Source: a virus
Length of the DNA stretch: 64,000 nt
Direction: 5' to 3' (one strand)
IMG/VR virus record: IMGVR_UViG_3300008954_002687
Location: 1 to 64,000 of that record
A model generated the notes under the pieces. The model worked only from the letters and a program-made list of their open reading frames with translations. It had not been told where the DNA came from and did no database searches. Position numbers and translations under genes: made by a program. Positions 1 to 64,000 of the stretch are shown here, in pieces (position 1 is the stretch's first letter; every line of letters begins with the position of its first letter).

Positions 1-1959
1 ATGGATAAGATAGGGTACACCCTCGGCGGCGCCGGCAAAATAGATGCACCATGGAAAATTAAGAGAAAAATGCTTAAAGTTGCGCTTGATGAAAAAGAAC
101 ATGAAGATTACAACCGAATAAATACTCAAATCGGCTTATATATCCCAAATCCGGGCGTTGCTGGACCCGCTGGTTACGATTTGGAAGAATTAGCCACAAG
201 ATACGGCGAATATTGGAAAAAGAACGCCGGATACATCAAAAAAGAGATAAACAAGCTTGATAATGACAAATATTCCATTATTATCACTCGACACCCCATC
301 GATGTGATGAGAATGAGTGATTTTGAGAAAATTACCTCTTGTCACTCTCCCCCAAGCCGCGGCGGGGGCTCTCAAGAGTATTATAAGTGTGCTGTTGCCG
401 AAGCAATGGGTCATGGAGCTATTGCATACGTTGTGGAGACAGAACACTTGCTTCACGATACAAATACAAGCAATATCGACAGTGCAGAGCAAGAAATTCA
501 AGAAGGCGAACTCTTTCATGATGACGCAAGGAATGCAGTTTCTGGTTATTTAACGCCCGTAAGTCGAACCAGATTGCGCCAAATGCGTTACTATACCGAT
601 CAAGACCTTGCGGGTGGTTCATATTATCCCAAACGCTGGGATGACGGAACAGAGCTAGCAGTACCCGAGAGACGCATCTATGGTGCGGCAATTCCAGGGC
701 TTTATGAACGTGTAGCTGAGTGGGCTCGGGAAAATCAAGAAAAAGCCATTGAAAAAATGCCAATTGACGGAGAAGACGGCGAAGCCATTAATTTAGATCG
801 TTTTTGGATATTTGGTGGTTCGTATGAAGATACCGCCGGCGCCGAGGGAAGAAAAGCGTTACTTTCTCGCCTAATTGGGCGCCCGGAGCTTGATTTTACC
901 GGCAACGTTCACCAAAACCAAGAAACTGAAGATGATTTAGATGCGAACGCTCTCTCTGGGTTCGCAGGACGATGGAGAAATGAAGTCGAAGAGATCATGG
1001 AGGAGTGGAATAACCGTTATGCCAATACGCATGTAGACGCAGAAGTACAGGAAGATTATGAAGGTGGGTTTTACATAAGTGTACGTGCAACGATGCAGTG
1101 GAGTTGGGATTTAGATGAGTTCTCCAAGTTACCCAACTCTTATCCCACCGGAACGTATGTTTTTGATAGTATAAATGATATATGGGGCGATATTTTTGAT
1201 TCAAGTAGTGGATTTATCAACAACTATGACAGAAAAAACGTGAGGATCGGGTGCGCCCTCAATCTAGAACACCCAGAAGTGTATGGAACAGGTGACTATG
1301 TCTATGATCCAGACAACCTTCGAGATCTTTGTGCTGCACTTGATACCAAAATGGATGATAAACGCGATGGTTTCAAGGCGACCATCGAGGAATTTTTAAA
1401 GCGCGAAGGCTGGATGGAAGGTGGAGAATACCTTAAGTTAGCTATGGAAATTGAGGATCGCGATCTCGCATCTTATGAATGGGATCTCGAAACAGACGGC
1501 GAGTATAGTGAGTCATATGAGTCCACCGCAAGATACTCATTTGATTATGACCCCGAAGAGTGGGGAATGGATATCCGTGTATTATTTAAGCTTTTGGATT
1601 CTCGCGATTACAAGATTGCTTTACGCAGAAATTTATTAGAATTACCAAGAAAAGAAGTTGAAACAGAGTATTATCTACAAATGAGCACCCAAACAGTAGA
1701 CTCCGGCGGAGATGCGCGTGTTACCGCTATCTTCTCGATTAATGCGGACGAACCTGATATCATGGCTCAACTTTTTAGAGAGCTTGTAGAGGGTTCTATG
1801 GACGATGAAGACAATCTTACGGTAGTGTTCAATAAGACCTTGGCTACACTCAAAAATAATATGGGTTCGGGAGTGTGGCCGGAAGAAGAGTCCGCAGCTA
1901 CTGCAAACTTGAGTGAGAATCTTGTTAAAACTTGGAAGCAGTTTATAAATTATGGCTAA
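1..1959 (+). CDS. Large acidic phage protein of unknown function, possibly 5'-truncated
   Basis: 652 codons are visible, ending in TAA. An ATG lies exactly at base 1, so the true start may be upstream and the N-terminus may be cut by the window edge; no ribosome binding site can be seen. The protein is strongly acidic and soluble, with no membrane segment. Around residues 95-145 there is a compact stretch with a Thr-Ser-Cys-His turn, a glycine cluster, a Tyr-Tyr-Lys-Cys and then Gly-Ala-Ile-Ala-Tyr-Val-Val, the best candidate for a folded core with possible Cys/His ligands. I do not recognise the family and assign no function. The next gene starts inside its last codons (8-nt overlap), indicating cotranscription. 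Confidence 0.8.
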   Translation: MDKIGYTLGGAGKIDAPWKIKRKMLKVALDEKEHEDYNRINTQIGLYIPNPGVAGPAGYDLEELATRYGEYWKKNAGYIKKEINKLDNDKYSIIITRHPIDVMRMSDFEKITSCHSPPSRGGGSQEYYKCAVAEAMGHGAIAYVVETEHLLHDTNTSNIDSAEQEIQEGELFHDDARNAVSGYLTPVSRTRLRQMRYYTDQDLAGGSYYPKRWDDGTELAVPERRIYGAAIPGLYERVAEWARENQEKAIEKMPIDGEDGEAINLDRFWIFGGSYEDTAGAEGRKALLSRLIGRPELDFTGNVHQNQETEDDLDANALSGFAGRWRNEVEEIMEEWNNRYANTHVDAEVQEDYEGGFYISVRATMQWSWDLDEFSKLPNSYPTGTYVFDSINDIWGDIFDSSSGFINNYDRKNVRIGCALNLEHPEVYGTGDYVYDPDNLRDLCAALDTKMDDKRDGFKATIEEFLKREGWMEGGEYLKLAMEIEDRDLASYEWDLETDGEYSESYESTARYSFDYDPEEWGMDIRVLFKLLDSRDYKIALRRNLLELPRKEVETEYYLQMSTQTVDSGGDARVTAIFSINADEPDIMAQLFRELVEGSMDDEDNLTVVFNKTLATLKNNMGSGVWPEEESAATANLSENLVKTWKQFINYG

Positions 1960-2191
1960 AAAGAAACTTCTTGAAGACTCGGACTGGCTTTTTACGATGT
2001 TAGCTGCCGTTGTTAAGAGAAGCGGCGGAGAATTGCGTATGCCTGACGAAGACCTTCTCAGTGTATCAAAAAAAGACATTATCGGGCTATTTTACGACAA
2101 AGAGGACAACTGCACTGTGTTGAAACTAGTTAATCCGTCAGAGGTGTTTGGGAAGAGTTTGGCTCTGACAGATAACGATTTGGATAACTAA
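1952..2191 (+). CDS. Small hypothetical protein (79 aa)
   Basis: This starts at ATG 1952, overlapping the stop of the upstream gene by 8 nt, and ends one base before the next start, a typical phage operon arrangement. The N-terminus is lysine-rich, followed by an acidic body with a beta-like middle segment (DIIGLFYDKEDNCTVLKLV). No catalytic motif or membrane segment is seen, and the function is unknown. Confidence 0.7.
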   Translation: MAKKKLLEDSDWLFTMLAAVVKRSGGELRMPDEDLLSVSKKDIIGLFYDKEDNCTVLKLVNPSEVFGKSLALTDNDLDN

Positions 2192-2192
2192 T

Positions 2193-2774
2193 ATGGATGA
2201 TACTTTTAGAAGGCTCAATATCCATTTTGATATTGAGGCACTAAGGAAGGCATATGACCGCGCAGTTAACGAAATTGGGTTTAGCGGCGAATTAGTTAAT
2301 TGTATAAGCTTAACTCACAAAGGCGACTCTCCCGGGGACCCGCGCGGTATTTTCTGGACTAAAAATCTAGATTATGAGGAGATTCAGGTCGAAAAATTTG
2401 TGGATGAGGGGGCATATAAAGTTTTCGAGCCTTTGCTGATGGATTCTTACTTCAAGAACGTCTATGATGTGCTATCGCGACACTTTAGGCTTGGAAGAGT
2501 TAGAATTTTGAAACTAAGCCCTAGGACGTGCCTAAGTTACCATCGCGATCCCGAGAACAGGCTTCATATACCAATTATTACCAACCCGGGCGCCCTAATG
2601 GTGGTTAATAATGAATGCTTTCATATGAAGGCGGAGGGTGATGTATATCATATGAAAACCACTCAGTACCACGCCGCAATGAATGGGGGAGATGTAGAGA
2701 GAATTCATTTAGTTGCAACTATCTTAGACGAAAATCCTGATGATGAACTGTACACTATCTATGGTGGAGACTAG
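2193..2774 (+). CDS. Aspartyl/asparaginyl beta-hydroxylase-like oxygenase
   Basis: 193 aa. The segment SYHRDPENRLHIPIITNPGA carries the HxD iron ligands followed by R-x-H-I-P-I, and about 45 residues later YHAAMNGGDVERIHLV supplies the distal His and an Arg suited to holding 2-oxoglutarate. This H-x-D...H...R order on a cupin-like barrel is the Asp/Asn beta-hydroxylase pattern (Fe(II)/2-oxoglutarate dioxygenases). The protein is short, essentially the catalytic core. The substrate is unknown; it could hydroxylate a protein side chain or a small molecule. It lies one base after the upstream small gene. Confidence 0.78.
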   Translation: MDDTFRRLNIHFDIEALRKAYDRAVNEIGFSGELVNCISLTHKGDSPGDPRGIFWTKNLDYEEIQVEKFVDEGAYKVFEPLLMDSYFKNVYDVLSRHFRLGRVRILKLSPRTCLSYHRDPENRLHIPIITNPGALMVVNNECFHMKAEGDVYHMKTTQYHAAMNGGDVERIHLVATILDENPDDELYTIYGGD

Positions 2775-2807
2775 ATACTAATATAACCATGAAGGAGGGC
2801 TTTGTGG

Positions 2808-3368
2808 GTGCTTGGCGCACGAATTATATTAGTAGCTCAGATGTTGTTATATTCTGGAGTAGAACCACGCACTTCTCCTGAATCGCGGGAAGTAATATTG
2901 GTATCCAACAAGAGTGCCGCGGCAGTACGTCCACCTTTAGAGTGGGCTATCCCGCCTAATATTGTAGTCTGCAGCGGATCTGATGTTGAGATGGACACCG
3001 TACGGCGCGCCACAAAATTCTGGGAGAGACTCGGTTACAAATTTGGCGACATCCGCAAAGCCAAGCGCGACGACTACGCATGCGCAACAGGAATGCCTCC
3101 GCTTAATCAAATTTTAATAGATATCCCAAGTCAAGGGTTTCAGTTTGGAAAACATCTAGGAACCACGCGCACGTGGCATTATACGGAGTCCAATCTCGCC
3201 ATCCGCGCCAAAATAGAAATCGTTAGTGGTTGGGGAAATGCCGCGAGAGTTTTGGAGCACGAGATGGGGCATGCTTTTGGATGGAGAGATAACTCAAAGA
3301 CTGGTCACATTATGAACGGTTCGTGGTCACTAAGTGGATTAAACTCTCAAGGCTTGCGTAAACCGTGA
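2808..3368 (+). CDS. Secreted zinc metallopeptidase, HExxHxxGxxD type
   Basis: HEMGHAFGWRD near the C-terminus is an HExxHxxGxxD zinc site with Asp as third ligand, followed at once by a candidate Met-turn (GHIMN). This is metzincin-like and closest in pattern to snapalysin-type small proteases. A hydrophobic N-terminus (ARIILVAQMLLY) suggests a signal peptide or anchor, so it probably acts in the periplasm or outside the cell. A strong AAGGAGG at 2792-2798 decides the start: GTG 2808 sits 9 nt downstream, whereas TTG 2802 in the same frame would be only 3 nt away. The stop overlaps the next start (GTGA). A role in wall or envelope degradation is inferred. Confidence 0.8.
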   Translation: MLGARIILVAQMLLYSGVEPRTSPESREVILVSNKSAAAVRPPLEWAIPPNIVVCSGSDVEMDTVRRATKFWERLGYKFGDIRKAKRDDYACATGMPPLNQILIDIPSQGFQFGKHLGTTRTWHYTESNLAIRAKIEIVSGWGNAARVLEHEMGHAFGWRDNSKTGHIMNGSWSLSGLNSQGLRKP

Positions 3369-3709
3369 GATATGAGTATAGAGCAACTCTTATCCGTGTC
3401 ATTGATGGAGACACAATTGACGCTATGATAGATTTGGGTTTCAACACGTGGATTAAAAAAAGAGTGCGTTTGTGGGGCATTAACGCGCCTGAGAGTCGTA
3501 CAAAAAATTTAGAGGAGAAAGCCCTTGGTCTCGCCGCCAAAGAGCGCTTACAGGGGCTTCTAGAGGGCGTAAATGGCGAATTTATATTGATATCTCACGG
3601 AGTAGGCAAGTATGGAAGGTGCCTTGGCACACTACTTATAGGAGAGTATGGAGAAATTCATATTAATAACTTATTGTTGTTTGAAGGATATGCGGAGGAG
3701 TATGAATGA
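3365..3709 (+). CDS. Staphylococcal-nuclease-like (thermonuclease) protein
   Basis: 114 aa, with an SNase OB-fold signature: VIDGDTIDAMIDLGF (metal-binding Asp residues), RVRLWGINAPESR (the catalytic Arg and Glu pattern) and a later KYGR segment with the second Arg. The size matches a single SNase domain with no signal peptide. It starts at GTG 3365 within a GTGA overlap with the protease gene, so the two are translationally coupled. It likely cleaves DNA or RNA. The location is unclear: the flanking genes encode exported products, but this one shows no leader. Confidence 0.85.
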   Translation: MRYEYRATLIRVIDGDTIDAMIDLGFNTWIKKRVRLWGINAPESRTKNLEEKALGLAAKERLQGLLEGVNGEFILISHGVGKYGRCLGTLLIGEYGEIHINNLLLFEGYAEEYE

Positions 3710-4275
3710 ACAAATTTTTATTTTTAGCGTTGGCGGTTTTGTCTTGTGATCCCACGCCAGTATTAATTACAGAACAAGATACGGCACCAATAGAAGAAGA
3801 CCGAAGCTGGGTCACTTGGGATGAGTGTGGTCACAACATTGATGAAAACCCATGCAACTTTGTTCTTACGGACCAAAATGGCAAAGAAGTGGAACTATAT
3901 GACTTTTATGGTAAAGTTATTGTCGTTGATTTCTCAACGATGTGGTGTGCGGTCTGCGTGAATATCGCGACTGAAGGTGATCAACTTGTAGCCAAGCATG
4001 GCGAAGAAAATGTGGTATGGCTCACAGTGTTAATTGAAAACGAAACCGGGAATCCACCCGATTTAGCTGATCTTCAGCGGTGGGTTGCCACGCATGGCAT
4101 AAAGGTGCCCGTTTTGGGCGCAGATAGGAGCCTTATTGACATGTCTGCTAACACAGGCTATCCTATCGCCGGCTGGCCAACATTGGTAGTGATAGATCGC
4201 AATATGGTTTTAAAACATGGTATTAGCGGCTGGAGCGAACAGGCGATTGATATTTGGGTGAGCGGGTTACTATAA
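3706..4275 (+). CDS. Thioredoxin-fold lipoprotein (TlpA/ResA-like)
   Basis: 189 aa. The N-terminus is a lipoprotein signal peptide ending in LAVLSC with lipidated Cys14, then an acidic linker. The domain that follows has the thioredoxin active site W-C-A-V-C (Cys81, Cys84) after a VVDFS strand, and GWPTLVVID provides the cis-Pro loop, as in TlpA/ResA/AhpC-TSA proteins. It should be a membrane-anchored periplasmic thiol-disulfide oxidoreductase. Cys41 and Cys50 could form an extra disulfide. ATG 3706 overlaps the stop of the nuclease gene (ATGA). A phage-encoded redox lipoprotein is unusual; it might fold or reduce envelope proteins such as the adjacent protease. Confidence 0.85.
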   Translation: MNKFLFLALAVLSCDPTPVLITEQDTAPIEEDRSWVTWDECGHNIDENPCNFVLTDQNGKEVELYDFYGKVIVVDFSTMWCAVCVNIATEGDQLVAKHGEENVVWLTVLIENETGNPPDLADLQRWVATHGIKVPVLGADRSLIDMSANTGYPIAGWPTLVVIDRNMVLKHGISGWSEQAIDIWVSGLL

Positions 4276-4293
4276 TTTATACTACTTATAAAT

Positions 4294-4392
4294 ATGAATT
4301 ATTTGGATCTAGCACTTAGTAAGCTTGAGGGCGACGAGCTATCGGCATACGAAGAAGAAATCGAGCTTTGGATCACTTACGGAGGCGATTAA
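4294..4392 (+). CDS. Possible 32-aa acidic microprotein
   Basis: A short ORF (MNYLDLALSKLEGDELSAYE..., ending YGGD) fits exactly between the lipoprotein gene and the next gene, with its stop one base before ATG 4394. It is helix-prone and acidic. No clear ribosome binding site precedes it, so it may simply be leader sequence carrying the Shine-Dalgarno (GGAGG at 4381-4385) of the next gene. Confidence 0.4.
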   Translation: MNYLDLALSKLEGDELSAYEEEIELWITYGGD

Positions 4393-4393
4393 A

Positions 4394-4642
4394 ATGAAGT
4401 ATTTATTCTTGTTTTTGCTCTCTGGTATTGCTCTCGCTGATGATACCAAGGAAGAAGAGCCGAAAGTCATTTACAAAGAGCGAACTGAAATCGATTTCGA
4501 AGGCGTTGAAGTTGCCGGCGAACTTGTGCGACCCCAAGGAACGCTCATTTTGGATAGGAAAAGAGCACAATTCAACTCCATGATCAAGCTGCGCACCGAC
4601 TTTGATGATGAAATGGACAAATCAGTAGATGAGATAAAATGA
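4394..4642 (+). CDS. Small secreted/periplasmic protein
   Basis: 82 aa from ATG 4394, chosen because GGAGG lies 8 nt upstream and the protein then begins with a clean signal peptide (MKYLFLFLLSGIALA, cleavage expected before DDT). The longer frame to 4325 lacks such features. The mature part is highly charged (KEEEPKVIYKERTEIDFEG) and could be a periplasmic adaptor or virion-associated protein. Its stop overlaps the start of the kinase-like gene (ATGA). The function is unknown. Confidence 0.7.
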   Translation: MKYLFLFLLSGIALADDTKEEEPKVIYKERTEIDFEGVEVAGELVRPQGTLILDRKRAQFNSMIKLRTDFDDEMDKSVDEIK

Positions 4643-5667
4643 AACTCCTATTTGAAAACTGGCGCAAGTTTGTCAAGGAAGAGGCTTCATTCGATCTTAA
4701 GAACGCTGCCACTGCTTTCGATGCTGGGAGCCCAAAAGCTCGTAAAGACGAGTTTATGACGAGGGTCAAAGAGACTGCTAACAAGCTCGGCTTTCACTAT
4801 GTTAAAAAACTTGGCGAAGGTCAAATGGGCGAAGTATTTTTGGTCGAGAACAAAGAAACCGGCGAACGCAATGCGCTGAAGGTTGTAACTGATCGCCTCT
4901 ACGGTGGTCCGGCAACTTCTGAGCAGGAAGCCAGAAACTATCGATTTGCGATGGAAAACAAGGCATCGATGCCTGAAAAATATGCCAAGTATTTGCCCGA
5001 TGTATATGAAGTGGTTAAGGGAGATAAAGACTATTATATCTTTATGGAGGTTCTCCAAGATATCCCAGATAGAGTGAAAACTGACTTATTTCGATTGAAT
5101 GCAAAGGATTTTTCCTTGGATCGATATGAAAAGTATGTTAGAATATTAAAAGACCCCCAAGCTACTTACGACATTATCTTAACTGCCCTCTACGGAGATC
5201 TTATTTTAGCGCAAGGAGATGAGGACGTGAAGGAGAATATTCTGCACAATGTTCCAAATAAAGTTATAAAGAAAATCATGGATGACACAGACACCGACTG
5301 GGGTTGGAAGACTGTTGATGCTCTTGCTGATCTAATTGTTCAAGAATCTATGGAATATCTCCATCAAGGAGATGGGTTCTATGAATCTTTGCCAGTTTCC
5401 TTTAGAGATTCACTTCGACTTTCATTGGACGAAGCTTTTGACAAGCAGATAGTTCCCGTACATCAAGGACACGGCGCCGTTTCACACGCAGGTCGTTCCC
5501 CAGAAAGCATAGAAAAGCTATTCCCCGAGGCGCGGAATCTGATGGCTGCGATGAGATATTTCCATGATGATCAGAAATGGCAACCGAAAGATGTTCACTC
5601 GGGAAATGTGATGGTTCGTCCCGGGACAAAGGACTTCGTGATCACCGATCTCGGACTATTTAGCTAA
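4639..5667 (+). CDS. Protein-kinase-like protein with N-terminal capsid-targeting-like tag
   Basis: 342 aa. Residues 1-16 (MKLLFENWRKFVKEEA) match the tag of the next two genes. From about residue 55 a kinase N-lobe is visible: glycine loop GEGQMGEV (59-66) and the ATP-binding Lys81 in NALKVV. The catalytic loop is DVHSGN (Asp318, Asn323), and the metal-binding motif is DLG (Asp337), only five residues from the C-terminus. A roughly 180-residue segment separates Lys81 and its N-lobe from the catalytic loop, and the normal region after DFG is missing, so this is an atypical kinase fold. It could phosphorylate host proteins or a small molecule. If the tag is cleaved in the prohead, it would be delivered with the DNA. 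Confidence 0.72.
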   Translation: MKLLFENWRKFVKEEASFDLKNAATAFDAGSPKARKDEFMTRVKETANKLGFHYVKKLGEGQMGEVFLVENKETGERNALKVVTDRLYGGPATSEQEARNYRFAMENKASMPEKYAKYLPDVYEVVKGDKDYYIFMEVLQDIPDRVKTDLFRLNAKDFSLDRYEKYVRILKDPQATYDIILTALYGDLILAQGDEDVKENILHNVPNKVIKKIMDDTDTDWGWKTVDALADLIVQESMEYLHQGDGFYESLPVSFRDSLRLSLDEAFDKQIVPVHQGHGAVSHAGRSPESIEKLFPEARNLMAAMRYFHDDQKWQPKDVHSGNVMVRPGTKDFVITDLGLFS

Positions 5668-5668
5668 T

Positions 5669-5700
5669 ATGAAACTCCTACTTGAAAATTGGCGAAAGTT
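5669..5700 (+). repeat. 32-bp direct repeat encoding the N-terminal tag, copy 1
   Basis: Bases 5669-5700 are identical to 6289-6320, and 4639-4670 matches at 29 of 32 positions. Each copy begins exactly at a start codon and encodes MKLL(L/F)ENWRKF. Identity is high while the downstream domains are unrelated, which suggests duplication or recombinational shuffling of a targeting tag onto different cargo domains. Confidence 0.9.
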
Positions 5701-6292
5701 TTTAAACGAGAAAAAGTGGGAAGATTTCGACATTCCCAAGAATCAATGGTCGGATGTTAGCCCAGAAGACATTAAATCGTCTCAAGATCCTCTAAACGTA
5801 GATCTGTCAGACGAGTTGTACGATCTTATTAACACAGCGTACGCGCCTATAGGGGGACATTTTGATTTTAATAACTCCGGAGATTTGCCGGCGGACCATG
5901 ATGATTGGATAGCAATCGATTGGGACGAAGATCCCGAACCTGACGCGTTAAGAATTGGCAAGAACACACCCGCCGGCATAAAGATGACTGGCGCAGGACA
6001 TGACGGACAACGTCAAAGCAAGCGACACTATATTGAAAAAACACTGGAATTGTTATCAAGTCCCGGCTATTACGCCGAAATGTCTAAGCGCATAGCTGAC
6101 ATCATGATTAATGCCGGTGTGCCGTACGTCGGCGACCCCGAGGTGCTCGCGAGGGTGTTGGGTCCCACTAAAGAATTTGAATGGCTAGGAGATCATCCAG
6201 ATGGTTTGTATCCCGAGTATAAGGGGTGGTATCGTCGCTCAGTCGGTGGAAATCCGGGTGAATTGAAAATTATGTTTGGAGATCCTCGATGA
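5669..6292 (+). CDS. Tagged cargo-like protein, possibly acetyltransferase-like
   Basis: 207 aa. The first 15 residues (MKLLLENWRKFLNEK) are the shared tag; the rest is a single acidic domain beginning near residue 45 (LYDLINTAYAPIGGHFDF), with a GIKMTGAGHDG loop near residue 105 and a C-terminal GWYRRSVGG. I associate the layout (helix, IGGH, long charged strand, GHDG loop) with GNAT-like phage proteins, but I see no convincing acetyl-CoA signature, so the function is tentative. It sits one base after the kinase-like gene and overlaps the HAD gene by 4 nt, so the three tagged genes are probably translated together. Confidence 0.65.
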   Translation: MKLLLENWRKFLNEKKWEDFDIPKNQWSDVSPEDIKSSQDPLNVDLSDELYDLINTAYAPIGGHFDFNNSGDLPADHDDWIAIDWDEDPEPDALRIGKNTPAGIKMTGAGHDGQRQSKRHYIEKTLELLSSPGYYAEMSKRIADIMINAGVPYVGDPEVLARVLGPTKEFEWLGDHPDGLYPEYKGWYRRSVGGNPGELKIMFGDPR

Positions 6293-6320
6293 AACTCCTA
6301 CTTGAAAATTGGCGAAAGTT
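6289..6320 (+). repeat. 32-bp direct repeat encoding the N-terminal tag, copy 2
   Basis: This is a perfect copy of 5669-5700 at the start of the HAD gene. It spans codons 1-10 and the first two bases of codon 11. Confidence 0.9.
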
Positions 6321-6975
6321 CATAAATGAAGAGCATGAGCCCATCACAACCCTTCGTATCTTCGACTTCGATGAAACAATAGCCCACACGAGGTCAGAAA
6401 CACGCGTTAAAGCCCCTGATGGTTCCGAAGCGATTCTAGGCAACCAACAGGAATTTGAGGAGTATATGAATGCCGCAGCGGCAAAAGAGGGCATTGAGGC
6501 ATTTGATGCAGTCGACAAATTGATGGAATTGGGATATGAAATTGATTTAAGTGATTTCTCGATTGTGAAGGACCCCGATGAGATTGTGATAGTCACCGAT
6601 GAGCTTCGTGAGTTCTCCGAGAATTCAAAGACGTACATTATGACTGCTCGACGGGGACAATCTCTTGGTCCTATCTTAGATTATCTAGATGAGATCGGAA
6701 TCGACTCGTCAAGAGTGCGACCGATTGCAACACAGGGAGAATCCAAGGGAGACGTCATCGCTCACATGATTTCACAAAAGATTATGAATAGTGGAAAATC
6801 CAACATCAATCGCATTGAATATTACGAAGATTCGCAAAAGAATATTGATGATGTGTTAAACAAGATATGCAATAATGAACAATTAGCCGAGATTAAACCA
6901 GAAGATTTCGTGCTTATCGACAATAAAGTAATTAAAATTGATGACGGCTATAAATTAGAACAGATCAGTTGTTAA
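6289..6975 (+). CDS. HAD-superfamily phosphatase with N-terminal tag
   Basis: 228 aa. After the shared tag (MKLLLENWRKFINEE) comes a haloacid-dehalogenase fold: motif I RIFDFDETIAHT (nucleophile Asp26, general acid Asp28), motif II in YIMTARRG, the motif III Lys in GESKGD, and motif IV in YYEDSQKNID. The DxDET form is typical of phosphatases acting on nucleotides, polynucleotide ends or small phosphoesters. The roughly 65-residue insert after motif I (cap region) would define the substrate. It overlaps the preceding gene by 4 nt. A kinase-like and a phosphatase protein side by side with the same tag suggest co-delivered effectors, which is inference. Confidence 0.85.
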   Translation: MKLLLENWRKFINEEHEPITTLRIFDFDETIAHTRSETRVKAPDGSEAILGNQQEFEEYMNAAAAKEGIEAFDAVDKLMELGYEIDLSDFSIVKDPDEIVIVTDELREFSENSKTYIMTARRGQSLGPILDYLDEIGIDSSRVRPIATQGESKGDVIAHMISQKIMNSGKSNINRIEYYEDSQKNIDDVLNKICNNEQLAEIKPEDFVLIDNKVIKIDDGYKLEQISC

Positions 6976-7008
6976 TTTAAAACTAATTAAAGGCGTAGGA
7001 GGCGCACG

Positions 7009-7335
7009 ATGTCTAACATAAACAATGGATGGGAGACCTATTCAAAATTAGTATTACAACAACTGGAGACACTTGCCGGCGGCATTGAAGGTCTTCGGTC
7101 TGAGCTTCAAGATGTAAAGGGGCAATTGACCGAATTAAAAGCGAGAGAAGATCGCGTGCAAGATCTAAAGGCTTGGAAAGAAAAGGTGGATGAAGTCGCT
7201 TCCCCTACTCAAATGCAAGCTAAGTTTGAAGAGATAGAAGAACTAAAAGAATTTAAAACCAAGGCAGTGACCATATTTATGGTAATCCAAACACTAATGG
7301 GTATCGCGATGGCATGGGGTCTTGATATTTTTTAG
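7009..7335 (+). CDS. Coiled-coil protein with C-terminal membrane anchor
   Basis: 108 aa. Residues 15-65 form a heptad-rich coiled coil (LETLAGGIEGLRSELQDVKG), and residues 84-105 are a single hydrophobic segment (AVTIFMVIQTLMGIAMAWGL). The layout resembles XhlA-type or holin-associated phage proteins. GGAGG lies just upstream of the ATG (6999-7003). A role in lysis or membrane association is possible, but no lysis cassette is seen around it. Confidence 0.75.
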   Translation: MSNINNGWETYSKLVLQQLETLAGGIEGLRSELQDVKGQLTELKAREDRVQDLKAWKEKVDEVASPTQMQAKFEEIEELKEFKTKAVTIFMVIQTLMGIAMAWGLDIF

Positions 7336-7364
7336 TTGACAGGTGCTCATGAAGCGGTTACATT
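7336..7364 (+). promoter_or_regulatory. Putative sigma70-type promoter
   Basis: TTGACA at 7336-7341, a 17-nt spacer and TACATT at 7359-7364 (4 of 6 matches to TATAAT), directly after the stop of the coiled-coil gene. The expected start near 7371 would make the next mRNA leaderless or force translation from a downstream start. It would drive the block of very small genes. Confidence 0.45.
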
Positions 7365-7621
7365 GTCGTATGTATAATTTTAAAGTTGGTGATTTAATAG
7401 CCAAGAAAAACCCTAATCAAGATTTGATACTCAAAGTGGGAGTGATCTTGCGCTCCGAACAGGATGCTTTTATCGTCAAGTGGACCTCATATAACAAAGA
7501 ATTCTTTATGGAAAAAGAAGATGATATGTTCGGAGAGCTTAACAATATGTACCTTTTATCTCTCCAATCTTTCAACCGGCGCGCCGAAGGAGCTTTTTTG
7601 TGTTTGCTAAATCCTAGTTAA
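7349..7621 (+). CDS. Small beta-barrel (SH3/Tudor-like) protein
   Basis: About 83-90 aa. The core FKVGDLIAKK...GVILRSEQDAFIVKWTS looks like a small five-stranded SH3/KOW-type barrel with the GD-[IL] turn. The start is uncertain: ATG 7349 has a weak AGGTG upstream, while ATG 7370 begins right at the domain but would lie at the predicted transcription start. Similar GD-hydrophobic openings occur at 8424, 14386 and 15180. The function is unknown. Confidence 0.6.
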   Translation: MKRLHCRMYNFKVGDLIAKKNPNQDLILKVGVILRSEQDAFIVKWTSYNKEFFMEKEDDMFGELNNMYLLSLQSFNRRAEGAFLCLLNPS

Positions 7622-7624
7622 AAT

Positions 7625-7915
7625 ATGGGGAATAGCACTGAACTTACAGAAAGAATAAAGAGAGTAATCCGACAAATATCTGGAAAAGTATCCGATACTG
7701 AAATGGAATTGCTCCCAGAATATCGTATAAAAGGGTCTGGTGTTCTCTATTGTCTTTCGGTAGACAATAAAAAATTTATTAAGGTTGCCCGGGGGATCTC
7801 GGCATATGTAATCGAAGAAGATTATGATACACAAATGAGAACTTTGATTTATACTCTTTATGGAGATATAGTTTTAATAGAGCCCGAAGAAATAGAGGAA
7901 ATAGGTTTTGAATAA
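7625..7915 (+). CDS. Small hypothetical protein (96 aa)
   Basis: The N-terminal 25 residues are helical and charged (TELTERIKRVIRQISGKVSD). The remainder alternates short strands (YRIKGSGVLYCLSV, TLYGDIVLIEPEEI), again compatible with a small beta-barrel. The stop overlaps the following ATG (TAATG), so it is in an operon. Unknown function. Confidence 0.6.
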   Translation: MGNSTELTERIKRVIRQISGKVSDTEMELLPEYRIKGSGVLYCLSVDNKKFIKVARGISAYVIEEDYDTQMRTLIYTLYGDIVLIEPEEIEEIGFE

Positions 7916-8067
7916 TGTTATTTAGATTTAATAAGTTTTGGAAATCATTACTTTTTTTAATCAGCGCATGGGTTTGTTACGGTGCGTGGGGATTTGAGTT
8001 CACAGTCATTACCTTGTTATCTGTTGTTTGCATGCTCCAATTAAGAGACAACAACATTCATTTTTGA
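7915..8067 (+). CDS. 50-aa membrane microprotein
   Basis: ATG 7915 overlaps the upstream stop, and the frame runs to TGA 8065-8067. The product (MLFRFNKFWKSLLFLISAW...) has a basic amphipathic N-terminus and two hydrophobic stretches (SLLFLISAWVCYGAW and FTVITLLSVVCML), so it should sit in the inner membrane. It could be a superinfection-exclusion or lysis-related small protein; nothing more specific can be said. Confidence 0.55.
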   Translation: MLFRFNKFWKSLLFLISAWVCYGAWGFEFTVITLLSVVCMLQLRDNNIHF

Positions 8068-8070
8068 AAC

Positions 8071-8238
8071 ATGAAAAAATATAAATTTGAAGTTATAAAT
8101 TTAACCGACAAGAAATGCGAAACCATGGAAGTTTCGAATGAGTTCTCGGTTTACGATAGAAAAACAAAAAGCTACACAGTGATAACTTGCGAATTGTCTA
8201 ATTATGACAGTTCCAATGAATCACGCCAAACGAAATAG
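8071..8238 (+). CDS. 55-aa hypothetical protein
   Basis: ATG 8071 follows the preceding stop by 3 nt and the frame ends at TAG 8236-8238. It is polar and rich in Lys/Thr/Ser (MKKYKFEVINLTDKKCE...). The frame shares its last 35 nt with the next ORF if that begins at 8204, so at least one boundary is uncertain. Confidence 0.45.
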   Translation: MKKYKFEVINLTDKKCETMEVSNEFSVYDRKTKSYTVITCELSNYDSSNESRQTK

Positions 8239-8431
8239 GACATTTGTTCGTTCGCATGGGTCAACCCTCACCCGCGCAGGAGAAGAGTTATTCTTAGTGT
8301 ACACCTACGAGGCAAAAACGGAAAAAGTCACATCAGAGGGACCATATACCAATGAAGATGAAGCCTTTGAGTGGATGCGCGATAAACTATCTGAAGGCAC
8401 ATGTGCATGGGTGGTTTCATACGATGGATGA
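8204..8431 (+). CDS. Small hypothetical protein (75 aa)
   Basis: The body YTYEAKTEKVTSEGPYTNED followed by an amphipathic helix EAFEWMRDKLSEG and WVVSYDG looks like a small alpha/beta domain. The start is ATG 8204 or ATG 8216; neither has a good ribosome binding site. The end overlaps the next gene by 8 nt. Unknown function. Confidence 0.55.
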   Translation: MTVPMNHAKRNRTFVRSHGSTLTRAGEELFLVYTYEAKTEKVTSEGPYTNEDEAFEWMRDKLSEGTCAWVVSYDG

Positions 8432-8693
8432 AAGACCCTCTTTTGGAGAGTTGTCTTCTGAGGCGTTAGAAGTGGGAGACTTGGTTGAATGGTCTACGTG
8501 GAATAGCGATGAGGACTGCTGGCACTACAACTACGGAATTATAACTGAGATTAAAAACGAAATACGCACAAACCGAATGGTCTCAATTTCTAAGGTAATG
8601 CCCATGAATGGTGACCACATCGAATTGGAACACTTTTCACTAAGTCTCCGATTGGTATCCCGCTCACAGGAGAACACATATGATGATAGTTGA
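8424..8693 (+). CDS. Small beta-barrel-like protein (89 aa)
   Basis: Start ATG 8424 is preferred over the longer frame to 8352, because the extra residues are the out-of-frame shadow of the upstream gene and the overlap is then only 8 nt. The core ALEVGDLVEWSTWNSDEDCW...YGIITEIKNEI has the GD-L-V turn of the SH3-like small proteins in this region. Unknown function, possibly nucleic-acid or protein binding. Confidence 0.6.
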   Translation: MDERPSFGELSSEALEVGDLVEWSTWNSDEDCWHYNYGIITEIKNEIRTNRMVSISKVMPMNGDHIELEHFSLSLRLVSRSQENTYDDS

Positions 8694-9021
8694 TCACATT
8701 GCTATTCGTGTCGATAACCTTGAAGAAGCAGAAGAATGGTATATTGAGCATACGGGCGCCGAAGTAACTTTTCGTGATTCCAAATATATAAGATTAAGGG
8801 TAAAAAACACCAATCTTGCATTAATTGACAAGAAGTTTTACCCATGGGCACACGTGGCAGTCTTAGTGGAATCAAAAGAAGACTTGCCTTTAGATAAAGG
8901 CAAGGTAATCCACCATCGCGATGGAACTATCGGAGTATATGTAAAAGACCCATTTGGGAACTATTTAGAGTATATTTGGTACTCTGACGAACAAAAAGAG
9001 GTTTTCTTAAGCAATGATTGA
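8680..9021 (+). CDS. VOC-superfamily (glyoxalase/dioxygenase-like) protein
   Basis: 113 aa, a single VOC unit: DHIAIRVDNLEEAEEWYIEH opens the first beta-alpha-beta-beta-beta module, AHVAVLVES opens the second, and VKDPFGNYLEYIW is the classic C-terminal metal-binding ending. The His near residue 6, the His in AHVAV and the Glu in YLEYI are candidate metal ligands. AGGAG precedes ATG 8680 by 9 nt; ATG 8683 is also possible. As in glyoxalase I, fosfomycin-resistance and bleomycin-binding proteins, it may detoxify or bind a small molecule; the substrate is unknown. Confidence 0.82.
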   Translation: MMIVDHIAIRVDNLEEAEEWYIEHTGAEVTFRDSKYIRLRVKNTNLALIDKKFYPWAHVAVLVESKEDLPLDKGKVIHHRDGTIGVYVKDPFGNYLEYIWYSDEQKEVFLSND

Positions 9022-10072
9022 TGTTATTAGTCCTATGATTAAACAATTTTTACCATTTGCACAGGAAAGAATGGGGTTTGACGATCCTCCTAAATTATTT
9101 TTGAAAGGAGATTCGGCAAACGCAAAAAACCCGCTTGGCAAAACTGCGTACTACGATCCTAGCGAACGCACAATCACCGTCTATATTACCGGACGACATC
9201 CAAAAGATGTCATGCGGTCGATTTCACACGAACTGGTGCACCACAAACAGAACTGTGGTGGTCAATTCGATGAAGTGGGAGAAATGGGGGAAGGGTACGC
9301 ACAAAACGACGAACATTTACGCGAAATGGAGCGTGAAGCATACGAAATGGGAAATATGTGCTTCCGAGATTGGGAAGACAGCATAAAAAGTACTATTTAT
9401 TTTGAACATCTACAAAAAGGAGAAATAAAGATGTCTACTAAAGACTGGAAAAACGGAGAAATCAAAACTCTCCTTACAGAAGCTTGGGGCTTTCAAATGG
9501 ACCTAAGCAAATTAAACGAAGACGTTGGCGGAGCCGCCGGCGAGCTTACCGATAAGGAAGCAAAAGAAGAGGATTATGTCTCTAAGCGAGAGAAGGAAGG
9601 TAACATTTCTGAAGACTCTGGTGAGGAGGAAGGCGAGCATTACAAAGATAATGAGATGCACGACGAAGACCACATTAAAGCTATTGAGCATCACTTGGAC
9701 GCCCTCAAGCATGATAGAGATTATGATGAGGACCACATCGATGAGCAGAGCAAATCGGATTTGAAAGACCGGACTGGTGGTCGTGACACAGCTGGTAGGC
9801 GCCTCGACGAAGAGGGTGACGAGCTAGAAGAGGTTGGCGGTGTGGGCGCTGGTTCCCCAGATCCTCGCAACCGTCGAAAGCCGCATGGTACTGGGCGCCC
9901 TGTCGATGACAAGGCAAAGAAGAAGAAGGATGATGACGAATTAGAAGAAGACTCGTTTCCCGGCAAGCGCGATATGGAGCAGCACAAATCAGATCTCTCA
10001 GAGAGACAAAAGCACATTCGTGCTCTTGTTCAAAAAGCCCTTAAAGAGGCTATTAAGAACCGCAAAGGATAG
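9014..10072 (+). CDS. HExxH metallopeptidase domain fused to acidic phage protein
   Basis: 352 aa. Residues 1-~115 form a minimal zincin: SHELVHHKQ provides the HExxH zinc site, and the downstream helix HLREMEREAYEMGN carries acidic residues suited to the third ligand. Residues 140-352 are a different, low-complexity, highly charged protein beginning MSTKDWKNGEIKTLLTEA, with Glu/Asp/Lys-rich blocks and a basic C-terminal helix (RQKHIRALVQKALKEAIKNR). A strong internal Shine-Dalgarno and ATG at the junction suggests that the second half is also made alone. It overlaps the VOC gene by 8 nt. The charged tail resembles scaffold or core proteins; the role is unproven. Confidence 0.75.
   Translation: MIDVISPMIKQFLPFAQERMGFDDPPKLFLKGDSANAKNPLGKTAYYDPSERTITVYITGRHPKDVMRSISHELVHHKQNCGGQFDEVGEMGEGYAQNDEHLREMEREAYEMGNMCFRDWEDSIKSTIYFEHLQKGEIKMSTKDWKNGEIKTLLTEAWGFQMDLSKLNEDVGGAAGELTDKEAKEEDYVSKREKEGNISEDSGEEEGEHYKDNEMHDEDHIKAIEHHLDALKHDRDYDEDHIDEQSKSDLKDRTGGRDTAGRRLDEEGDELEEVGGVGAGSPDPRNRRKPHGTGRPVDDKAKKKKDDDELEEDSFPGKRDMEQHKSDLSERQKHIRALVQKALKEAIKNRKG
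9417..9433 (+). promoter_or_regulatory. Internal Shine-Dalgarno and in-frame start (Met140)
   Basis: AAGGAG at 9417-9422, an 8-nt spacer and ATG 9431, in frame with the gene at 9014. Translation from here would give a 213-aa protein (9431-10072) identical to the acidic half and lacking the zincin. The site is stronger than most gene starts in this region. Confidence 0.7.
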
Positions 10073-10137
10073 ATTTACAATGACAGGTAAAGGTAAAAAT
10101 TGAGCTTAAGAAGCTTCAAAATCGTTTTATTCAAAGC

Positions 10138-10159
10138 CTGTTATTCACAATAATAACGG
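10138..10159 (+). promoter_or_regulatory. Hairpin overlapping a ribosome binding site
   Basis: An 8-bp stem (10138-10145 with 10152-10159, 6-nt loop CACAAT) ends inside the GGAAGG Shine-Dalgarno (10158-10163) of the gene at 10171. No T-tract follows, so it is not a terminator. It could tune translation. The rest of the 98-nt gap 10073-10170 shows nothing else clear. Confidence 0.4.
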
Positions 10160-10170
10160 AAGGTACAGAT

Positions 10171-10422
10171 ATGTCATTAGATTCAGAATGGAGAAATTTT
10201 CTTGTAAACGAAAGTTTAGATGAAAAAACTATTTTTACTTATATTCAAGGATTACAAGAGATCATCTCTAATTTGAAGCCTCGCACAGTTTCTGAGAAGC
10301 GGCGCATACAATTAGCTAAACAACATTTAAGCGAGGTGCGTCGGTATGCGCGGCGTATGTTAAATGAAAACTTAGATCTTCAAGATAAGCTTAAGATATT
10401 AGAAGAGAACAAGGAGAGCTAA
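10171..10422 (+). CDS. Small helical protein with capsid-targeting-like N-terminus
   Basis: 83 aa. The N-terminus MSLDSEWRNFLVNES repeats the W-R-[KN]-F-x-x-x-E pattern of the three tagged genes at 4639-6975, ending in V-x-E-S like a prohead-protease site. The rest is almost entirely helical and basic (PRTVSEKRRIQLAKQHLSEV). GGAAGG precedes the ATG by 7 nt. It may be an internal head protein or DNA-binding core component, which is inference from the tag and charge. Confidence 0.65.
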   Translation: MSLDSEWRNFLVNESLDEKTIFTYIQGLQEIISNLKPRTVSEKRRIQLAKQHLSEVRRYARRMLNENLDLQDKLKILEENKES

Positions 10423-10423
10423 A

Positions 10424-12394
10424 ATGGGTGGTGCTGCAGGACACATGAATCATCCGTTTGATTTAAGCTGGGTTAACACCGGTGATGATCTCATTGATTT
10501 TTTTGAAAGAGCTAAGGCTTTTGTCGAAGATAAGGGAGCGGGAGCGGTCAAGATTGACGGCGTGAACGTTTCCTTTAAAGTAGTAGAGACCGAGCGCGGT
10601 CATGAATTCGCTGTTGATCGTGGATCCCTCAAAAATATTGACATTGAAGGTATCACGATGGACCGTGTTGATGATAGGTTCCCCGAAGGTCACGGCATGC
10701 GCCCGGCAATTCGTTCACTGCTCACAATCCTAAATACCGCTCTACCTTCCATTCAGGATGAACTAATGGATTTAGGAATGTGGGAGAACCCCTCTATGTT
10801 TCTTAACACCGAATATGTAGAAGGTACAACTAACGTCACTGAATACGACGAAAACTTTCTAGCCATCCACGGATTAAATCAGTTTTATGAAAAGACAGCT
10901 AAATCTGGACCCAGCAAGGGCAATATGCGACCCGGCGCCGAGCGACCGGAGGGCGTTAAAGCTCCCAGCCATGAAGTGTCTTATAATCCTGAAACCATGC
11001 AAGAGTTAATTGATAAACTAAATCCTATAGCTAACGAATATGGATTTCAAGTATATGGGTCAGTTCCAACTGAAAGGCTGGATGATGTTGATGTAGATTT
11101 TGCGCCTGCTATGTCAGAGCCGTTCACTGTAAAGTTATCAGAAGACAGAGAAATCACAAAATCGCTAGGGGAGTGGCTATCGGAAGCAACCAACCCCCGC
11201 TACAAAGCGGTAAAATTAAAAAATGGGAAGAAAACACACCCGTTGCACAAAGAGCTTTATAAAGCCATTCTAGACGGCTCAGTTCCTTTAGTGGACATAG
11301 TAGAAGACGCAGATGTTGAGGCAGCTATATATGGTGCTATTATAATGCACGCTACACGCATACTAGGCAACAGCATCCTAAGCGCCCTCACCAGTCCGAT
11401 GGGAGATGTGATTAATCACGAAGGTGTGGTTCTCAGAGATGAGAAGACCTTTGGACCCAACCCTGTAAAAATTACAGGAGACTTTATTCTAGGAGGGATG
11501 AGTTCAAATTTTCAAGCAGCCCAATCGCTCGACGAAGCAGAGGGTGATGAGTTGCCTCCTTGGGATTCAGAAGCGGACGAATGGTATGAATTAAGACACC
11601 AAATGGATCAGGATCAGTGGCTTGACATAGAAATCGAAGACGAAGACGACGATCCCGTAAAGGATTCAGATTTTCCAAAAACAATTGCTGTTGTTCCGGG
11701 TGCATTCAAACCACCTCACAAGGGACACCTTGGCATGGTACGCGCATACGCTGAAGAGGCGGATGAGGTCATAGTAATAATTTCTCGACCTACAAAGTCC
11801 GGGCGCACCCTTCCAAACGGAAAAGAGATCACAGCGGAAGATTCGCTTAAGATTTGGGAATTGTTAGTAGGCGACCTGCCAAACGTAAGCGTCCAGATAT
11901 CCGACCATGCGTCTCCCTTAACGGCAGCATATGAGTATATCGGAAAGGATGGTCCTCTAGAGCCCGACACAGAAGTTATACTGGGTGCTAGCACCAAAGG
12001 CGGTGATTGGAAGCGTTGGCAGGGAGCCGAAAAATATATTAAAGATGGTGTAACGCTGCGTGATCCAAGGTCAACCGCCGTGGCGCCAGTCGCACGTCCC
12101 AGTGGGGAACCATACAGCGCTACCGACATGAGGAGACTTATTGGAGCGGCAGAGGAAGATCCCAATGCTATCGAAGAGTTGGAAGATTTCATCGGCGAGG
12201 AGAATGTGTTTGATTTACTCTCCATTCTCGGCATTGGTGCACCGATGGCTGAAATGTCTGCTGCTGGAGCAGGCGCAATACAAGGCGGAGGTGCACCGGT
12301 AAAGAAAAAGAAGATGGTGAGAAGAGAAAATATTAACATAGATACCGTTGATGAAGTAATGAGACTAATTATGGAAAGAGGCATTTTACAATGA
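10424..12394 (+). CDS. Ligase-like nucleotidyltransferase fused to NMNAT-type adenylyltransferase
   Basis: 656 aa, two enzymatic halves. Residues ~35-375 carry covalent nucleotidyltransferase (DNA/RNA ligase) motifs: motif I KIDGVN with Lys43 as the adenylation site, an RG element (VDRGSL), a motif III-like LNTEYVEG, motif IV EGVVLR and a motif V-like VKITGDF. After an acidic linker, residues ~420-600 carry VVPGAFKPPHKGH (HxGH, His432 and His435) and SATDMRR, the GxFxPxHxGH and ISSTxxR motifs of NMN adenylyltransferases and cytidylyltransferases. The second half could supply a nucleotide cofactor or adenylylate a substrate, the first could join RNA or DNA ends. Good Shine-Dalgarno (GGAG) upstream; the stop overlaps the next start. 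Confidence 0.75.
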   Translation: MGGAAGHMNHPFDLSWVNTGDDLIDFFERAKAFVEDKGAGAVKIDGVNVSFKVVETERGHEFAVDRGSLKNIDIEGITMDRVDDRFPEGHGMRPAIRSLLTILNTALPSIQDELMDLGMWENPSMFLNTEYVEGTTNVTEYDENFLAIHGLNQFYEKTAKSGPSKGNMRPGAERPEGVKAPSHEVSYNPETMQELIDKLNPIANEYGFQVYGSVPTERLDDVDVDFAPAMSEPFTVKLSEDREITKSLGEWLSEATNPRYKAVKLKNGKKTHPLHKELYKAILDGSVPLVDIVEDADVEAAIYGAIIMHATRILGNSILSALTSPMGDVINHEGVVLRDEKTFGPNPVKITGDFILGGMSSNFQAAQSLDEAEGDELPPWDSEADEWYELRHQMDQDQWLDIEIEDEDDDPVKDSDFPKTIAVVPGAFKPPHKGHLGMVRAYAEEADEVIVIISRPTKSGRTLPNGKEITAEDSLKIWELLVGDLPNVSVQISDHASPLTAAYEYIGKDGPLEPDTEVILGASTKGGDWKRWQGAEKYIKDGVTLRDPRSTAVAPVARPSGEPYSATDMRRLIGAAEEDPNAIEELEDFIGEENVFDLLSILGIGAPMAEMSAAGAGAIQGGGAPVKKKKMVRRENINIDTVDEVMRLIMERGILQ

Positions 12395-13197
12395 ACCAGA
12401 ATGAGAAGAATCTAAGACACAATATAAGACGTTTGGTGCGTCATGTCAAGGATAAAAAGCTTAATGAGCAAAAAAAGTTCAAGGACTTAGTTGTTGCCCT
12501 TATGCAACACGAATTCCGAACGATGTTACAAGAGGCGCAGACGCCAGATGTAGACCCAACACCTAACAAGTCCACCGGAATTAATGTTCTGGAAGAACTC
12601 CTTAAGAAGATTGTACCAGTTTTGGAGACAGATTACAAGTCTTTAACAACAAATACTGAACAGAGAGACTCGTTCCGCGGGCATATCGTTAATGCTGTGG
12701 TTAATACATTGACTCCTGCCATGGCAAACAACGAAGCCGGCGATGAAGCCGAGGAATTGCAAGAAATTGATGTCGAGGAAGAAATCGAGATCGAAATTGG
12801 TGATGAAAGCCCATCTGACGATGATAAGTTTATTGACATCCGAACCGATGCTGAAAAATCAGCTGAAGAAGAGGAAGAAGAAGAGGATCCAAGAGATAGC
12901 TTTGGTGCTGGTATCGAAGGTGATGAAACTGGTAGGAACATGGCTTATCAGAGTTTTAAGAAAATTGAAAGCAGTGTTATTGACTCCTACGAGTTACTGT
13001 CGGATCCTGAAGACCAAGAATTATTTTATGACTACCTGATCGCGAACTTGAAGCTATACTTTGACAAATTTGAAGGAGAGCTATCAGGCGATGTTAGTGA
13101 ACCCACCAATCAAGCTTACGATACCGCCAAACAAGACGCCTCAGACGCTGTACCAGCCGATGAAGAGCCAGTTTTAGAAGTTGATTTAGAAATTTAA
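12391..13197 (+). CDS. Acidic protein, possible prohead core/scaffold
   Basis: 268 aa. The N-terminal 60 residues are basic and helical (NLRHNIRRLVRHVKDKKLNE), ending in FRTMLQEAQ, where L-Q-E-A fits the hydrophobic-x-Glu prohead-protease pattern of T4-like phages. The remainder is extremely acidic (EEEIEIEIGDESPSDDDK, then an EEEEEEED run). Scaffold and core proteins commonly look like this, but I see no family signature. ATG 12391 overlaps the upstream stop (ATGA). It ends the operon: a new promoter follows. Confidence 0.6.
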   Translation: MNQNEKNLRHNIRRLVRHVKDKKLNEQKKFKDLVVALMQHEFRTMLQEAQTPDVDPTPNKSTGINVLEELLKKIVPVLETDYKSLTTNTEQRDSFRGHIVNAVVNTLTPAMANNEAGDEAEELQEIDVEEEIEIEIGDESPSDDDKFIDIRTDAEKSAEEEEEEEDPRDSFGAGIEGDETGRNMAYQSFKKIESSVIDSYELLSDPEDQELFYDYLIANLKLYFDKFEGELSGDVSEPTNQAYDTAKQDASDAVPADEEPVLEVDLEI

Positions 13198-13210
13198 TTT
13201 AAAAAAGTGC

Positions 13211-13239
13211 TTGACAAAGTCTAAAACCAGCGTTAAACT
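13211..13239 (+). promoter_or_regulatory. Putative sigma70-type promoter
   Basis: TTGACA 13211-13216, 17-nt spacer, TAAACT 13234-13239 (5 of 6 matches to TATAAT), in the 81-nt gap between the acidic protein and the HTH gene. Transcription would start near 13246, leaving a leader of about 33 nt without an obvious Shine-Dalgarno. Confidence 0.65.
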
Positions 13240-13278
13240 AAAGTTGTGCTGGCATGTGATAGTTAATAATATTATATT

Positions 13279-13611
13279 ATGAAAGCTAAAACTAATAAAT
13301 CAACTTCTATTAATACTAGTATAATCACAAAGCTTAAAGATCAAAGCTCGCTCACAGATGAAACTTTAGTTGGGATTGGTAATTTATCCCTAGAAGACTT
13401 AATCGCTGTGAAGCTGGAGCTTTCTTGCAATAATATAAATAATAGGCTTTTTGGGTTTGACATTTGGCGCCAAACAGGGTATATTGTAAAAGATGCTCTA
13501 CTAAAATTTGCTATCTCAACCACCAACTCTAAAAAAAGCGCCGCTAGGTTTCTTGGACTAACTTATGATGAATTTAAGAAATCATGTACTAAATACAATA
13601 TTGATATTTGA
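13279..13611 (+). CDS. Fis-like helix-turn-helix DNA-binding protein
   Basis: 110 aa. The C-terminal third (ALLKFAISTTNSKKSAARFLGLTYDEFKKSC) fits a Fis/HTH_8 tri-helical domain: a helix, then KSAARFLGL as the turn and LTYDEFKKSC as recognition helix. The N-terminal part is polar, with an acidic helix (SLEDLIAVKLELS). The gene has its own consensus promoter and precedes the structured-RNA/tmRNA region. It may be a phage transcription regulator; targets are unknown. Confidence 0.7.
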   Translation: MKAKTNKSTSINTSIITKLKDQSSLTDETLVGIGNLSLEDLIAVKLELSCNNINNRLFGFDIWRQTGYIVKDALLKFAISTTNSKKSAARFLGLTYDEFKKSCTKYNIDI

Positions 13612-13621
13612 AATTCTTAAC

Positions 13622-13743
13622 CCGGTCGGTCCTAGGGTAAAACGCGTGGCACCATGCCTAATTATGTGCCTCCAAAACACAGGGTTTAAACCAACTAAAC
13701 TATGGGATAGCAGGTGGTGAGCAAAAGAAACCACACCGACCGG
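13622..13743 (+). ncRNA. Candidate structured RNA closed by a 9-bp stem
   Basis: CCGGTCGGT at 13622-13630 pairs perfectly with ACCGACCGG at 13735-13743. Inside this 122-nt unit are further hairpins: GGCAC...GTGCC extended by AT/AT (around 13648-13670), GTTTA/TAAAC with a 7-nt loop (13684-13700), and GTGGT/ACCAC (around 13714-13734). It lies in a 155-nt gap between the HTH gene and the gene that precedes tmRNA. It is not a recognisable tRNA, riboswitch or terminator. It could be a ncRNA or a regulatory leader for 13767. The strand is assumed from the neighbours. Confidence 0.45.
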
Positions 13744-13766
13744 TATTTATAAAGGAGCAGCGAGAA

Positions 13767-14021
13767 ATGTGGAAAGTATATAAGTGGGATGGACACTATA
13801 TTATGGGAGAATTCATCAGTAAACACTCTACAGAAGCTGCAGCCTTAAAAGCAGCCAAAAAGAAAATTAATTACGCGAGAACAGAGCGGAGCACACTACC
13901 GTCGTTTAAAGCTAATAATGAAATTGTAATTTGGCTTGATTCCGACAATGGGACACCCATGGGCTTAATTGTTAAAAAAATAAGAAAGAAAAAAGGGGAC
14001 GAAATGGTTTCGACAGGGTAA
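13767..14021 (+). CDS. Small basic protein overlapping the tmRNA 5' end
   Basis: 84 aa, with AAAGGAG upstream of ATG 13767 giving a good start. The N-terminus is beta-like (MWKVYKWDGHYIMGEFISKH), followed by a basic helix (AAALKAAKKKINYARTE) and a basic C-terminus (LIVKKIRKKKGDE). The last nine codons, including the stop at 14019-14021, lie inside the tmRNA, so processing of the tmRNA 5' end would remove this gene's stop codon. Possibly an RNA- or DNA-binding protein; unknown function. Confidence 0.65.
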   Translation: MWKVYKWDGHYIMGEFISKHSTEAAALKAAKKKINYARTERSTLPSFKANNEIVIWLDSDNGTPMGLIVKKIRKKKGDEMVSTG

Positions 14022-14373
14022 CAAAGAGGAATAGTGCAAGTAGTCAAACGTACCAGCAGACTTAAAACGCAGATACAAAATATAATTGCTAATAACAATA
14101 ATCACTTCGAATCTGTCCGCTTAGCGGCTTAATCGGGAGGTCGCTCAAAACCTTCTATCCAATTTGAGCAAAACAACAGATAAGTTGCAAAAATCAAAAA
14201 ACCATCTAATGTAAAGGACGATGCCCTTCGGGGTGACATTAGATTAAATCGTTCTGCTTTTGTCAGTTTCGCAGCAGATATTGGTTTGCAAAATATCAAA
14301 ACATGACTAAACTTGTGAATGACTAGAATTAGAGTTATTCTGGACGCGGGTTCGACTCCCGCCGTCTCCACCA
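13995..14373 (+). ncRNA. ssrA: Phage-encoded one-piece tmRNA
   Basis: 379 nt. The 5' end GGGGACG pairs with CGTCTCC before the encoded ACCA (14370-14373), forming the tRNA-like acceptor stem. The T arm is GCGGG-TTCGACT-CCCGC, and the 5' end reads GGGGACGAAATGGTTTCGAC, as in bacterial tmRNAs. The tag frame GCT 14088 to TAA 14132 encodes ANNNNHFESVRLAA, ending in the LAA degron. Downstream, GCTCAAA/TTTGAGC plus AGGT/ACCT give a pseudoknot, and a 9-bp stem (ATCTAATGT/ACATTAGAT) caps a CCC-TTCG-GGG hairpin. It would rescue stalled ribosomes and tag products for proteolysis with host SmpB; no smpB is seen here. Confidence 0.95.
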
Positions 14374-14385
14374 CCTATATAATAT

Positions 14386-14652
14386 GTGGATTATGACGTT
14401 GAATACTTCCAATTTGAAATTGGGGACATTGTTAGAGAGAGGCATTGGATCACGGTGTCGCCCGGTCGCCCCATGTATGGGGTCGTTGTGGAGGTTGTGA
14501 GAAATGGTTACAAAGACCTTGAATGGATTGATTCGGGCGATGATAGACTCACAGTATTCTGGTTTAGATATCGCCACACAGAAACATTACCTTCGTGTTT
14601 TGTAGAATTAGTTTCTATGGTGGGAGAATTAATTCTAGAAGATGGAGAATAA
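14386..14652 (+). CDS. Small beta-barrel-like protein (88 aa)
   Basis: Begins only 12 nt after the tmRNA 3' end with GTG 14386 and no visible Shine-Dalgarno, so the start is uncertain. The core FEIGDIVRERHWITVSPGRP...GVVVEVVRNGYKDLEW has the GD-I-V turn and alternating strands of the SH3-like small proteins at 7349, 8424 and 15180. Unknown function; possible paralogue family. Confidence 0.6.
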   Translation: MDYDVEYFQFEIGDIVRERHWITVSPGRPMYGVVVEVVRNGYKDLEWIDSGDDRLTVFWFRYRHTETLPSCFVELVSMVGELILEDGE

Positions 14653-14716
14653 AAGAAATAAAACATATACATACTATTGACAGGGAAACCTATAATAGTT
14701 GGGATTATGAGCTGAG

Positions 14717-15193
14717 ATGAAGATAAAAGTTGCTTTTTTTAGAGGCAAAGGAAATTGGAAAAACAAAGTTATTCGTTGGTGGACAAAAAGTCCTTTTAGC
14801 CACGTTGAACTAATACTGCCAGATGAAAAAACGTGGATTAGCATTAGCCCGTTCTTAACCTCAAGAGTTGCTGCTAGAAACAAAGAACACGTAAATCAAG
14901 ATAATTGGGAATTCGTCGAAATTGAGGTAACTGAGCAACAGGTTAATGTCATAAAAGAGTTCTATGACTTTACAGAAGGCTGTCACTACGATTGGATTGG
15001 CATGCTGTTATCACAGTTTCTGCCTTTTCACGTAAAACGCCGAAATAAGTGGTATTGTAGCGAGTGGATTGCATATGCCCTCAGAATTAGCTGTGTAATT
15101 GACTGGAGACTGATTAAGATTTATGACCGTTGTGATTTATCGCCGGCGGTTTTATATAATATCATAACGGCGGCTCCCAATGGCAATTTATAA
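14717..15193 (+). CDS. Permuted NlpC/P60-type (YiiX-like) papain-fold enzyme
   Basis: 158 aa. SPFSHVEL (His29) and KWYCSEW (Cys114) are the hallmarks of the circularly permuted papain-like family (YiiX/LRAT type), where His comes before the nucleophilic Cys. A basic tryptophan-rich N-terminus (WKNKVIRWWTKS) may bind membrane or wall. Such enzymes cleave amide or thioester bonds, for example in peptidoglycan or lipids. There is no signal peptide. It overlaps the next gene by 14 nt. A weak promoter (TACATA, 17 nt, TATAAT 14691-14696) may lie upstream. Confidence 0.75.
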   Translation: MKIKVAFFRGKGNWKNKVIRWWTKSPFSHVELILPDEKTWISISPFLTSRVAARNKEHVNQDNWEFVEIEVTEQQVNVIKEFYDFTEGCHYDWIGMLLSQFLPFHVKRRNKWYCSEWIAYALRISCVIDWRLIKIYDRCDLSPAVLYNIITAAPNGNL

Positions 15194-15392
15194 AACAGAT
15201 GAATGGGTTCTCTATTGTGCTTTCCCGGATTCAAAAAGTGAGTTTTTATCCGGGGAAAGAAAAAGGGCTGTTATTTTAGAGGTTCTTTCAAAAAAAGACA
15301 TTTATGATTATCGAATCTTTATAGATGGAGAGGGAAAAATAAAAAAAGTTAAGGAATCGCAACTTTTTCCCGTTACCACCCCTACCTACTAA
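15180..15392 (+). CDS. Small beta-barrel-like protein (70 aa)
   Basis: ATG 15180 lies inside the end of the papain-like gene (14-nt overlap). The 70-aa product has alternating strands (EWVLYCAFPDSKSE, RAVILEVLSKKDIYDYRIFI) and a C-terminal SQLFPV typical of small Tudor/SH3-like folds. Unknown function. Confidence 0.6.
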   Translation: MAIYKTDEWVLYCAFPDSKSEFLSGERKRAVILEVLSKKDIYDYRIFIDGEGKIKKVKESQLFPVTTPTY

Positions 15393-15397
15393 TAGGG

Positions 15398-16441
15398 ATG
15401 GCACTCAAATCGATCAAAAAACTGCTTTTGGTCGCAGTCAGCATGATCGCGGGCTGCCAGTCGCCAGATTACGCGATTGTAACTGGTACCGACGGAGAGA
15501 CAGTGTACGTCGAAGTAGAAGTAGAGGTACCGGGACCCACTGAGTATGTTGAGGTTCCTATTTATATAGAAGTTGAAGTACCGGTAGAACATGGGGAGAT
15601 TTGGGTTGATTCATTCACCCAATCACAAGCAACGGACGGCGTTGACATTCTTTGGATTATCGATACTTCTGGTTCGATGTTTAGATACGATCCTCAATTG
15701 CTGTCTGGGATCGAAGCCATGCTAAATGCATTACCAGCATCAGGCTGGCGCCTGAATATGATCTCCAACCACCCTTCATGTGCGGCTGGAGAAGCTAATT
15801 TTCCATTGGTACCCGGCGACGATATTGACGACGCCACGGACATGTACAACATGATGTGCAGGGGAGGCTGGGAACACGGCTTCGATTCTGCGTACGAATA
15901 TATTGTTAATAATCCATACTCACATACATGGATGCGCCCGGGAACCGCGGCATTACTAATTGTGTTTGTTTCGGATGAAGAGGAACAAAGCAACAATTAC
16001 TTCCCATATGTCAGCGATTTTACATGGTGGTATTCTAACCTAAGAAGTCCCGGTTCCACATATATTGCTAGTGTTATTAATAAAGACCCGGCTGAATCTT
16101 TGTGTGATTCGCCCCCTAGTATTATCGATGTTGGCGACAGATACATGGAAGCAACCAACTACTTCGGCGGCACAATTGTAGATATTTGCGATGAAGATTG
16201 GTCTGCCGGCGTAACCGACGCCTCTAACAGCATCGAACCCAAAGAATCTATTGAGCTTACGCACACGCCAGATCCTGCGTCATCGATTAGGGTGTTTATA
16301 AATGGCTCTTTAAATCACGATTGGTATTACGATTCTTCGGACAACACTATTTATTTCACTGTGATCCCCTCCGGAGGCGATTTAGTAGAAGTTGGATACT
16401 TGTACTTTGAAGAGCCAGAAGACACTGGAGACACTGGATAG
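15398..16441 (+). CDS. VWA-domain lipoprotein
   Basis: 347 aa. The signal peptide ends in a lipobox (SMIAGC, Cys20). Residues 36-64 are a repetitive Val-Glu-Pro spacer (EVEVEVPGPTEYVEVPIYIE). A von Willebrand factor A domain follows with MIDAS motif DTSGSM (Asp89, Ser91, Ser93) after hydrophobic DILWII. Six cysteines spread through the VWA region could form disulfides in the periplasm. The last ~80 residues form a beta-rich domain, ending in an acidic Asp-Thr-Gly repeat. It should be an envelope-anchored, metal-dependent adhesion or binding protein; unusual in a phage. A role in host-surface remodelling or exclusion of other phages is inference. Confidence 0.85.
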   Translation: MALKSIKKLLLVAVSMIAGCQSPDYAIVTGTDGETVYVEVEVEVPGPTEYVEVPIYIEVEVPVEHGEIWVDSFTQSQATDGVDILWIIDTSGSMFRYDPQLLSGIEAMLNALPASGWRLNMISNHPSCAAGEANFPLVPGDDIDDATDMYNMMCRGGWEHGFDSAYEYIVNNPYSHTWMRPGTAALLIVFVSDEEEQSNNYFPYVSDFTWWYSNLRSPGSTYIASVINKDPAESLCDSPPSIIDVGDRYMEATNYFGGTIVDICDEDWSAGVTDASNSIEPKESIELTHTPDPASSIRVFINGSLNHDWYYDSSDNTIYFTVIPSGGDLVEVGYLYFEEPEDTGDTG

Positions 16442-16464
16442 CAGTATAATTGAGGGCACAATGA

Positions 16465-16731
16465 ATGTTTTTTATGCTATCGGTAGCATTGGGTATCTGC
16501 TTGGGTGTTATCGGATGCTTTATTGCTGAATTTTTAGAATTTAGGCGAAGAGAAAATTTTAGAACACAAATAATTAATAATAGAATACAATCGATAATAG
16601 ACGCAAAACAGCCGATCCCGGTGATCGACACAATAACCCCGCGCCAGTATGCCATTAATCAGCTTTCGAGAAGAAAGCTCGTGTGGGATGAAAGCACGGG
16701 AACATACATTATCAGAAACCAAATTAATTAA
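16465..16731 (+). CDS. Small membrane-anchored protein (88 aa)
   Basis: ATG 16465 opens a clear N-terminal membrane segment (MFFMLSVALGICLGVIGCFIA), followed by a basic cytosolic tail (RRRENFRTQIINNRIQ) with an Arg/Lys-rich end. The TM-then-basic layout predicts the N-terminus out and C-terminus in the cytosol. It sits between the VWA lipoprotein and the nucleotidyltransferase with short gaps. Unknown function. Confidence 0.6.
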   Translation: MFFMLSVALGICLGVIGCFIAEFLEFRRRENFRTQIINNRIQSIIDAKQPIPVIDTITPRQYAINQLSRRKLVWDESTGTYIIRNQIN

Positions 16732-16740
16732 GGAAATAAT

Positions 16741-17205
16741 ATGAGTAGCGATAAACCAACAGTAATAGTCTCTGGTGGCTTCGACCCCGTACATGCCGGT
16801 CACATCCGCATGATCCGGGCTGCAGCCCAATATGGCGACGTTATTGTGATAGCTAATTCGGATGAGTGGCTCTATAGAAAGAAGGGATTCATATTCATGG
16901 AATTCGAACGTAGAATCGAGATTCTTAATGCGATTAAAGGCGTTATATTAGTAGACTCGGTTGATGATACCGATGGGACGGTGTGCGAAGCTATCCGGCG
17001 CCTTAAACCTACCTATTTTGCCAACGGCGGAGATCGTGGAAAATCAAACACTCCAGAGCAAGATGTTTGTGAAGAGCTTGGTGTAAAATTATTATGGGGT
17101 ATCGGCGGAGAAGAGAAACTAGAGAGTTCGCTGAACTTAACCCGAAAAGTTAGAGATTTTGAGATGCCTCCCAAGAGAACTAAAGGGAAGACCTCCGATA
17201 GGTAA
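16741..17205 (+). CDS. HldE/RfaE2-type sugar-phosphate nucleotidyltransferase
   Basis: 154 aa. GGFDPVHAGHIRMI carries the HxGH nucleotide-binding motif, followed by ANSDEWLYRKKG, ER..IL and FANGGDRGKSNTPEQ, a pattern typical of the adenylyltransferase half of HldE (heptose-1-phosphate to ADP-heptose) and of glycerol-3-phosphate cytidylyltransferases. Only the transferase domain is present; no kinase domain is fused. The basic C-terminus (PPKRTKGKTSDR) is an add-on. AAGGA precedes ATG 16741. It could supply an activated sugar for the glycan locus downstream, but it is separated from that locus by about 5 kb. Confidence 0.82.
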   Translation: MSSDKPTVIVSGGFDPVHAGHIRMIRAAAQYGDVIVIANSDEWLYRKKGFIFMEFERRIEILNAIKGVILVDSVDDTDGTVCEAIRRLKPTYFANGGDRGKSNTPEQDVCEELGVKLLWGIGGEEKLESSLNLTRKVRDFEMPPKRTKGKTSDR

Positions 17206-17273
17206 TTCTAGAAGAGCAATAGCACTGTATGAGTTTTAACTATAAATTGTATACGGAATTAGTAATTTTGTCC

Positions 17274-17302
17274 TTGACAGGATACTTTCTGTGTGATATA
17301 TT
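17274..17302 (+). promoter_or_regulatory. Putative sigma70-type promoter
   Basis: Perfect TTGACA 17274-17279, a 17-nt spacer, TATATT 17297-17302. It lies in the 160-nt gap 17206-17365 and would start transcription near 17309. The leader contains a 6-bp hairpin (GCTTCC/GGGAGC with one wobble, 17321-17337) and a strong AAAGGAG before ATG 17366. It likely drives 17366 through the tRNA genes. Confidence 0.7.
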
Positions 17303-17365
17303 ATCAAAAGTAATATAACTGCTTCCCATCTGGGAGCTAATAACTATTTTCTAAAGGAGAAAAAT

Positions 17366-17563
17366 ATGCCCACAAGCAAAGAAACCCAAGACTTGATTAA
17401 TCAAGTTAAAACCATGAAGAATGAAGTCGGTACACTAAAGTCAAGGATTAACCGCCTTGTAGACGAGTTGCACGTAACTAAGACTGAACTTAATGTTTTT
17501 AAGTCGAACGTTGCCAAGGATGTAACATATCTGACCGAGCGCATCGATGGAGGACACTTCTAG
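17366..17563 (+). CDS. Small coiled-coil protein (65 aa)
   Basis: Nearly the whole 65-residue product is one heptad-patterned helix (LINQVKTMKNEVGTLKSRIN...LVDELHVTKTELNVF), so it should form a parallel dimer or higher coiled coil. Excellent Shine-Dalgarno (AAAGGAG) and its own consensus promoter suggest high, early expression. The stop is directly followed by the next ATG. Unknown role. Confidence 0.75.
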   Translation: MPTSKETQDLINQVKTMKNEVGTLKSRINRLVDELHVTKTELNVFKSNVAKDVTYLTERIDGGHF

Positions 17564-18040
17564 ATGTCGCTTTCTAAGAAACTTAAAAGCCTCAAACTCA
17601 AAGACGATGCTATGGTGACCCTGAGTTATCGCAGCGGAACAGACGTCTTTGTGCACAATGAAACTGAAATCGAGACGGCAATAGCGGAAACCGATGTTGT
17701 AAGTACGTTCGCAGAGCTTATTGCCATCCCCGGCTTAAATGTGTCGACACGCTGGAACGGGAATGTTTTGCAATCTCTTCGCGATGATGGATATTTAGAT
17801 GATTATGAGCGCGGCAGTTTTGCGTTTGAAGAATATATTGCCGACACTCTCGCCGAGAATTTCTACGATCAAGAATTCATTGAATATTCTACTGAGAAAT
17901 ATGATCATAAGCGTGGATTCTGTACACTAAGTGCAGAAGTGCAAATTCCAGCAGGTGATATCATTACCGAGTCACCATATCTCAGCAACTGGGAAGTATC
18001 GGTACAAACAATTGATGGCGTTTTAACTCTGAACTCGTGA
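17564..18040 (+). CDS. Hypothetical acidic protein (158 aa)
   Basis: Starts immediately after the coiled-coil gene, so the two are cotranscribed. Short basic start (MSLSKKLKSLKLKDD), then an acidic alpha/beta domain with conserved-looking blocks NVSTRWNGNVLQSLRDDGYL and IEYSTEKYDHKRGFCTLSAE. No catalytic motif recognised. The tRNA region follows about 100 nt downstream. Confidence 0.7.
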   Translation: MSLSKKLKSLKLKDDAMVTLSYRSGTDVFVHNETEIETAIAETDVVSTFAELIAIPGLNVSTRWNGNVLQSLRDDGYLDDYERGSFAFEEYIADTLAENFYDQEFIEYSTEKYDHKRGFCTLSAEVQIPAGDIITESPYLSNWEVSVQTIDGVLTLNS

Positions 18041-18141
18041 GACAGCGCTGTTCTGCTCGCTTTATAAGCAGGACGCGGTCGCCGGTGGTCACGCAGGCGA
18101 AGGTTGGCGACTTACCTAGTCATATGCAGAAAAGTCGTTAT
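18041..18141 (+). other. Hairpin-rich intergenic segment before the tRNAs
   Basis: No gene. It contains a palindrome ACAGCGCTGT, an 8-bp hairpin (GTTCTGCT/AGCAGGAC with 9-nt loop, around 18050-18075) and GTCGCC/GGCGAC framing a second loop. None matches a tRNA (no TTCRA loop), and no T-tract follows. It may be tRNA-precursor leader structure or a small RNA. Confidence 0.35.
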
Positions 18142-18218
18142 TGGGGTGAGGTCCTACAGGCAAGGACACCCGGTTGTTACCCGGGAGGTTACTGGTTCGA
18201 GTCCAGTCGCCCCAGCCA
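18142..18218 (+). tRNA. tRNA-Asn (GTT), CCA encoded
   Basis: Full cloverleaf: acceptor TGGGGTG/CGCCCCA, D arm GTCC...GGAC with GG in the loop, anticodon arm CCCGG-TTGTTAC-CCGGG (anticodon GTT), T arm ACTGG-TTCGAGT-CCAGT, discriminator G, then CCA. The T1-A72 closing pair is slightly unusual. It decodes AAC/AAU. Confidence 0.95.
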
Positions 18219-18222
18219 CTTC

Positions 18223-18298
<76 letters not shown>

Positions 18299-18324
18299 TT
18301 TAAAATCTTCGCCCTATCTATTAT

Positions 18325-18492
18325 ATGGGCGATAGGATTTTTCAAGCAATTTTATCAATGCTTTGCGCAGCACTGATGTACTTGTATCTTCTAAAAGTGT
18401 TTATCATTCCGCATAACACATCAGTATTTGAAATCGGAAAAAACATCGGCACTACTCATGAGTATGAAGATGTGACTGTTGTGCCACCTTAG
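18325..18492 (+). CDS. 55-aa membrane protein overlapping tRNA-Thr
   Basis: ATG 18325 to TAG 18490-18492, between tRNA-Gly and tRNA-Thr. The product has a hydrophobic segment (IFQAILSMLCAALMYLYLLKVFII) and a short polar C-terminus. Its final ten bases, including the stop, lie inside tRNA-Thr, so tRNA processing would destroy the ORF end. No good Shine-Dalgarno. Confidence 0.45.
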   Translation: MGDRIFQAILSMLCAALMYLYLLKVFIIPHNTSVFEIGKNIGTTHEYEDVTVVPP

Positions 18493-18555
18493 CTCAGTTG
18501 GCAGAGCAACGGTTTTGTAAACCGTAGGTCGTCAGTTCAAGTCTGACAGGTGGCT
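18483..18555 (+). tRNA. tRNA-Thr (TGT), CCA not encoded
   Basis: Acceptor GCCACCT/AGGTGGC, D arm GCTC...GAGC with GG loop, anticodon arm ACGGT-TTTGTAA-ACCGT (anticodon TGT), T arm GTCAG-TTCAAGT-CTGAC, discriminator T. The following bases are CCCCCC, so CCA must be added after transcription, unlike the other two tRNAs. It decodes ACA/ACG. Confidence 0.94.
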
Positions 18556-18569
18556 CCCCCCTTATAGAT

Positions 18570-18875
18570 ATGTATAAAAAAAATGATATTGTCTTGATTA
18601 AATCTAGACACACTTTGGATATGCCCCCCATACATGTAAAATTAATAAAGAAGCATGTAGTCAAGCCTCGCAAGGGGAACTCTATGGACTGGCCAGGTTA
18701 TGTGGGGTGGGATGCCTGCTTGACAAAACCAGAAGAAGCTGCTATGCTAAGAAAGAATTGGTCGATACCGTATGAATTTCCAGACGATATCCAAACATTC
18801 GTCTTTGAAGACGAAATAATAAAGAAGGTGAAAAATGCCCGACCGAGAAAAAACAAGAAGAGAAAGATACAATGA
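18570..18875 (+). CDS. Hypothetical basic protein (101 aa)
   Basis: Begins 14 nt after tRNA-Thr, without a clear Shine-Dalgarno. The first part (MYKKNDIVLIKSRHTL...) has the small beta-barrel opening with a hydrophobic IVLIK strand; the end is strongly basic (NARPRKNKKRKIQ). It overlaps the next gene by 41 nt. A TTGACA-17-TATGCT sequence inside it (18720-18748) could serve the following genes. Unknown function. Confidence 0.55.
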   Translation: MYKKNDIVLIKSRHTLDMPPIHVKLIKKHVVKPRKGNSMDWPGYVGWDACLTKPEEAAMLRKNWSIPYEFPDDIQTFVFEDEIIKKVKNARPRKNKKRKIQ

Positions 18876-19404
18876 CAAAGAAAACAAAGCGAAGACTTAT
18901 CCTATTAGCCTTGTGTGTGTTAATTTCCAGCACGACGGTAACCTTGGGTTTCTTATACGAAGCGCTGCGTGCTTTGGCGCTAGCGCCGTCCACGTCATAG
19001 GATCAGTACCTGAACGTAAAATCTTAAACGCCCTATCCGGAACACTTTATGACTACATCAAAATTATACAGCATACTACACCGTCAGAGTTCTTGGCTTA
19101 TACACAAGATCACGAGCTTAAACTCGTTTCTGCAGAGATACACGAAGCTTCAACATCCATTGTTGATTATAGTTTCGATTTTTCTAGCACCGTGGCACTG
19201 GTGGTGGGTAACGAGCAGTCAGGTGTACCCGTAGAAATTTTAAATCGCAGCGATATCATTAACATACCAATGCCCGGCGTGGGATTTTGTTTGAACACTG
19301 CACAGACCGCCAACATCGTTCTATATGAAGCAGTAAAGAGATATGAGGCGCAACAACGATTTTATGAGCAGTGGATCGATGAAGTATCGATACATTTGCC
19401 ATAA
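18835..19404 (+). CDS. SpoU-family (TrmH-like) RNA 2'-O-methyltransferase
   Basis: 189 aa with all three SpoU motifs: N-F-Q-H-D-G-N-L-G-F-L-I-R-S (motif 1), ALVVGNEQSGVP (motif 2) and IPMPGVGFCLNTAQTANIVLYE (motif 3, forming the SPOUT knot and SAM site). A basic 22-residue N-terminus precedes the domain; no separate RNA-binding domain is present. Such enzymes methylate ribose 2'-OH in tRNA (often G18) or rRNA. Encoded just after three phage tRNA genes, phage tRNA is a plausible substrate (inference). It overlaps the upstream gene by 41 nt. Confidence 0.88.
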   Translation: MPDREKTRRERYNDKENKAKTYPISLVCVNFQHDGNLGFLIRSAACFGASAVHVIGSVPERKILNALSGTLYDYIKIIQHTTPSEFLAYTQDHELKLVSAEIHEASTSIVDYSFDFSSTVALVVGNEQSGVPVEILNRSDIINIPMPGVGFCLNTAQTANIVLYEAVKRYEAQQRFYEQWIDEVSIHLP

Positions 19405-19436
19405 TGCTCTATTTAATATAGCAAGAGCGGGTTTAC

Positions 19437-20771
19437 ATGGCTAAGCGAAATTATGTGCTTGATACTAGCGTTTGTTTAACGGACGCAAACGCAATTTTTA
19501 AATTTGGCAATCACGATATCTTTATCCCCCTCAAGGTGCTGGAAGAAGTCGATAGTCACAAAAAACGACAAGACTCAGTAGGCTCAAACGCCCGACAATT
19601 CATCAGATTCTTAGATGAATTTCGAGTTAAGGGTTCTTTAGAAAAAGGTGTTCGGATAGAGAAAGGCAAAGGCATTCTTAAGGTAGTATCCTATTCTATC
19701 CTTAAAGATGTTATATTCCCACCTGACTTAGATATTCGGCTGCCTGATCACACGATCATTGCAACAGCCAAAGCAATTCAAGCCGATTGTGAAAACCGAA
19801 AAACCACTGTAGTAAGTCGCGATATCAATATGCGCGTGATCTGCGATTCAATTGGCATCCAAGCCGAAGAATACATTTCTGAGAACGCCGTAACTTCATC
19901 TGAAGAATTATATAACGGCTTTATCGTTGAAACGTTTGATGATGAGATTATTGATCGCTATTATGACGGCGAAGATATCACGATAAGCGAAGATGAAATT
20001 GGTTCTCGATGGCATCCAAATCAATATATCTTAATGATTTCCAATGCCAATGAGAAGAAGTCCGCCTTAGCGCGCTTTGTGAACCATCACACGCCCTTGA
20101 AAAACATTCTTCACAAGAACATAGTAGACTGGAAAATTGACGCAAGGAACAAGGAGCAGGCGTTTGCAATCGACATGCTAATGGATCCCGATATTAAGAT
20201 TGTGTCACTGGTTGGGCGAGCAGGTTCTGGTAAAACCCTGTTAGCAATTGCAGCGGGGTTGCAACAGACAATTGGACTTCGCGCTGAAAACAATCATTAT
20301 TCCCGCTTGATTGTCTCGCGCCCAGTGCAGCCCCTCGGTAAAGATATTGGCTTTCTCCCGGGTTCAATGGAAGAGAAAATGATGCCATGGCTTATGCCAA
20401 TTCAAGATAATCTAAAATTTCTAATGGGGGACAGGTCCTCGTTAGAAATGTATATTGAAAAAGGTAAAATTGAAGTCGAGGCTCTCACTTATATTCGCGG
20501 TCGTTCAATATCAAATGCTTTCATTGTGATTGATGAAGCACAGAATTTAACAAAACACGAAATTAAGACTATAATTACTCGTATCGGGGAAGGAACGAAA
20601 ATTGTTTTAACGGGCGATATCGAACAGATTGACAATGTATATGTCAATGAGACATCGAATGGTCTCGCGCATGCAATCGAAAAATTTAAAGAGTTCCCAA
20701 TTGCTGGGCACATGACCTTTAAAAAAGGCGAACGCTCTGAATTGGCAACGATTGCATCAAAAGTACTATAA
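19437..20771 (+). CDS. phoH: PIN-PhoH ATPase (PhoH2 type)
   Basis: 444 aa. Residues 1-~140 form a PIN-type RNase domain (start RNYVLDTSVCL with Asp8, then LDIRLPDHTIIATAKA and VVSRDINMR acidic positions). Residues ~230-440 form the PhoH ATPase: Walker A GRAGSGKT (Lys266), Walker B FIVIDEAQNL and sensor segment IVLTGDIEQID. This is the PIN-PhoH architecture known from bacterial YlaK/PhoH2 proteins, with ATP-dependent RNA unwinding and cleavage. Many marine phages carry phoH, although often only the ATPase half. No phosphate-regulation box is visible upstream. Confidence 0.9.
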   Translation: MAKRNYVLDTSVCLTDANAIFKFGNHDIFIPLKVLEEVDSHKKRQDSVGSNARQFIRFLDEFRVKGSLEKGVRIEKGKGILKVVSYSILKDVIFPPDLDIRLPDHTIIATAKAIQADCENRKTTVVSRDINMRVICDSIGIQAEEYISENAVTSSEELYNGFIVETFDDEIIDRYYDGEDITISEDEIGSRWHPNQYILMISNANEKKSALARFVNHHTPLKNILHKNIVDWKIDARNKEQAFAIDMLMDPDIKIVSLVGRAGSGKTLLAIAAGLQQTIGLRAENNHYSRLIVSRPVQPLGKDIGFLPGSMEEKMMPWLMPIQDNLKFLMGDRSSLEMYIEKGKIEVEALTYIRGRSISNAFIVIDEAQNLTKHEIKTIITRIGEGTKIVLTGDIEQIDNVYVNETSNGLAHAIEKFKEFPIAGHMTFKKGERSELATIASKVL

Positions 20772-20789
20772 TTAATAATTAAATCATGT

Positions 20790-20797
20790 TATAAATA
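20790..20797 (+). promoter_or_regulatory. Possible T4-type late promoter octamer
   Basis: TATAAATA, the exact T4 late -10 consensus, lies 15 nt before ATG 20813 in the only gap after phoH. A gp55-like sigma factor is encoded at 37562, so such promoters are expected. The start would fall at the Shine-Dalgarno edge, a very short leader, and the octamer is AT-rich enough to occur by chance. Confidence 0.35.
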
Positions 20798-20812
20798 ACT
20801 AAAGGAGATGAT

Positions 20813-21118
20813 ATGAATCAAGAAACAGAAAAAGTCATTACAGAAGAGGAAGTACACGAAAATCCCATGCTGGCAATGACATTTGGACCCAACGAAGAAT
20901 CGGAATTAAAAACATTTATGGTAAACTATGCCGGCTCTAAAATGGAACAAGAAGAAGTCACAGTCAGTATGATTGCTGAAGTTCTGGCAGCAGAATTTCC
21001 TGAGTTTGTGTTTGCAGTGGCAGAAGAGAATTTTCTCAGAGGATATCAATTAGGATTAGATGATGCATATAAAACTATTGCAGGAAAACCAGAAGAAACT
21101 ACAGCAGCCAAACTCTGA
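20813..21118 (+). CDS. Hypothetical acidic helical protein (101 aa)
   Basis: Good AAAGGAG 6 nt before the ATG. Acidic, helix-rich product (ESELKTFMVNYAGSKMEQEE, MIAEVLAAEFPEFVFAVAEENF). No motif recognised. The next gene starts inside its last 59 nt in another frame, so the two are translationally coupled. Unknown function. Confidence 0.65.
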   Translation: MNQETEKVITEEEVHENPMLAMTFGPNEESELKTFMVNYAGSKMEQEEVTVSMIAEVLAAEFPEFVFAVAEENFLRGYQLGLDDAYKTIAGKPEETTAAKL

Positions 21119-21767
21119 TTTTTACACATCCAGTGGGCTTCATGTTTATATTAAAGATCCCCTTATTGACGCGTCAATAAATATCGAAAGAGTAGTTAAT
21201 AAAGTAGAGAACACACTTCCGCATGCGATGCTTTCTGAAGTAGAGATGGTGATTGTGGGTGATTTCGATGATTTCGAAGATCGCAATATTAACGCTGCTT
21301 ACAAAGACGGCGCCCTATACATTTCGAATGTTCAAACAGACGAAGAAGATATGATTGATGATATAATCCACGAAGTGGCTCACTCGCTGGAGGGTCCATA
21401 TGGGTACGAAATCTATGGAGATCAAAAAATTAAGGCAGAGTTTCTACAAAAACGCGCCCGCCTTCACGACATATTGTGGGCTGAAGGCTTTAAAGCGCCA
21501 AAATCTTTCTTTAAAGACGTAGAATACGATAAAAAGTTCGACGATTTCTTATTGAAAAAGGTGGGCTATGATAAGTTAAGACAATACTGCCTTGGGTTGT
21601 TCATCAATGCATACGCCCCGACGTCGCTACGAGAGTATTTCGCGACGGCGTTCACAGATTTCTATATTGAACCTAACGGGCATGCATATCTGAAGAAGAT
21701 CAGCCCAGAAGCATATAAAAAAATATTTGAACTTTATGAGCAAGAAAAACTTGACACCCCGTACTGA
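21060..21767 (+). CDS. HExxH metallopeptidase-like protein
   Basis: 235 aa. IIHEVAHSLEGPYG supplies the HExxH site, with the downstream SLREYFATAFTDFYI helix providing a glutamate suited to third ligand (gluzincin order). A long amphipathic linker separates the two. No signal peptide, so it likely acts in the cytosol or virion. The start is ATG 21060 or 21063 with AGGA upstream, giving a long overlap with the preceding gene; a later start would remove the leader only. The substrate is unknown; a maturation or host-protein protease is possible. Confidence 0.7.
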   Translation: MMHIKLLQENQKKLQQPNSDFYTSSGLHVYIKDPLIDASINIERVVNKVENTLPHAMLSEVEMVIVGDFDDFEDRNINAAYKDGALYISNVQTDEEDMIDDIIHEVAHSLEGPYGYEIYGDQKIKAEFLQKRARLHDILWAEGFKAPKSFFKDVEYDKKFDDFLLKKVGYDKLRQYCLGLFINAYAPTSLREYFATAFTDFYIEPNGHAYLKKISPEAYKKIFELYEQEKLDTPY

Positions 21768-21779
21768 AGGGGTTATAAT
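21751..21779 (+). promoter_or_regulatory. Consensus sigma70-type promoter
   Basis: Perfect TTGACA 21751-21756 and perfect TATAAT 21774-21779 with the ideal 17-nt spacer. The -35 lies in the last codons of the protease gene. Transcription would start near 21786, 22 nt before ATG 21808, leaving AAGGAGG in the leader. It probably drives the nuclease and the whole glycan operon. Confidence 0.8.
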
Positions 21780-21807
21780 ATAAAGTGAACTATGTTAAGG
21801 AGGGCAC

Positions 21808-22578
21808 ATGCCTCATATTTCTTACTCTGAACTTAAGGACTGGGTGCATTGCGCATTCTACCACAAACTAACTCGTATCGATGGAATCGATGGATTTAAA
21901 GGCAACGCATACACCGCATTTGGAACCGCCATGCATTCTGTATGCGAAAAGAAGTTGCTTCAAGAAGAAGTGGACGATGATTTTTTCATTCAAGAATTCG
22001 AAGATTGTTTAGAAAAACTAGACGATGACGTCAAAATTGATAACAATCTTGTCGAACAAATGCGGTCGCAAGGAAAACAGATTATTCCTGAAATTGAAGA
22101 AGCTTTAAACGAATATTTTGAAGAATATGAAGTGTTGGCGGTGGAGATGCCGCTTTATGAACCAATTGAAGGCGAAGAAGAATACAAGTTTAAGGGATAT
22201 ATCGATGCAATCGTCGCGACCCCCGATGGGAAGGTCCACATTTTTGATTGGAAAACCTGCTCTTGGGGTTGGGATTCTCGCAAGAAAAGCGACAAGATGG
22301 TGACATATCAGCTTACGCTGTACAAACACTTCTTTTGCCAGAAAATGGGTGTAGATCCAAAGAATGTAGAAACACATTTCGCACTACTTAAAAGAACAGC
22401 AAAGAAAAATCGTGTTGAGTTCTTCCGTGTTACATCTGGAGAACAAAAAACAATGAATGCTTTAAAAACTTTAAATATGGCGCTATACAATATTAAGAAA
22501 AAGCGGTATATTAAGAACAAGTTATCCTGCACAGCGGGATACGGGTGTAAATTTTATAGGACAGAACACTGTCCGTGA
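21808..22578 (+). CDS. PD-(D/E)XK nuclease, Cas4/RecB-like with Fe-S cysteines
   Basis: 256 aa. GTAMHSVCE is the entry His motif, YIDAIVATPDGKVHIFDWKT gives the catalytic Asp133, Asp147 and Lys149, and MVTYQLTLYKHF is the QxxxY helix. Cys15 together with Cys241, Cys247 and Cys255 reproduce the split four-cysteine pattern of the 4Fe-4S cluster in Cas4, AddB and Dna2. It should be a 5' or single-strand exonuclease used in recombination, replication or host DNA breakdown. Strong Shine-Dalgarno and a consensus promoter precede it. No CRISPR array is near, so a Cas role is unlikely. Confidence 0.88.
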   Translation: MPHISYSELKDWVHCAFYHKLTRIDGIDGFKGNAYTAFGTAMHSVCEKKLLQEEVDDDFFIQEFEDCLEKLDDDVKIDNNLVEQMRSQGKQIIPEIEEALNEYFEEYEVLAVEMPLYEPIEGEEEYKFKGYIDAIVATPDGKVHIFDWKTCSWGWDSRKKSDKMVTYQLTLYKHFFCQKMGVDPKNVETHFALLKRTAKKNRVEFFRVTSGEQKTMNALKTLNMALYNIKKKRYIKNKLSCTAGYGCKFYRTEHCP

Positions 22579-22585
22579 GGAATAA

Positions 22586-23863
22586 ATGACAAAAAAGAAG
22601 ATTTTGGTCCTTTCTGACCATCCGCTTTCGCCCTCGGGCGTCGGCACTCAAACCAAGTATTTTATTGAGACAATGCTAAAAACCGGCAGATACAAGTTTG
22701 TTTGTTTGGGCGGCGCAATGAAACACGATAATTATGAGCCCACTTCTGTTGAGCCATATGGCACCGACTGGGTGATCTATCCCGTCGACGGCTATGGGAC
22801 CGAAGAAGCAATCCGCTCAGTGTTGCAGCAAGAGAAGCCAGATCTTCTGTGGTTTATGACCGATCCGCGTTTTTATGGTTGGCTGTGGGAAATGGAAAAC
22901 GAAGTACGTGCCGTATGTCCCATGGTCTATTACCATGTCTGGGATAATCATCCAGCGCCGATGTTCAATGGTGATTTCTATAGGTCTACCGACGAAGTAG
23001 TCTGTATCTCAAAGGTTACCCATGATATAGTTCAGAAGGTTGCGCCGACAGTATCCTCTCGCTATCTTCCCCATGCTGTGAATTCAGACATATTCAAAAA
23101 ACTTAAAGACCCTGAAAGCATGCAAAAAATAGCAGATGTTCGCAAACAAGTTCTTGGAGAAGGAAAGACAACTCAAGATAAGACATTGTTTTTTTGGAAC
23201 AACCGAAATGCTCGCCGAAAGCAGAGCGGCACTATTATTTGGTGGTTCAAGGAATTTTTAGACGAGGTGGGGCACGACAAAGCAACGTTGCTCATGCACA
23301 CAGACGCTAGGGATCCCCATGGGCAAGATCTCCCTCACCTAATCGATCATTTAGGTATTAATGAGGGTCAAGTGCTTTTGTCCACACAGAAAGTAGCACC
23401 AGAAGAGTTAGCAGTGTTTTACAATGTAGCAGATTATACCATCAACATCGCGGATGCGGAGGGGTTTGGTCTAGCTACTCTTGAGTCTCTTTCCTGCGGT
23501 ACGCCAATCATTGTTAATATGACAGGCGGCTTGCAAGAACAGGTTACAAACGGGAAAGACTGGTTTGGCTGGGGGATCCAGCCCTCAAGTAAAGCAATTA
23601 TTGGTTCCCTACAGGTACCCTATATCTATGAAGACCGCATGAATCAGGGAGAATTTACAGACACCCTAAAGAAAGCTTTAAATGCTAGCAAAAAAGCATA
23701 TAAGAAAATGTCTATTCAAGGAATGGCGCACGTGAGAGAAAACTATAGTTTTGAAAGCTTCCAAAAAAATTGGATTGAAACAATTGATGAAGTAATTGAG
23801 AAGCACGGCTCATGGGACACTCGCAAAAATCATAAAACATGGCAACTGTTGGAGGTGGCATAA
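22586..23863 (+). CDS. GT4-family glycosyltransferase
   Basis: 425 aa, GT-B fold. The N-terminus ILVLSDHPLSPSGVGTQTKY is the acceptor-side Rossmann start with glycine loop, and EGFGLATLE (E-x7-E) with SCGTPIIVNMTGG forms the nucleotide-sugar site. The length is that of a whole enzyme. It is the first gene of the glycan locus, 7 nt after the nuclease, and its stop overlaps the next ATG. It likely transfers a hexose from a nucleotide sugar to a growing surface or virion glycan; donor and acceptor are unknown. Confidence 0.88.
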   Translation: MTKKKILVLSDHPLSPSGVGTQTKYFIETMLKTGRYKFVCLGGAMKHDNYEPTSVEPYGTDWVIYPVDGYGTEEAIRSVLQQEKPDLLWFMTDPRFYGWLWEMENEVRAVCPMVYYHVWDNHPAPMFNGDFYRSTDEVVCISKVTHDIVQKVAPTVSSRYLPHAVNSDIFKKLKDPESMQKIADVRKQVLGEGKTTQDKTLFFWNNRNARRKQSGTIIWWFKEFLDEVGHDKATLLMHTDARDPHGQDLPHLIDHLGINEGQVLLSTQKVAPEELAVFYNVADYTINIADAEGFGLATLESLSCGTPIIVNMTGGLQEQVTNGKDWFGWGIQPSSKAIIGSLQVPYIYEDRMNQGEFTDTLKKALNASKKAYKKMSIQGMAHVRENYSFESFQKNWIETIDEVIEKHGSWDTRKNHKTWQLLEVA

Positions 23864-25128
23864 TGAAGAAGAAAATTTTACTAAAAGGACCGCTATTAAC
23901 GCGTTCTGGCTACGGCGAGCAAGCTCGCTTTGCTCTACGGTCTTTAAGATCTAGAGAAGATCTGTTTGATATTTTTATCGAGCCTTTGAACTGGGGTAAA
24001 ACCTCATGGATTAGTGAAGCCAGCGAAGAAAGGAAATGGATTGACACGACCGTCCATAAAACGATAGCTCACCTCCAAAGCGGCGCCCAATTTGACATGT
24101 CCCTGCAAGTTACTATCCCCAATGAATGGGAGAAATTAGCACCTGTTAACATTGGTTACACTGCCGGTATTGAAACAAATCGGATTGCTCCCTTATGGGC
24201 TGATAAAGCCAACATAATGGATAGAGTAATTGTGGTTTCGGAGCACTCGAAAACTGGATTCAAGGAAACCGTACACCACGGCACGGACACTCGTACTGGA
24301 CAGCCTGCAATGCTACAGGTCTCCCCCGATAAGGAAATAGAGGTTGTTAATTATCCGGTTAAAAAGTACAAAAAGCTACCTAAACTAGATTTAGAGTTAA
24401 CAACCAAGTTTAATTTTCTGTGTGTCGCCCAATTTGGTCCAAGAAAAAACTTAGAAAACACACTTAAATGGTTTTTAGAAGAATTTCATGATGATGAAGA
24501 TGTAGGGTTTGTCCTTAAAACAAATATCGCTCGCAATTGTTTAATAGATCGTAACCGATTGTATCGAGACTTGCAAGCAACCATGCGCAATAGCTTTCCT
24601 GATCGAAAGTGTAAGATATACCTATTACACGGAGATATGACCGATCAAGAGATGCATGCCCTCTACAAGCACCCCGACATGAGCGCATTTGTGCTCCTCA
24701 CTCACGGCGAAGGCTTTGGTCTTCCGCTCTTCGAAGCAGCCTATAGTGGGCTTCCAGTGGTTACAGTTGGTTGGTCTGGACAAATGGATTTCCTTTGCGA
24801 CGAAAACGATAAAGAACATTTCTATAATGTAGGATATGACGTTCAACCAGTACCTCAAGAAGTGGTGTGGGACGGGGTGATCATCGCCGAGTCTATGTGG
24901 GCGAATGCTCGCGAGAAGTCCGCTAAAAAGAAAATGAGGCTTTGTTATAATGATTTCACTGGCGAAGACAGCAAGAAACACAAAGCAGCATGTACCAAAT
25001 ATGCCAAACAACTAGAAAAGAGATTTGCTGCAGAAAAACTTTATGAGCAGTTTGTATCAAACGTATATCAACCTGATGAAGAAGTCGAAGAATGGCTATC
25101 TGAGTTAGAAGAAATGGTTAATGTCTAA
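23863..25128 (+). CDS. GT4-family glycosyltransferase
   Basis: 421 aa from ATG 23863, chosen over 23839 because GGAGG lies just upstream and the overlap with the previous stop is one base (TAATG). ILLKGPLLTRSGYGEQARFA is the N-terminal glycine loop; HGEGFGLPLFEAAYSGLPVV holds the E-x7-E donor site; FGPRKNLENTLKW marks the hinge. A complete GT-B enzyme, adjacent to a paralogue of low similarity, suggesting sequential sugar additions. Confidence 0.88.
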   Translation: MKKKILLKGPLLTRSGYGEQARFALRSLRSREDLFDIFIEPLNWGKTSWISEASEERKWIDTTVHKTIAHLQSGAQFDMSLQVTIPNEWEKLAPVNIGYTAGIETNRIAPLWADKANIMDRVIVVSEHSKTGFKETVHHGTDTRTGQPAMLQVSPDKEIEVVNYPVKKYKKLPKLDLELTTKFNFLCVAQFGPRKNLENTLKWFLEEFHDDEDVGFVLKTNIARNCLIDRNRLYRDLQATMRNSFPDRKCKIYLLHGDMTDQEMHALYKHPDMSAFVLLTHGEGFGLPLFEAAYSGLPVVTVGWSGQMDFLCDENDKEHFYNVGYDVQPVPQEVVWDGVIIAESMWANAREKSAKKKMRLCYNDFTGEDSKKHKAACTKYAKQLEKRFAAEKLYEQFVSNVYQPDEEVEEWLSELEEMVNV

Positions 25129-25975
25129 TAAGTTCTATTTGGTTGCTGATTTTTTCTATAAAGACTTTACCGGAGGAGCAGAACTCAATGATTTCTCGCT
25201 CCTCCAGCAGTTTAAGGAAAGAGATATCTCAGTTGAAGAGATGTATTGCCGCGACGTAACTCCCGAGTTTCTGAGTGAGAACTCAGATGCTAATTTTATA
25301 GTGGCAAACTTTGTCGCATTATCACCGCAGAGCAAGCAGCATATGATGGAAAATAATCGGTATGTGATATACGAACATGATCACAAGTATTTGCAGAAGC
25401 GTAACCCGATATTCTATAAGAATTTTACAGCGCCTAAAAGTGAATTGGCAAATATAGAGTTTTTCGCCAAAGCCCGCGCCACCATCTGCCTCACTCAGTT
25501 GGCTCTAGACGTTTTTAAAAAGAACACTGGCTTAGAGAATGTAGACAAAATTGGTGCTAGCGTTTGGCGAGACGAAGACCTTGATTACCTTGTAGAATTG
25601 AATACTCAACCAGAGAAGAATGGACTAGCGGCGATTATGGATTCGTCTAATCCCATCAAGAAGAAGTTCCAATGCGTGGAATTTTGTGAGAAAAAAGAAA
25701 TCCCATATGAGCTAATATCTGACCGCGACCACCGCAACTTTCTAAAGAAGCTCTCAGCTTATGAGAAACTTGTCTTTATGACAGGACACTTAGAAACCTG
25801 TTGCAGAATCATCGTTGAAGCAAAAATGCTTAACTGCGAAGTGTTGACACAAAAGGCACTTATTGGCGCATGTTCGGAAGACTGGTTTAAATTAAATGGA
25901 TTACAATTGATAGAAGAGATTAGAAAAGTGTCTAAAAACTCAGTCGATGTCTTTTTGAGGTATTTTGATGAATAA
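25121..25975 (+). CDS. Probable glycosyltransferase-like protein
   Basis: 284 aa, overlapping the preceding gene by 8 nt. The start FYLVADFFYKDFTGGAELND looks like a GT-B N-terminal Rossmann unit with a GGAE loop, and later IMDSSNPIKKKFQCVEFCE and ETCCRIIVEAKMLNCEVLT parallel the donor-side helix and E-containing loop of GT4 enzymes, but the E-x7-E is imperfect. I infer a reduced glycosyltransferase from sequence character and context. Confidence 0.6.
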   Translation: MSNKFYLVADFFYKDFTGGAELNDFSLLQQFKERDISVEEMYCRDVTPEFLSENSDANFIVANFVALSPQSKQHMMENNRYVIYEHDHKYLQKRNPIFYKNFTAPKSELANIEFFAKARATICLTQLALDVFKKNTGLENVDKIGASVWRDEDLDYLVELNTQPEKNGLAAIMDSSNPIKKKFQCVEFCEKKEIPYELISDRDHRNFLKKLSAYEKLVFMTGHLETCCRIIVEAKMLNCEVLTQKALIGACSEDWFKLNGLQLIEEIRKVSKNSVDVFLRYFDE

Positions 25976-26735
25976 AGTATTATTTGTGGTAGCTCACCCA
26001 GACGACGAAAGCCTGTGGGCTGGTGGCACTCTTTCGGGACTGTCACAATTTGAAAATATCGAAACCTATGTTATGTGTATCACAGGTCGCGACGATGAGC
26101 ATCGTTGTGATGAATTTAAAAAGGCGATGGAAATCGCAAAACCAACAGCACATGCCATCATGGGACATGATTTGCCCAAAAAGGGCGGTATCGCATTAGA
26201 AGAGATTCCTCAATTTTTCAACGACGGACTGAAAGAGCTTGGTCTTGAAATTGGTGAGATAGATTTGGTGATTACACACCCTCACTATGGCGACGAGCAT
26301 ACGCACATGAACCACATGCAATTATTCTACACCATGCGAGAGATCACAGCACAGCACCAAGTCCCTTTTGCATGCTTTTCGTTTATGCCGATCCCGTATG
26401 TGAAGCTTTGCCCCATACTGCCAGATGCACGCCGAGACAAAGGGCTTCATTTAATATCGATAGCAAAATGCGAGCTTGAGGCTCACAAGCTAACTGAGAG
26501 ATTATCTCAAACACCGCCGCGCTTCTTTGTTCAACTTAAAGTTGACGAAGCCACTAAGAAAGAAATGCTGAATTGTTATCAGTCTATCAATACTGAACAA
26601 CACCAGAAGGGATACAGCGCATGGGACAGCTACATTGAAAACTTTTATATTTTTGATGAGAAGGGTCTCAAGCCTTTTATCGATGTGTATAGCGCCATGA
26701 ATCGCCCGTATGCCAACGGCGCGTGTATTTTTTAG
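25968..26735 (+). CDS. LmbE/PIG-L-type deacetylase
   Basis: 255 aa from ATG 25968 (the TTG three bases earlier is less likely). VLFVVAHPDDESLWAGGTL contains the HPDDE zinc/catalytic motif, and HPHYGDEHTHMNHMQ supplies the second histidine cluster. This is the de-N-acetylase family acting on GlcNAc-type sugars (GlcNAc-PI, GlcNAc-Ins, lipid or nucleotide-linked amino sugars). Overlaps the upstream gene by 8 nt. In this locus it could unmask an amino group on an intermediate for later modification, e.g. before nonulosonate or amide formation. Confidence 0.85.
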   Translation: MNKVLFVVAHPDDESLWAGGTLSGLSQFENIETYVMCITGRDDEHRCDEFKKAMEIAKPTAHAIMGHDLPKKGGIALEEIPQFFNDGLKELGLEIGEIDLVITHPHYGDEHTHMNHMQLFYTMREITAQHQVPFACFSFMPIPYVKLCPILPDARRDKGLHLISIAKCELEAHKLTERLSQTPPRFFVQLKVDEATKKEMLNCYQSINTEQHQKGYSAWDSYIENFYIFDEKGLKPFIDVYSAMNRPYANGACIF

Positions 26736-26743
26736 GAAAAACA

Positions 26744-27403
26744 ATGTCAATTGAAATAGCAGACTTTGAGTTAATAAATCATATTCGTGATTTTGATCCT
26801 GCCGGCAATTCATGCGCAATATTGGGAGACTGCAAACACCACTATCCTCCAAGCCGCGAAGCTTTTGCAACAGCCGCAAAATTCGAAACCATTGAAACAT
26901 TTGATATTAATGGAGATCCGACACATTTGATTGACTTAAACAACGATGTACCGGAAGAGTTTCACAACAAATACGATTGGGTAATTGATTCTGGTACGCT
27001 ATACTGTTGCTTTGACGTTGCAACCGTCTTTAAAAACATTATGAAAATGGTTAAGGTCGGTGGCTATGTGTTACACACAGGAAATTTGACCGGCTTCTAC
27101 GGTCGTGGATATTATTCACTTAGTCCAGCACTTTACTCAGAGATTTATCCGATTAATGGATTTGAAGTAAAGCTGATTGGGACACACACAAAGAAAAATA
27201 GAAACAGGTGGCAAATCATGCGCCCCGGGAACACATACTTGCAAGCTGCCGATGAAAATGAATTAATCTTTACATCCGAAAGCTCCCCATTCGTCCCAAT
27301 GATCCCCAACGATTCCATGATTTGCTGTCTCGCTAAAAAACTTGAAGAAAAAGAATTCACAAAGCCTGTGCCCGAACACTTTATTAAAACGGATGGCAGG
27401 TGA
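26744..27403 (+). CDS. Probable SAM-dependent methyltransferase
   Basis: 219 aa from ATG 26744 with AGGAAA upstream; the longer frame to 26723 adds only the preceding gene's tail. SCAILGDCKHHYPP is the glycine-poor motif I position, TFDINGDPTHLIDLNN gives the acidic residues after strand 2, WVIDSGTLYCCF is motif II and MVKVGGYVLHTGN is the post-motif III loop of class I methyltransferases. Motif I is atypical, so activity is uncertain. It overlaps the next start by one base. Confidence 0.6.
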   Translation: MSIEIADFELINHIRDFDPAGNSCAILGDCKHHYPPSREAFATAAKFETIETFDINGDPTHLIDLNNDVPEEFHNKYDWVIDSGTLYCCFDVATVFKNIMKMVKVGGYVLHTGNLTGFYGRGYYSLSPALYSEIYPINGFEVKLIGTHTKKNRNRWQIMRPGNTYLQAADENELIFTSESSPFVPMIPNDSMICCLAKKLEEKEFTKPVPEHFIKTDGR

Positions 27404-28455
27404 TGGCACACATCTTTAAAAAGTACAACAAAGAAACAAAGCAAAAAGGTATCTTTGTGATCACCCACAAAGAAATGGATATTTTTAATTATATCCCTGA
27501 AAAACTGCGCGATTTATACTACATCGGCGTTCATTACGGTTCTGCGGCTAATTTACGCGGTGCTCACAAGCAGGAATATCAAGATTTTTGCATGGGAGCA
27601 GAAAGTACGGTATCGTTCCACGGAGCTACACCGTATCGAATTCCCTACAATAGTCGAGCATTTACACCGAGCTACTTTACTGAAGATAAATCAATCCCTA
27701 AATACTGGGATATTATCAACATTTCCAGAAATGCGAATGTGAAAAGGCTTGATCAGTTTCTGATCGCCATTAGAAAGCTTTATGATATGGGGCACATGCT
27801 TAAGGTCCTATTGGTGGTGCCCGGGTGTCACAATGAAAAACGAGAGACTCATTTTGTAGATATTGTAAAAGCATACGAACAATTGTTTAACCGCAAGGAG
27901 AGGGAATCATTTACGCTAATGCGCCTCAGCCCCGAGTTGGGATTTTTGGGTATCTCCCCTTCAACTATTGCTCACTTTTATAAGTCGTCGAAAGCCTTCT
28001 GTTTGCTCTCTTCAGCAGAGGGAGAATCTAGAGTAATTCACGAAGCCCTTCTCTGTGGACTCCCAGTTGTTTGTTATGCAGGACTATTAGGCGGTGGAAG
28101 AGATCACCTAAATGACACCAACTCAGCCCAATTTACTGATTATGAAAACATCCATCTTAGTTTGATTAAAGCAGCCGAGAACGCAGGCAGCCAACTCATA
28201 GTAGACACTGAGAGTCTTTCCGCGGAACTAAGTGAAATAAAAACTATCCCAAAGCTTAAACAATTGTTTGAAGAGATGTATAATAAAGATGGAAACGAGT
28301 TCGACGGCGAGTTGATCAACACTGACGAGCTAAACCTTAGATTGCCGGCACACTATTTAGAAGTCCCGTGGAATGTAGAATCAGGTAATGGGGTTACTGC
28401 TGATATCGTCAGCAAAGAACAAATGACAATATTTATAAAGGAATTAATGAAATGA
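27403..28455 (+). CDS. GT4-family glycosyltransferase
   Basis: 350 aa from ATG 27403 (the GTG three bases earlier is weaker). The donor-binding region SSAEGESRVIHEALLCGLPVVCY has the E-x7-E motif, and IINISRNANVKRLDQFL corresponds to the linker before the donor-side Rossmann domain. The N-terminal domain is short, as in host-like capsule glycosyltransferases. It continues the operon with a 4-nt overlap to the methyltransferase downstream. Confidence 0.82.
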   Translation: MAHIFKKYNKETKQKGIFVITHKEMDIFNYIPEKLRDLYYIGVHYGSAANLRGAHKQEYQDFCMGAESTVSFHGATPYRIPYNSRAFTPSYFTEDKSIPKYWDIINISRNANVKRLDQFLIAIRKLYDMGHMLKVLLVVPGCHNEKRETHFVDIVKAYEQLFNRKERESFTLMRLSPELGFLGISPSTIAHFYKSSKAFCLLSSAEGESRVIHEALLCGLPVVCYAGLLGGGRDHLNDTNSAQFTDYENIHLSLIKAAENAGSQLIVDTESLSAELSEIKTIPKLKQLFEEMYNKDGNEFDGELINTDELNLRLPAHYLEVPWNVESGNGVTADIVSKEQMTIFIKELMK

Positions 28456-29132
28456 GTATATTCACAGAAGAAGACTTTAACCACATTTGGAGTGTCATAG
28501 GACCCCAGCAGAATAGAACTAAATGTCCTGAATGGCGCGCCCGCAATGCGTTCGATAAAGCCAAAGAAATTATCGAAGCAGGAATCGAGGGTGATTTTGT
28601 AGAAGCCGGCTGCTGGAAAGGCGGCATCAGCGCCCTCTTTGGTTATATGTGCGAGAAAGAAGGAAAAGGCAGAAAAGCTTGGGTGTTTGACTCATTTGAA
28701 GGAATGTCAGAAGCGATAGAAAAGATCGACGGCACCGCCGCAATGGCAGAGGACGTCCAACTACGCAATTTTAATCTTGACGACTTCAATGAGACGTGTT
28801 ATGATTTAATGAAACTAAAAGAAGATACATTTCAAGTGTATCCCGGCTGGGTAGATGAGACAATGCTAACAGGCGGTGAAGAATTAGGAGAAATTGCAAT
28901 TTTAAGAGTTGATGTAGATTGGTATGAGCCTACGAAAGTGGTGATTGAGGCACTTTACCCAAAGCTTATTCAAGGCGGTTATTTTATCTGTGATGATTAT
29001 GGTTATTGGAGAGGTGCACGCAAGGCATGCGACGACTATCGAATTGAACACGATCTAATGGACAAGATTCACCAAACGTATAAGGGAACAGCGCTGTACA
29101 TTGGCACCGAGCATTGGTGGCAGAAGTCGTAG
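28452..29132 (+). CDS. TylF/MycF-type O-methyltransferase
   Basis: 226 aa. GDFVEAGCWKGGISAL is motif I (SAM binding), AWVFDSFEGM the second strand, and ILRVDVDWYEPTKVVIEALYP followed by FICDDYGYWRGARKACDDY carries the metal-binding aspartates typical of macrocin O-methyltransferases (TylF), which methylate sugar hydroxyls. It therefore probably methylates a sugar in the phage-directed glycan. Overlap of 4 nt with the upstream gene. Confidence 0.88.
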   Translation: MSIFTEEDFNHIWSVIGPQQNRTKCPEWRARNAFDKAKEIIEAGIEGDFVEAGCWKGGISALFGYMCEKEGKGRKAWVFDSFEGMSEAIEKIDGTAAMAEDVQLRNFNLDDFNETCYDLMKLKEDTFQVYPGWVDETMLTGGEELGEIAILRVDVDWYEPTKVVIEALYPKLIQGGYFICDDYGYWRGARKACDDYRIEHDLMDKIHQTYKGTALYIGTEHWWQKS

Positions 29133-29135
29133 GGT

Positions 29136-29429
29136 ATGATTATTTACATTGACATCGATGAAACCATCGCACAGCCTTCGGAATCTCGTGATTATGCTGA
29201 GAGCACACCAATTGTGGAAAACATCAAGAAAGCAAATAAGCTTTATGATGACGGACACACAATTGTTTATTGGACAGCACGGGGAACAACCACCGGAATC
29301 GACTGGACTGATACCACACGAAATCAGTTAGATGACTGGGGTGTCAAATACCACGATCTTAAGCTTGGAAAGCCCCAGTATGACCTGTTCATCGACGATA
29401 AAGCTTTAAACACTAACGATTGGAAATAA
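29136..29429 (+). CDS. Small HAD-superfamily phosphatase
   Basis: 97 aa, a cap-less HAD: IIYIDIDETIAQ (nucleophile and acid Asp), VYWTARG (motif II) and KPQYDLFIDDKALN (Lys and motif IV). Small proteins of this type occur in capsule and LPS clusters, dephosphorylating sugar phosphates; here it could act on a nonulosonate-9-phosphate or similar intermediate. Tightly packed between methyltransferase and SDR genes. Confidence 0.82.
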   Translation: MIIYIDIDETIAQPSESRDYAESTPIVENIKKANKLYDDGHTIVYWTARGTTTGIDWTDTTRNQLDDWGVKYHDLKLGKPQYDLFIDDKALNTNDWK

Positions 29430-29430
29430 A

Positions 29431-30237
29431 ATGATTTTTTCTTTAGAAGGCAAGACCGCTGTTATAACCGGCGCCGCTGGCTATTTCGGAGACTCCTTTT
29501 GCAAGGCGCTCTTGGATTTTGGTTGCAACATTATCCTGCTAGGTCGCGGCAACAAGATCTTAAACAAGACCACAAAATACGAAACTGAATATGGCGATGG
29601 TCGCGCTTGTTACAAACTCGTCGACTTTTATGATGACAAAAAGTTCCAAACAACACTTGAAGAAATAGTGGCAGAGCACGATGTGGATATCCTCGTTAAT
29701 AATGCCTACGAGTTCGGACCCAACACCGGCTTCGGACAAGATGGTCGTTTGGACACCATCCCTAAAGAAAAGTTTATGCGTTCACTAGAATCCGGAGTAT
29801 GGTGGCCAATGCTCGCCACTCAAGTTATCGGAGAACACATGAAAGAGCGCAAGACTGGCTCTATCATTAACATTAGCTCCATGTACGGCATCGTATCGCC
29901 GAGCCCGCATCTCTACGAAGGCACCACATCGTTTAATCCTGCGTCCTACGGCGCGGCAAAAGCGGCGCTGGTGCATCTTACCAAATACACCGCAACGTGG
30001 CTTGGAGAGCACGGTGTGCGCTGCAATGCCATCGCCCCCGGCGCGTTCCCCAATCTCGATAGTGCTACGAATGCACCAGATCCTAAGATCTTAGAAAGGC
30101 TCAATAAGAGCACGGTCCTCGGCAGAACTGGACACGCCGGCGAGCTACAAGGAATTTTAGTTTTCCTTGCGTCCGAGGCGGCTAGCTATGTCACAGGAGA
30201 AACTATCTCTGTTGACGGCGGCTGGATTGCAACATGA
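29431..30237 (+). CDS. Short-chain dehydrogenase/reductase
   Basis: 268 aa. TAVITGAAGYFGDSF is the NAD(P) glycine motif (TGxxxxxG), VDILVNNAYE the NNAG equivalent, INISSMYG the catalytic Ser and YGAAKAALVH the Y-x3-K pair. The C-terminal VTGETISVDGGWI is a classic SDR ending. It may oxidise or reduce a sugar intermediate in this locus. One base follows the HAD stop; the next gene overlaps by 4 nt. A second SDR lies at 31713. Confidence 0.9.
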   Translation: MIFSLEGKTAVITGAAGYFGDSFCKALLDFGCNIILLGRGNKILNKTTKYETEYGDGRACYKLVDFYDDKKFQTTLEEIVAEHDVDILVNNAYEFGPNTGFGQDGRLDTIPKEKFMRSLESGVWWPMLATQVIGEHMKERKTGSIINISSMYGIVSPSPHLYEGTTSFNPASYGAAKAALVHLTKYTATWLGEHGVRCNAIAPGAFPNLDSATNAPDPKILERLNKSTVLGRTGHAGELQGILVFLASEAASYVTGETISVDGGWIAT

Positions 30238-30968
30238 AAATTGAGATCGGTGGACAACGCGAAATGGACGGCTGGACGAACCTTGATTTAAGAGAGGGTT
30301 TCAATCTTATTTTAGATGAGTTGCCGGTAGAAGATGATAGCGTAGAATATCTATACATGTCTCACGTCATAGAACATATTCCCTTTGTATATGCGCCACA
30401 AGTTTTACATAAGCTTTATAAGAAAACGAAACCCGGAGGAAAAATTAGAGTTTTGTGCCCCGATATGGATGTCATTGTTAATAAATTGTTTCACGAGAAG
30501 ACTCGCGAGCCGTGGATGAAGCCCGCTGACTGGAAAATAGGGACAGTTCCGTTTACGTACGCAATATTTGGCATCGACGCTATCGCTAATGCTGCGTTTG
30601 TGACATCTCACCCTATGAGAAATTTCGACAATACTTCGACAGATTGTGATCTATATCTTGCTACCCCGGATGGGCGCGTGATAGGAGGGATAACTCACTG
30701 TACATGTTGGAGCGCACAAATGCTGGGAAAAATGCTCCACATTGCAGGATTTAGAAATATTACAAGAACCGGTTTTGAAGAAATAGATACCGGACAAGAA
30801 CGCCTTGGTCAATTGTGTATGAATGGGTATAAATTAGAGGACCCGGAACACACCGGAGGGCTTGGTGAGTTTATACGTTCCCAAGGTCTTTCAGTGACCG
30901 ATATAGCAAACGGGCATTATCCTATTATACCGGATTGGGACGGATGGAGCGGGAAAGTACAAAAATGA
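30234..30968 (+). CDS. Class I SAM methyltransferase
   Basis: 244 aa. IEIGGQREMDGWTNLDLREG is a motif I variant, FNLILDELPVEDDSVEYLYMSHVIEHI contains the type-11 methyltransferase D-x(n)-HV(L/I)EH signature, and KKTKPGGKIRVLCPD the later strand. Enzymes like this are common in polysaccharide loci. Three Cys/His residues near residues 155-165 (GITHCTCW) are unusual and might bind metal. 4-nt overlaps on both sides. Confidence 0.82.
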   Translation: MKIEIGGQREMDGWTNLDLREGFNLILDELPVEDDSVEYLYMSHVIEHIPFVYAPQVLHKLYKKTKPGGKIRVLCPDMDVIVNKLFHEKTREPWMKPADWKIGTVPFTYAIFGIDAIANAAFVTSHPMRNFDNTSTDCDLYLATPDGRVIGGITHCTCWSAQMLGKMLHIAGFRNITRTGFEEIDTGQERLGQLCMNGYKLEDPEHTGGLGEFIRSQGLSVTDIANGHYPIIPDWDGWSGKVQK

Positions 30969-31729
30969 ATATTGGTATTATTCAAGGGCGCTTATCTCCA
31001 CCTATTGAGGGTTTCCAAGAATGCCCAGTTGATTGGAAAAGAGAATTTACTCTTCTGCCCGTTGCTGGTTTAACACACATAGAGTGGATTGTGACACACA
31101 AATCTTTTTACAACAATCCTTTTTTTGATACTGATTTAACAAAGTATGCAATTAGTTCTGTTTGCGCCGACAACCTTGTGGATAACAGGATAGCAGACGC
31201 TCAATTTCTGAAAGATAGTCTTCTTCCAATCTGTGACGCAGCTTTAAAAAATAACGTCAAAAACGTAACAATTCCAATTCTAGAAGATTCAGACTTGACA
31301 GACACTAAAAAACGGGATATATTCTGTAGCGAGATAACTGAAATAGGAAAGATATATTCATCACTTAATTTTTCATTCGAGATAGAAAACATCGCTCACG
31401 TGATAGCAGATATCGTTTATCTGCGTGACAACTTTTATTTAACATACGACACTGGGAATATGACTTCGATGCAAGTTAATCATGAGCGGTATTTGCGGAT
31501 GTTTTTTAATAAAATAAATAATGTGCACCTAAAAGATAGAGATGTCGACAACAACACCGTCACACCGGGCACCGGATCCACGGATTTCAATAAAATATTT
31601 GCTTTCTTGAGGAAAAGCGGTTATAATGAGAATTATACCCTTCAAACTGCCCGCGAAGGCGGCGATGAGTTTGAAACAATTTTAAGACACAAAAAGACTT
31701 TAGAGAAGATATATGAAAAATCTATTTGA
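30965..31729 (+). CDS. Xylose-isomerase-like TIM-barrel sugar isomerase/epimerase
   Basis: 254 aa from ATG 30965 (ATGA overlap). Start MNIGIIQGRLSPP, mid SFEIENIAHVI, FYLTYDTGNM and NVHLKDRDVDNNTVTPGTG give the metal-binding Glu, Asp, His and Glu-rich loop of the AP-endonuclease-2/sugar-isomerase superfamily. The family contains isomerases, epimerases and dehydratases; the exact reaction is not predictable. It sits before an SDR and NeuA, so it may reshape the nonulosonate precursor. Confidence 0.75.
   Translation: MNIGIIQGRLSPPIEGFQECPVDWKREFTLLPVAGLTHIEWIVTHKSFYNNPFFDTDLTKYAISSVCADNLVDNRIADAQFLKDSLLPICDAALKNNVKNVTIPILEDSDLTDTKKRDIFCSEITEIGKIYSSLNFSFEIENIAHVIADIVYLRDNFYLTYDTGNMTSMQVNHERYLRMFFNKINNVHLKDRDVDNNTVTPGTGSTDFNKIFAFLRKSGYNENYTLQTAREGGDEFETILRHKKTLEKIYEKSI
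31295..31323 (+). promoter_or_regulatory. Intragenic consensus-like promoter
   Basis: TTGACA 31295-31300, exact 17-nt spacer, TATATT 31318-31323, within the TIM-barrel gene. If used, it would add transcription of the downstream SDR, NeuA, NeuB, PhyH and GT29 genes. It could also be a chance coding match. Confidence 0.4.
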
Positions 31730-32528
31730 CTTAACTGGGAAAACTGCGCTTATAACTGGCGCCGCCGGACTGCTTGGTCCCAAACATGCGGAAGCGATTA
31801 TGGAACAAAACGGAAATGTCATTATTTCTGATCGCGACTATGAGAGAGCCCAAGCAACCTCCACACGACTAAATCAAAAATATGACTGCATGAGAGCACT
31901 TCCAACATATATGGATGTGACAGATAAGGAATCAATTGACGCAGTAATCCAATCGCATCAGCGCATCGATATTCTTATTAATAACGCCGCGAAAGATCCG
32001 AAAGTAAAGAAAGATGCCGGACTCACACCCGAATCTCGCTTTGAAGTCATGACAGAAGAATATTGGAAAGAGGGAATCGACGCCATCATTAACGGCACAT
32101 TTCTGTGCTCGCAGGCTGCAGCCAACAAGATGCTCACACATGGCGGCGGAGTTATATTGAATATTTCGTCCGACTTGGGCGTCATAGCACCTGACCAAAG
32201 GCTTTATCGCCAAGAGGGTTTGGCAGAAGACCAGCAGAACGTAAAACCAATTACATATTCCGCAGCCAAATGGGCAGTAATCGGCATGACGAAGTATCTT
32301 GCAACCTATTACGCTAGCCGCGGCATCCGCGTCAACGCCCTAAGCCCTTCAGGGGTATATAACGACCATCCAGAAGCGTTCAACAAAAAGCTTTCAAGCA
32401 TCATCCCCATGGGTCGAATGTCTCACATTGATGAATACAAGGGCGCGATAATGTTTATGTGCTCAGATGCCAGTTCATATATGACCGGCGAAAATATCAT
32501 TATTGATGGAGGCAAAACTGTATGGTAG
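31713..32528 (+). CDS. Short-chain dehydrogenase/reductase
   Basis: 271 aa. TALITGAAGLLGPKHA (NAD(P) motif), IDILINNAAKD, LNISSDLG (Ser) and ITYSAAKWAVIG (Tyr-x3-Lys), ending YMTGENIIIDGG. Overlaps both neighbours (17 nt upstream, 7 nt to NeuA). SDRs of this kind accompany NeuA/NeuB in sialic and legionaminic-type clusters; a role in oxidising or tailoring the sugar is inferred. Confidence 0.9.
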   Translation: MKNLFDLTGKTALITGAAGLLGPKHAEAIMEQNGNVIISDRDYERAQATSTRLNQKYDCMRALPTYMDVTDKESIDAVIQSHQRIDILINNAAKDPKVKKDAGLTPESRFEVMTEEYWKEGIDAIINGTFLCSQAAANKMLTHGGGVILNISSDLGVIAPDQRLYRQEGLAEDQQNVKPITYSAAKWAVIGMTKYLATYYASRGIRVNALSPSGVYNDHPEAFNKKLSSIIPMGRMSHIDEYKGAIMFMCSDASSYMTGENIIIDGGKTVW

Positions 32529-33157
32529 TGTCTGTTATACTAGCTCGCGGCGGCTCCAAGGGCATCTATCGCAAGAATGTTGTTGACGTCAATGGAAAGC
32601 CATTATTGCATTACACGATTAAGGCATCGCTTGAATCTGAGGTTGACGAAACATGGGTCAGCACAGATGATGATGAGATAGCCCAAATCGCCGCCCTAAA
32701 CGGCGCTAAAGTATTGCGACGACCACCAGAGTTGTCGGCAGACGTCAGTACATCTGAGTCCGCGCTCATTCACTTCGCTAATTCGGTAGAGTTTGAACAA
32801 CTAGTTTTTATCCAGCCCACATCGCCGCTCCTAAAAGCGAAATATATCAACGAGGGACTATCTATGATGGCTGAATACGACTCGGTCTTTAGTGCATATA
32901 TTCAACATTGGATTCCAAGATGGACCAAATCACTACCATCGGAGCCAATCGGGTGGGACCCTCATAAGCGACCCCGCCGCCAAGACGCCCCCGAAGTGTA
33001 TATTGAAAATGGTTCTTTTTATATAACCACCAAAAGACACCTCATCGATAGCGGACTCAGGTTCTCAGGCAAGATTGGGGTGGTTGAAATGCCTTTAGGC
33101 GAAAGCTACCAAATAGACACTTATGATGATCTAGAGTTTATAAAGAGAGTTATATAA
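32522..33157 (+). CDS. neuA: CMP-nonulosonic acid (sialic-type) cytidylyltransferase
   Basis: 211 aa. SVILARGGSKGIYRKNV is the CTP-binding loop of N-acylneuraminate cytidylyltransferases, with STDDDEIAQIA, QPTSPLL and EVYIENGSFYITT completing the family pattern. The length fits the catalytic domain alone, without a C-terminal esterase. It would activate a nonulosonic acid as the CMP-sugar, the donor needed by the GT29 enzyme at 35220. Overlaps the SDR by 7 nt. Confidence 0.9.
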   Translation: MVVSVILARGGSKGIYRKNVVDVNGKPLLHYTIKASLESEVDETWVSTDDDEIAQIAALNGAKVLRRPPELSADVSTSESALIHFANSVEFEQLVFIQPTSPLLKAKYINEGLSMMAEYDSVFSAYIQHWIPRWTKSLPSEPIGWDPHKRPRRQDAPEVYIENGSFYITTKRHLIDSGLRFSGKIGVVEMPLGESYQIDTYDDLEFIKRVI

Positions 33158-33205
33158 AACACAACTTATGTATGTTAAAATTAATAAATATTTCAAGGAG
33201 ACAAT

Positions 33206-34465
33206 ATGAAACACACATTTATAATTGCTGAGGCGGGCATCAACCATAATGGTTCGCTCGACCTTGCGAAGAAGCTAATTGACACAGCGGTGATTGCCGG
33301 CGCCGATGCAGTTAAATTTCAAAAACGGGATATTCATGAGGTGTATGATCCTGACACCTTATCCAAGACCCGTGAGAGCCCATGGGGTACAACGTACCTC
33401 CAGCAAAAAGAGGGAATTGAGTTTTCTGAGGAAGACTTTGATTATATTAATGATTATTGTCGCAAGAACGGCATCGAATGGTTTGTGTCGTGTTGGGATC
33501 TCAATAGTCAAAAGTTTATGAGACGATACGATCTTAAATATAACAAGGTCGCGTCGCCGATGCTTACTGTGACACAGCTGTTAGAAGAGATCGCCAGCGA
33601 AGGCAAACACACATTTATCTCTACTGGGATGAGCACACTTGAAGAGATTGATGCCGCAGTGGAGATTTTCAAGAAGCACGATTGCCCCTTTGAGTTAATG
33701 CATTGCGTGTCGGCTTATCCTCTCGATAATAGCACCGCTAATTTGAATATGATCCACACGCTGCGCCGGCGCTATGCAAAGAACGTTGGCTATAGCGGTC
33801 ACGAGAAAGGACTGCAGATCTCGTTAGCTGCTGTTGCAATGGGCGCCACTTCTGTTGAGCGCCACATCACTCTGGACCGGTCCATGTATGGGTCCGACCA
33901 AGCCGCATCTATTGAGCCTGATGGTCTCATAAGGCTCGTCAGAGACATTAGAATTATTGATGCAGCCATGGGTACCGGCGAAAAAATTCTAAACGATTTC
34001 GAGCAAGTACACCGCGATAAACTGGCTACTCCGTATTGGGTTACCAAGATTGGGTTACCAAGTAAGATGGGAGATGAGTCTAAGGACATCGTCTGTGGCG
34101 CTTGCAATAGACACGAACTTCCTATGAAGCACGTCGACAAAGGCTGGGGTTGGGAACGCTGGATTGTGAACAATGAAGAGTATTGCGGAAAGCTGCTATT
34201 CTTCAATGCCGGCAAGCGGTGTTCTTGGCACTACCACAAGCTCAAAGACGAAGTGTTTTATTTGCAGACAGGAAAGATGATGATTTATTATTCTAAGGAA
34301 GATGATCTTGGTAACGCCAAACAATTAATCTTAAATGCCGGCGACAACTTTCATGTGTATCGTGGACTTAGACACCAAATGGTGGCTCTTGAAGACTCGG
34401 AATTGTTTGAGTTTTCCACAACACATTATGATACAGATAGCTATAGAATCGTTAAGGGGGACTAA
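33206..34465 (+). CDS. neuB: NeuB-type nonulosonate synthase fused to a cupin domain
   Basis: 419 aa. Residues 1-~275 match NeuB/SpsE: IIAEAGINHNGSLDLAKKLID, AVKFQKRD, KVASPM, TFISTGMST, VSAYPL and GYSGHEKG, the barrel that condenses phosphoenolpyruvate with an N-acyl sugar. Instead of the usual C-terminal antifreeze-like (SAF) domain, residues ~305-415 are a cupin (GWGWERWIV, CSWHYHKLKDEVFYL, LRHQMVAL). It is preceded by AAGGAG in a 48-nt gap and overlaps the PhyH gene by one base. It would make the nonulosonic acid that NeuA activates. Confidence 0.9.
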   Translation: MKHTFIIAEAGINHNGSLDLAKKLIDTAVIAGADAVKFQKRDIHEVYDPDTLSKTRESPWGTTYLQQKEGIEFSEEDFDYINDYCRKNGIEWFVSCWDLNSQKFMRRYDLKYNKVASPMLTVTQLLEEIASEGKHTFISTGMSTLEEIDAAVEIFKKHDCPFELMHCVSAYPLDNSTANLNMIHTLRRRYAKNVGYSGHEKGLQISLAAVAMGATSVERHITLDRSMYGSDQAASIEPDGLIRLVRDIRIIDAAMGTGEKILNDFEQVHRDKLATPYWVTKIGLPSKMGDESKDIVCGACNRHELPMKHVDKGWGWERWIVNNEEYCGKLLFFNAGKRCSWHYHKLKDEVFYLQTGKMMIYYSKEDDLGNAKQLILNAGDNFHVYRGLRHQMVALEDSELFEFSTTHYDTDSYRIVKGD

Positions 34466-35223
34466 TGGAGTTTCAGATCACTAAAGAAGAGTTTGTTGGT
34501 AATTTTGAAAACGCTTGTGAACTTTATGAGCAGCATGGCGTCCTCAAGGTACTCGGCTATTTTGATGCCGAGAGCGTTAACAGTGTGCGCGTTGAGCTAT
34601 CTGCAGTATATGATAAAATCCCAGACTTCACAAACGTCGAATTCGGTTATGGCGGTATCCGGAAGCACAATGTCCACGAAACCGGCAAATCGATGCGGAT
34701 TATAAACCCTAAATACTATAAAACATTTCCTCGAATGGTTTCTTTGATTGCAGCCGATCAGCACCTAGACAGGTTTCTTAATCATTTCTATCCGCCGCCC
34801 AACAGAAAGCTCATGCAAATTTTCACCACTCACGAGTCACACGCTGTCGACGCCGACGAAGTGCCCCGCAACTCATGGCTACACTTCGATCCCTACCCTG
34901 CTCTCAAATACGCCGTGATGTTACAGGAGACCGATGAGGATAATGGAGCATTATTTGTTATACCAGGCTCACACCCAGAGGGGAAAGAGGTTCGAGAGAC
35001 GTTGTTAGAGCACAAAAGCAGTTTTAAGAAAGGCTTTTCTCATAGATTTATTGATTACGAAGATATATACGAATCAAAATACTCAGAAGATGACAAAATT
35101 TATATTAACGCATCGGTCGGAGACTTGCTGATCTTAAACACCGACGCATGGCACGGTGGTGGCGTTCTCAAGTCGCAAACTCGCGATAGGATGGCGATTT
35201 ATTACCACAACAGACAACAATGA
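34465..35223 (+). CDS. Phytanoyl-CoA dioxygenase-like (PhyH) oxygenase
   Basis: 252 aa. WLHFDPYPALKYAVMLQ gives the HxD iron ligands, DNGALFVIPGSHPEG is the PhyH signature and GDLLILNTDAWHGGG plus an Arg later supply the distal His and 2-oxoglutarate contact. This is an Fe(II)/2-oxoglutarate hydroxylase; relatives modify lipids, secondary metabolites and sugars. Flanked by NeuB and the sialyltransferase, it might hydroxylate the nonulosonic acid or its acyl group (inference). Overlaps both neighbours. Confidence 0.85.
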   Translation: MEFQITKEEFVGNFENACELYEQHGVLKVLGYFDAESVNSVRVELSAVYDKIPDFTNVEFGYGGIRKHNVHETGKSMRIINPKYYKTFPRMVSLIAADQHLDRFLNHFYPPPNRKLMQIFTTHESHAVDADEVPRNSWLHFDPYPALKYAVMLQETDEDNGALFVIPGSHPEGKEVRETLLEHKSSFKKGFSHRFIDYEDIYESKYSEDDKIYINASVGDLLILNTDAWHGGGVLKSQTRDRMAIYYHNRQQ

Positions 35224-35894
35224 AACTATTGAATAAGATAAAAGAAACTCCATTTGTAATGGAAGAGCAACAGTTCACACCCGGCAACGGGTGTTCTGTC
35301 GTTGGGAGTTCTGGCAATTTATTAGATAATGAATATGGTACAGCTATTGACGCTAGCGACGATGTGATTAGATTTAATGGCGCCAAAACCACATCGTTTG
35401 AGAAACATTGTGGTTCGCGCACAACTTTCCGCCTCATGAACTGCCACAGTATCCTTAATATTGAGAATAGTGCCTACTTTGCGCAGCAAAAAGAGAGACA
35501 TCCGCAGCTTGATAGGGAGCTTTTGTACAAAATAGAGGGCGAAATCATCGTTTTTAAGACCGATCCTACATGGGAATTGTGGCGAAAAACCCACATTTTA
35601 GACAAAGTAAGACAAAAAAATGAGGTTTATTTCATTCATGAAGACTTTTATAAGCTAGGAAACAAGCTAAATGGGGGCAAAGAGGCTACAAACGGCTTTA
35701 TAGGGCTACTGATGGCGCTCCGCTTTTACACTCAGATTGATTGTTACGGGTTTTCGTTTTACGATCCGCACGTAAAGAAGCACTATTTCGACGAAATTAA
35801 CAATTATAACATGACAGCGGGTCATGATTTCGATAACGAAAAGAAAATCTTTTCACTTTTCGAAAAGAGTGGTATAATAAACATACATGTATAA
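35220..35894 (+). CDS. GT29-family sialyltransferase
   Basis: 224 aa, containing all four sialylmotifs known mainly from animal enzymes: motif L from residue 25 (CSVVGSSGNLLDNEYG, then AIDASDDVIRFNGA and GSRTTFR), motif S at 154-180 (KEATNGFIGLLMALRF, DCYGFSF), motif III HYFD at 189-192 (numbering approximate) and motif VS as H-x4-E in GHDFDNE. No membrane anchor is present, so it acts in the cytosol. The donor would be the CMP-sugar from NeuA. Its size is that of the bare catalytic domain. Confidence 0.88.
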   Translation: MKLLNKIKETPFVMEEQQFTPGNGCSVVGSSGNLLDNEYGTAIDASDDVIRFNGAKTTSFEKHCGSRTTFRLMNCHSILNIENSAYFAQQKERHPQLDRELLYKIEGEIIVFKTDPTWELWRKTHILDKVRQKNEVYFIHEDFYKLGNKLNGGKEATNGFIGLLMALRFYTQIDCYGFSFYDPHVKKHYFDEINNYNMTAGHDFDNEKKIFSLFEKSGIINIHV

Positions 35895-35903
35895 GGTAAT
35901 ATC

Positions 35904-36737
35904 ATGAAATTAGGACTAATAGGACGAGGATTCGTTGGAAACGCAATCTACGAAAACATGAAAGATGTGTATCCAATCGCCGTATATGACAAAAACGATG
36001 ACTTAGCGACTTGCGGCAGTGTACGAGATGTCTGTCACAACTCTGATATTATTTATGTGGCGCTCCCAACCCCCATGAAAAGTACTGGTCAGTGCGATTT
36101 GTCGATTATTTATAATGTAGTGGCGCAAATTTCTTATTGGTATAACGATAATATCGTCATAATCAAGTCCACAATACCTCCCGGCACCTGCGAAAACCTC
36201 ACAAAAGCCAACCCGGAGCTAAAGATTGTATTCAGTCCTGAATTTTTAACCGAAAGGAACTCTGTTGAAGACTTTAAGACATGTAATCGGGTTATTTTTG
36301 GTGGAGAGACAGAGCACACCGACGCTTGTGTCGAAATGATGCAAAAGGCATTTCCCGATAAGCAGTATGAACAGACGGATTGGAAGACTGCCGAAATGGT
36401 TAAATACTTTATAAATACTTTTCTCGCATGCAAGGTGTCTTTTGCTAACGAGATAAAACAAATTTGCGACATAATTGACACAGATTACAATAAAGTTAGG
36501 GATTTAGCCCTCTTAGATCAAAGAATTGGAAATAGTCACTTAAAAGTTCCGGGACCTGATGGTATACTAGGTTTCGGTGGTACGTGCTTTCCTAAAGATT
36601 TAAACTGTTTAATATACTTTGCAAAGAAAAACGGTATCACCCCAAGCGTATTAGAAAGCGCGTGGAACAAGAATTTACAAATTAGAGAAGAAAAGGACTG
36701 GCTCTCCATGTTCGGAAGAGCTATTTCAGAAAAATAA
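35904..36737 (+). CDS. UDP-glucose/GDP-mannose dehydrogenase family protein, short form
   Basis: 277 aa. KLGLIGRGFVGNAIYENM is the NAD Rossmann motif, VALPTPM and STIPPGT the family loops, FSPEFLTERNSVED the substrate segment, and GFGGTCFPKD contains the catalytic Cys and Lys. Family members are usually near 390-450 aa; the C-terminal UDP-binding domain is missing here. It probably oxidises a nucleotide sugar C6 to a uronate, unless truncation impairs it. Last gene of the glycan locus. Confidence 0.85.
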   Translation: MKLGLIGRGFVGNAIYENMKDVYPIAVYDKNDDLATCGSVRDVCHNSDIIYVALPTPMKSTGQCDLSIIYNVVAQISYWYNDNIVIIKSTIPPGTCENLTKANPELKIVFSPEFLTERNSVEDFKTCNRVIFGGETEHTDACVEMMQKAFPDKQYEQTDWKTAEMVKYFINTFLACKVSFANEIKQICDIIDTDYNKVRDLALLDQRIGNSHLKVPGPDGILGFGGTCFPKDLNCLIYFAKKNGITPSVLESAWNKNLQIREEKDWLSMFGRAISEK

Positions 36738-36749
36738 AAAGGAAAAACA

Positions 36750-36971
36750 ATGAACAACACTACAAAATATAAACTATCCAACCAAGCCTTGGGCGCTGTA
36801 ATGATGGCGCTCCAAGAATCCTTGCTTAATGAATTGGACATCGTTCCGATTCTTAAGGGATTTGAATTGGAGGAAGGAAACGAAGGCTTAGTTGTGACTA
36901 ACCCGCCCACAGTACGGTTTAGCGACGACAGCACTGTTACCAGCGACGATCTTGAAAAGATAGTCACATAA
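36750..36971 (+). CDS. Small hypothetical protein (73 aa)
   Basis: AAAGGAAAA precedes ATG 36750. The first half is helical (KLSNQALGAVMMALQESLLNE), the second acidic with short strands. Its stop is immediately followed by the next ATG. Similar small genes often lie next to late-gene regulators in T4-like phages, but I cannot assign a role. Confidence 0.65.
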   Translation: MNNTTKYKLSNQALGAVMMALQESLLNELDIVPILKGFELEEGNEGLVVTNPPTVRFSDDSTVTSDDLEKIVT

Positions 36972-37244
36972 ATGCCGCGCTACTTATACGAGTGCGAAAA
37001 CTGTGGAGAAACAGAAACTGTTCTTCACGGAATAAAAGAAGTACATAGCGAGTGCTCTGCCTGTCAGTCTATTGACTGCATGCAAAAGCTATTTACGAAT
37101 TCATTTGCTATTAAAAAAGCCAACAAAACTCTTCGAGACAAGTCAGCAGTGGGAGAACTCACCAAGAAATACATCGAAGAAAACAGAGATATCTTAAAAG
37201 AAGAGCAACAGAAGGCTCTGAAGGAGACCCATGAGCCGTCTTGA
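36972..37244 (+). CDS. FmdB-like zinc-ribbon protein
   Basis: 90 aa. MPRYLYECENCGE and ECSACQS form a CxxC...CxxC zinc ribbon as in FmdB-type regulators, followed by a long charged helix (VGELTKKYIEENRDILKEEQ). It lies just upstream of the late sigma factor region; a role as a small transcription or protein-interaction factor is plausible but unproven. Overlaps the next gene by 14 nt. Confidence 0.75.
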   Translation: MPRYLYECENCGETETVLHGIKEVHSECSACQSIDCMQKLFTNSFAIKKANKTLRDKSAVGELTKKYIEENRDILKEEQQKALKETHEPS

Positions 37245-37590
37245 AATAATTTTATCAGCGTCCCTATTCGTGTCAATTGTTCTAAACATTGGCTTGATGG
37301 TGTACGCCAGAGCAGCGATTGTCAGACTTCTTTCTGTATCAGAAGAGTTGGGAGATCTCTCAGAGATGATCAACTCCTTTACTCGTCACTTAGACGACAT
37401 TTACAGCTTAGAGATGTTTTATGGCGACGATGTTATACAGTCCCTCTTGGAACACGCAACCTCTTTCAATGAGCAAATGGAAACCTTTGAGTACATTTAC
37501 ACACTAACAGAAGCTGACAGACCTGAGTCTGAAGACGCTGACGCTGATGAAGAGGAATTAGATGACGACACCAACCCCGAAACCCCGTAG
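37231..37590 (+). CDS. Membrane-anchored acidic protein (119 aa)
   Basis: One N-terminal transmembrane helix (IILSASLFVSIVLNIGLMVYARAAIV), an amphipathic helical middle (SEELGDLSEMINSFTRHLDD) and a highly acidic tail (SEDADADEEELDDDTNPE). GGAGACC precedes ATG 37231. Overlaps the sigma-factor gene by 29 nt, so expression is probably coupled to it. Unknown function. Confidence 0.65.
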   Translation: MSRLEIILSASLFVSIVLNIGLMVYARAAIVRLLSVSEELGDLSEMINSFTRHLDDIYSLEMFYGDDVIQSLLEHATSFNEQMETFEYIYTLTEADRPESEDADADEEELDDDTNPETP

Positions 37591-38281
37591 GCGCCGGAAA
37601 AAGAGAGGAAGTAACAAAAACCACTACTTCACTCAAGAGCATGAAGACGCAATAATAAGATATGCTCAAACTAAATGTTCACGAGAGCGAACAGAACTAT
37701 ACATCAAATGGATCCAGCCTGCCTTTGATCAGATGGTAGACAAGATTGTCTTTACTTATAAGTTTACCAATTTGCCCAATTGCGATTCTCTAAGAGATGA
37801 ATGCAAAATTTGGCTGATGACGATTTTAGACAAATATGATCAAAGCAAGGGCTCGAAAGCTTTTTCATATTTTAGTGTTATTACAAAAAATTGGTTTATC
37901 CACAAGGTTAAGCGCCAACAAAAGCGCAATAAGCGCGAAGTAGATTATGACAACATCTCTAAAGCTTATGAAGAAGAATATTTATCTACCAGTGAATCAT
38001 ATGTAACCATGCGCGAGGAGAATGAATTCTGGACATCATTCTACACGGAGCTTAAATCGTGGGATGTTGCGCAAATGAAAGAAAACGACCTTAAAGTTTA
38101 TCAGGCCATTTTAATTCTCTTTGAGTCAAAAGAAGACATCGAAATTTTCAACAAAAAAGCTATTTATTTATACCTGCGAGAGATCACAGGGCTAAACACT
38201 AAACAAATTGTAAACTCGCTAAAGAAATTTCGAAAGAAATATGAATACTTTAGAGGAGATTGGGAATCAGGAACATTATGA
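37562..38281 (+). CDS. Late-transcription sigma factor (T4 gp55-like)
   Basis: 239 aa. A basic N-terminus (PKPRRRRKKRGSNK) is followed by FTQEHEDAIIRYAQTKC, IQPAFDQMVDKIVFTYKF and the region 2-like block LRDECKIWLMTILDKYDQSKGSKAFSYFSVITKNWFIHKVKRQ (split here for length: the hallmark is SKAFSYFSVITKNWF), as in gp55 late sigma factors of T4-like phages. Gp55 directs host RNA polymerase to TATAAATA late promoters together with the clamp and gp33. It sits directly upstream of the structural module it would activate. Confidence 0.85.
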   Translation: MTTPTPKPRRRRKKRGSNKNHYFTQEHEDAIIRYAQTKCSRERTELYIKWIQPAFDQMVDKIVFTYKFTNLPNCDSLRDECKIWLMTILDKYDQSKGSKAFSYFSVITKNWFIHKVKRQQKRNKREVDYDNISKAYEEEYLSTSESYVTMREENEFWTSFYTELKSWDVAQMKENDLKVYQAILILFESKEDIEIFNKKAIYLYLREITGLNTKQIVNSLKKFRKKYEYFRGDWESGTL

Positions 38282-38583
38282 GCAACAAGGACTTAGATTT
38301 ATTGATTGACGAAGCATTAACAAACATTCGCAATGATCGCAAAGTAGCGAGAGAATTTTTGAACGAGATCGCAACTCAAATTTCAATTGATGCCGAGAAG
38401 AACAGATATCTTAGTCCCGTCGCTGCTCAACACGTCCAGTCACTCCAGCGCTCCAACGAACAACTTGTAAAATTAATAGGTCTTAGACAGAAAGGTTCTG
38501 CCACTTCTCCTATCTTGACTGACGAAGACAAGAACAGTCTGTTTGATTTAATTCAAGGGGACGCCTCGCCAAATGTCGACTAA
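38278..38583 (+). CDS. Small helical protein, possible late co-activator
   Basis: 101 aa from ATG 38278 (ATGA overlap with gp55); the longer frame to 38260 is only the sigma gene's tail. Mostly helical (LDLLIDEALTNIRNDRKVAREFL). Near the C-terminus SLFDLIQG could be a clamp-binding hydrophobic motif, like those of T4 gp33 and gp55. Gene order next to gp55 makes a gp33-like role conceivable, but sequence support is weak. Overlaps the spike gene by 11 nt. Confidence 0.6.
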   Translation: MSNKDLDLLIDEALTNIRNDRKVAREFLNEIATQISIDAEKNRYLSPVAAQHVQSLQRSNEQLVKLIGLRQKGSATSPILTDEDKNSLFDLIQGDASPNVD

Positions 38584-40069
38584 GGTTCCTCGTGCATGGG
38601 AAAGGTCTGAATTTTCGACCCCCCACGAGGCTAGCCAAGTGGATAATGAGCTTCTGCGCCAAGCAGATCGATATGATATCTATGGCGAGAGAGAAGTGTT
38701 TATTGTCCGCGTGCTCACGCGACCTGTTCCCCTAAGTGCTGATGATTTTAAAGCAGTAATGGGCGCTAGCGGCGACGACGCCGTACTTCTGGAGGGTTCC
38801 TCCGCCGCTAAAATTGTTTTTGTGGGGCGAATTGAGCCCGACGACGCCCCATCACCACACGCGACGATTCCGGATCCATGCAGCAGTGCGGTAGGAACAA
38901 ACCCCGGCTGTGCAGCAAAAATAGTATCTTGGCATACTAAGTTTTTTTCAAGATCAGATTACGAAGGAAAGGTACCTGAGATCGGCGACCTTGTAAAGGT
39001 TAAAATTTCCCCGGGCACTTTTAAGTATAACCTACAATATGCGTATTTTGACACACTGGAGGCGGCAGGTGACGCTGTACCGCCCGCCGCTAACTGCTCT
39101 CACCTCGACGCCTTGTTCAAGGGGTTCGATCACAAAAACTTGGGCACGATTATTCCTCCGGAGGATCTTAACCCAGAAACCGGTAAAAGCGATGATAAAT
39201 GCAAAGCTGAAACCCCAATTAGTCAAATAGATTGGAGTTCAATTCGCTCAAAAGCCATGAAGACCTGTAAGAGCACCACAAAGGGATGCTCGATGTGCGC
39301 CTGCAAGATCCCAGATAGCGTAGGTAGTAACTGGAGAAGTCCACAACCTACGCTCGGGAACTTACTGTGGATGAAGAAAACCAATAAAATCAAGCGCATT
39401 TTAAAATATAACGGTAATGACGAGATTGGTTACGATCCACACACAAAAACCATATCAGGCACCAAGGGAGTTTGTGTGGGCGGCGACGTCGAGAAAGAAT
39501 ATGCAAAAAGATTAGGTATGGAATATCAGCGCACCAGCGCGCATAAAGGCGGGCAGATGGGGTACGGCTACAAGAAGTCTGTAGATCATGCAAATAAAGT
39601 GCTTAAACAAGGAAACACATTGGTTCATTGTACACACGGAGCCGACCGTACTGGTATGATAGTTGGCGCGTGGATAAAGTCCAAAGAAGGCGGAAAGAAG
39701 ATAACTGGCTGTTATGCCCTTTGGAAGTATGCAACATCTTTCAACAGTTGGAAAGGCTATATTTGCAGAAGCGCAAATCTAGGTTTCGCCGCATATTTCG
39801 ATGCACTGTGTCCTATGACGACATTTTGTAATGGAGATATGTATGAGAAGTGCGCCGCATGCAAAAAGGCAGGCGTGAAACACGGTACTTTCGGCGGTCC
39901 ACTAATACCCGCAGGCTGGAAACCATCGGGAGTTAACCCGAAAGACCCGCCAAACAAATGCAAAAAATACCCGGGAACTACGTATTTTAAAGGAACTGCG
40001 AAGTATCAAGAGGGTTGTTGGTCTGGAAGTGATTCTGAGGGCTGGAAGAAGGTAGGAAACGCGGAGTAA
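38573..40069 (+). CDS. Baseplate spike-type protein with tyrosine-phosphatase-like domain
   Basis: 498 aa. Residues ~35-190 are paralogous to the next gene: FIVRVLTRPVPLSADDFKAVM, KIVSWHTKFFSRSDYEGKVP and IGDLVKVKISPGTFKYNLQ, an OB-fold spike module like T4 gp5. After a Cys-rich linker comes a CX5R phosphatase loop, VHCTHGADRTG (Cys353, Arg359), preceded by SVDHANKVLKQGNTL and followed by helices, as in protein-tyrosine and dual-specificity phosphatases. The C-terminal ~80 residues are Cys/Gly/Lys-rich. The lysozyme position of the paralogue is thus occupied by a phosphatase-type domain. A virion-borne enzyme acting on phosphorylated envelope polymers or lipids is one possible role. Confidence 0.78.
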   Translation: MSTKVPRAWERSEFSTPHEASQVDNELLRQADRYDIYGEREVFIVRVLTRPVPLSADDFKAVMGASGDDAVLLEGSSAAKIVFVGRIEPDDAPSPHATIPDPCSSAVGTNPGCAAKIVSWHTKFFSRSDYEGKVPEIGDLVKVKISPGTFKYNLQYAYFDTLEAAGDAVPPAANCSHLDALFKGFDHKNLGTIIPPEDLNPETGKSDDKCKAETPISQIDWSSIRSKAMKTCKSTTKGCSMCACKIPDSVGSNWRSPQPTLGNLLWMKKTNKIKRILKYNGNDEIGYDPHTKTISGTKGVCVGGDVEKEYAKRLGMEYQRTSAHKGGQMGYGYKKSVDHANKVLKQGNTLVHCTHGADRTGMIVGAWIKSKEGGKKITGCYALWKYATSFNSWKGYICRSANLGFAAYFDALCPMTTFCNGDMYEKCAACKKAGVKHGTFGGPLIPAGWKPSGVNPKDPPNKCKKYPGTTYFKGTAKYQEGCWSGSDSEGWKKVGNAE

Positions 40070-40071
40070 TT

Positions 40072-41325
40072 ATGAGCAAAAGAAAACATGACAAATCGAA
40101 TGTGTCCACTCCGGCTGGCGCCAGTCAGTTTAAGGCGCATGCCACGCGCCAAACTCTAGCATATGATGCTTATGGCGCCCGCACGACGTTCATCGTGAGG
40201 GTTCTAACTCGCCCTATTCCAATGAGTGCAGACGATTTTAAAACAGTAATGGCTGCTTCGGATGCCGATTCTGCAATATGGGAAGTCGACGCCACCGCAG
40301 CAACCCGAATTGTCTTTATGGGAAGAATATTGCAGGACGAGATGGATGCCCCATCACCCCATTCAACCCTTCCAGATCCATGTCAGGATTGGACCATTAA
40401 AACAAAAGGCGGCGTACAGCCGGGCTGCGCAGCAAAAATAGTATCGTGGCACACCCGCTTTTTCTCAAGATCAGATTATAACGGGAAGGTCCCGGGAATA
40501 GGAGATAAAGTAAGGGTGACTTTATCCACCGGAGATTTCAAATATAATTTGCAAAATGCATATTTTGAAACCCTAGAGTCGGTTGAACTGGCTGACTCCG
40601 ACGAAAGTTGCCAATCAAGCTTAGAGGCTTTGTTCAAAGGGTTTGATCATACACAATTAGGAGAGGTGTATGATATTTCATCCGAAGTCGCCAAAAGGAG
40701 CAAGAAAAAGGGAGACTGCCACAAGCCCGGACCGCCGTACACGTCAGCGGTCGCCGCCAGCCCAACAGCCAATCACAGTACCGCTGCCCATGTTAGTTTT
40801 TTCAAGAAAATGCGCGCCGCCCTTCCTACGAGCAAATTTAGTGATGAATTTATATACGGTATGATGGGAAATGTTGCACACGAGAGCAACTTCAAGCCCA
40901 CGATATCTGGGGATCCAGAGTGCAAAGAGCCCGCCCGTATGATGAAAGGATGGGGCTATTCCGGCGGCAAGAAGGGTGAACGCACAACCCTCTACGCAGC
41001 CCATGGCTTCTTCCAAATGAATACATGCCGCGCCGGCGCGATGGGCAGACAGATGTTAGCCTACCACGGCATCACTACAATGCCGGAACAAGCATCGGAC
41101 AAAGCGTATAAAATACTTACTAGCGGTGACAATCAAATAAAGTTCATGGCGTGGCGCCTGCAGAAGTATGGAGGCTCTTTCACCGACACCGGCACCGCTG
41201 CCATCGCCAAATATACGGATTGGTTCTTGCTAAAAGTTGAAAACCCCGGCTGCCCCGCGGGCTCTCGTAAGTCACGCACTGATCACGCATTAGGATATGC
41301 AGCCAGCATTCCTCCAAAGTTGTGA
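40072..41325 (+). CDS. Baseplate spike lysozyme (gp5-like)
   Basis: 417 aa. The N-terminal ~190 residues are an OB-fold module shared with the preceding gene (FIVRVLTRPIPMSADDFKTV). Residues ~245-415 form a phage tail lysozyme domain: GMMGNVAHESNFKPTISGD with catalytic Glu271, AAHGFFQMNTCRAG and a helical C-terminus. It would locally cut peptidoglycan as the spike crosses the envelope. Starts two bases after its paralogue and has similar codon use, fitting tandem duplication followed by domain replacement. Confidence 0.85.
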   Translation: MSKRKHDKSNVSTPAGASQFKAHATRQTLAYDAYGARTTFIVRVLTRPIPMSADDFKTVMAASDADSAIWEVDATAATRIVFMGRILQDEMDAPSPHSTLPDPCQDWTIKTKGGVQPGCAAKIVSWHTRFFSRSDYNGKVPGIGDKVRVTLSTGDFKYNLQNAYFETLESVELADSDESCQSSLEALFKGFDHTQLGEVYDISSEVAKRSKKKGDCHKPGPPYTSAVAASPTANHSTAAHVSFFKKMRAALPTSKFSDEFIYGMMGNVAHESNFKPTISGDPECKEPARMMKGWGYSGGKKGERTTLYAAHGFFQMNTCRAGAMGRQMLAYHGITTMPEQASDKAYKILTSGDNQIKFMAWRLQKYGGSFTDTGTAAIAKYTDWFLLKVENPGCPAGSRKSRTDHALGYAASIPPKL

Positions 41326-41378
41326 AAGTAAACCAATTTTTGTACAAAAAACTATTTATTCGAGGTAGAATATAAAAC

Positions 41379-42413
41379 ATGTCAAGTAAAAAACCCATTT
41401 ATGATCCGAAGCTATTAGCCGGACAACGAAAAGAGGCTGCAGCGCGCACGCTTGAAAATCTGCTAAACATGGCAGATCAAAAAACTGTGAGTGCTTTAAC
41501 GGGAGATGCAAAAGCTTCTTTCATCCCGCAAGGCGCAGGCATTAGCCACACACCTGTTCTTAAGCCTACGATTAACTTTAATGCAGCACCAGATGAAATG
41601 CAAGTTGGTCCCGGCGGCAATACGGCAATTGTTTTTGGACGAGACAGACCCGCCTCTGAAGCCAGTGGCTGGGGCGCAAAAGGTTCCAATACTTGCGACA
41701 CCATCGACATTGTAGCAGGTCGAAGCTCGGCTGCACGCGGTGGAAAGGGTCCCACCCCGGGCTCCGTCGTTGAGCCGAATCTCACAAACGACGCCGCCCG
41801 CATATATATTAGTCAACTTACGGACGTTGACCTTAACTTTGGCATCGCCGGCGGGAAACAAGGTCTTATGAAAGAGCGCTCCGCAATCGCCATGAAAGCT
41901 GATGGGATTCGTGTCATCGGCAAAGAGGGCGTGAAGATTGTGACCGGTCGCTCATTTGCCTTTAAAGCTGGACCCAGCGGAGAGAAAAACACGCTTGGCG
42001 GCACTAATAAAAAGCCGGCACCCAAGATTGAACTCCTCGCAGGAAACCATGATGGAGAACAAGTCATAAAAGCCACCAAGTGGCTTCCCAAACAAAATAT
42101 TAAAAATTTGCAAGGAGTAGCCCGCGGCGAAAATACCAGAGACGCCCTCCGAGGTTTGGGTGAAATTGTTGAACAACTTATAGGCACTGTGAATCAAATG
42201 GCAGACATCCAACTTAAGACCAACAGTTTATTTGGGGCGAATATATGGCACTCCCACTACCAACCAGCAGCACTAGATGCTGGGTTGAAATATCTTCTGT
42301 TTGTTCAGAGTTCTCTATGGCACACGCGCATTAACAAAATCATTTGGGAACTTAATTATACGTATCCTTTTGGATACAAGTACGTCCTGAGTAGAAACGT
42401 ATATTCCACATAA
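41379..42413 (+). CDS. Probable spike/needle or baseplate structural protein
   Basis: 344 aa. Residues ~75-230 are beta-repeat rich (TAIVFGRDRPASEASGWGAK, IYISQLTDVDLNFGIAGG, AIAMKADGIRVIGKEGVKIV), like the triple beta-helix needle following gp5 lysozyme in T4-like spikes. The C-terminal ~100 residues are helical and aromatic (LKYLLFVQSSLWHTRINKIIW) and may anchor it in the baseplate. Located between the spike lysozyme and wedge genes; the 53-nt gap upstream carries GAGGTAG before the ATG. Confidence 0.65.
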   Translation: MSSKKPIYDPKLLAGQRKEAAARTLENLLNMADQKTVSALTGDAKASFIPQGAGISHTPVLKPTINFNAAPDEMQVGPGGNTAIVFGRDRPASEASGWGAKGSNTCDTIDIVAGRSSAARGGKGPTPGSVVEPNLTNDAARIYISQLTDVDLNFGIAGGKQGLMKERSAIAMKADGIRVIGKEGVKIVTGRSFAFKAGPSGEKNTLGGTNKKPAPKIELLAGNHDGEQVIKATKWLPKQNIKNLQGVARGENTRDALRGLGEIVEQLIGTVNQMADIQLKTNSLFGANIWHSHYQPAALDAGLKYLLFVQSSLWHTRINKIIWELNYTYPFGYKYVLSRNVYST

Positions 42414-42425
42414 AAAGAAAACAAA

Positions 42426-45400
42426 ATGGCAAAATCTGAATTTTTAAAATGGCAGGATAGGAACAACAATCTCATTCATGACGCTTGTCCCGAAGACGAC
42501 GAGTTCAAGGAGGTAAAAAATTGTCCCGACTGTAAACCAAACCCTAACGCTGTTCTTCCAAACTGGAAGAAAAGAAAGCGCGATGAGCCGTGGTTTAACG
42601 ATAAATACTGCACGTTTCAAGTAACAGTTCCTACGCATTACGCTTCTCTTATAAGCGATTCTGCGACGGACGCTGATTATGTAAAGTCGATGTTTCAAGA
42701 ATATGAGTTATCGGCGATCAAGTCACTACTAAACAACTTTAACAAGAAGAATGACGAATACACTCAAGAACTCTTGTCTGAGGTAATTCAATATACAAAA
42801 TATGACCTCGCGCCAAACGCGGCATCGCGTGTAAAACTGTTGTATACGATCCCTTACGAGCATTTTGCTCCACTGGAGGACTCGATAAATGATGATGAGG
42901 ACGAAGAAGAAGAAGCCGGTCCTAGGACGGTCACCTATGTTGCACATGAAATTGCACCCAAGCTAAATGTTTTCCGGCGCGCCATGCACCTATACGGTCG
43001 CTACTATAGAGTTTTTAGTGCCGTCGAATCGGGCACCTTTGTGTTTGATCAGGCTCCACTCACAGGAAAAGTTTTTACGACCGGTCACTTTGATAGCTAT
43101 GGAGATGGATTGGGGGATCGCGGCAGTACTATGTGGGGCTTACTCAATTCTTTGGATGAATGGTTGAATCAAAAAGACTATAATATTTTTGGCGTTGGTG
43201 ATATTTCGTTTTTTAAGACCCGGGTAGACAAATTAGAATTTACATTTAGTGAAGAATATAAGCTTGTAAAATTGCGCGCATACGCACAGGGTTGCCCCGA
43301 AGCGCCCATTACATGGAAGATGGACCCTGAAGACATGGATGGACCACTGGCGACACTCTCAAACAATGAGCACTGGAAAGATCCCACAGCCTGTGCATAC
43401 TTCTCACGTCTCGAAGAACTGGAAGCATCGATCACATCCCGCGTAGAAACGCCGTGGACCGAGATTATTGAGAAATATACGTATCCAAAGGTAATTGCCA
43501 AGTTTAACTATCCTCGCGAAGAGGTAGACGATCCCTCTCTTACAACCGCCAGTTGTGTGGTCGAGGCTCTAGACAACGAATTTAAACAGCTTGGTCAAGA
43601 CATTTTAGATGATGTGTTTAGTATTGGAGATGCTTTAGCCTATGCCTTCAATAAAAACATGTGCAAAAAGGATCTAAACGAAGCCCTCGACGCAAAAAAT
43701 CACCTCGGCATATTATATGATCCGACAAAGCCGCAAGACAAAAAAAATAAAAAAAGCATGTGGGCGATGGCACAAGAGCAAGCCTACAAAAAGCTCAATA
43801 AAGACGATCAAGTTTTTGCGAGATTCTGCCAATCAATGGGTACCGCCAAAGTTTCCTCATCTAGCTTTTTTGTCAAAATGTTTGGAAGTTCAGATTCTAA
43901 AGTGTTAGACGAATTTTATTCGATGTCCGAAGGCGGGCTCGATATAGTCATGTCGTGCGGCTTGTTTGACATGATGTTGGATGCAATCAAATGTTTGTTT
44001 AAGGGCTTGACTCTGGAACAAGCATTAGCTAGTGTAGCAAAGGCAGCGCTGGAATCAATGAACATAACCAACTTTGGAGATTTGTTCGTTGGTTTACCTC
44101 CTGACAAACAAGCCAAACTGCACGAAATGGTGAAGAAGAAGCTTGAATCAGGTGACTTCTTTAAAGCAGGCTCCGGCGGTGAAGACGCGAGTAAGCGCAT
44201 TGAGAACAAAGACAGCACCACTGCCCCAGAGAACACCCCTTTCTTTGGAGAAGTAAAGTTTATAGTACCATGGAAAGACAAAGAAGCCATTGATGCTGAG
44301 AAAAAAGCACAAGAGCGCCCCGCTTCATCATCCCGTCGAACACTGGCGCAACAATATCAGCAAGCTGACGACGCCCGCGGCGCCCAAACAAACGTTGTTA
44401 TGCAGGCATATGTAGCTGCGTTGTTGGATGAGTATATGGATGACCTACTTGGTCTCGTGGATATGCTAAATAAATACCCCGGCGCTCAAATGATCGCCAA
44501 CATCATTGCCTTGATTGATTGCCCGGGTCCACCGATGCTTGAGCCAAGCGTTATGGATTTCATCAAAAGCATCGAGTTGCCATTCTGCCGCGATATTAAT
44601 GGAATCGTCGTTCCGGGATTTAACAACCCCTTTGGTTGGATCCCAGACTGGGCAGACCTGAAGAAGAAAATATTTGAAATTTTCAAAATGGTTATTCAAC
44701 AAATTGTAATGAGCATAATGATCAAAATCATTGTCAAGCTATGTCAAATGTTAGGAGATGCGATCTGTAAAGCCTTAGAAGTCGTAGGCGACGTAGCAAC
44801 CGCGTTGCCCGGCATGATGACCGGCAGAACACAACTCGCGGACGTTATCCGCGACGCACTCTGCGGAGAAGATGCATCCCAGCAGCAAGTTGAAGACACC
44901 GTAGCAGACATGTTTGCCAAATTGGGTGTCGGCGGCGCAGCGTTGGCTGACAAAAATGCAGTTATGAATTTCGCCGGTGACCTATCGTCGGCGGTCACCA
45001 CGCAAGAACTGAATGATGCCCTCACAGGGAATGCCTCGGACGAGTTCTTGGAAGTCGCCGACGGACTGGTCGAATATGAATACCCTCAGTTTCGTAATGG
45101 TCTGCGCAACAAAAGAGCTTTTGCGGACTTTTTCGGTGCCATGGGCAACTTAATGCCGGCAAGCGTCAAAGCCGCCATGGAAGATATGCTAGAAGCAATG
45201 CCAGAGACAGGAGCATTGCCAGCAAACCCGTCATTGTGTGCTTCTGAAGAAGATTTAGATAATTTCCAAGAATTGCGCTGTACCTTATTAGAGGGTCGTG
45301 CAACCCCAACACAATGTCGGGAAATGTTCGACAACATGCAAAACGAAAAATTAGAAGACCTTGAAGACCTTGCCAATGTTTTGCAGAAGGGTATTGGAGA

Positions 45401-48400
45401 AGCTATCGCCGACCAAATGCCCCCTCTGGTATCTTCTCCCGGTTGCGATGATGGATTGATTCCGTTTGAAGCAGAGGAAACTGTTAAGGGCGCCGGCGCT
45501 CTTTTCGATGCCACCTTGAAGCAAGTAAAAGTTGATTTCTCACAAGATATGCTTGGAAATGGAGGGCTGTTTGCCGGCGACGATGACTGGGGATTCATTA
45601 ATATGATTTTGTCAGATACGAACGGTATGCCCTTAACTGCTCATCATCGCTTAACATATAGAGACCGCGACCGCGTCGACTTTGTTGTGGCTCAGGGTGC
45701 CGAGGACAACGGAGACTGGTGGGCTTCCCTCTTCCCAGACCCACCGGCGAAGAAAAAACAAGAAGGTCAGTACCCCGGCTTGGTCGCCGGCTGGCTCCGC
45801 AAATCGATGAGCGAGATGAATACGAACTTTGATTCCAACAACGACTGGCAGGATGCCGAAGTATTCTACAGGAGCTTCGAAGACTTAGGATTCGATGGTA
45901 TGTGGGGAAGCCGCCCGGATATTAACCTCATCTCAATGCCTGATTATGGATACAATGTAAAGTTCGGAGTTCAATATCAAAACGAACAGCTTAAAATAAC
46001 ACGCGCTGGCAGAAAAGATCATACCGACATCCAACTACAGTTTAGAGATAATAACATGGGCGCCGCATCTGCCGAGAAAAACCAAACGTATTTCTCGTAC
46101 GGGTTTAATGTAAACATGTACTTGTCAGATCTAGAGGAAACCAATGGCGTCATCCACAATATAGAATCTGACAACGTAAGAATGAGTATCGTAAGTGTAA
46201 CAAACCCGCTGTCCGCTCCGATCAACAAACATGGAAAGACCGAGGAGGAGATTGAAGAGGAAGAAGAAGCCCGCGCCCAAATTCTCGTGGATCTGATCAC
46301 CGAGGGAGGGACCATAGAAGACATTCTCATTAAAGATCGAGTATATGAATTTGTCTCGCACGAATCAACTCTCCAAGACCTAGATCTGTCAGAGTATCCA
46401 AAGTTTGCGTCAGCATTCAGTACGAAACAAAGGTATATACCCCAAGTGCTCCTTTTGCAAGAGATGTGCTCGGACAATCCGGCTGATCAACCGGATATTG
46501 CAGACGTGAAAACGTTTTACGATTCGTTTATTACAGAGATAGTAGCCAAATTAACTGGAGATGTGGTGGGCAACCTTCCCTCTTGGAGTTATGGCGCCAA
46601 ATATGACGATTTGACCGTAGAGGATACCGAATATGTTCTTAAGAGAGGGCAAGCATACCTCAAAGATGGGAGCGCGGCTGTGGGTGGCACTCCCTATGGC
46701 GACGGGTATCTTCCAAACGCTGATGGAAAACTGAAAAAGATCACAAGCGACGATAGCATCTTAGGATACAGCAGGATGGAGCACAAGGAGCTTCGTGGCA
46801 CTAGCACCCGCGAGAACCGTGTCTTTTACCTAGATCCAGCCACCTACGGCGGCTCATACGCCAATCCTCCCTTTTATATTAAACCGCTAAAGAGCGACGG
46901 CTGGCTCGGAATGGTGGAAGTATTGTTCCCGGAGTTAAGTCCGTGTAAGCCACAGCTAACCGATCTCATAGACTTCGCCGATATCGAGGAGGAAATAACC
47001 AAAGCATACTCCTTAATGCCAGAAGACGAAAGAATCAAGAACGACCCTGATTGTGTGATGGAGCTTCCTTACAATAGAATTTTGATGCGCCCGAACCGGG
47101 CAGGCATCGAGGGAATTATTTTAGCCACCTGCCGGATATTTGCCAGCACTCACTTGCTTAAGAGTTTAGCAACGACCACGACGTTTTACCCAACCTTCCC
47201 TAGCACGTTTGGTTCGATTTATGCAGCATATGTAGTAGAGTCTATGGAAGCGTCACTTAGAGATGCCCAGAGTGCCGGCTGGGAATTCTGGAACTCCTTT
47301 AAGGACGACGAATTTTGGTATGCGTTTCTAGAGCAATCCGTGCAGATGTATAGCCGCAGAATCGATGCGGATCCTCCAACGATTGAGGACCCACCTGCGC
47401 ATGTTATCGATGCATTGAACCGAATCAATGACATGAAAGAGCGTTACACTTATCCATGGTCAGATGATTTGGACGCTGCTCGCGATGCCGGAGAAGCCCA
47501 AGCATGGCCATGGGACACTCTCGATAGTTGGAGAACCGAAAAGAATTTTGAAGCAATCCAAGCCACGGAAGAGGATGCCAAAATTGTATTGAAAGAACTC
47601 GTGATGACTGAGTTGAATGTAATGGGCAAAAAGTTTGTTGATAATTTGAAAGCTGTCGGAATGGTGCCAAAGTATAAAGATATGGACTATTACTTTATGC
47701 AACGTTTCTGCACCGGGGGTGAGGGACTTGATATAGATAAGGAAATCATTCCAGAAATCCAAAAACTCCCGACACCAGAGAATCCGGATCCAAACGAAGA
47801 CGGCTCCAAGTTCCCCGGTCCATATTATACCGATGGCGGAGAACTCTCCACGCAACCCGAGGGACATGACTATGTTGGATACTATCATGTATCCGAAGAT
47901 GAAATGGGCAATGTAATCTACATGCAGGGCGAAGCCCACTCGGACACTCCTCACGGAGAATTGACAGTATACGCGGACAATATTATCATACCGATTGGGG
48001 ACGTTGCCGATTATCGCGCCTCGGGAACCACAACCGCCGGCGCCCCCTTTAAGCTTGAAAAGTTCATTGAGATCAATGGTGAAAGGTACATGGTAGAAAC
48101 CGCCTACAATAAAATTACTTCCAACGATCCTGAAGCCAATTTGCACGATATCTATCCCGGCACACTTAAGACAGTTACTTCAACGGTAACTGATCCCACC
48201 ACTAACGAGAAATATGAAAAAGTAGTAGGAATAGAGGGGCACATGGGAGTGCGATATGGACTACAACTTGGATTAGTGATCGAAGGCAAAACATATGGCA
48301 TGACAACAGTTAAAATGGACGCTTTGGATCTTCCTGTCAAATCGTTTAAAAAGTTCACTGGCGACAGCAATATCCTCTATTGCTTAATAAAAATGCTCAA

Positions 48401-48929
48401 AGAGGATCCTGCGTTCTTAGCACTGTCGCGATACGTAATCAGCACTAGTAAATTTACGTCGCTTCTCGCGATTTATAACGATATGGGTCTGCTGCCCTCT
48501 ATCGGAGAATTAACCACCGCGAAGGGCGCGAATAAAGAAGACTCCGGCAAACCCGGCATGATGTTTAACGCTGTGCCAAACGCCATGACAGGAGAGCCCG
48601 CCGGGCTTTCTTATAATGAAGGTTGGGAATTCGGAAATGACCGAAAACCTTCAAATTGGACATGGGGGATCCGAGAGTGGGACGATTGGGATAAGGTTTT
48701 GTTAAGAAAATCTAAATCCCGCATTAAGAAAGTTTTTAAAGCATTTTATAATATTAGAGATTTCAACTCTGAAGGAGATGGCGAGGGTCTTGATTTTACT
48801 AGAGTTTGGATCAATAATCTCAAAACCGCTATGTTACCGCCCGCCGGCATGAACCTTTTCAGTGGATGGGCTAAATGGCGCCGCCGGACTAATCCTTTCA
48901 ATGCCGACGGTAAATTATGCAAAAAGTGA
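42426..48929 (+). CDS. Giant baseplate/tail structural protein (2167 aa)
   Basis: The N-terminus has a CPDCKPNP and further Cys (possible zinc knuckle or disulfides), then an alternation of acidic helical and beta regions. A hydrophobic amphipathic helix stretch at ~755-785 (IFEIFKMVIQQIVMSIMIKI) could contact membrane or hub. There is no long heptad array of the kind expected for a tape measure. Location between the spike and gp25/gp6 wedge genes argues for a baseplate hub or wedge component. No enzymatic motif recognised. GC-rich codon pairs (GCC GGC) are frequent. Confidence 0.7.
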   Translation: MAKSEFLKWQDRNNNLIHDACPEDDEFKEVKNCPDCKPNPNAVLPNWKKRKRDEPWFNDKYCTFQVTVPTHYASLISDSATDADYVKSMFQEYELSAIKSLLNNFNKKNDEYTQELLSEVIQYTKYDLAPNAASRVKLLYTIPYEHFAPLEDSINDDEDEEEEAGPRTVTYVAHEIAPKLNVFRRAMHLYGRYYRVFSAVESGTFVFDQAPLTGKVFTTGHFDSYGDGLGDRGSTMWGLLNSLDEWLNQKDYNIFGVGDISFFKTRVDKLEFTFSEEYKLVKLRAYAQGCPEAPITWKMDPEDMDGPLATLSNNEHWKDPTACAYFSRLEELEASITSRVETPWTEIIEKYTYPKVIAKFNYPREEVDDPSLTTASCVVEALDNEFKQLGQDILDDVFSIGDALAYAFNKNMCKKDLNEALDAKNHLGILYDPTKPQDKKNKKSMWAMAQEQAYKKLNKDDQVFARFCQSMGTAKVSSSSFFVKMFGSSDSKVLDEFYSMSEGGLDIVMSCGLFDMMLDAIKCLFKGLTLEQALASVAKAALESMNITNFGDLFVGLPPDKQAKLHEMVKKKLESGDFFKAGSGGEDASKRIENKDSTTAPENTPFFGEVKFIVPWKDKEAIDAEKKAQERPASSSRRTLAQQYQQADDARGAQTNVVMQAYVAALLDEYMDDLLGLVDMLNKYPGAQMIANIIALIDCPGPPMLEPSVMDFIKSIELPFCRDINGIVVPGFNNPFGWIPDWADLKKKIFEIFKMVIQQIVMSIMIKIIVKLCQMLGDAICKALEVVGDVATALPGMMTGRTQLADVIRDALCGEDASQQQVEDTVADMFAKLGVGGAALADKNAVMNFAGDLSSAVTTQELNDALTGNASDEFLEVADGLVEYEYPQFRNGLRNKRAFADFFGAMGNLMPASVKAAMEDMLEAMPETGALPANPSLCASEEDLDNFQELRCTLLEGRATPTQCREMFDNMQNEKLEDLEDLANVLQKGIGEAIADQMPPLVSSPGCDDGLIPFEAEETVKGAGALFDATLKQVKVDFSQDMLGNGGLFAGDDDWGFINMILSDTNGMPLTAHHRLTYRDRDRVDFVVAQGAEDNGDWWASLFPDPPAKKKQEGQYPGLVAGWLRKSMSEMNTNFDSNNDWQDAEVFYRSFEDLGFDGMWGSRPDINLISMPDYGYNVKFGVQYQNEQLKITRAGRKDHTDIQLQFRDNNMGAASAEKNQTYFSYGFNVNMYLSDLEETNGVIHNIESDNVRMSIVSVTNPLSAPINKHGKTEEEIEEEEEARAQILVDLITEGGTIEDILIKDRVYEFVSHESTLQDLDLSEYPKFASAFSTKQRYIPQVLLLQEMCSDNPADQPDIADVKTFYDSFITEIVAKLTGDVVGNLPSWSYGAKYDDLTVEDTEYVLKRGQAYLKDGSAAVGGTPYGDGYLPNADGKLKKITSDDSILGYSRMEHKELRGTSTRENRVFYLDPATYGGSYANPPFYIKPLKSDGWLGMVEVLFPELSPCKPQLTDLIDFADIEEEITKAYSLMPEDERIKNDPDCVMELPYNRILMRPNRAGIEGIILATCRIFASTHLLKSLATTTTFYPTFPSTFGSIYAAYVVESMEASLRDAQSAGWEFWNSFKDDEFWYAFLEQSVQMYSRRIDADPPTIEDPPAHVIDALNRINDMKERYTYPWSDDLDAARDAGEAQAWPWDTLDSWRTEKNFEAIQATEEDAKIVLKELVMTELNVMGKKFVDNLKAVGMVPKYKDMDYYFMQRFCTGGEGLDIDKEIIPEIQKLPTPENPDPNEDGSKFPGPYYTDGGELSTQPEGHDYVGYYHVSEDEMGNVIYMQGEAHSDTPHGELTVYADNIIIPIGDVADYRASGTTTAGAPFKLEKFIEINGERYMVETAYNKITSNDPEANLHDIYPGTLKTVTSTVTDPTTNEKYEKVVGIEGHMGVRYGLQLGLVIEGKTYGMTTVKMDALDLPVKSFKKFTGDSNILYCLIKMLKEDPAFLALSRYVISTSKFTSLLAIYNDMGLLPSIGELTTAKGANKEDSGKPGMMFNAVPNAMTGEPAGLSYNEGWEFGNDRKPSNWTWGIREWDDWDKVLLRKSKSRIKKVFKAFYNIRDFNSEGDGEGLDFTRVWINNLKTAMLPPAGMNLFSGWAKWRRRTNPFNADGKLCKK

Positions 48930-48955
48930 GTATTTATGATAAGAGGGACTAAAAC

Positions 48956-49321
48956 ATGGCTTCAATAGGAGTTAGCCTGCCGCTGACAAAAGACTCAGCC
49001 GACGGGTTTACTATGCTTAAAACTCTGGCAACAACAATTAAGCAAAATTTTAAGATGTTGATACTCACAGATCCTGGAGAGCGCGTGATGACTCCAAATT
49101 ACGGAGTAGGACTTAGAACGTATTTGTTTTTAAACTATAGCGAGGATGCGCATGAAAAAATTAGGAGCAAGATCTTACAACAAACCTCTCTCTATATGCC
49201 GTCTGTTTCTATTCAGGCAATTGATTTTGGTATGGAGCCAGACTTAAATAAGCTGTCTGTTCATATTCGATATGCAATACCCAATATAGGAATAGAGGAT
49301 TTATTAGAGTTTACTATTTAA
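48956..49321 (+). CDS. Baseplate wedge protein gp25-like (GPW/gp25)
   Basis: 121 aa, the typical length. KTLATTIKQNFKMLILTDPGERVMTPNYGVGLRTYLF contains the gp25 core (LLLTxPGERxMxPxFGxGLRxxLF; shown here in two parts, with TDPGERVM and NYGVGLR as key blocks). Known gp25 proteins nucleate the wedge-sheath connection of contractile tails. It directly precedes gp6, as in T4-like and other contractile systems. Confidence 0.93.
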   Translation: MASIGVSLPLTKDSADGFTMLKTLATTIKQNFKMLILTDPGERVMTPNYGVGLRTYLFLNYSEDAHEKIRSKILQQTSLYMPSVSIQAIDFGMEPDLNKLSVHIRYAIPNIGIEDLLEFTI

Positions 49322-49337
49322 TAGTGAGGTTTTTTTG

Positions 49338-51134
49338 ATGGCTGACGAACAGAAGAAAATTTTACCGATTAACTATACTCACAGAGAGTATCAGGGCATC
49401 CGGCAAGACCTGCTGCAACTGGCAGAAAGATACTACCCAGAAAATTTTCAAGATTTTAGCGAAGCTTCATTTGGAGCCCTGATGCTTGATGCGGTTGCGT
49501 ATGTCGGTGATCAACTATCATTATATCTAGATTACAACGTAAACGAGTCGTTTCTAGACACAGCATACCAGCTTAATAATGTTGTGCGCCATGGTCGCGT
49601 TCTCGGATATAAAAATCCCGGTCGACCCTCGACCCATGGCACAGCAGCTGTATACATTCAGGTACCGGCTACCACAACTGGAATGGGACCCGACACTCGC
49701 TATATTCCCACCATGCTGCGCGGGAGTTCGTTTACGTCTGATAACGGGCTGTCCTTTGTTTTAACAGAGAATATATCGTTTTCCGAACCAGTTAACCAAG
49801 TGGTTGTATCGCAGGTGGATAGCATCTCCGGCGCCCCCACTTACTATGCCATCAAAGCTTACGGAAACGTAGTCTCCGGTCGATTCTCACAGGAACAAGT
49901 TGTGGTGGGAGCTTTTGAGAGGTTTAAGCGTATCCGAGTGGCATCCCCAGATATTTCAGAGATCATCTCAGTGTTCGATTCCGAAGGAAATCAATATTTT
50001 GAAGTAGAGTATCTTGCTCAAGATATGGTATTCAAAGAGCTTGCTAACCAGAACTACAAGAGCGACAACGTCCCATCCATTTTAAAGCCAATGCTGGTAT
50101 CTAGAAAATTCACCGTAGAACGGGACATAGCAGACACATACCTGCAGTTTGGGAGCGGCAATGAGGCAGAATCGAATGTCGTCGCCAACCCACAACAAGT
50201 GGCAATTGACGTATTTGGAAAAAGCTATGTTACGGATACCACATTCGATCCAACGAGATTGTCTAAAAACAAGAATTATGGAATTTGCCCAGCAAACACA
50301 ACTTTAACCATTACCTATCGCACTACAAATCCGACCAACTCAAATGTTGCAGTGGGGTCACTAAATAGCGTAAGCACCGTGTTATTTGACTTTGAAGATC
50401 GGAGCAGCTTAAGCGGGCTCAATGTTCAAGCGGTCATCGACTCCGCGGAAGTCTCTAACGAGACGCCCATAGTCGGCAGCGTCGCCGAACCGTCAACATC
50501 GGAAATCAAGCGAAGAATCTTTGATACGTTTCCGACTCAAAATCGAGCAGTCACTCAAAGCGATTATGAAAATTTAGCCTACCGCATGCCGGGGAAGTAC
50601 GGTTCTCTCAAGAGAGTTTGCATTCAGAAAGACCAAGATTCCCTTAAAAGAAATTTAAATATGTATGTTATTTCGGAGGATAGCTTTGGAATGCTTACAA
50701 AAACTAACGCAACCATAAAAAATAATTTAAAAACTTGGCTTGAACAGTATAGAATGATTAATGACACTGTGGACATTCTCGATCCACATATTATCGATAT
50801 AGGAATTGATTTCGTTATCAAAACTGCACCCGGCGCAAACCGCACCGATACGTTAAACGCCGGTATCTTAGCCTTGACAGCAAAATACGAAGAGTCGTTC
50901 TTCATTGCCGAGTCTATGTCAATTAGCAGTATTTATAGTACACTCAGCCAAGTTGAGGGTGTCTTAGACGTTGTTACGGTAAAACTACACAATAAACTCG
51001 GAGGAAGTTATTCTTCAGTTGCATTTAATGTTCAAAAGAACCTATCGCCAGATGGTTCATCGCTAGTTGCACCGGCAAACGCCATATTTCAGATTAAGTA
51101 CCCTTCTGTAGATATCAGAGGAAAGGTCAGGTAG
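49338..51134 (+). CDS. Baseplate wedge protein gp6-like
   Basis: 598 aa from ATG 49338 (TTG 49335 in the same frame is less likely). The N-terminal FSEASFGALMLDAVAYVGDQLSLYLDY is the conserved gp6/gpJ helical start; YENLAYRMPGKYGSLKRVCI and LNMYVISEDSFGMLT are the later core. This protein forms the inner wedge ring of contractile baseplates. Its place right after gp25 agrees. The size is close to T4 gp6 (about 660 aa). Confidence 0.9.
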   Translation: MADEQKKILPINYTHREYQGIRQDLLQLAERYYPENFQDFSEASFGALMLDAVAYVGDQLSLYLDYNVNESFLDTAYQLNNVVRHGRVLGYKNPGRPSTHGTAAVYIQVPATTTGMGPDTRYIPTMLRGSSFTSDNGLSFVLTENISFSEPVNQVVVSQVDSISGAPTYYAIKAYGNVVSGRFSQEQVVVGAFERFKRIRVASPDISEIISVFDSEGNQYFEVEYLAQDMVFKELANQNYKSDNVPSILKPMLVSRKFTVERDIADTYLQFGSGNEAESNVVANPQQVAIDVFGKSYVTDTTFDPTRLSKNKNYGICPANTTLTITYRTTNPTNSNVAVGSLNSVSTVLFDFEDRSSLSGLNVQAVIDSAEVSNETPIVGSVAEPSTSEIKRRIFDTFPTQNRAVTQSDYENLAYRMPGKYGSLKRVCIQKDQDSLKRNLNMYVISEDSFGMLTKTNATIKNNLKTWLEQYRMINDTVDILDPHIIDIGIDFVIKTAPGANRTDTLNAGILALTAKYEESFFIAESMSISSIYSTLSQVEGVLDVVTVKLHNKLGGSYSSVAFNVQKNLSPDGSSLVAPANAIFQIKYPSVDIRGKVR

Positions 51135-51141
51135 AAAACAC

Positions 51142-53070
51142 ATGATTAGAAAATATACAGCATCTGCTGATACCACCATTGTTAACGCCTATCAGCCCAA
51201 TTTATCGACTCGTGGAACTGGTTCCAATATGGGGATGGCAGATGTTATGGAGGTTTTCTCCGTTTACGGAAGGCAGACACCCAGTAGCTCTGCCGCACAA
51301 GGATCTCAAGAATTATCGCGATTGCTAATCAAATTTCCTACTGCAGGAATTTCAGCCGACAGAACAAGTGGATTGGTGCCTGCCAGTGGCAGTGTAAGGT
51401 TCTATCTTAGTTTATATAATGCTCAGATTTCCAAGACAACACCGCGCGATTATAAGCTTGTAGTTCATGCTGTTTCACAGTCATGGGAAGAGGGCGTCGG
51501 ATTAGATTTAGAAGGCTACAAAGATTACACGAAGGGCAACACCGGCGCCAACTGGATTGACAGAATTAGTAAGGACGTCCCCGAGATCACCAAGTTTGTG
51601 TTTGGCTCTGGTGATCCGACAAAATACGCCGCCGGCGCCGGCGCAAACTATGTAAAGCTTTATAACACGTCTACTCGGTACAATTTTTGGTTTAAAAATA
51701 CCGGCGCCGACTCACTCCCAGACGCAGACGGAACGGAGATCCGAGTCGACATCAACGGCTTAGGATCAGCAGCCGCCATCGCCGGCGCATTTCAAACCAC
51801 AGCTTCTGCTCAGAGTGGCTTCTCAGCTAATATCGATGGCGCCACAGTCTATGTTACAGCTAGCAATTCTGGCTCCTCAACGGATACTAGTGTTTACGGG
51901 ACTTTGAGTTATTTGACCGTCTCTGTTCCTCAAGCCGGCGGCAATGCTTCTCGCTGGCAAAGTGTTGGTGGAAGCTATTTGACAGGCGGCTCTTATCCGT
52001 TCTTTGAGCAGTCGTTTGAAACCGGATTAGAAGATCTAGAAGTAGATATTACCGGCTTGGTCGAAAGTTGGATTGCCGGCACCTATGAAAACTACGGAGT
52101 GGGCGTACACCTATCCCGCTCATATGAAGCGTATTTCTCGGGTTCCGATGGTGAGAACAGCGGCAGCGTCCTTAACAATACCGATGGCGCCACCAAATCT
52201 TATTATACAAAGCGCTTCTTTGCGCGAGGATCACAGTATTGGTTTAAGCGCCCACGCATTGAAGCGAGATGGGACGACACCAAGCAGGACCAACGCGGAG
52301 ACTTTCATTATAGTTCATCGTTAGCGCCTGCCGCCGACAACTTAAACACCATTTTTCTTTACAATTACGTCCGCGGTCGCTTGGTAAACATTCCGAACAT
52401 CGGAACTGGCAATCCTTATGTGAGCCTTTACTCAGGCTCCTCAGACAATTCTGCCCCAACCGGCTCCAAGTTGTCGTCCATTGCCGCCAGCACTCCTATC
52501 GGCGCCGGCGTCAAGAACATAACCGGCGCATATGTCTCGACCGGCATCTACTCCTGCGACATAGGGATCGCCTCTTCATCAATCACACACTTGTTCGATG
52601 TTTGGCACGACGGCACCACCGAATACTTTACCGGTTCAATCCAGCCGATACTTCAAGATGGCGAAATGACGCGTCGAACACCGATTCACTACCTCAACAT
52701 CACCAATCTTCAGAACGAATATAGGGCTGATGAGACCGCACGCATGTACCTTTATGTAAGAGATAAGAACTGGAGCCCAACAGTTTACACACAAGCCAAT
52801 ACTAACGTGGCAACGACTGCTATTCAAAGCGCATCTTATCGGGTATATCGAGTGCTGGACGGATACCCAGCGATCAGACACAACACTGGATCAAATTATG
52901 CAACTGGGCTATCCTACGATGTGTCTGGAAATTACTTTGACTTGAACATGAAACTACTGGAACCCGGATATGAATACGCGGTCAAGTTTGCGTTCTATAA
53001 CAGCGAACTCAGCACGTGGAATGAACAAGACGACACATTTAAGTTCCGAGTAGAAGACTATGAGTATTAA
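51142..53070 (+). CDS. Beta-rich virion protein (DNRLRE/lectin-like)
   Basis: 642 aa, Gly/Ser/Thr-rich and beta-dominated with few Cys. The start MIRKYTASADTTIVNAYQ resembles carbohydrate-binding DNRLRE-type modules that occur in phage virion proteins, and YKLVVHAVSQSWEEGVGLD fits the same fold. Likely a baseplate- or fibre-associated surface protein. Codons GCC-GGC are particularly dense. It overlaps the following giant gene by 11 nt. Confidence 0.65.
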   Translation: MIRKYTASADTTIVNAYQPNLSTRGTGSNMGMADVMEVFSVYGRQTPSSSAAQGSQELSRLLIKFPTAGISADRTSGLVPASGSVRFYLSLYNAQISKTTPRDYKLVVHAVSQSWEEGVGLDLEGYKDYTKGNTGANWIDRISKDVPEITKFVFGSGDPTKYAAGAGANYVKLYNTSTRYNFWFKNTGADSLPDADGTEIRVDINGLGSAAAIAGAFQTTASAQSGFSANIDGATVYVTASNSGSSTDTSVYGTLSYLTVSVPQAGGNASRWQSVGGSYLTGGSYPFFEQSFETGLEDLEVDITGLVESWIAGTYENYGVGVHLSRSYEAYFSGSDGENSGSVLNNTDGATKSYYTKRFFARGSQYWFKRPRIEARWDDTKQDQRGDFHYSSSLAPAADNLNTIFLYNYVRGRLVNIPNIGTGNPYVSLYSGSSDNSAPTGSKLSSIAASTPIGAGVKNITGAYVSTGIYSCDIGIASSSITHLFDVWHDGTTEYFTGSIQPILQDGEMTRRTPIHYLNITNLQNEYRADETARMYLYVRDKNWSPTVYTQANTNVATTAIQSASYRVYRVLDGYPAIRHNTGSNYATGLSYDVSGNYFDLNMKLLEPGYEYAVKFAFYNSELSTWNEQDDTFKFRVEDYEY

Positions 53071-56000
53071 GAAACTCTTTGGCGAGACCGTAGGAGACCT
53101 ACAGTCAGCCGATTATAAAAACCAGAAAGAAACTTTCGAACCAATAGAGTCAGCGCGAAATGCGGAAGCTATTGAATTGAAACAAAATACGTTTGTACCG
53201 CAAGTGGACTTTGCGGAACCAGAAAACTTCGCTAAGTATGGCTCGGCTTATCTTTATTATAGCGGCGCGATGAACAGGATCTTGGATTTCTATCCTTACG
53301 ATGGCTCAAAAGCTGAAAAGAACGAGTTTTACAATGGATTGATGGGGGTCGAGAAATATGTTTTCGACAATCTTTATCCGAAGTCTACTGGTTATGCGGT
53401 TTTAAGTCCCGCCGGCTATACCCGTGTTGGCGACATGACTTCGGATGGCTACGGTACTCCAAGCTCATACGAATACATCACGTTCAAGGGTGGACCCGGA
53501 ACAGGCTCTGCCGGCAGCACATTGGTGTCGAAATCGCCAAACGCTTACTCGAACAAGTTTAACTACAGTAACATATATGACACGGACATTTATACTACGG
53601 AGAACCTGCCAACTGATTATGGTAAAGGCACTCGACAATCGAACTTAAAGGCTAATTTTGATACCGGCGTAACCGTTGAATTTTGGCTGAAGAAAGAGGC
53701 TTTCGATGTTACTGCAACCCAGCAAGAAGTTGTTTTCGATCTTTGGAACAGCGCAAGCGTTGGAAACACAGACTACGGGCGATTGACGATTACGATTCAA
53801 GGTTCTTCGGGCTCGGCAACGCCATTCCTATTAACAGCGCAATCCGGCACTGTATCAGCTTCCTTTGTTACTCAGTCGATAGGAAGCGGTCTTACGCCTA
53901 GTTCTCTAACGTCTTGGGGACACTATGCTTTCGTCTTCCAAAATTCTGGCTCGATGCTCAAGACCCAACTGTATGTTAATGGCTATATTAACGACGTCAC
54001 ATCTTCCTTCTCAACTCCCGGTACAACAAACGGAAGCTTGGGAGAGATCACCGGAAGTATGATCGGTCGCATCGGCGCACTTATAACTAATCCGATGACC
54101 AACCGAGTCTCTGCAAGCTCTGCGCGCAATGGCGATGGCAGGCTATCAGCGTCTCTTGACGAATTCCGTTATTGGAAAGTTGCACGAAATGCGCAGCAAA
54201 TTGGAGAGAGCTTCTTCGTGCCCGTAGGCGGCGGCGTAAACACAGATATTTCTAACACGACCTTGGGTGTCTATTATAAATTTAACGAGGGCATAACCAC
54301 TGTAGCCGCCACGGATAGCATTGTTTTGGACTATGCTGGGCGCGTAACTAACGGCGCTTGGACTGGATACACAAGTACCTCTCGAAACACCGGTTCTGCG
54401 ATTGTATCTGCGTCAGCCGCTTCTCGGGAAGATCCAGATCCGATTATGCGCTCGCAGCATACAGATGTATCAACATTACAAACTAATTTGTTGGAATCGG
54501 GTTCGTTCTATGATTCAAATAACAATTCTTCGTTTATTAATTATGCGCCGGCGTGGGTTATTGAAGAGCACGAAAATGAAGGCAATGATAACTTAAAGAT
54601 TATTTCGCACATCATGGGTGCTTACTTCGACAAAATGTATTTGCTGACCAGTCAGATGCCAGCGCTGCGTCAGACAACTTATACAACAGCGTCTCATCGA
54701 CCCTACCCCTTTGCGCACCATTTGCCACAGTCGCTTGGCTTATATTCGCCAGAAATATTTGTGGATTCTACGATTTTAGAGAAATTTGAGAGTCGAACAG
54801 AGAAAGAACTTTTTGAAAGCAAGCTGGTCGACGCCAAGAATCTCATTTACCTCAATCTTTATAATAACTTAACAAACATATACAAATCTAAGGGCACCGA
54901 AAAATCAATTCGAAATGTCATGAGATGTTTCAACCTCGATGACTCGCTCCTTAAACTAAAAGTTTATAATCGGGACAACACATATCAACTAAAGAACAAT
55001 CTGCAACAATCAATGTTGGATCGTTCATCGCTAGACTTTAACCAGTCGGGCAATATTCATGCGGTTGTTTATCAGGCGCTAACAGGAACAGCCACGCCGG
55101 TTTCTAGAGGCGGTCAGGCTCTTGGATATATAAGTGCATCACGCGGCACCGCCGGCGCCTATAACGCAGAAGCACGCTACGGCGCCACTATCGAGGCATC
55201 GCTGACGCTGCCAAAATTCTTTTCCACTAACGACAAGTTTAATAGAACGTGGATCTCCTCATCGCTGTTTGGATTATACCAAGTTACAACGGGTAGTATC
55301 ACAAACGAGAGTGGTTCAGCAACCACACTGAGAGCCTCCGACGAGACAAACTTCCAAATCTTTGCAGTCCGCGACGCAGAATATTCTAAGAATGTAAGAT
55401 TCTTATTAACTTCTTCAATCTCCCCTCATCCGATACCAACGTTGAGCAGTTCGACTTTCCCCGGCGCCTATGATGATTCGCAATGGAACTTATCCGTAAG
55501 AATTAAGCCGAGAGGCTATCCGCTCGATGGAATGGTGACTGGATCAACTACAAACTATCCATATGATGTTATATTCCGAGGCGTCAACACTATCCTTGGC
55601 ACAGTTCGAAATTCATTCGAAGTTACCGGTGTGATGGGCGCCCCAACTCATTACCCAGCCGGCTATAGCGCAGCTAACTCATACTTAAGCGGCACAAATT
55701 TCCTGCATAGCGCGAAGAGAGTTTATGCCGGCGCACGCAGAACAAACCTTACGGGAACAGTTTTAAACCCGTCTGACGTGAGATTCAGCAGCATAAAGTA
55801 CTGGACTAAAGTATTAGACAACCTTTCCCTAGATCAGCATGTTTACGACTTAGAAAACGCAGGAATTTCCGGATCTTATCGGGAGATCGCGCCACGAGAT
55901 ACAAACAATGCCGGCTTAGACTTAACAAACGCCAACACTATCGCATTAAATTGGAGATTTGACAACTTAACTAGCTCCAACGCCGGCGGATACTTTAATG

Positions 56001-59000
56001 TGACAGACTATAGCTCTGGCTCTGCGCTATTGAGAGACAACTACGGCTGGCTCGGAGAGGTGGTGGGCTATCAACACGGTGGTTATGGCTGGGGATTCCC
56101 GCCTTTAGAGAAAGCAGTTGTCCAAAAGCAACTTACAAACGTGTTCAAGTTCATTGATCCGGAGCAAGCTGTTTCGTCTGACATGATCCAAATTTTAGAC
56201 AAGGATGACGAGGTGTTCGGCGTGGTTGAAACAGTACCCGACTTCATCTATACTTTGGAGAAGAGCCAACAGCAAGCAGTTTCTGACGAGATGCTTGACT
56301 TTTTTGCCGGCGTAATCGACTTTAATAACTTAATCGGCGCTCCCATCAATCGATATCGAGATCGATACAAAAATCTGGAGAAATTAAGAGAGGCATTTTA
56401 TAGAAGAGTAACAGCCGTCACCGATGTTGAGAAATTTGTAGGCTACTATAAGTGGTTTGATGATGCCATCACAGAGATTGTATCTCAGCTTGTTCCAGCA
56501 TCTTCCAACTTAGTAGAAGGAGTGCTAAACACAATCGAACCAACCGTGCTAGATCGCTCGAAATACGAAACCAAATATCCCACTCTCGATGCTCAAGTGC
56601 CCGATCTTGTGGGAGTTGTGGGGGGCGAAGCGGAATCCGCGTGGGACGCAAAATTAGAGCGCACGACTGTTCCTCGATCACCTCGCGACACAACTCGCCA
56701 CGTTCCTTTCTGGAAGACTCGCGCAATTCGCTCCGCCGATGAGATCTCTGCCGCACGCTTTGTAGGCGCCGCAGCGGCAGCAATCATTGATGCCCAACGC
56801 GAAACGTTTAGAAAAGTTATTGTCTCTGCACCTCACATGAGTCGATCTGCACCGACTTTCTACGACCACAAAACGAACAACACATACACCGGCAACGCGT
56901 TTAAGATCAACACCCTTTCGAAGTTATTCAAAGTCACAGCAGACAAAAAATACGACACCCGCGGAAGTATCAAGGGAGGAGTAAATTTTGATGCTAACAA
57001 AAATATACACTTTACATACGCTGCCCTACATCCAGCGGGTCCAGTAGACCAGTCCGGCGGGCGATTTGTCCCTCAAAATGTTTTAATAGCCTTTATGAAG
57101 GATTTGGTTGCGCTCCCATACGATAACGATCCAAAACTGCCGATAGAAAAGATAAAGAGGTACATTACTGTAAATCATGGTCGCGCCAAAGTCGGAGAAA
57201 GCGATGAACATCTCAAATCATCATTGGTGTTCCCCTTCAATCTCATCAGTTCGTCGGTCAAGACCGGATACCAGAAAGAAGTTTATGACAGATTAACAGC
57301 AAGCTTTGAAATAACTAACCTCCATAACGACGTTTATGGACCAGATATGGAAAAGCCGTTGCAGGGACCATTTACTGAGCATGTGGTTGGCGGACACCAG
57401 TCGAGACACGTTCGTGTAAACTATAGTAGTTCTACGCACCCATTAGATACATGGAGAACGCGCCCCGAAGCATGGAAGATCTTGCTCGGAACTTGCGATG
57501 CCACATTCACAGGCGCCATCGGAATGGTCGGCGCCGATTACCCATGGCCAGAGTGGAACGGATATCCCGACGTTCCCGGGAATTACCCAGCGTATCCGAT
57601 GACTGCAGCTTTGAAGGCGGTTTATTATCGTGATGTTGTGGCAAAGCGCCCGGTCAACATCAAGAATATCAAACTCACGACCGGCTCAACCATCCTAGGA
57701 AATTACAGACACACATATGATTTTGTGAACACCGTCGGGACCTTTAACAACCCCCGCGGCTTCATAGAGAACCAGCCGACATTTCCCGCAAACGTGTTCC
57801 AAACACATACAACAGGCGCCACATCAACCAATACCATCTTGGACATGCCGCGACTCTTACGCCCGGGAACCGTCCCTGCCGCAATTCAAGACAGTCACTT
57901 TACCTTTGTTGGCGATTACTCCACATCTTATTTGACAAGCGCGATTAACAAGTCAGTTATTGTGGGGAGATTCTCAAACCATGGCGGACCAGAAGTACAG
58001 TCGAGAGGACACCAAGATTTCAGATCCTCCGAGTATTCAGTCTACAATGCTCTTAACTTTAAGAATTTAACGGTTATCAAGCCCTCACAAGGACCCAGCG
58101 GCACAATTTCGGAAACTGAGGGCATCCGCGTATCGGATATTCACGGATTCGACTATGGATTGCGCTCACAGCTTTCGCGACACACGGCGCGATTTGGTCG
58201 CGACTCATTGTTTGTGACAAGTACAGCTGTTCCTTATGGTAATGCCGCACCCGGAGGTACCTACAATCAATTGCCCGGCTTCCACAAAGTCCACCGTAAT
58301 AATGTGGGGCGCCCTAAGTGTCTTGATACAATTACTTATGGATACAATAAAGCGCTTACAAACAGTTCCGGTTATGATTTCGGCGCTGCCAATTATTTAT
58401 CGACGCTCATTTTGACTGGCGCAGACAACAACGATGCGACCAATACCATCATGCCTTTAATCGGCGCTGTTACATCAAGCGGTCTCTCATGGACCGGCTG
58501 GATCAACTTTGGAGATCAGGGATCCGCCGTGACCCAGAGCGTCACAGCTCTTGGTTTACGCCATACTGACAAAACCTTTTTCGAAATTCAGAAAACACAC
58601 GGTTCAGGCGAGTACAAATTTCAAGTATACTTACGTCTTCAAAATACCGCCGGCGGATGGAGAACCGGCGGCGGAGCGGGCGACTATAATTTATGGGAGT
58701 TCACTTCCACTGATAATTGGTCTTCGGGATGGAACCACTTTTCGGTTGTGTGGGATGCCAGCGCCGTCTCCAATGGCTCTCTGGCTTCAGTTGCTGACAA
58801 ATACATGAAGATTTACTATAATGGAGTCGATACAGAAGCCTCGCGGGTAGATAGCAACACAACTAAAAACTATTATAGCACATGGGATGCAACCAAATCT
58901 GGAGCATTTGGGTTTTCTACTCCTCCCAACAACATTGTCGTAACCTATAACGGCGCATTTTCGATTGGCGGAGACTTCACCGGTCTTCGCCCCATGTCAG

Positions 59001-62000
59001 GCGCCATTGACGAATATACTTATTGGACTCGCCCGCTCACCCCGCTTGAAGTCCGCAGCATATATAATAGTGGAACACCCTGTGATATTACCCAATCAAC
59101 TGCATATACTTCAGATGTTTCGAAGCTGTGGGATTGGATCAGATTCGGTACCGGCAGCACCAACGAGAAGACCGACATCCGAACAGCTAATGCCGGTACA
59201 TATGGTATAGGCAACCGCGTCGTCGGTTTCACGGGTACCAAAACATATTTGCCGTTGGCAGTTAACGGTGGCACTAACCCCGCATTTGAATTAACAGGCG
59301 GCGCTGGTCATGCGTCAGTATTGGCAGGCTGCGCCTCGGTGATAACCGGAGCCACCACAACCACCACCTGCACCGACAGGACCATCTATGACAATTTCTA
59401 CGTTAAGCATCCGATCCCCCGGTCATCGAAACAGTACACATGGGTAACCCGTTCATTAGCCAGCACTAACGGTGTGTTTGGATACGCACCAGCAACATTC
59501 AGGATATCCTCCAGCACCGGCGGCACAAAGAACGCATATAATTTTGTGAGTCAAAGTGACTTCGGTAGATACTATCAAACCTCCGCCGGCTCAAACCGAA
59601 GCCGATTTGGTGGGACGTCGGCTAGCGTCGCTGCGGGAATAAATGTCAATAAGTTTATTCCAGTCGACTTTGTGGGAATGAATACGATCATCGTAGATCA
59701 ACTGAATACATCGATCAACACTATGGGACGAACAGGCTCAAACCCGCGGATTGGACTGCCGGCAGAAGACTATATCAATTATGATATAATTAACCAAGTA
59801 CAAAACGCAGAGTCATCTGCCAGCATTCTAAACGCCCTCACACTAAACCGACAGGGCATTTATGGATATCCCATATGGCGACAAGTTAGAACTGGAGACA
59901 ACCCCATCACGCGCTGGGAACGAAAGAATAACGTTGTTTCTATGATGAGCCTCACCGGCGCCCGCAACGCAATCGCACGTTATAACGTTCCGCCGGTATC
60001 GATGGAAGGGCGCCCAGTGACAGTAAACTTAACAGCGAACGGTATGAGCTTCGGCTTGGACGTCACTCACAACAATGAATCGGTTTATTACCCTTCAGTA
60101 GCTATGGAAAATCAATTAGATATCCAATATGATTTATACGATACCCCGTTTGAACAGCTTATCAAATCAGTGAAGCAGCCGGCATCCCCCACACAGTTGA
60201 ACTGGGTCCTCTACACTCAAAAGCTTTTCCCATCATCACGAAACGAATTTACATCTGGATCAAACGAGCGAATAAAATACGACAACAGGTTCTGGACAAG
60301 CAACCGCGAAGCTAGAAATTCGAAGGGAGCATACACATACCAGACCACGTCGCCTGCCGCCGTTGAATTTGGAAACAACGATATTTCGTACAATAGTCTG
60401 GGAATTATCGTAAAACAAAGCTCTTGGCCATTAGACGCCCCCGACGACTTTATGACAAGAACACGCCCGATGTTTTGGAAGTACTCATCGGTCACGCTGC
60501 CCTATTTGTATCGGGGAGGCACTGGATCTGCCGGCGAGCTACAAAATGCATACACTAATTACTTTACAGCCTCTTTCAAGACCTTCTATCCATGGTCCGG
60601 ACAAAATCCATGGACAAGGTCATCGCGTCCGAGATCATATGACCATTGGATGCTCGCAGTTGTAGGTTGCGGAGCTTTGTATTCGCGAAAGCACCTCTTG
60701 TCGATTTCGGCGTCGGTGGTGGGACCAAGCGGAATGAAGATCCCGGAAACAAGCTCACGCGCCGGTCATGCATGGTCAAACGCTGCACAAATCTGGCCAA
60801 TCGGCGGCGGAGAAGCCTTATGGGAGGCAGGCACCCAAGCTGGCGTTGTGACTGCTGACTACGGTGGTTCCGCAGAGAACGCTAAACTGGGTATCAAAGG
60901 TTCTGACACTTCGTGGGGATTTAATCTATCTCAATCCGCGCCATGGAAATTTGATACTTACGAAGATTATCGTTACGAGCTTAAATTATTGGCGAAAGAT
61001 TATGGGATTGTACCTGAATACAGAATTAGCGAGCATGTGAATGAATACCTGCAAAAAGATCCGCTCGAAACACGTCAGACAACGGTTGATACATCTCCAG
61101 ACGGCGATTTACCGTACAAGGGAACATATGAGATCGTGGGCACCAACAAGGTTCCCGATGACGGGTTCGCGACCTTCAACGTCGATGTAGATGTTTCAGC
61201 TTCGTATAATAGCTTGAACACTCAGAATTTCTTCATAGACTACTCAAATACAGAATTTTTACAAGACTTCTTAAAAATTAAGCGCGAAACATTGCTCGGC
61301 GCAACACAGATTAAAATGGTTTGTTCTGCCGCCTTAAGATTTAACCCGTATAAGGGATTTTATCCAGCAGAACGGACGATTGACTTGGTATCTCAGTTTA
61401 GAAAGTCTTATCAAAAGTCGCTATTTTCCATCACCGGTCGGGAACCCGATTCTGATGATATCTTCCCGGGCGGAGGCAACCGCGACGAGATATTTTACAG
61501 AAAAGCCGGCAGCCATACTCGCCCAGTCTCGGCGCGCCCACTTTTGAGCGCGATCTGTTCTCCCGGCATATTGTATAATTCTATAAAATCCGGCTTAGCG
61601 GTGGATTATCCACTCGTACTGAATGGCAACAGAATGATGCGCCAATATTATGGTGCACTTGGATCAGGGTCGATTAGCAGCACCACATTTAATGCTCTGG
61701 ACCTACACCAGTATGGTGCTCAAGATAACTATGCTTTGACATTTAATCCGAACCAATACACAAATAGTGATATATCAGCTGCCGACAGTTCCCACAGCAA
61801 AAAAGTTTTTTGGGATAAGCGCCTGCCATTCGAGACCATGTTAACGCCAGCTAAGTATCTTAACGGATTATCAGTACCAGATCAAGAAGCACACCCATCA
61901 GCATCTCTATGGAATGTTACCTGCTCTTTTGCTGGAGACGAGGAAGATGACGCATATACTTTAATGGCTAGCAACTTCTTTGGGGAAACAGCAGCGTTCT

Positions 62001-64000
62001 TCTTGCAAGATGCCGATTATACTTCATTGAAGTCCGGCGTTTTGCGCGAAAACTTGCGGTTTGTTTCCGGCTCCACATACATGGCACGTGTTAAAATTAA
62101 TCGCTCAATGACAGGATCTAGATCCTATCTAAATGAAAAGGGAGGCATTCATGTCACTAATTCCGCCGGCGCATCAAGTACTTACGCCTACGGATATGGG
62201 GTCCTAGGAGCGAGAGCGTTCAACCACCTACAAGGAGTTCGCTCATTCATAACAGGCGGCAGCGTTGCCGGCGCATCAGCAGAATACCCTCTGCCACAAG
62301 ATCCATATCATATGCCCGGATATCGCGAATCGTTCACGATGTACAGCCGACCGACTGCCTTTGGACCGGAATTATCCGGACGAATGCCGTGGTCTCAAGC
62401 GAGTGGGTCCGACACTGTGTATAATAAAAATACATATCATTATCCGCTTGATTCATTTAATGGATTTAACTGGTCGTTTACTCCACCTTATTACCACGGC
62501 GAAGCTTGGGCAGATTTGATCTTCCGACCAAATCACACCAAGTCTTACGATATTCAACAAATAATGGCAGAAACAATTACTCAATACTGGCGTTGTGACG
62601 CCGGACCCGCAGAGTTTTTGAACCAAACTAGCAAAACGCAAACACTACTTATTAGCAGTTCGTTTAGAAGTCCAAGTGTTTCGGGTAACTTGGCTGTAGA
62701 AGCCGGCTCTAAGTACCCCTCTGCTGGTATCGCGATTAATCAAAACGCAATGCAGTTAAGCGCTAGCTTCAATCTGTTTGGAATTGAAGAAGTACCGTTC
62801 CAAGAAACTGACGCTTTCGGAAACCTGACCACCACGCGAAATGATTCCGTTGGGCAGCGCTGGGTCATCAAGCCCAAATACGAAACTCCGATGTTAAATT
62901 TCACCGATACGGGACCACACCCGATCAAATCTGGTTCCTTAAGGGACGACGACGGTATCAAGCGGTGGGAAGACGGCGCAGGAGAACCCGGGTACTTAAG
63001 TTCACCCCCCAACCTATCAGCCTCAGTTCCCCGCGGAATGTGGCATCAGTTTGGTATAATCGAGCCGGATCCCGATAAAGGCATTTTCATGCAAATCGGA
63101 GATATCCCAGAAGCTTGGCTCAAATACCATTGGACAATGCTTAATACGGGGAGCGTTTATAACAAGTACACCCCTCAACTGACATCGATCGGTCACGGCA
63201 TCCCCGGCGAAGCCGGCATGATGAATGATTACACAAAGATCAAATCATTGACAAGTCTTGTCGGATTTGACAAAGGTAAGCCTCGCAAGAGATTAGGGCA
63301 GCTAGCAAAAAGCAGAACGATAAGAGAAGCTATTGTGGCGGTGCCTTATATCACAGAGACGGTAGACGCGCAAGATATCGGCGCCACAACCGCAGCAACA
63401 GCAAATCGTAAAAAATTCATTGAGATAAGTCCCGAGAGACTGAGGGCAGCGAAAGACGATAGGATCGGATCTGCCGAGGGAGATTCCTTGATAACTGCTG
63501 GAGAATCGATTAGGAAGCAATTGCAAAAGATGAAGCGCTATGTACTGCCGCCTGAGATGGACTTTCTGAACAACGAATCACTACCAGCGATTGCCATGTA
63601 TATCTTCGAATTTGAATACACTTTTGACAAAGACGATCTCAACTATATGTGGCAGAACCTAGCGCCGCGAGATTCCCAAAAGATCTCCTTTCAATCGCAG
63701 TCTGTAGCTCACGAACTCATCAACACAGAACTCTTAAGCGAAACAGAGTTGGCAGAAAACCAGAACCTTCGTTGGATGGTGTTTAAGGTCAAACAAAAGG
63801 CTCAAGCAGATTACTATGACTTGACTTTGCCGCAAGTTGGTGAAGCTCAAATATTAGGAGTCGGCGGAACAACGGTCCCAACAGGAAACAAAGGACAGAT
63901 TAAAACTAAGAGCGGAAGCGTCGTTAAATATAACTGGCCATATGATTATGTCTCACTTATCGAATTAATTAAGATTGATGCGCAGATCCTTTATTCTGAA
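53060..64000 (+). CDS. Giant virion protein with LamG-like domains, 3' end beyond window
   Basis: ATG 53060 (11-nt overlap with the upstream stop) opens a frame of 3647 codons with no stop up to the last base, so the product exceeds 390 kDa and is incomplete here. Two concanavalin-A/LamG-like domains are visible: residues ~200-390 (VTVEFWLKKEAF, WGHYAFVFQNS, ASLDEFRYWK) and ~1805-2005 (LSWTGWINFGDQG, WNHFSVVWDAS, GAIDEYTYWTRPL). Between and after them are mixed alpha/beta regions, including a helical stretch around ~600-640. The composition, Ser/Thr/Gly-rich and beta-heavy, suits a tail or baseplate surface protein that binds glycans. Confidence 0.75.
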   Translation, partial: MSIKKLFGETVGDLQSADYKNQKETFEPIESARNAEAIELKQNTFVPQVDFAEPENFAKYGSAYLYYSGAMNRILDFYPYDGSKAEKNEFYNGLMGVEKYVFDNLYPKSTGYAVLSPAGYTRVGDMTSDGYGTPSSYEYITFKGGPGTGSAGSTLVSKSPNAYSNKFNYSNIYDTDIYTTENLPTDYGKGTRQSNLKANFDTGVTVEFWLKKEAFDVTATQQEVVFDLWNSASVGNTDYGRLTITIQGSSGSATPFLLTAQSGTVSASFVTQSIGSGLTPSSLTSWGHYAFVFQNSGSMLKTQLYVNGYINDVTSSFSTPGTTNGSLGEITGSMIGRIGALITNPMTNRVSASSARNGDGRLSASLDEFRYWKVARNAQQIGESFFVPVGGGVNTDISNTTLGVYYKFNEGITTVAATDSIVLDYAGRVTNGAWTGYTSTSRNTGSAIVSASAASREDPDPIMRSQHTDVSTLQTNLLESGSFYDSNNNSSFINYAPAWVIEEHENEGNDNLKIISHIMGAYFDKMYLLTSQMPALRQTTYTTASHRPYPFAHHLPQSLGLYSPEIFVDSTILEKFESRTEKELFESKLVDAKNLIYLNLYNNLTNIYKSKGTEKSIRNVMRCFNLDDSLLKLKVYNRDNTYQLKNNLQQSMLDRSSLDFNQSGNIHAVVYQALTGTATPVSRGGQALGYISASRGTAGAYNAEARYGATIEASLTLPKFFSTNDKFNRTWISSSLFGLYQVTTGSITNESGSATTLRASDETNFQIFAVRDAEYSKNVRFLLTSSISPHPIPTLSSSTFPGAYDDSQWNLSVRIKPRGYPLDGMVTGSTTNYPYDVIFRGVNTILGTVRNSFEVTGVMGAPTHYPAGYSAANSYLSGTNFLHSAKRVYAGARRTNLTGTVLNPSDVRFSSIKYWTKVLDNLSLDQHVYDLENAGISGSYREIAPRDTNNAGLDLTNANTIALNWRFDNLTSSNAGGYFNVTDYSSGSALLRDNYGWLGEVVGYQHGGYGWGFPPLEKAVVQKQLTNVFKFIDPEQAVSSDMIQILDKDDEVFGVVETVPDFIYTLEKSQQQAVSDEMLDFFAGVIDFNNLIGAPINRYRDRYKNLEKLREAFYRRVTAVTDVEKFVGYYKWFDDAITEIVSQLVPASSNLVEGVLNTIEPTVLDRSKYETKYPTLDAQVPDLVGVVGGEAESAWDAKLERTTVPRSPRDTTRHVPFWKTRAIRSADEISAARFVGAAAAAIIDAQRETFRKVIVSAPHMSRSAPTFYDHKTNNTYTGNAFKINTLSKLFKVTADKKYDTRGSIKGGVNFDANKNIHFTYAALHPAGPVDQSGGRFVPQNVLIAFMKDLVALPYDNDPKLPIEKIKRYITVNHGRAKVGESDEHLKSSLVFPFNLISSSVKTGYQKEVYDRLTASFEITNLHNDVYGPDMEKPLQGPFTEHVVGGHQSRHVRVNYSSSTHPLDTWRTRPEAWKILLGTCDATFTGAIGMVGADYPWPEWNGYPDVPGNYPAYPMTAALKAVYYRDVVAKRPVNIKNIKLTTGSTILGNYRHTYDFVNTVGTFNNPRGFIENQPTFPANVFQTHTTGATSTNTILDMPRLLRPGTVPAAIQDSHFTFVGDYSTSYLTSAINKSVIVGRFSNHGGPEVQSRGHQDFRSSEYSVYNALNFKNLTVIKPSQGPSGTISETEGIRVSDIHGFDYGLRSQLSRHTARFGRDSLFVTSTAVPYGNAAPGGTYNQLPGFHKVHRNNVGRPKCLDTITYGYNKALTNSSGYDFGAANYLSTLILTGADNNDATNTIMPLIGAVTSSGLSWTGWINFGDQGSAVTQSVTALGLRHTDKTFFEIQKTHGSGEYKFQVYLRLQNTAGGWRTGGGAGDYNLWEFTSTDNWSSGWNHFSVVWDASAVSNGSLASVADKYMKIYYNGVDTEASRVDSNTTKNYYSTWDATKSGAFGFSTPPNNIVVTYNGAFSIGGDFTGLRPMSGAIDEYTYWTRPLTPLEVRSIYNSGTPCDITQSTAYTSDVSKLWDWIRFGTGSTNEKTDIRTANAGTYGIGNRVVGFTGTKTYLPLAVNGGTNPAFELTGGAGHASVLAGCASVITGATTTTTCTDRTIYDNFYVKHPIPRSSKQYTWVTRSLASTNGVFGYAPATFRISSSTGGTKNAYNFVSQSDFGRYYQTSAGSNRSRFGGTSASVAAGINVNKFIPVDFVGMNTIIVDQLNTSINTMGRTGSNPRIGLPAEDYINYDIINQVQNAESSASILNALTLNRQGIYGYPIWRQVRTGDNPITRWERKNNVVSMMSLTGARNAIARYNVPPVSMEGRPVTVNLTANGMSFGLDVTHNNESVYYPSVAMENQLDIQYDLYDTPFEQLIKSVKQPASPTQLNWVLYTQKLFPSSRNEFTSGSNERIKYDNRFWTSNREARNSKGAYTYQTTSPAAVEFGNNDISYNSLGIIVKQSSWPLDAPDDFMTRTRPMFWKYSSVTLPYLYRGGTGSAGELQNAYTNYFTASFKTFYPWSGQNPWTRSSRPRSYDHWMLAVVGCGALYSRKHLLSISASVVGPSGMKIPETSSRAGHAWSNAAQIWPIGGGEALWEAGTQAGVVTADYGGSAENAKLGIKGSDTSWGFNLSQSAPWKFDTYEDYRYELKLLAKDYGIVPEYRISEHVNEYLQKDPLETRQTTVDTSPDGDLPYKGTYEIVGTNKVPDDGFATFNVDVDVSASYNSLNTQNFFIDYSNTEFLQDFLKIKRETLLGATQIKMVCSAALRFNPYKGFYPAERTIDLVSQFRKSYQKSLFSITGREPDSDDIFPGGGNRDEIFYRKAGSHTRPVSARPLLSAICSPGILYNSIKSGLAVDYPLVLNGNRMMRQYYGALGSGSISSTTFNALDLHQYGAQDNYALTFNPNQYTNSDISAADSSHSKKVFWDKRLPFETMLTPAKYLNGLSVPDQEAHPSASLWNVTCSFAGDEEDDAYTLMASNFFGETAAFFLQDADYTSLKSGVLRENLRFVSGSTYMARVKINRSMTGSRSYLNEKGGIHVTNSAGASSTYAYGYGVLGARAFNHLQGVRSFITGGSVAGASAEYPLPQDPYHMPGYRESFTMYSRPTAFGPELSGRMPWSQASGSDTVYNKNTYHYPLDSFNGFNWSFTPPYYHGEAWADLIFRPNHTKSYDIQQIMAETITQYWRCDAGPAEFLNQTSKTQTLLISSSFRSPSVSGNLAVEAGSKYPSAGIAINQNAMQLSASFNLFGIEEVPFQETDAFGNLTTTRNDSVGQRWVIKPKYETPMLNFTDTGPHPIKSGSLRDDDGIKRWEDGAGEPGYLSSPPNLSASVPRGMWHQFGIIEPDPDKGIFMQIGDIPEAWLKYHWTMLNTGSVYNKYTPQLTSIGHGIPGEAGMMNDYTKIKSLTSLVGFDKGKPRKRLGQLAKSRTIREAIVAVPYITETVDAQDIGATTAATANRKKFIEISPERLRAAKDDRIGSAEGDSLITAGESIRKQLQKMKRYVLPPEMDFLNNESLPAIAMYIFEFEYTFDKDDLNYMWQNLAPRDSQKISFQSQSVAHELINTELLSETELAENQNLRWMVFKVKQKAQADYYDLTLPQVGEAQILGVGGTTVPTGNKGQIKTKSGSVVKYNWPYDYVSLIELIKIDAQILYSE

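Follow-up and report, generated by a model that had tools for sequence, protein, structure and literature searches.

To our knowledge, every tail-tip enzyme described to date acts on wall polymers, on surface polysaccharides or on the acetyl groups of the latter. What, then, might a tyrosine-phosphatase-type domain do at the tip of a phage tail? The question is raised by two adjacent genes in the window analysed here, the first 64 kb of a 101-kb contig from an uncultured virus. An initial annotation had described them as tandem paralogues with a common gp5-like OB module, one ending in a lysozyme and the other, instead, in a CX5R loop, and had noted that a phosphatase at the tail tip would be a role unfamiliar from contractile-tailed phages.

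Two tandem paralogues in a baseplate gene cluster

Both ORFs lie in tandem where the initial annotation had placed them, with only 2 nt between the stop of the first (P0001, 498 aa) and the start of the second (P0002, 417 aa) (Table 1). Their N-terminal modules are 61% identical over ~180 aligned residues, and past the module nothing recognisable is held in common, the C-terminal halves being unrelated. The existence of a shared module is thus borne out; its description as gp5-like OB is not, since the module found no match in the PDB by profile search and none by hhalign to T4 gp5 or to spike-region genes of phages immuto and Mel-JY01. The AlphaFold2 (AF2) model of the module has about six strands, and a module HMM matches all complete loci of the group surveyed below, weakly (3e-5) in one of them, L084. 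P0002 does carry the lysozyme proposed for it: Phage_lysozyme2 (PF18013; 1.4e-7) is recognised at aa 246–406 with a score of 32.2 against a gathering threshold of 28.2, and Glu271 lies within GNVAHESNF, so that both the lytic domain and the catalytic residue of a virion-associated peptidoglycan hydrolase are present.

Table 1. Features of the spike-gene region (window coordinates) and the evidence for each.
Feature	Position	Strand	Evidence or remark
239-aa conserved gene, survey anchor	37562..38281	+	75–89% identity across group
107-aa conserved gene, directly upstream of spike genes	38260..38583	+	63–74% identity and same position in relatives
P0001, phosphatase-bearing spike paralogue, 498 aa	38573..40069	+	motif, fold, profile
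Shared N-terminal base module of P0001, aa 1–200	38573..39172	+	identity to paralogue, HMM
Predicted PTP/DSP-type Cys-phosphatase domain, about aa 247–433	39311..39871	+	AF2, Foldseek, profile
P-loop HCTHGADRTG, residues 352–361	39626..39655	+	Cys353 codon 39629–39631
Low-confidence C-terminal tail of P0001, aa 443–498	39899..40066	+	pLDDT < 50
P0002, lysozyme-bearing spike paralogue, 417 aa	40072..41325	+	PF18013; Glu271 at 40882–40884
344-aa conserved gene, always next after spike genes	41379..42413	+	30–54% identity, 48 relatives
2167-aa giant conserved baseplate-cluster gene	42426..48929	+	kept in relatives with enough flank
gp25-like baseplate wedge protein	48956..49321	+	PF04965 1.6e-11; phrog_261 1.4e-15
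gp6-like baseplate wedge protein	49335..51134	+	phrog_219 5.7e-19

The spike genes belong to a baseplate cluster with gp25- and gp6-like wedge genes, and the gene order is kept across the group. tblastn matches of the gp6-like protein are baseplate wedge proteins of contractile-tailed phages. In every case the 107-aa gene precedes and the 344-aa gene follows the base-module gene or genes, and two genes upstream of these comes the 239-aa gene, which has a weak late-sigma-factor-like match (phrog_234, late sigma factor, E = 0.023). The position of the 344-aa gene suggests a piercing needle. Its AF2 model (pLDDT 81) is β-rich at the centre and helical at the C-terminus; a known needle fold was rejected, the model having no PDB match, and hhalign detected no sequence relation to T4 gp5. 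No Pfam or PHROG family matched the 2167-aa protein. The wedge-gene neighbours, together with the occurrence of wall hydrolases on sister modules, point to a tail-tip ('spike/hub') role for base-module genes, in agreement with the placement first proposed for the phosphatase gene, whose module is common to tail-lysozyme-type proteins. A sequencing artefact or frame error can be dismissed, since a contig from another metagenome (L001) is 99.995% identical over 22 kb and an intact orthologue exists at about 45% identity.

The arrangement recalls T4 gp5, the baseplate hub subunit and tail lysozyme, in that a tail-tip gene clustered with gp25/gp6-type wedge genes encodes an enzyme and the paralogue P0002 bears a tail lysozyme. 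It differs in having one to three separate paralogues among which enzymes are swapped, a phosphatase being one of them. Several envelope-degrading activities on one baseplate hub are also found in the Anabaena myophage A-1(L), where gp15 has lysozyme, endoglucanase and peptidase domains (PMC10966104); there, however, they are wall-polymer hydrolases only and reside in one polypeptide, whereas here the activities are distributed over sister polypeptides, one with a predicted Cys-phosphatase.

The predicted phosphatase domain and its P-loop

The CX5R loop HCTHGADRTG was found as claimed, with H352, Cys353, Asp358 and Arg359. In the AF2 model of P0001 (68-row alignment, mean pLDDT 73.6), the surrounding domain has pLDDT values of mostly 76–96, and the P-loop follows a strand (349–353) and leads into a helix (357–371). 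The best 50 Foldseek matches in the PDB are all PTP/DSP proteins, including RNGTT RNA triphosphatase (3.9e-4), AtPFA-DSP1, Siw14, TpbA, SsoPTP and baculovirus RNA 5'-phosphatase, so the predicted structure agrees with the phosphatase type first proposed. A profile of nine sequences searched against PDB sequences likewise gave baculovirus RNA 5'-phosphatase as the best match (1.2e-5), as well as mouse and human capping enzymes (7.6e-5), Mycobacterium tuberculosis PtpB (MptpB; 2.5e-4) and TpbA (7e-4). Pfam scores of P0001 itself are below gathering, both for DSPc (21.2 versus 33.5; E 2.7e-4) and for Y_phosphatase3 (19.7 versus 22.2; E 8.9e-4); two relatives exceed it, L016 for Y_phosphatase3 (24.9 versus 22.2) and L021 for Tc-R-P (36.5 versus 27). 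Among viral models, the best match to P0001 was A0A1B1IUT8 (4.8e-10, 493 aligned columns), and the second a marine-virus 'Peptidase M23B' (2.3e-5). As modelled, the C-terminal domain is a true member of the Cys-phosphatase (PTP/DSP) fold.

The first relatives had been found with HCTHGAD as the search pattern. Because this would make any statement on conservation circular, loci were re-collected through the neighbouring 239-aa gene, which occurred at 431 places; the best 80 were kept and the interval between the 107-aa and 344-aa genes was inspected. Seven spike phosphatases from this anchor survey (L048 and L077 being near-copies) and one from the motif search (L013) were aligned. HCxHGxDRTG is invariant in all eight, even though the domains are only 20–49% identical to that of the window: within the loop, substitutions occur at the free positions (T/A/K and A/V; HCTHGADRTG, HCTHGVDRTG, HCAHGVDRTG and HCKHGADRTG), and the catalytic ones are constant. 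Invariant residues beyond the P-loop are an Arg, a Cys, a Glu, an Asn, two Tyr and a Trp. In close pairs, dN is well below dS in the phosphatase domain (dN/dS values 0.018/0.079 and 0.037/0.222), which, as judged from these sequences, is under purifying selection. Fold, conservation and selection together rule out a chance CX5R motif.

In the predicted active domain, Cys353 would be the nucleophile and Arg359 the phosphate binder. The only Asp that is invariant across the eight-sequence alignment is the one in the P-loop, which means that the WPD-loop Asp serving classical PTPs as general acid has no conserved counterpart. MptpB-type enzymes are also without a WPD motif, and their likely general acid, like that of myotubularins, is the P-loop Asp (Beresford et al., 2010; PMC3091653); by analogy, Asp358 probably has this function here. 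Besides the missing WPD-loop Asp, the spike domain shares with the MptpB type (Y_phosphatase3) the Asp at P-loop position 6 and the weak Y_phosphatase3/PtpB matches, but it is fused to a phage tail module and departs from HCXXGKDR, the signature of atypical lipid phosphatases (PMC3091653), in that the Lys is Ala or Val in 8/8 spike copies, with the Asp kept. Given this replacement, we neither place the domain in the MptpB-type family nor predict a phosphoinositide-type specificity.

Copy number and cargo across related loci

Copy number was examined in IMG/VR in the 80 anchor loci (the best 80 of 431) and eight new ones from a second scan, the counts including some near-identical contigs. The group is a large one of uncultured viruses of bacteria, known mostly from environmental DNA, with the tail-tip gene duplicated in some members: complete loci have one copy in 71 cases, two in seven and three in seven, and never more; a cut-off locus (L064), additional to these counts, has three. 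Pfam searches of 88 spike proteins recognised VanY (21), Peptidase_M23 (8), Amidase_2 (7), Y_phosphatase3 (6), Phage_lysozyme2 (4), M15_4 (3) and SLT (2), many cargos having no Pfam match. In single-copy loci, the recognised cargo is almost always a peptidoglycan hydrolase. As the base module elsewhere bears VanY, M23, Amidase_2, Phage_lysozyme2 or SLT domains, the cargo site occupied by the phosphatase is that of envelope-directed enzymes.

Phosphatase copies occur in 7/14 multi-copy loci versus 0/61 single-copy loci (Fisher p 1.7e-6, with kinship among loci ignored). All phosphatase loci have one or more further copies, among which most loci include a recognisable peptidoglycan hydrolase; L057, for instance, combines the phosphatase with Phage_lysozyme2 and VanY copies, and L079 with an M23-like copy (read by eye) and an SLT-like domain. 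The phosphatase therefore adds to wall hydrolysis rather than replacing it, contrary to the earlier wording that it stands 'instead of lysozyme'.

When 83 base modules were placed on a maximum-likelihood tree, those of one locus mostly grouped together, as do the three each of L064, L098 and L079, the two each of L013, L089 and L108, and those of the group formed by the window and L041; L048, L056, L057 and L068 have one older triplication in common. The gene has thus expanded several times, though not past three copies in the sample. The phosphatase label requires at least four changes on this tree, four being forced by well-supported branches. A three-fold symmetric hub with one copy per position would explain the ceiling of three, for which independent cases are few. 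The pattern of one, two or three copies with several origins leads to a testable prediction, that of spikes of mixed composition within an assembly of three-fold symmetry.

Relatives outside spikes and possible roles of the phosphatase

When the spike phosphatases were used as queries, 62 IMG/VR loci proved to encode relatives, the majority with the P-loop HC[TAK]HG[ASV]DRT. Phage members of this subfamily (L015–L024, L207–L260) share that P-loop and an Arg-containing first strand with the spike domain, but are without the spike N-module and are probably lysis or membrane-anchored proteins. Their phosphatase domain follows a muramidase-like domain (below the Pfam cut-off) in L021 and L022 and PG_binding_1 in L016 and L019. 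As read by eye, it is combined with SGNH-like stretches in L230, L224 and L251 and in L015, L208 and L237 it is the only domain after an N-terminus of membrane or lipoprotein type. In the one neighbourhood examined, that of L016, the gene adjoins a helicase gene and there is no tail cluster. Bacterial relatives (L031–L036 and others), also read by eye, are mostly secreted- or lipoprotein-looking DSPs. These fusions, N-termini and secreted-looking relatives all indicate the envelope. This wider phage family of HCxHGxDRTG phosphatases, with its recurrent fusions to wall hydrolases, seems not to have been described before and is open to testing, one purified domain at a time.

Neither the phosphatase spike nor P0002 has a close counterpart among 50,697 cultured phage records, the nearest being Flavobacterium phage immuto and Microcystis phage Mel-JY01, which share only the 239-aa gene and the gp6-like protein at about 30%, and a search of the literature for phosphatases on phage tails yielded nothing relevant. 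This accords with the unfamiliarity of the role remarked on at the outset: in P0001, placement of an enzyme on the virion tail would be of a known kind and the phosphatase chemistry would be new.

We consider it probable that P0001 is an accessory enzymatic arm of the tail tip of a contractile-tailed phage and dephosphorylates an envelope component at entry. The virion location, activity, substrate and timing that we infer for it are as follows. The N-terminal module would seat P0001 at the tail tip (baseplate spike/hub), and the PTP/DSP-type domain would be catalytically competent, with Cys353 attacking, Arg359 holding the phosphate and Asp358 probably acting as general acid. Tail contraction would drive the arm, alongside the peptidoglycan hydrolases on sister copies, into the outer membrane and the periplasm, where the phosphatase would strip phosphate from an envelope component and so ease penetration; the likeliest substrate would be a phosphorylated lipid or glycan, for example lipid A or a lipid-linked (pyro)phosphate. 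If so, this would be a new chemistry for envelope crossing, and a phosphorylated envelope component would be a barrier worth an enzyme.

Other roles can be set against the same evidence. We regard as unlikely a protein phosphatase aimed at host signalling, through a periplasmic regulator in the manner of TpbA or, if injected, through cytoplasmic phosphoproteins. TpbA, a periplasmic phosphotyrosine phosphatase of Pseudomonas (PMC4409338), is among both the profile and the fold matches, and the bacterial relatives found are secreted-looking DSPs; the envelope location of relatives is a further likeness to TpbA-type periplasmic DSPs, which for their part are no phage structural proteins and have other P-loop residues. 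Against such a role, no translocation signal was recognised in the spike protein, the WPD Asp expected of a tyrosine phosphatase is not conserved, and the recurrent fusions with peptidoglycan-hydrolase or SGNH-like parts in unrelated phages better fit an envelope polymer or lipid. Cleavage of a phosphoanhydride, be it a pyrophosphate or a polyphosphate (undecaprenyl pyrophosphate, a nucleotide triphosphate and lipid II are examples), appears quite improbable, even though RNA 5'-triphosphatases (RNGTT, baculovirus) and inositol-pyrophosphate phosphatases (Siw14, AtPFA-DSP1) are the best matches and the nearest folds, and RNA 5'-phosphatases likewise begin their P-loop with HCTHG. The P-loop continues as ADRTG in the spike and as xNRTG in these enzymes, whose context is another one. 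The sequence match spans only about 28 residues at the P-loop, and a shared fold family does not determine the substrate. An RNA-capping function, for which the HCTHG match might be taken, would make no sense at a tail tip and was dismissed as context-free.

That the PTP fold grips phosphate-bearing surface polymers without cleaving them seems very improbable. Enzyme folds are, as a matter of general knowledge, often reused for binding by tail-tip proteins, but a pure binder could dispense with the nucleophile, and here Cys, Arg and the P-loop Asp are invariant while the domain diverges to 20–49% identity.

The preferred reading, an enzymatic arm that dephosphorylates the envelope, has a more speculative extension, which we hold only tentatively and rather doubt: the tail tip may be a heterotrimer of up to three sister copies with different enzymes, one of them stripping phosphates from lipid A or lipid-linked intermediates. 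One spike would then deliver three chemistries. An example of such a set would be phosphatase, lysozyme and D-Ala-D-Ala carboxypeptidase.

Tandem spike genes and the breadth of the base-module family

Genes carrying the base module, the N-terminal module common to the putative tail-tip spike paralogues, lie in tandem at exactly three per locus in L048, L056, L057, L068, L064, L079 and L098, with C-terminal domains that differ among the tandem copies, and no locus in the surveyed sample (the best 80 of 431 places plus 8) had four. In the tree of base modules, this three-copy state had several separate origins.

One spike paralogue of L013 has no recognisable enzyme in its C-terminal half, which is strongly hydrophobic and looks like a membrane-inserting segment. 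One of those of L089, for which no Pfam match was found, contains a nucleophile-elbow-like stretch read by eye (GWSGGA) and is possibly an alpha/beta hydrolase. At the conserved position in L084, the base-module gene is very divergent (module E 3e-5), showing the breadth of the family.

SGNH-like fusions and a candidate kinase

In phage contigs of 250–321 kb (L230, L224 and L251), a phosphatase of the same subfamily as that of the window spike paralogue is fused with an SGNH-hydrolase-like stretch (GDS..., GTNG...). The virus of the window encodes, together with its phosphatase, a protein with a borderline protein-kinase match (score 31.9 versus a cut-off of 31.7).

Genes around the baseplate cluster

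The 2167-aa gene, for which no Pfam or PHROG family was found, is kept across the group at 29–56%. Upstream of the baseplate cluster, sugar and small-molecule genes form a run (window 22586–36737), further members of which were identified by eye; part of this run is replaced in L009.

Coordinates of the genes discussed
Feature	Locus	Position	Basis or remark
342-aa protein	window	4639–5667	borderline protein-kinase match, PF00069
Glycosyltransferase	window	22586	Pfam
Short-chain dehydrogenase	window	29431	Pfam
NeuB-like gene	window	33206	read by eye
2167-aa gene	window	42426–48929	adjoins baseplate genes
Spike paralogue	L013	2302–4110	
Spike paralogue	L089	10063–11160	
Base-module gene	L084	11016–12431
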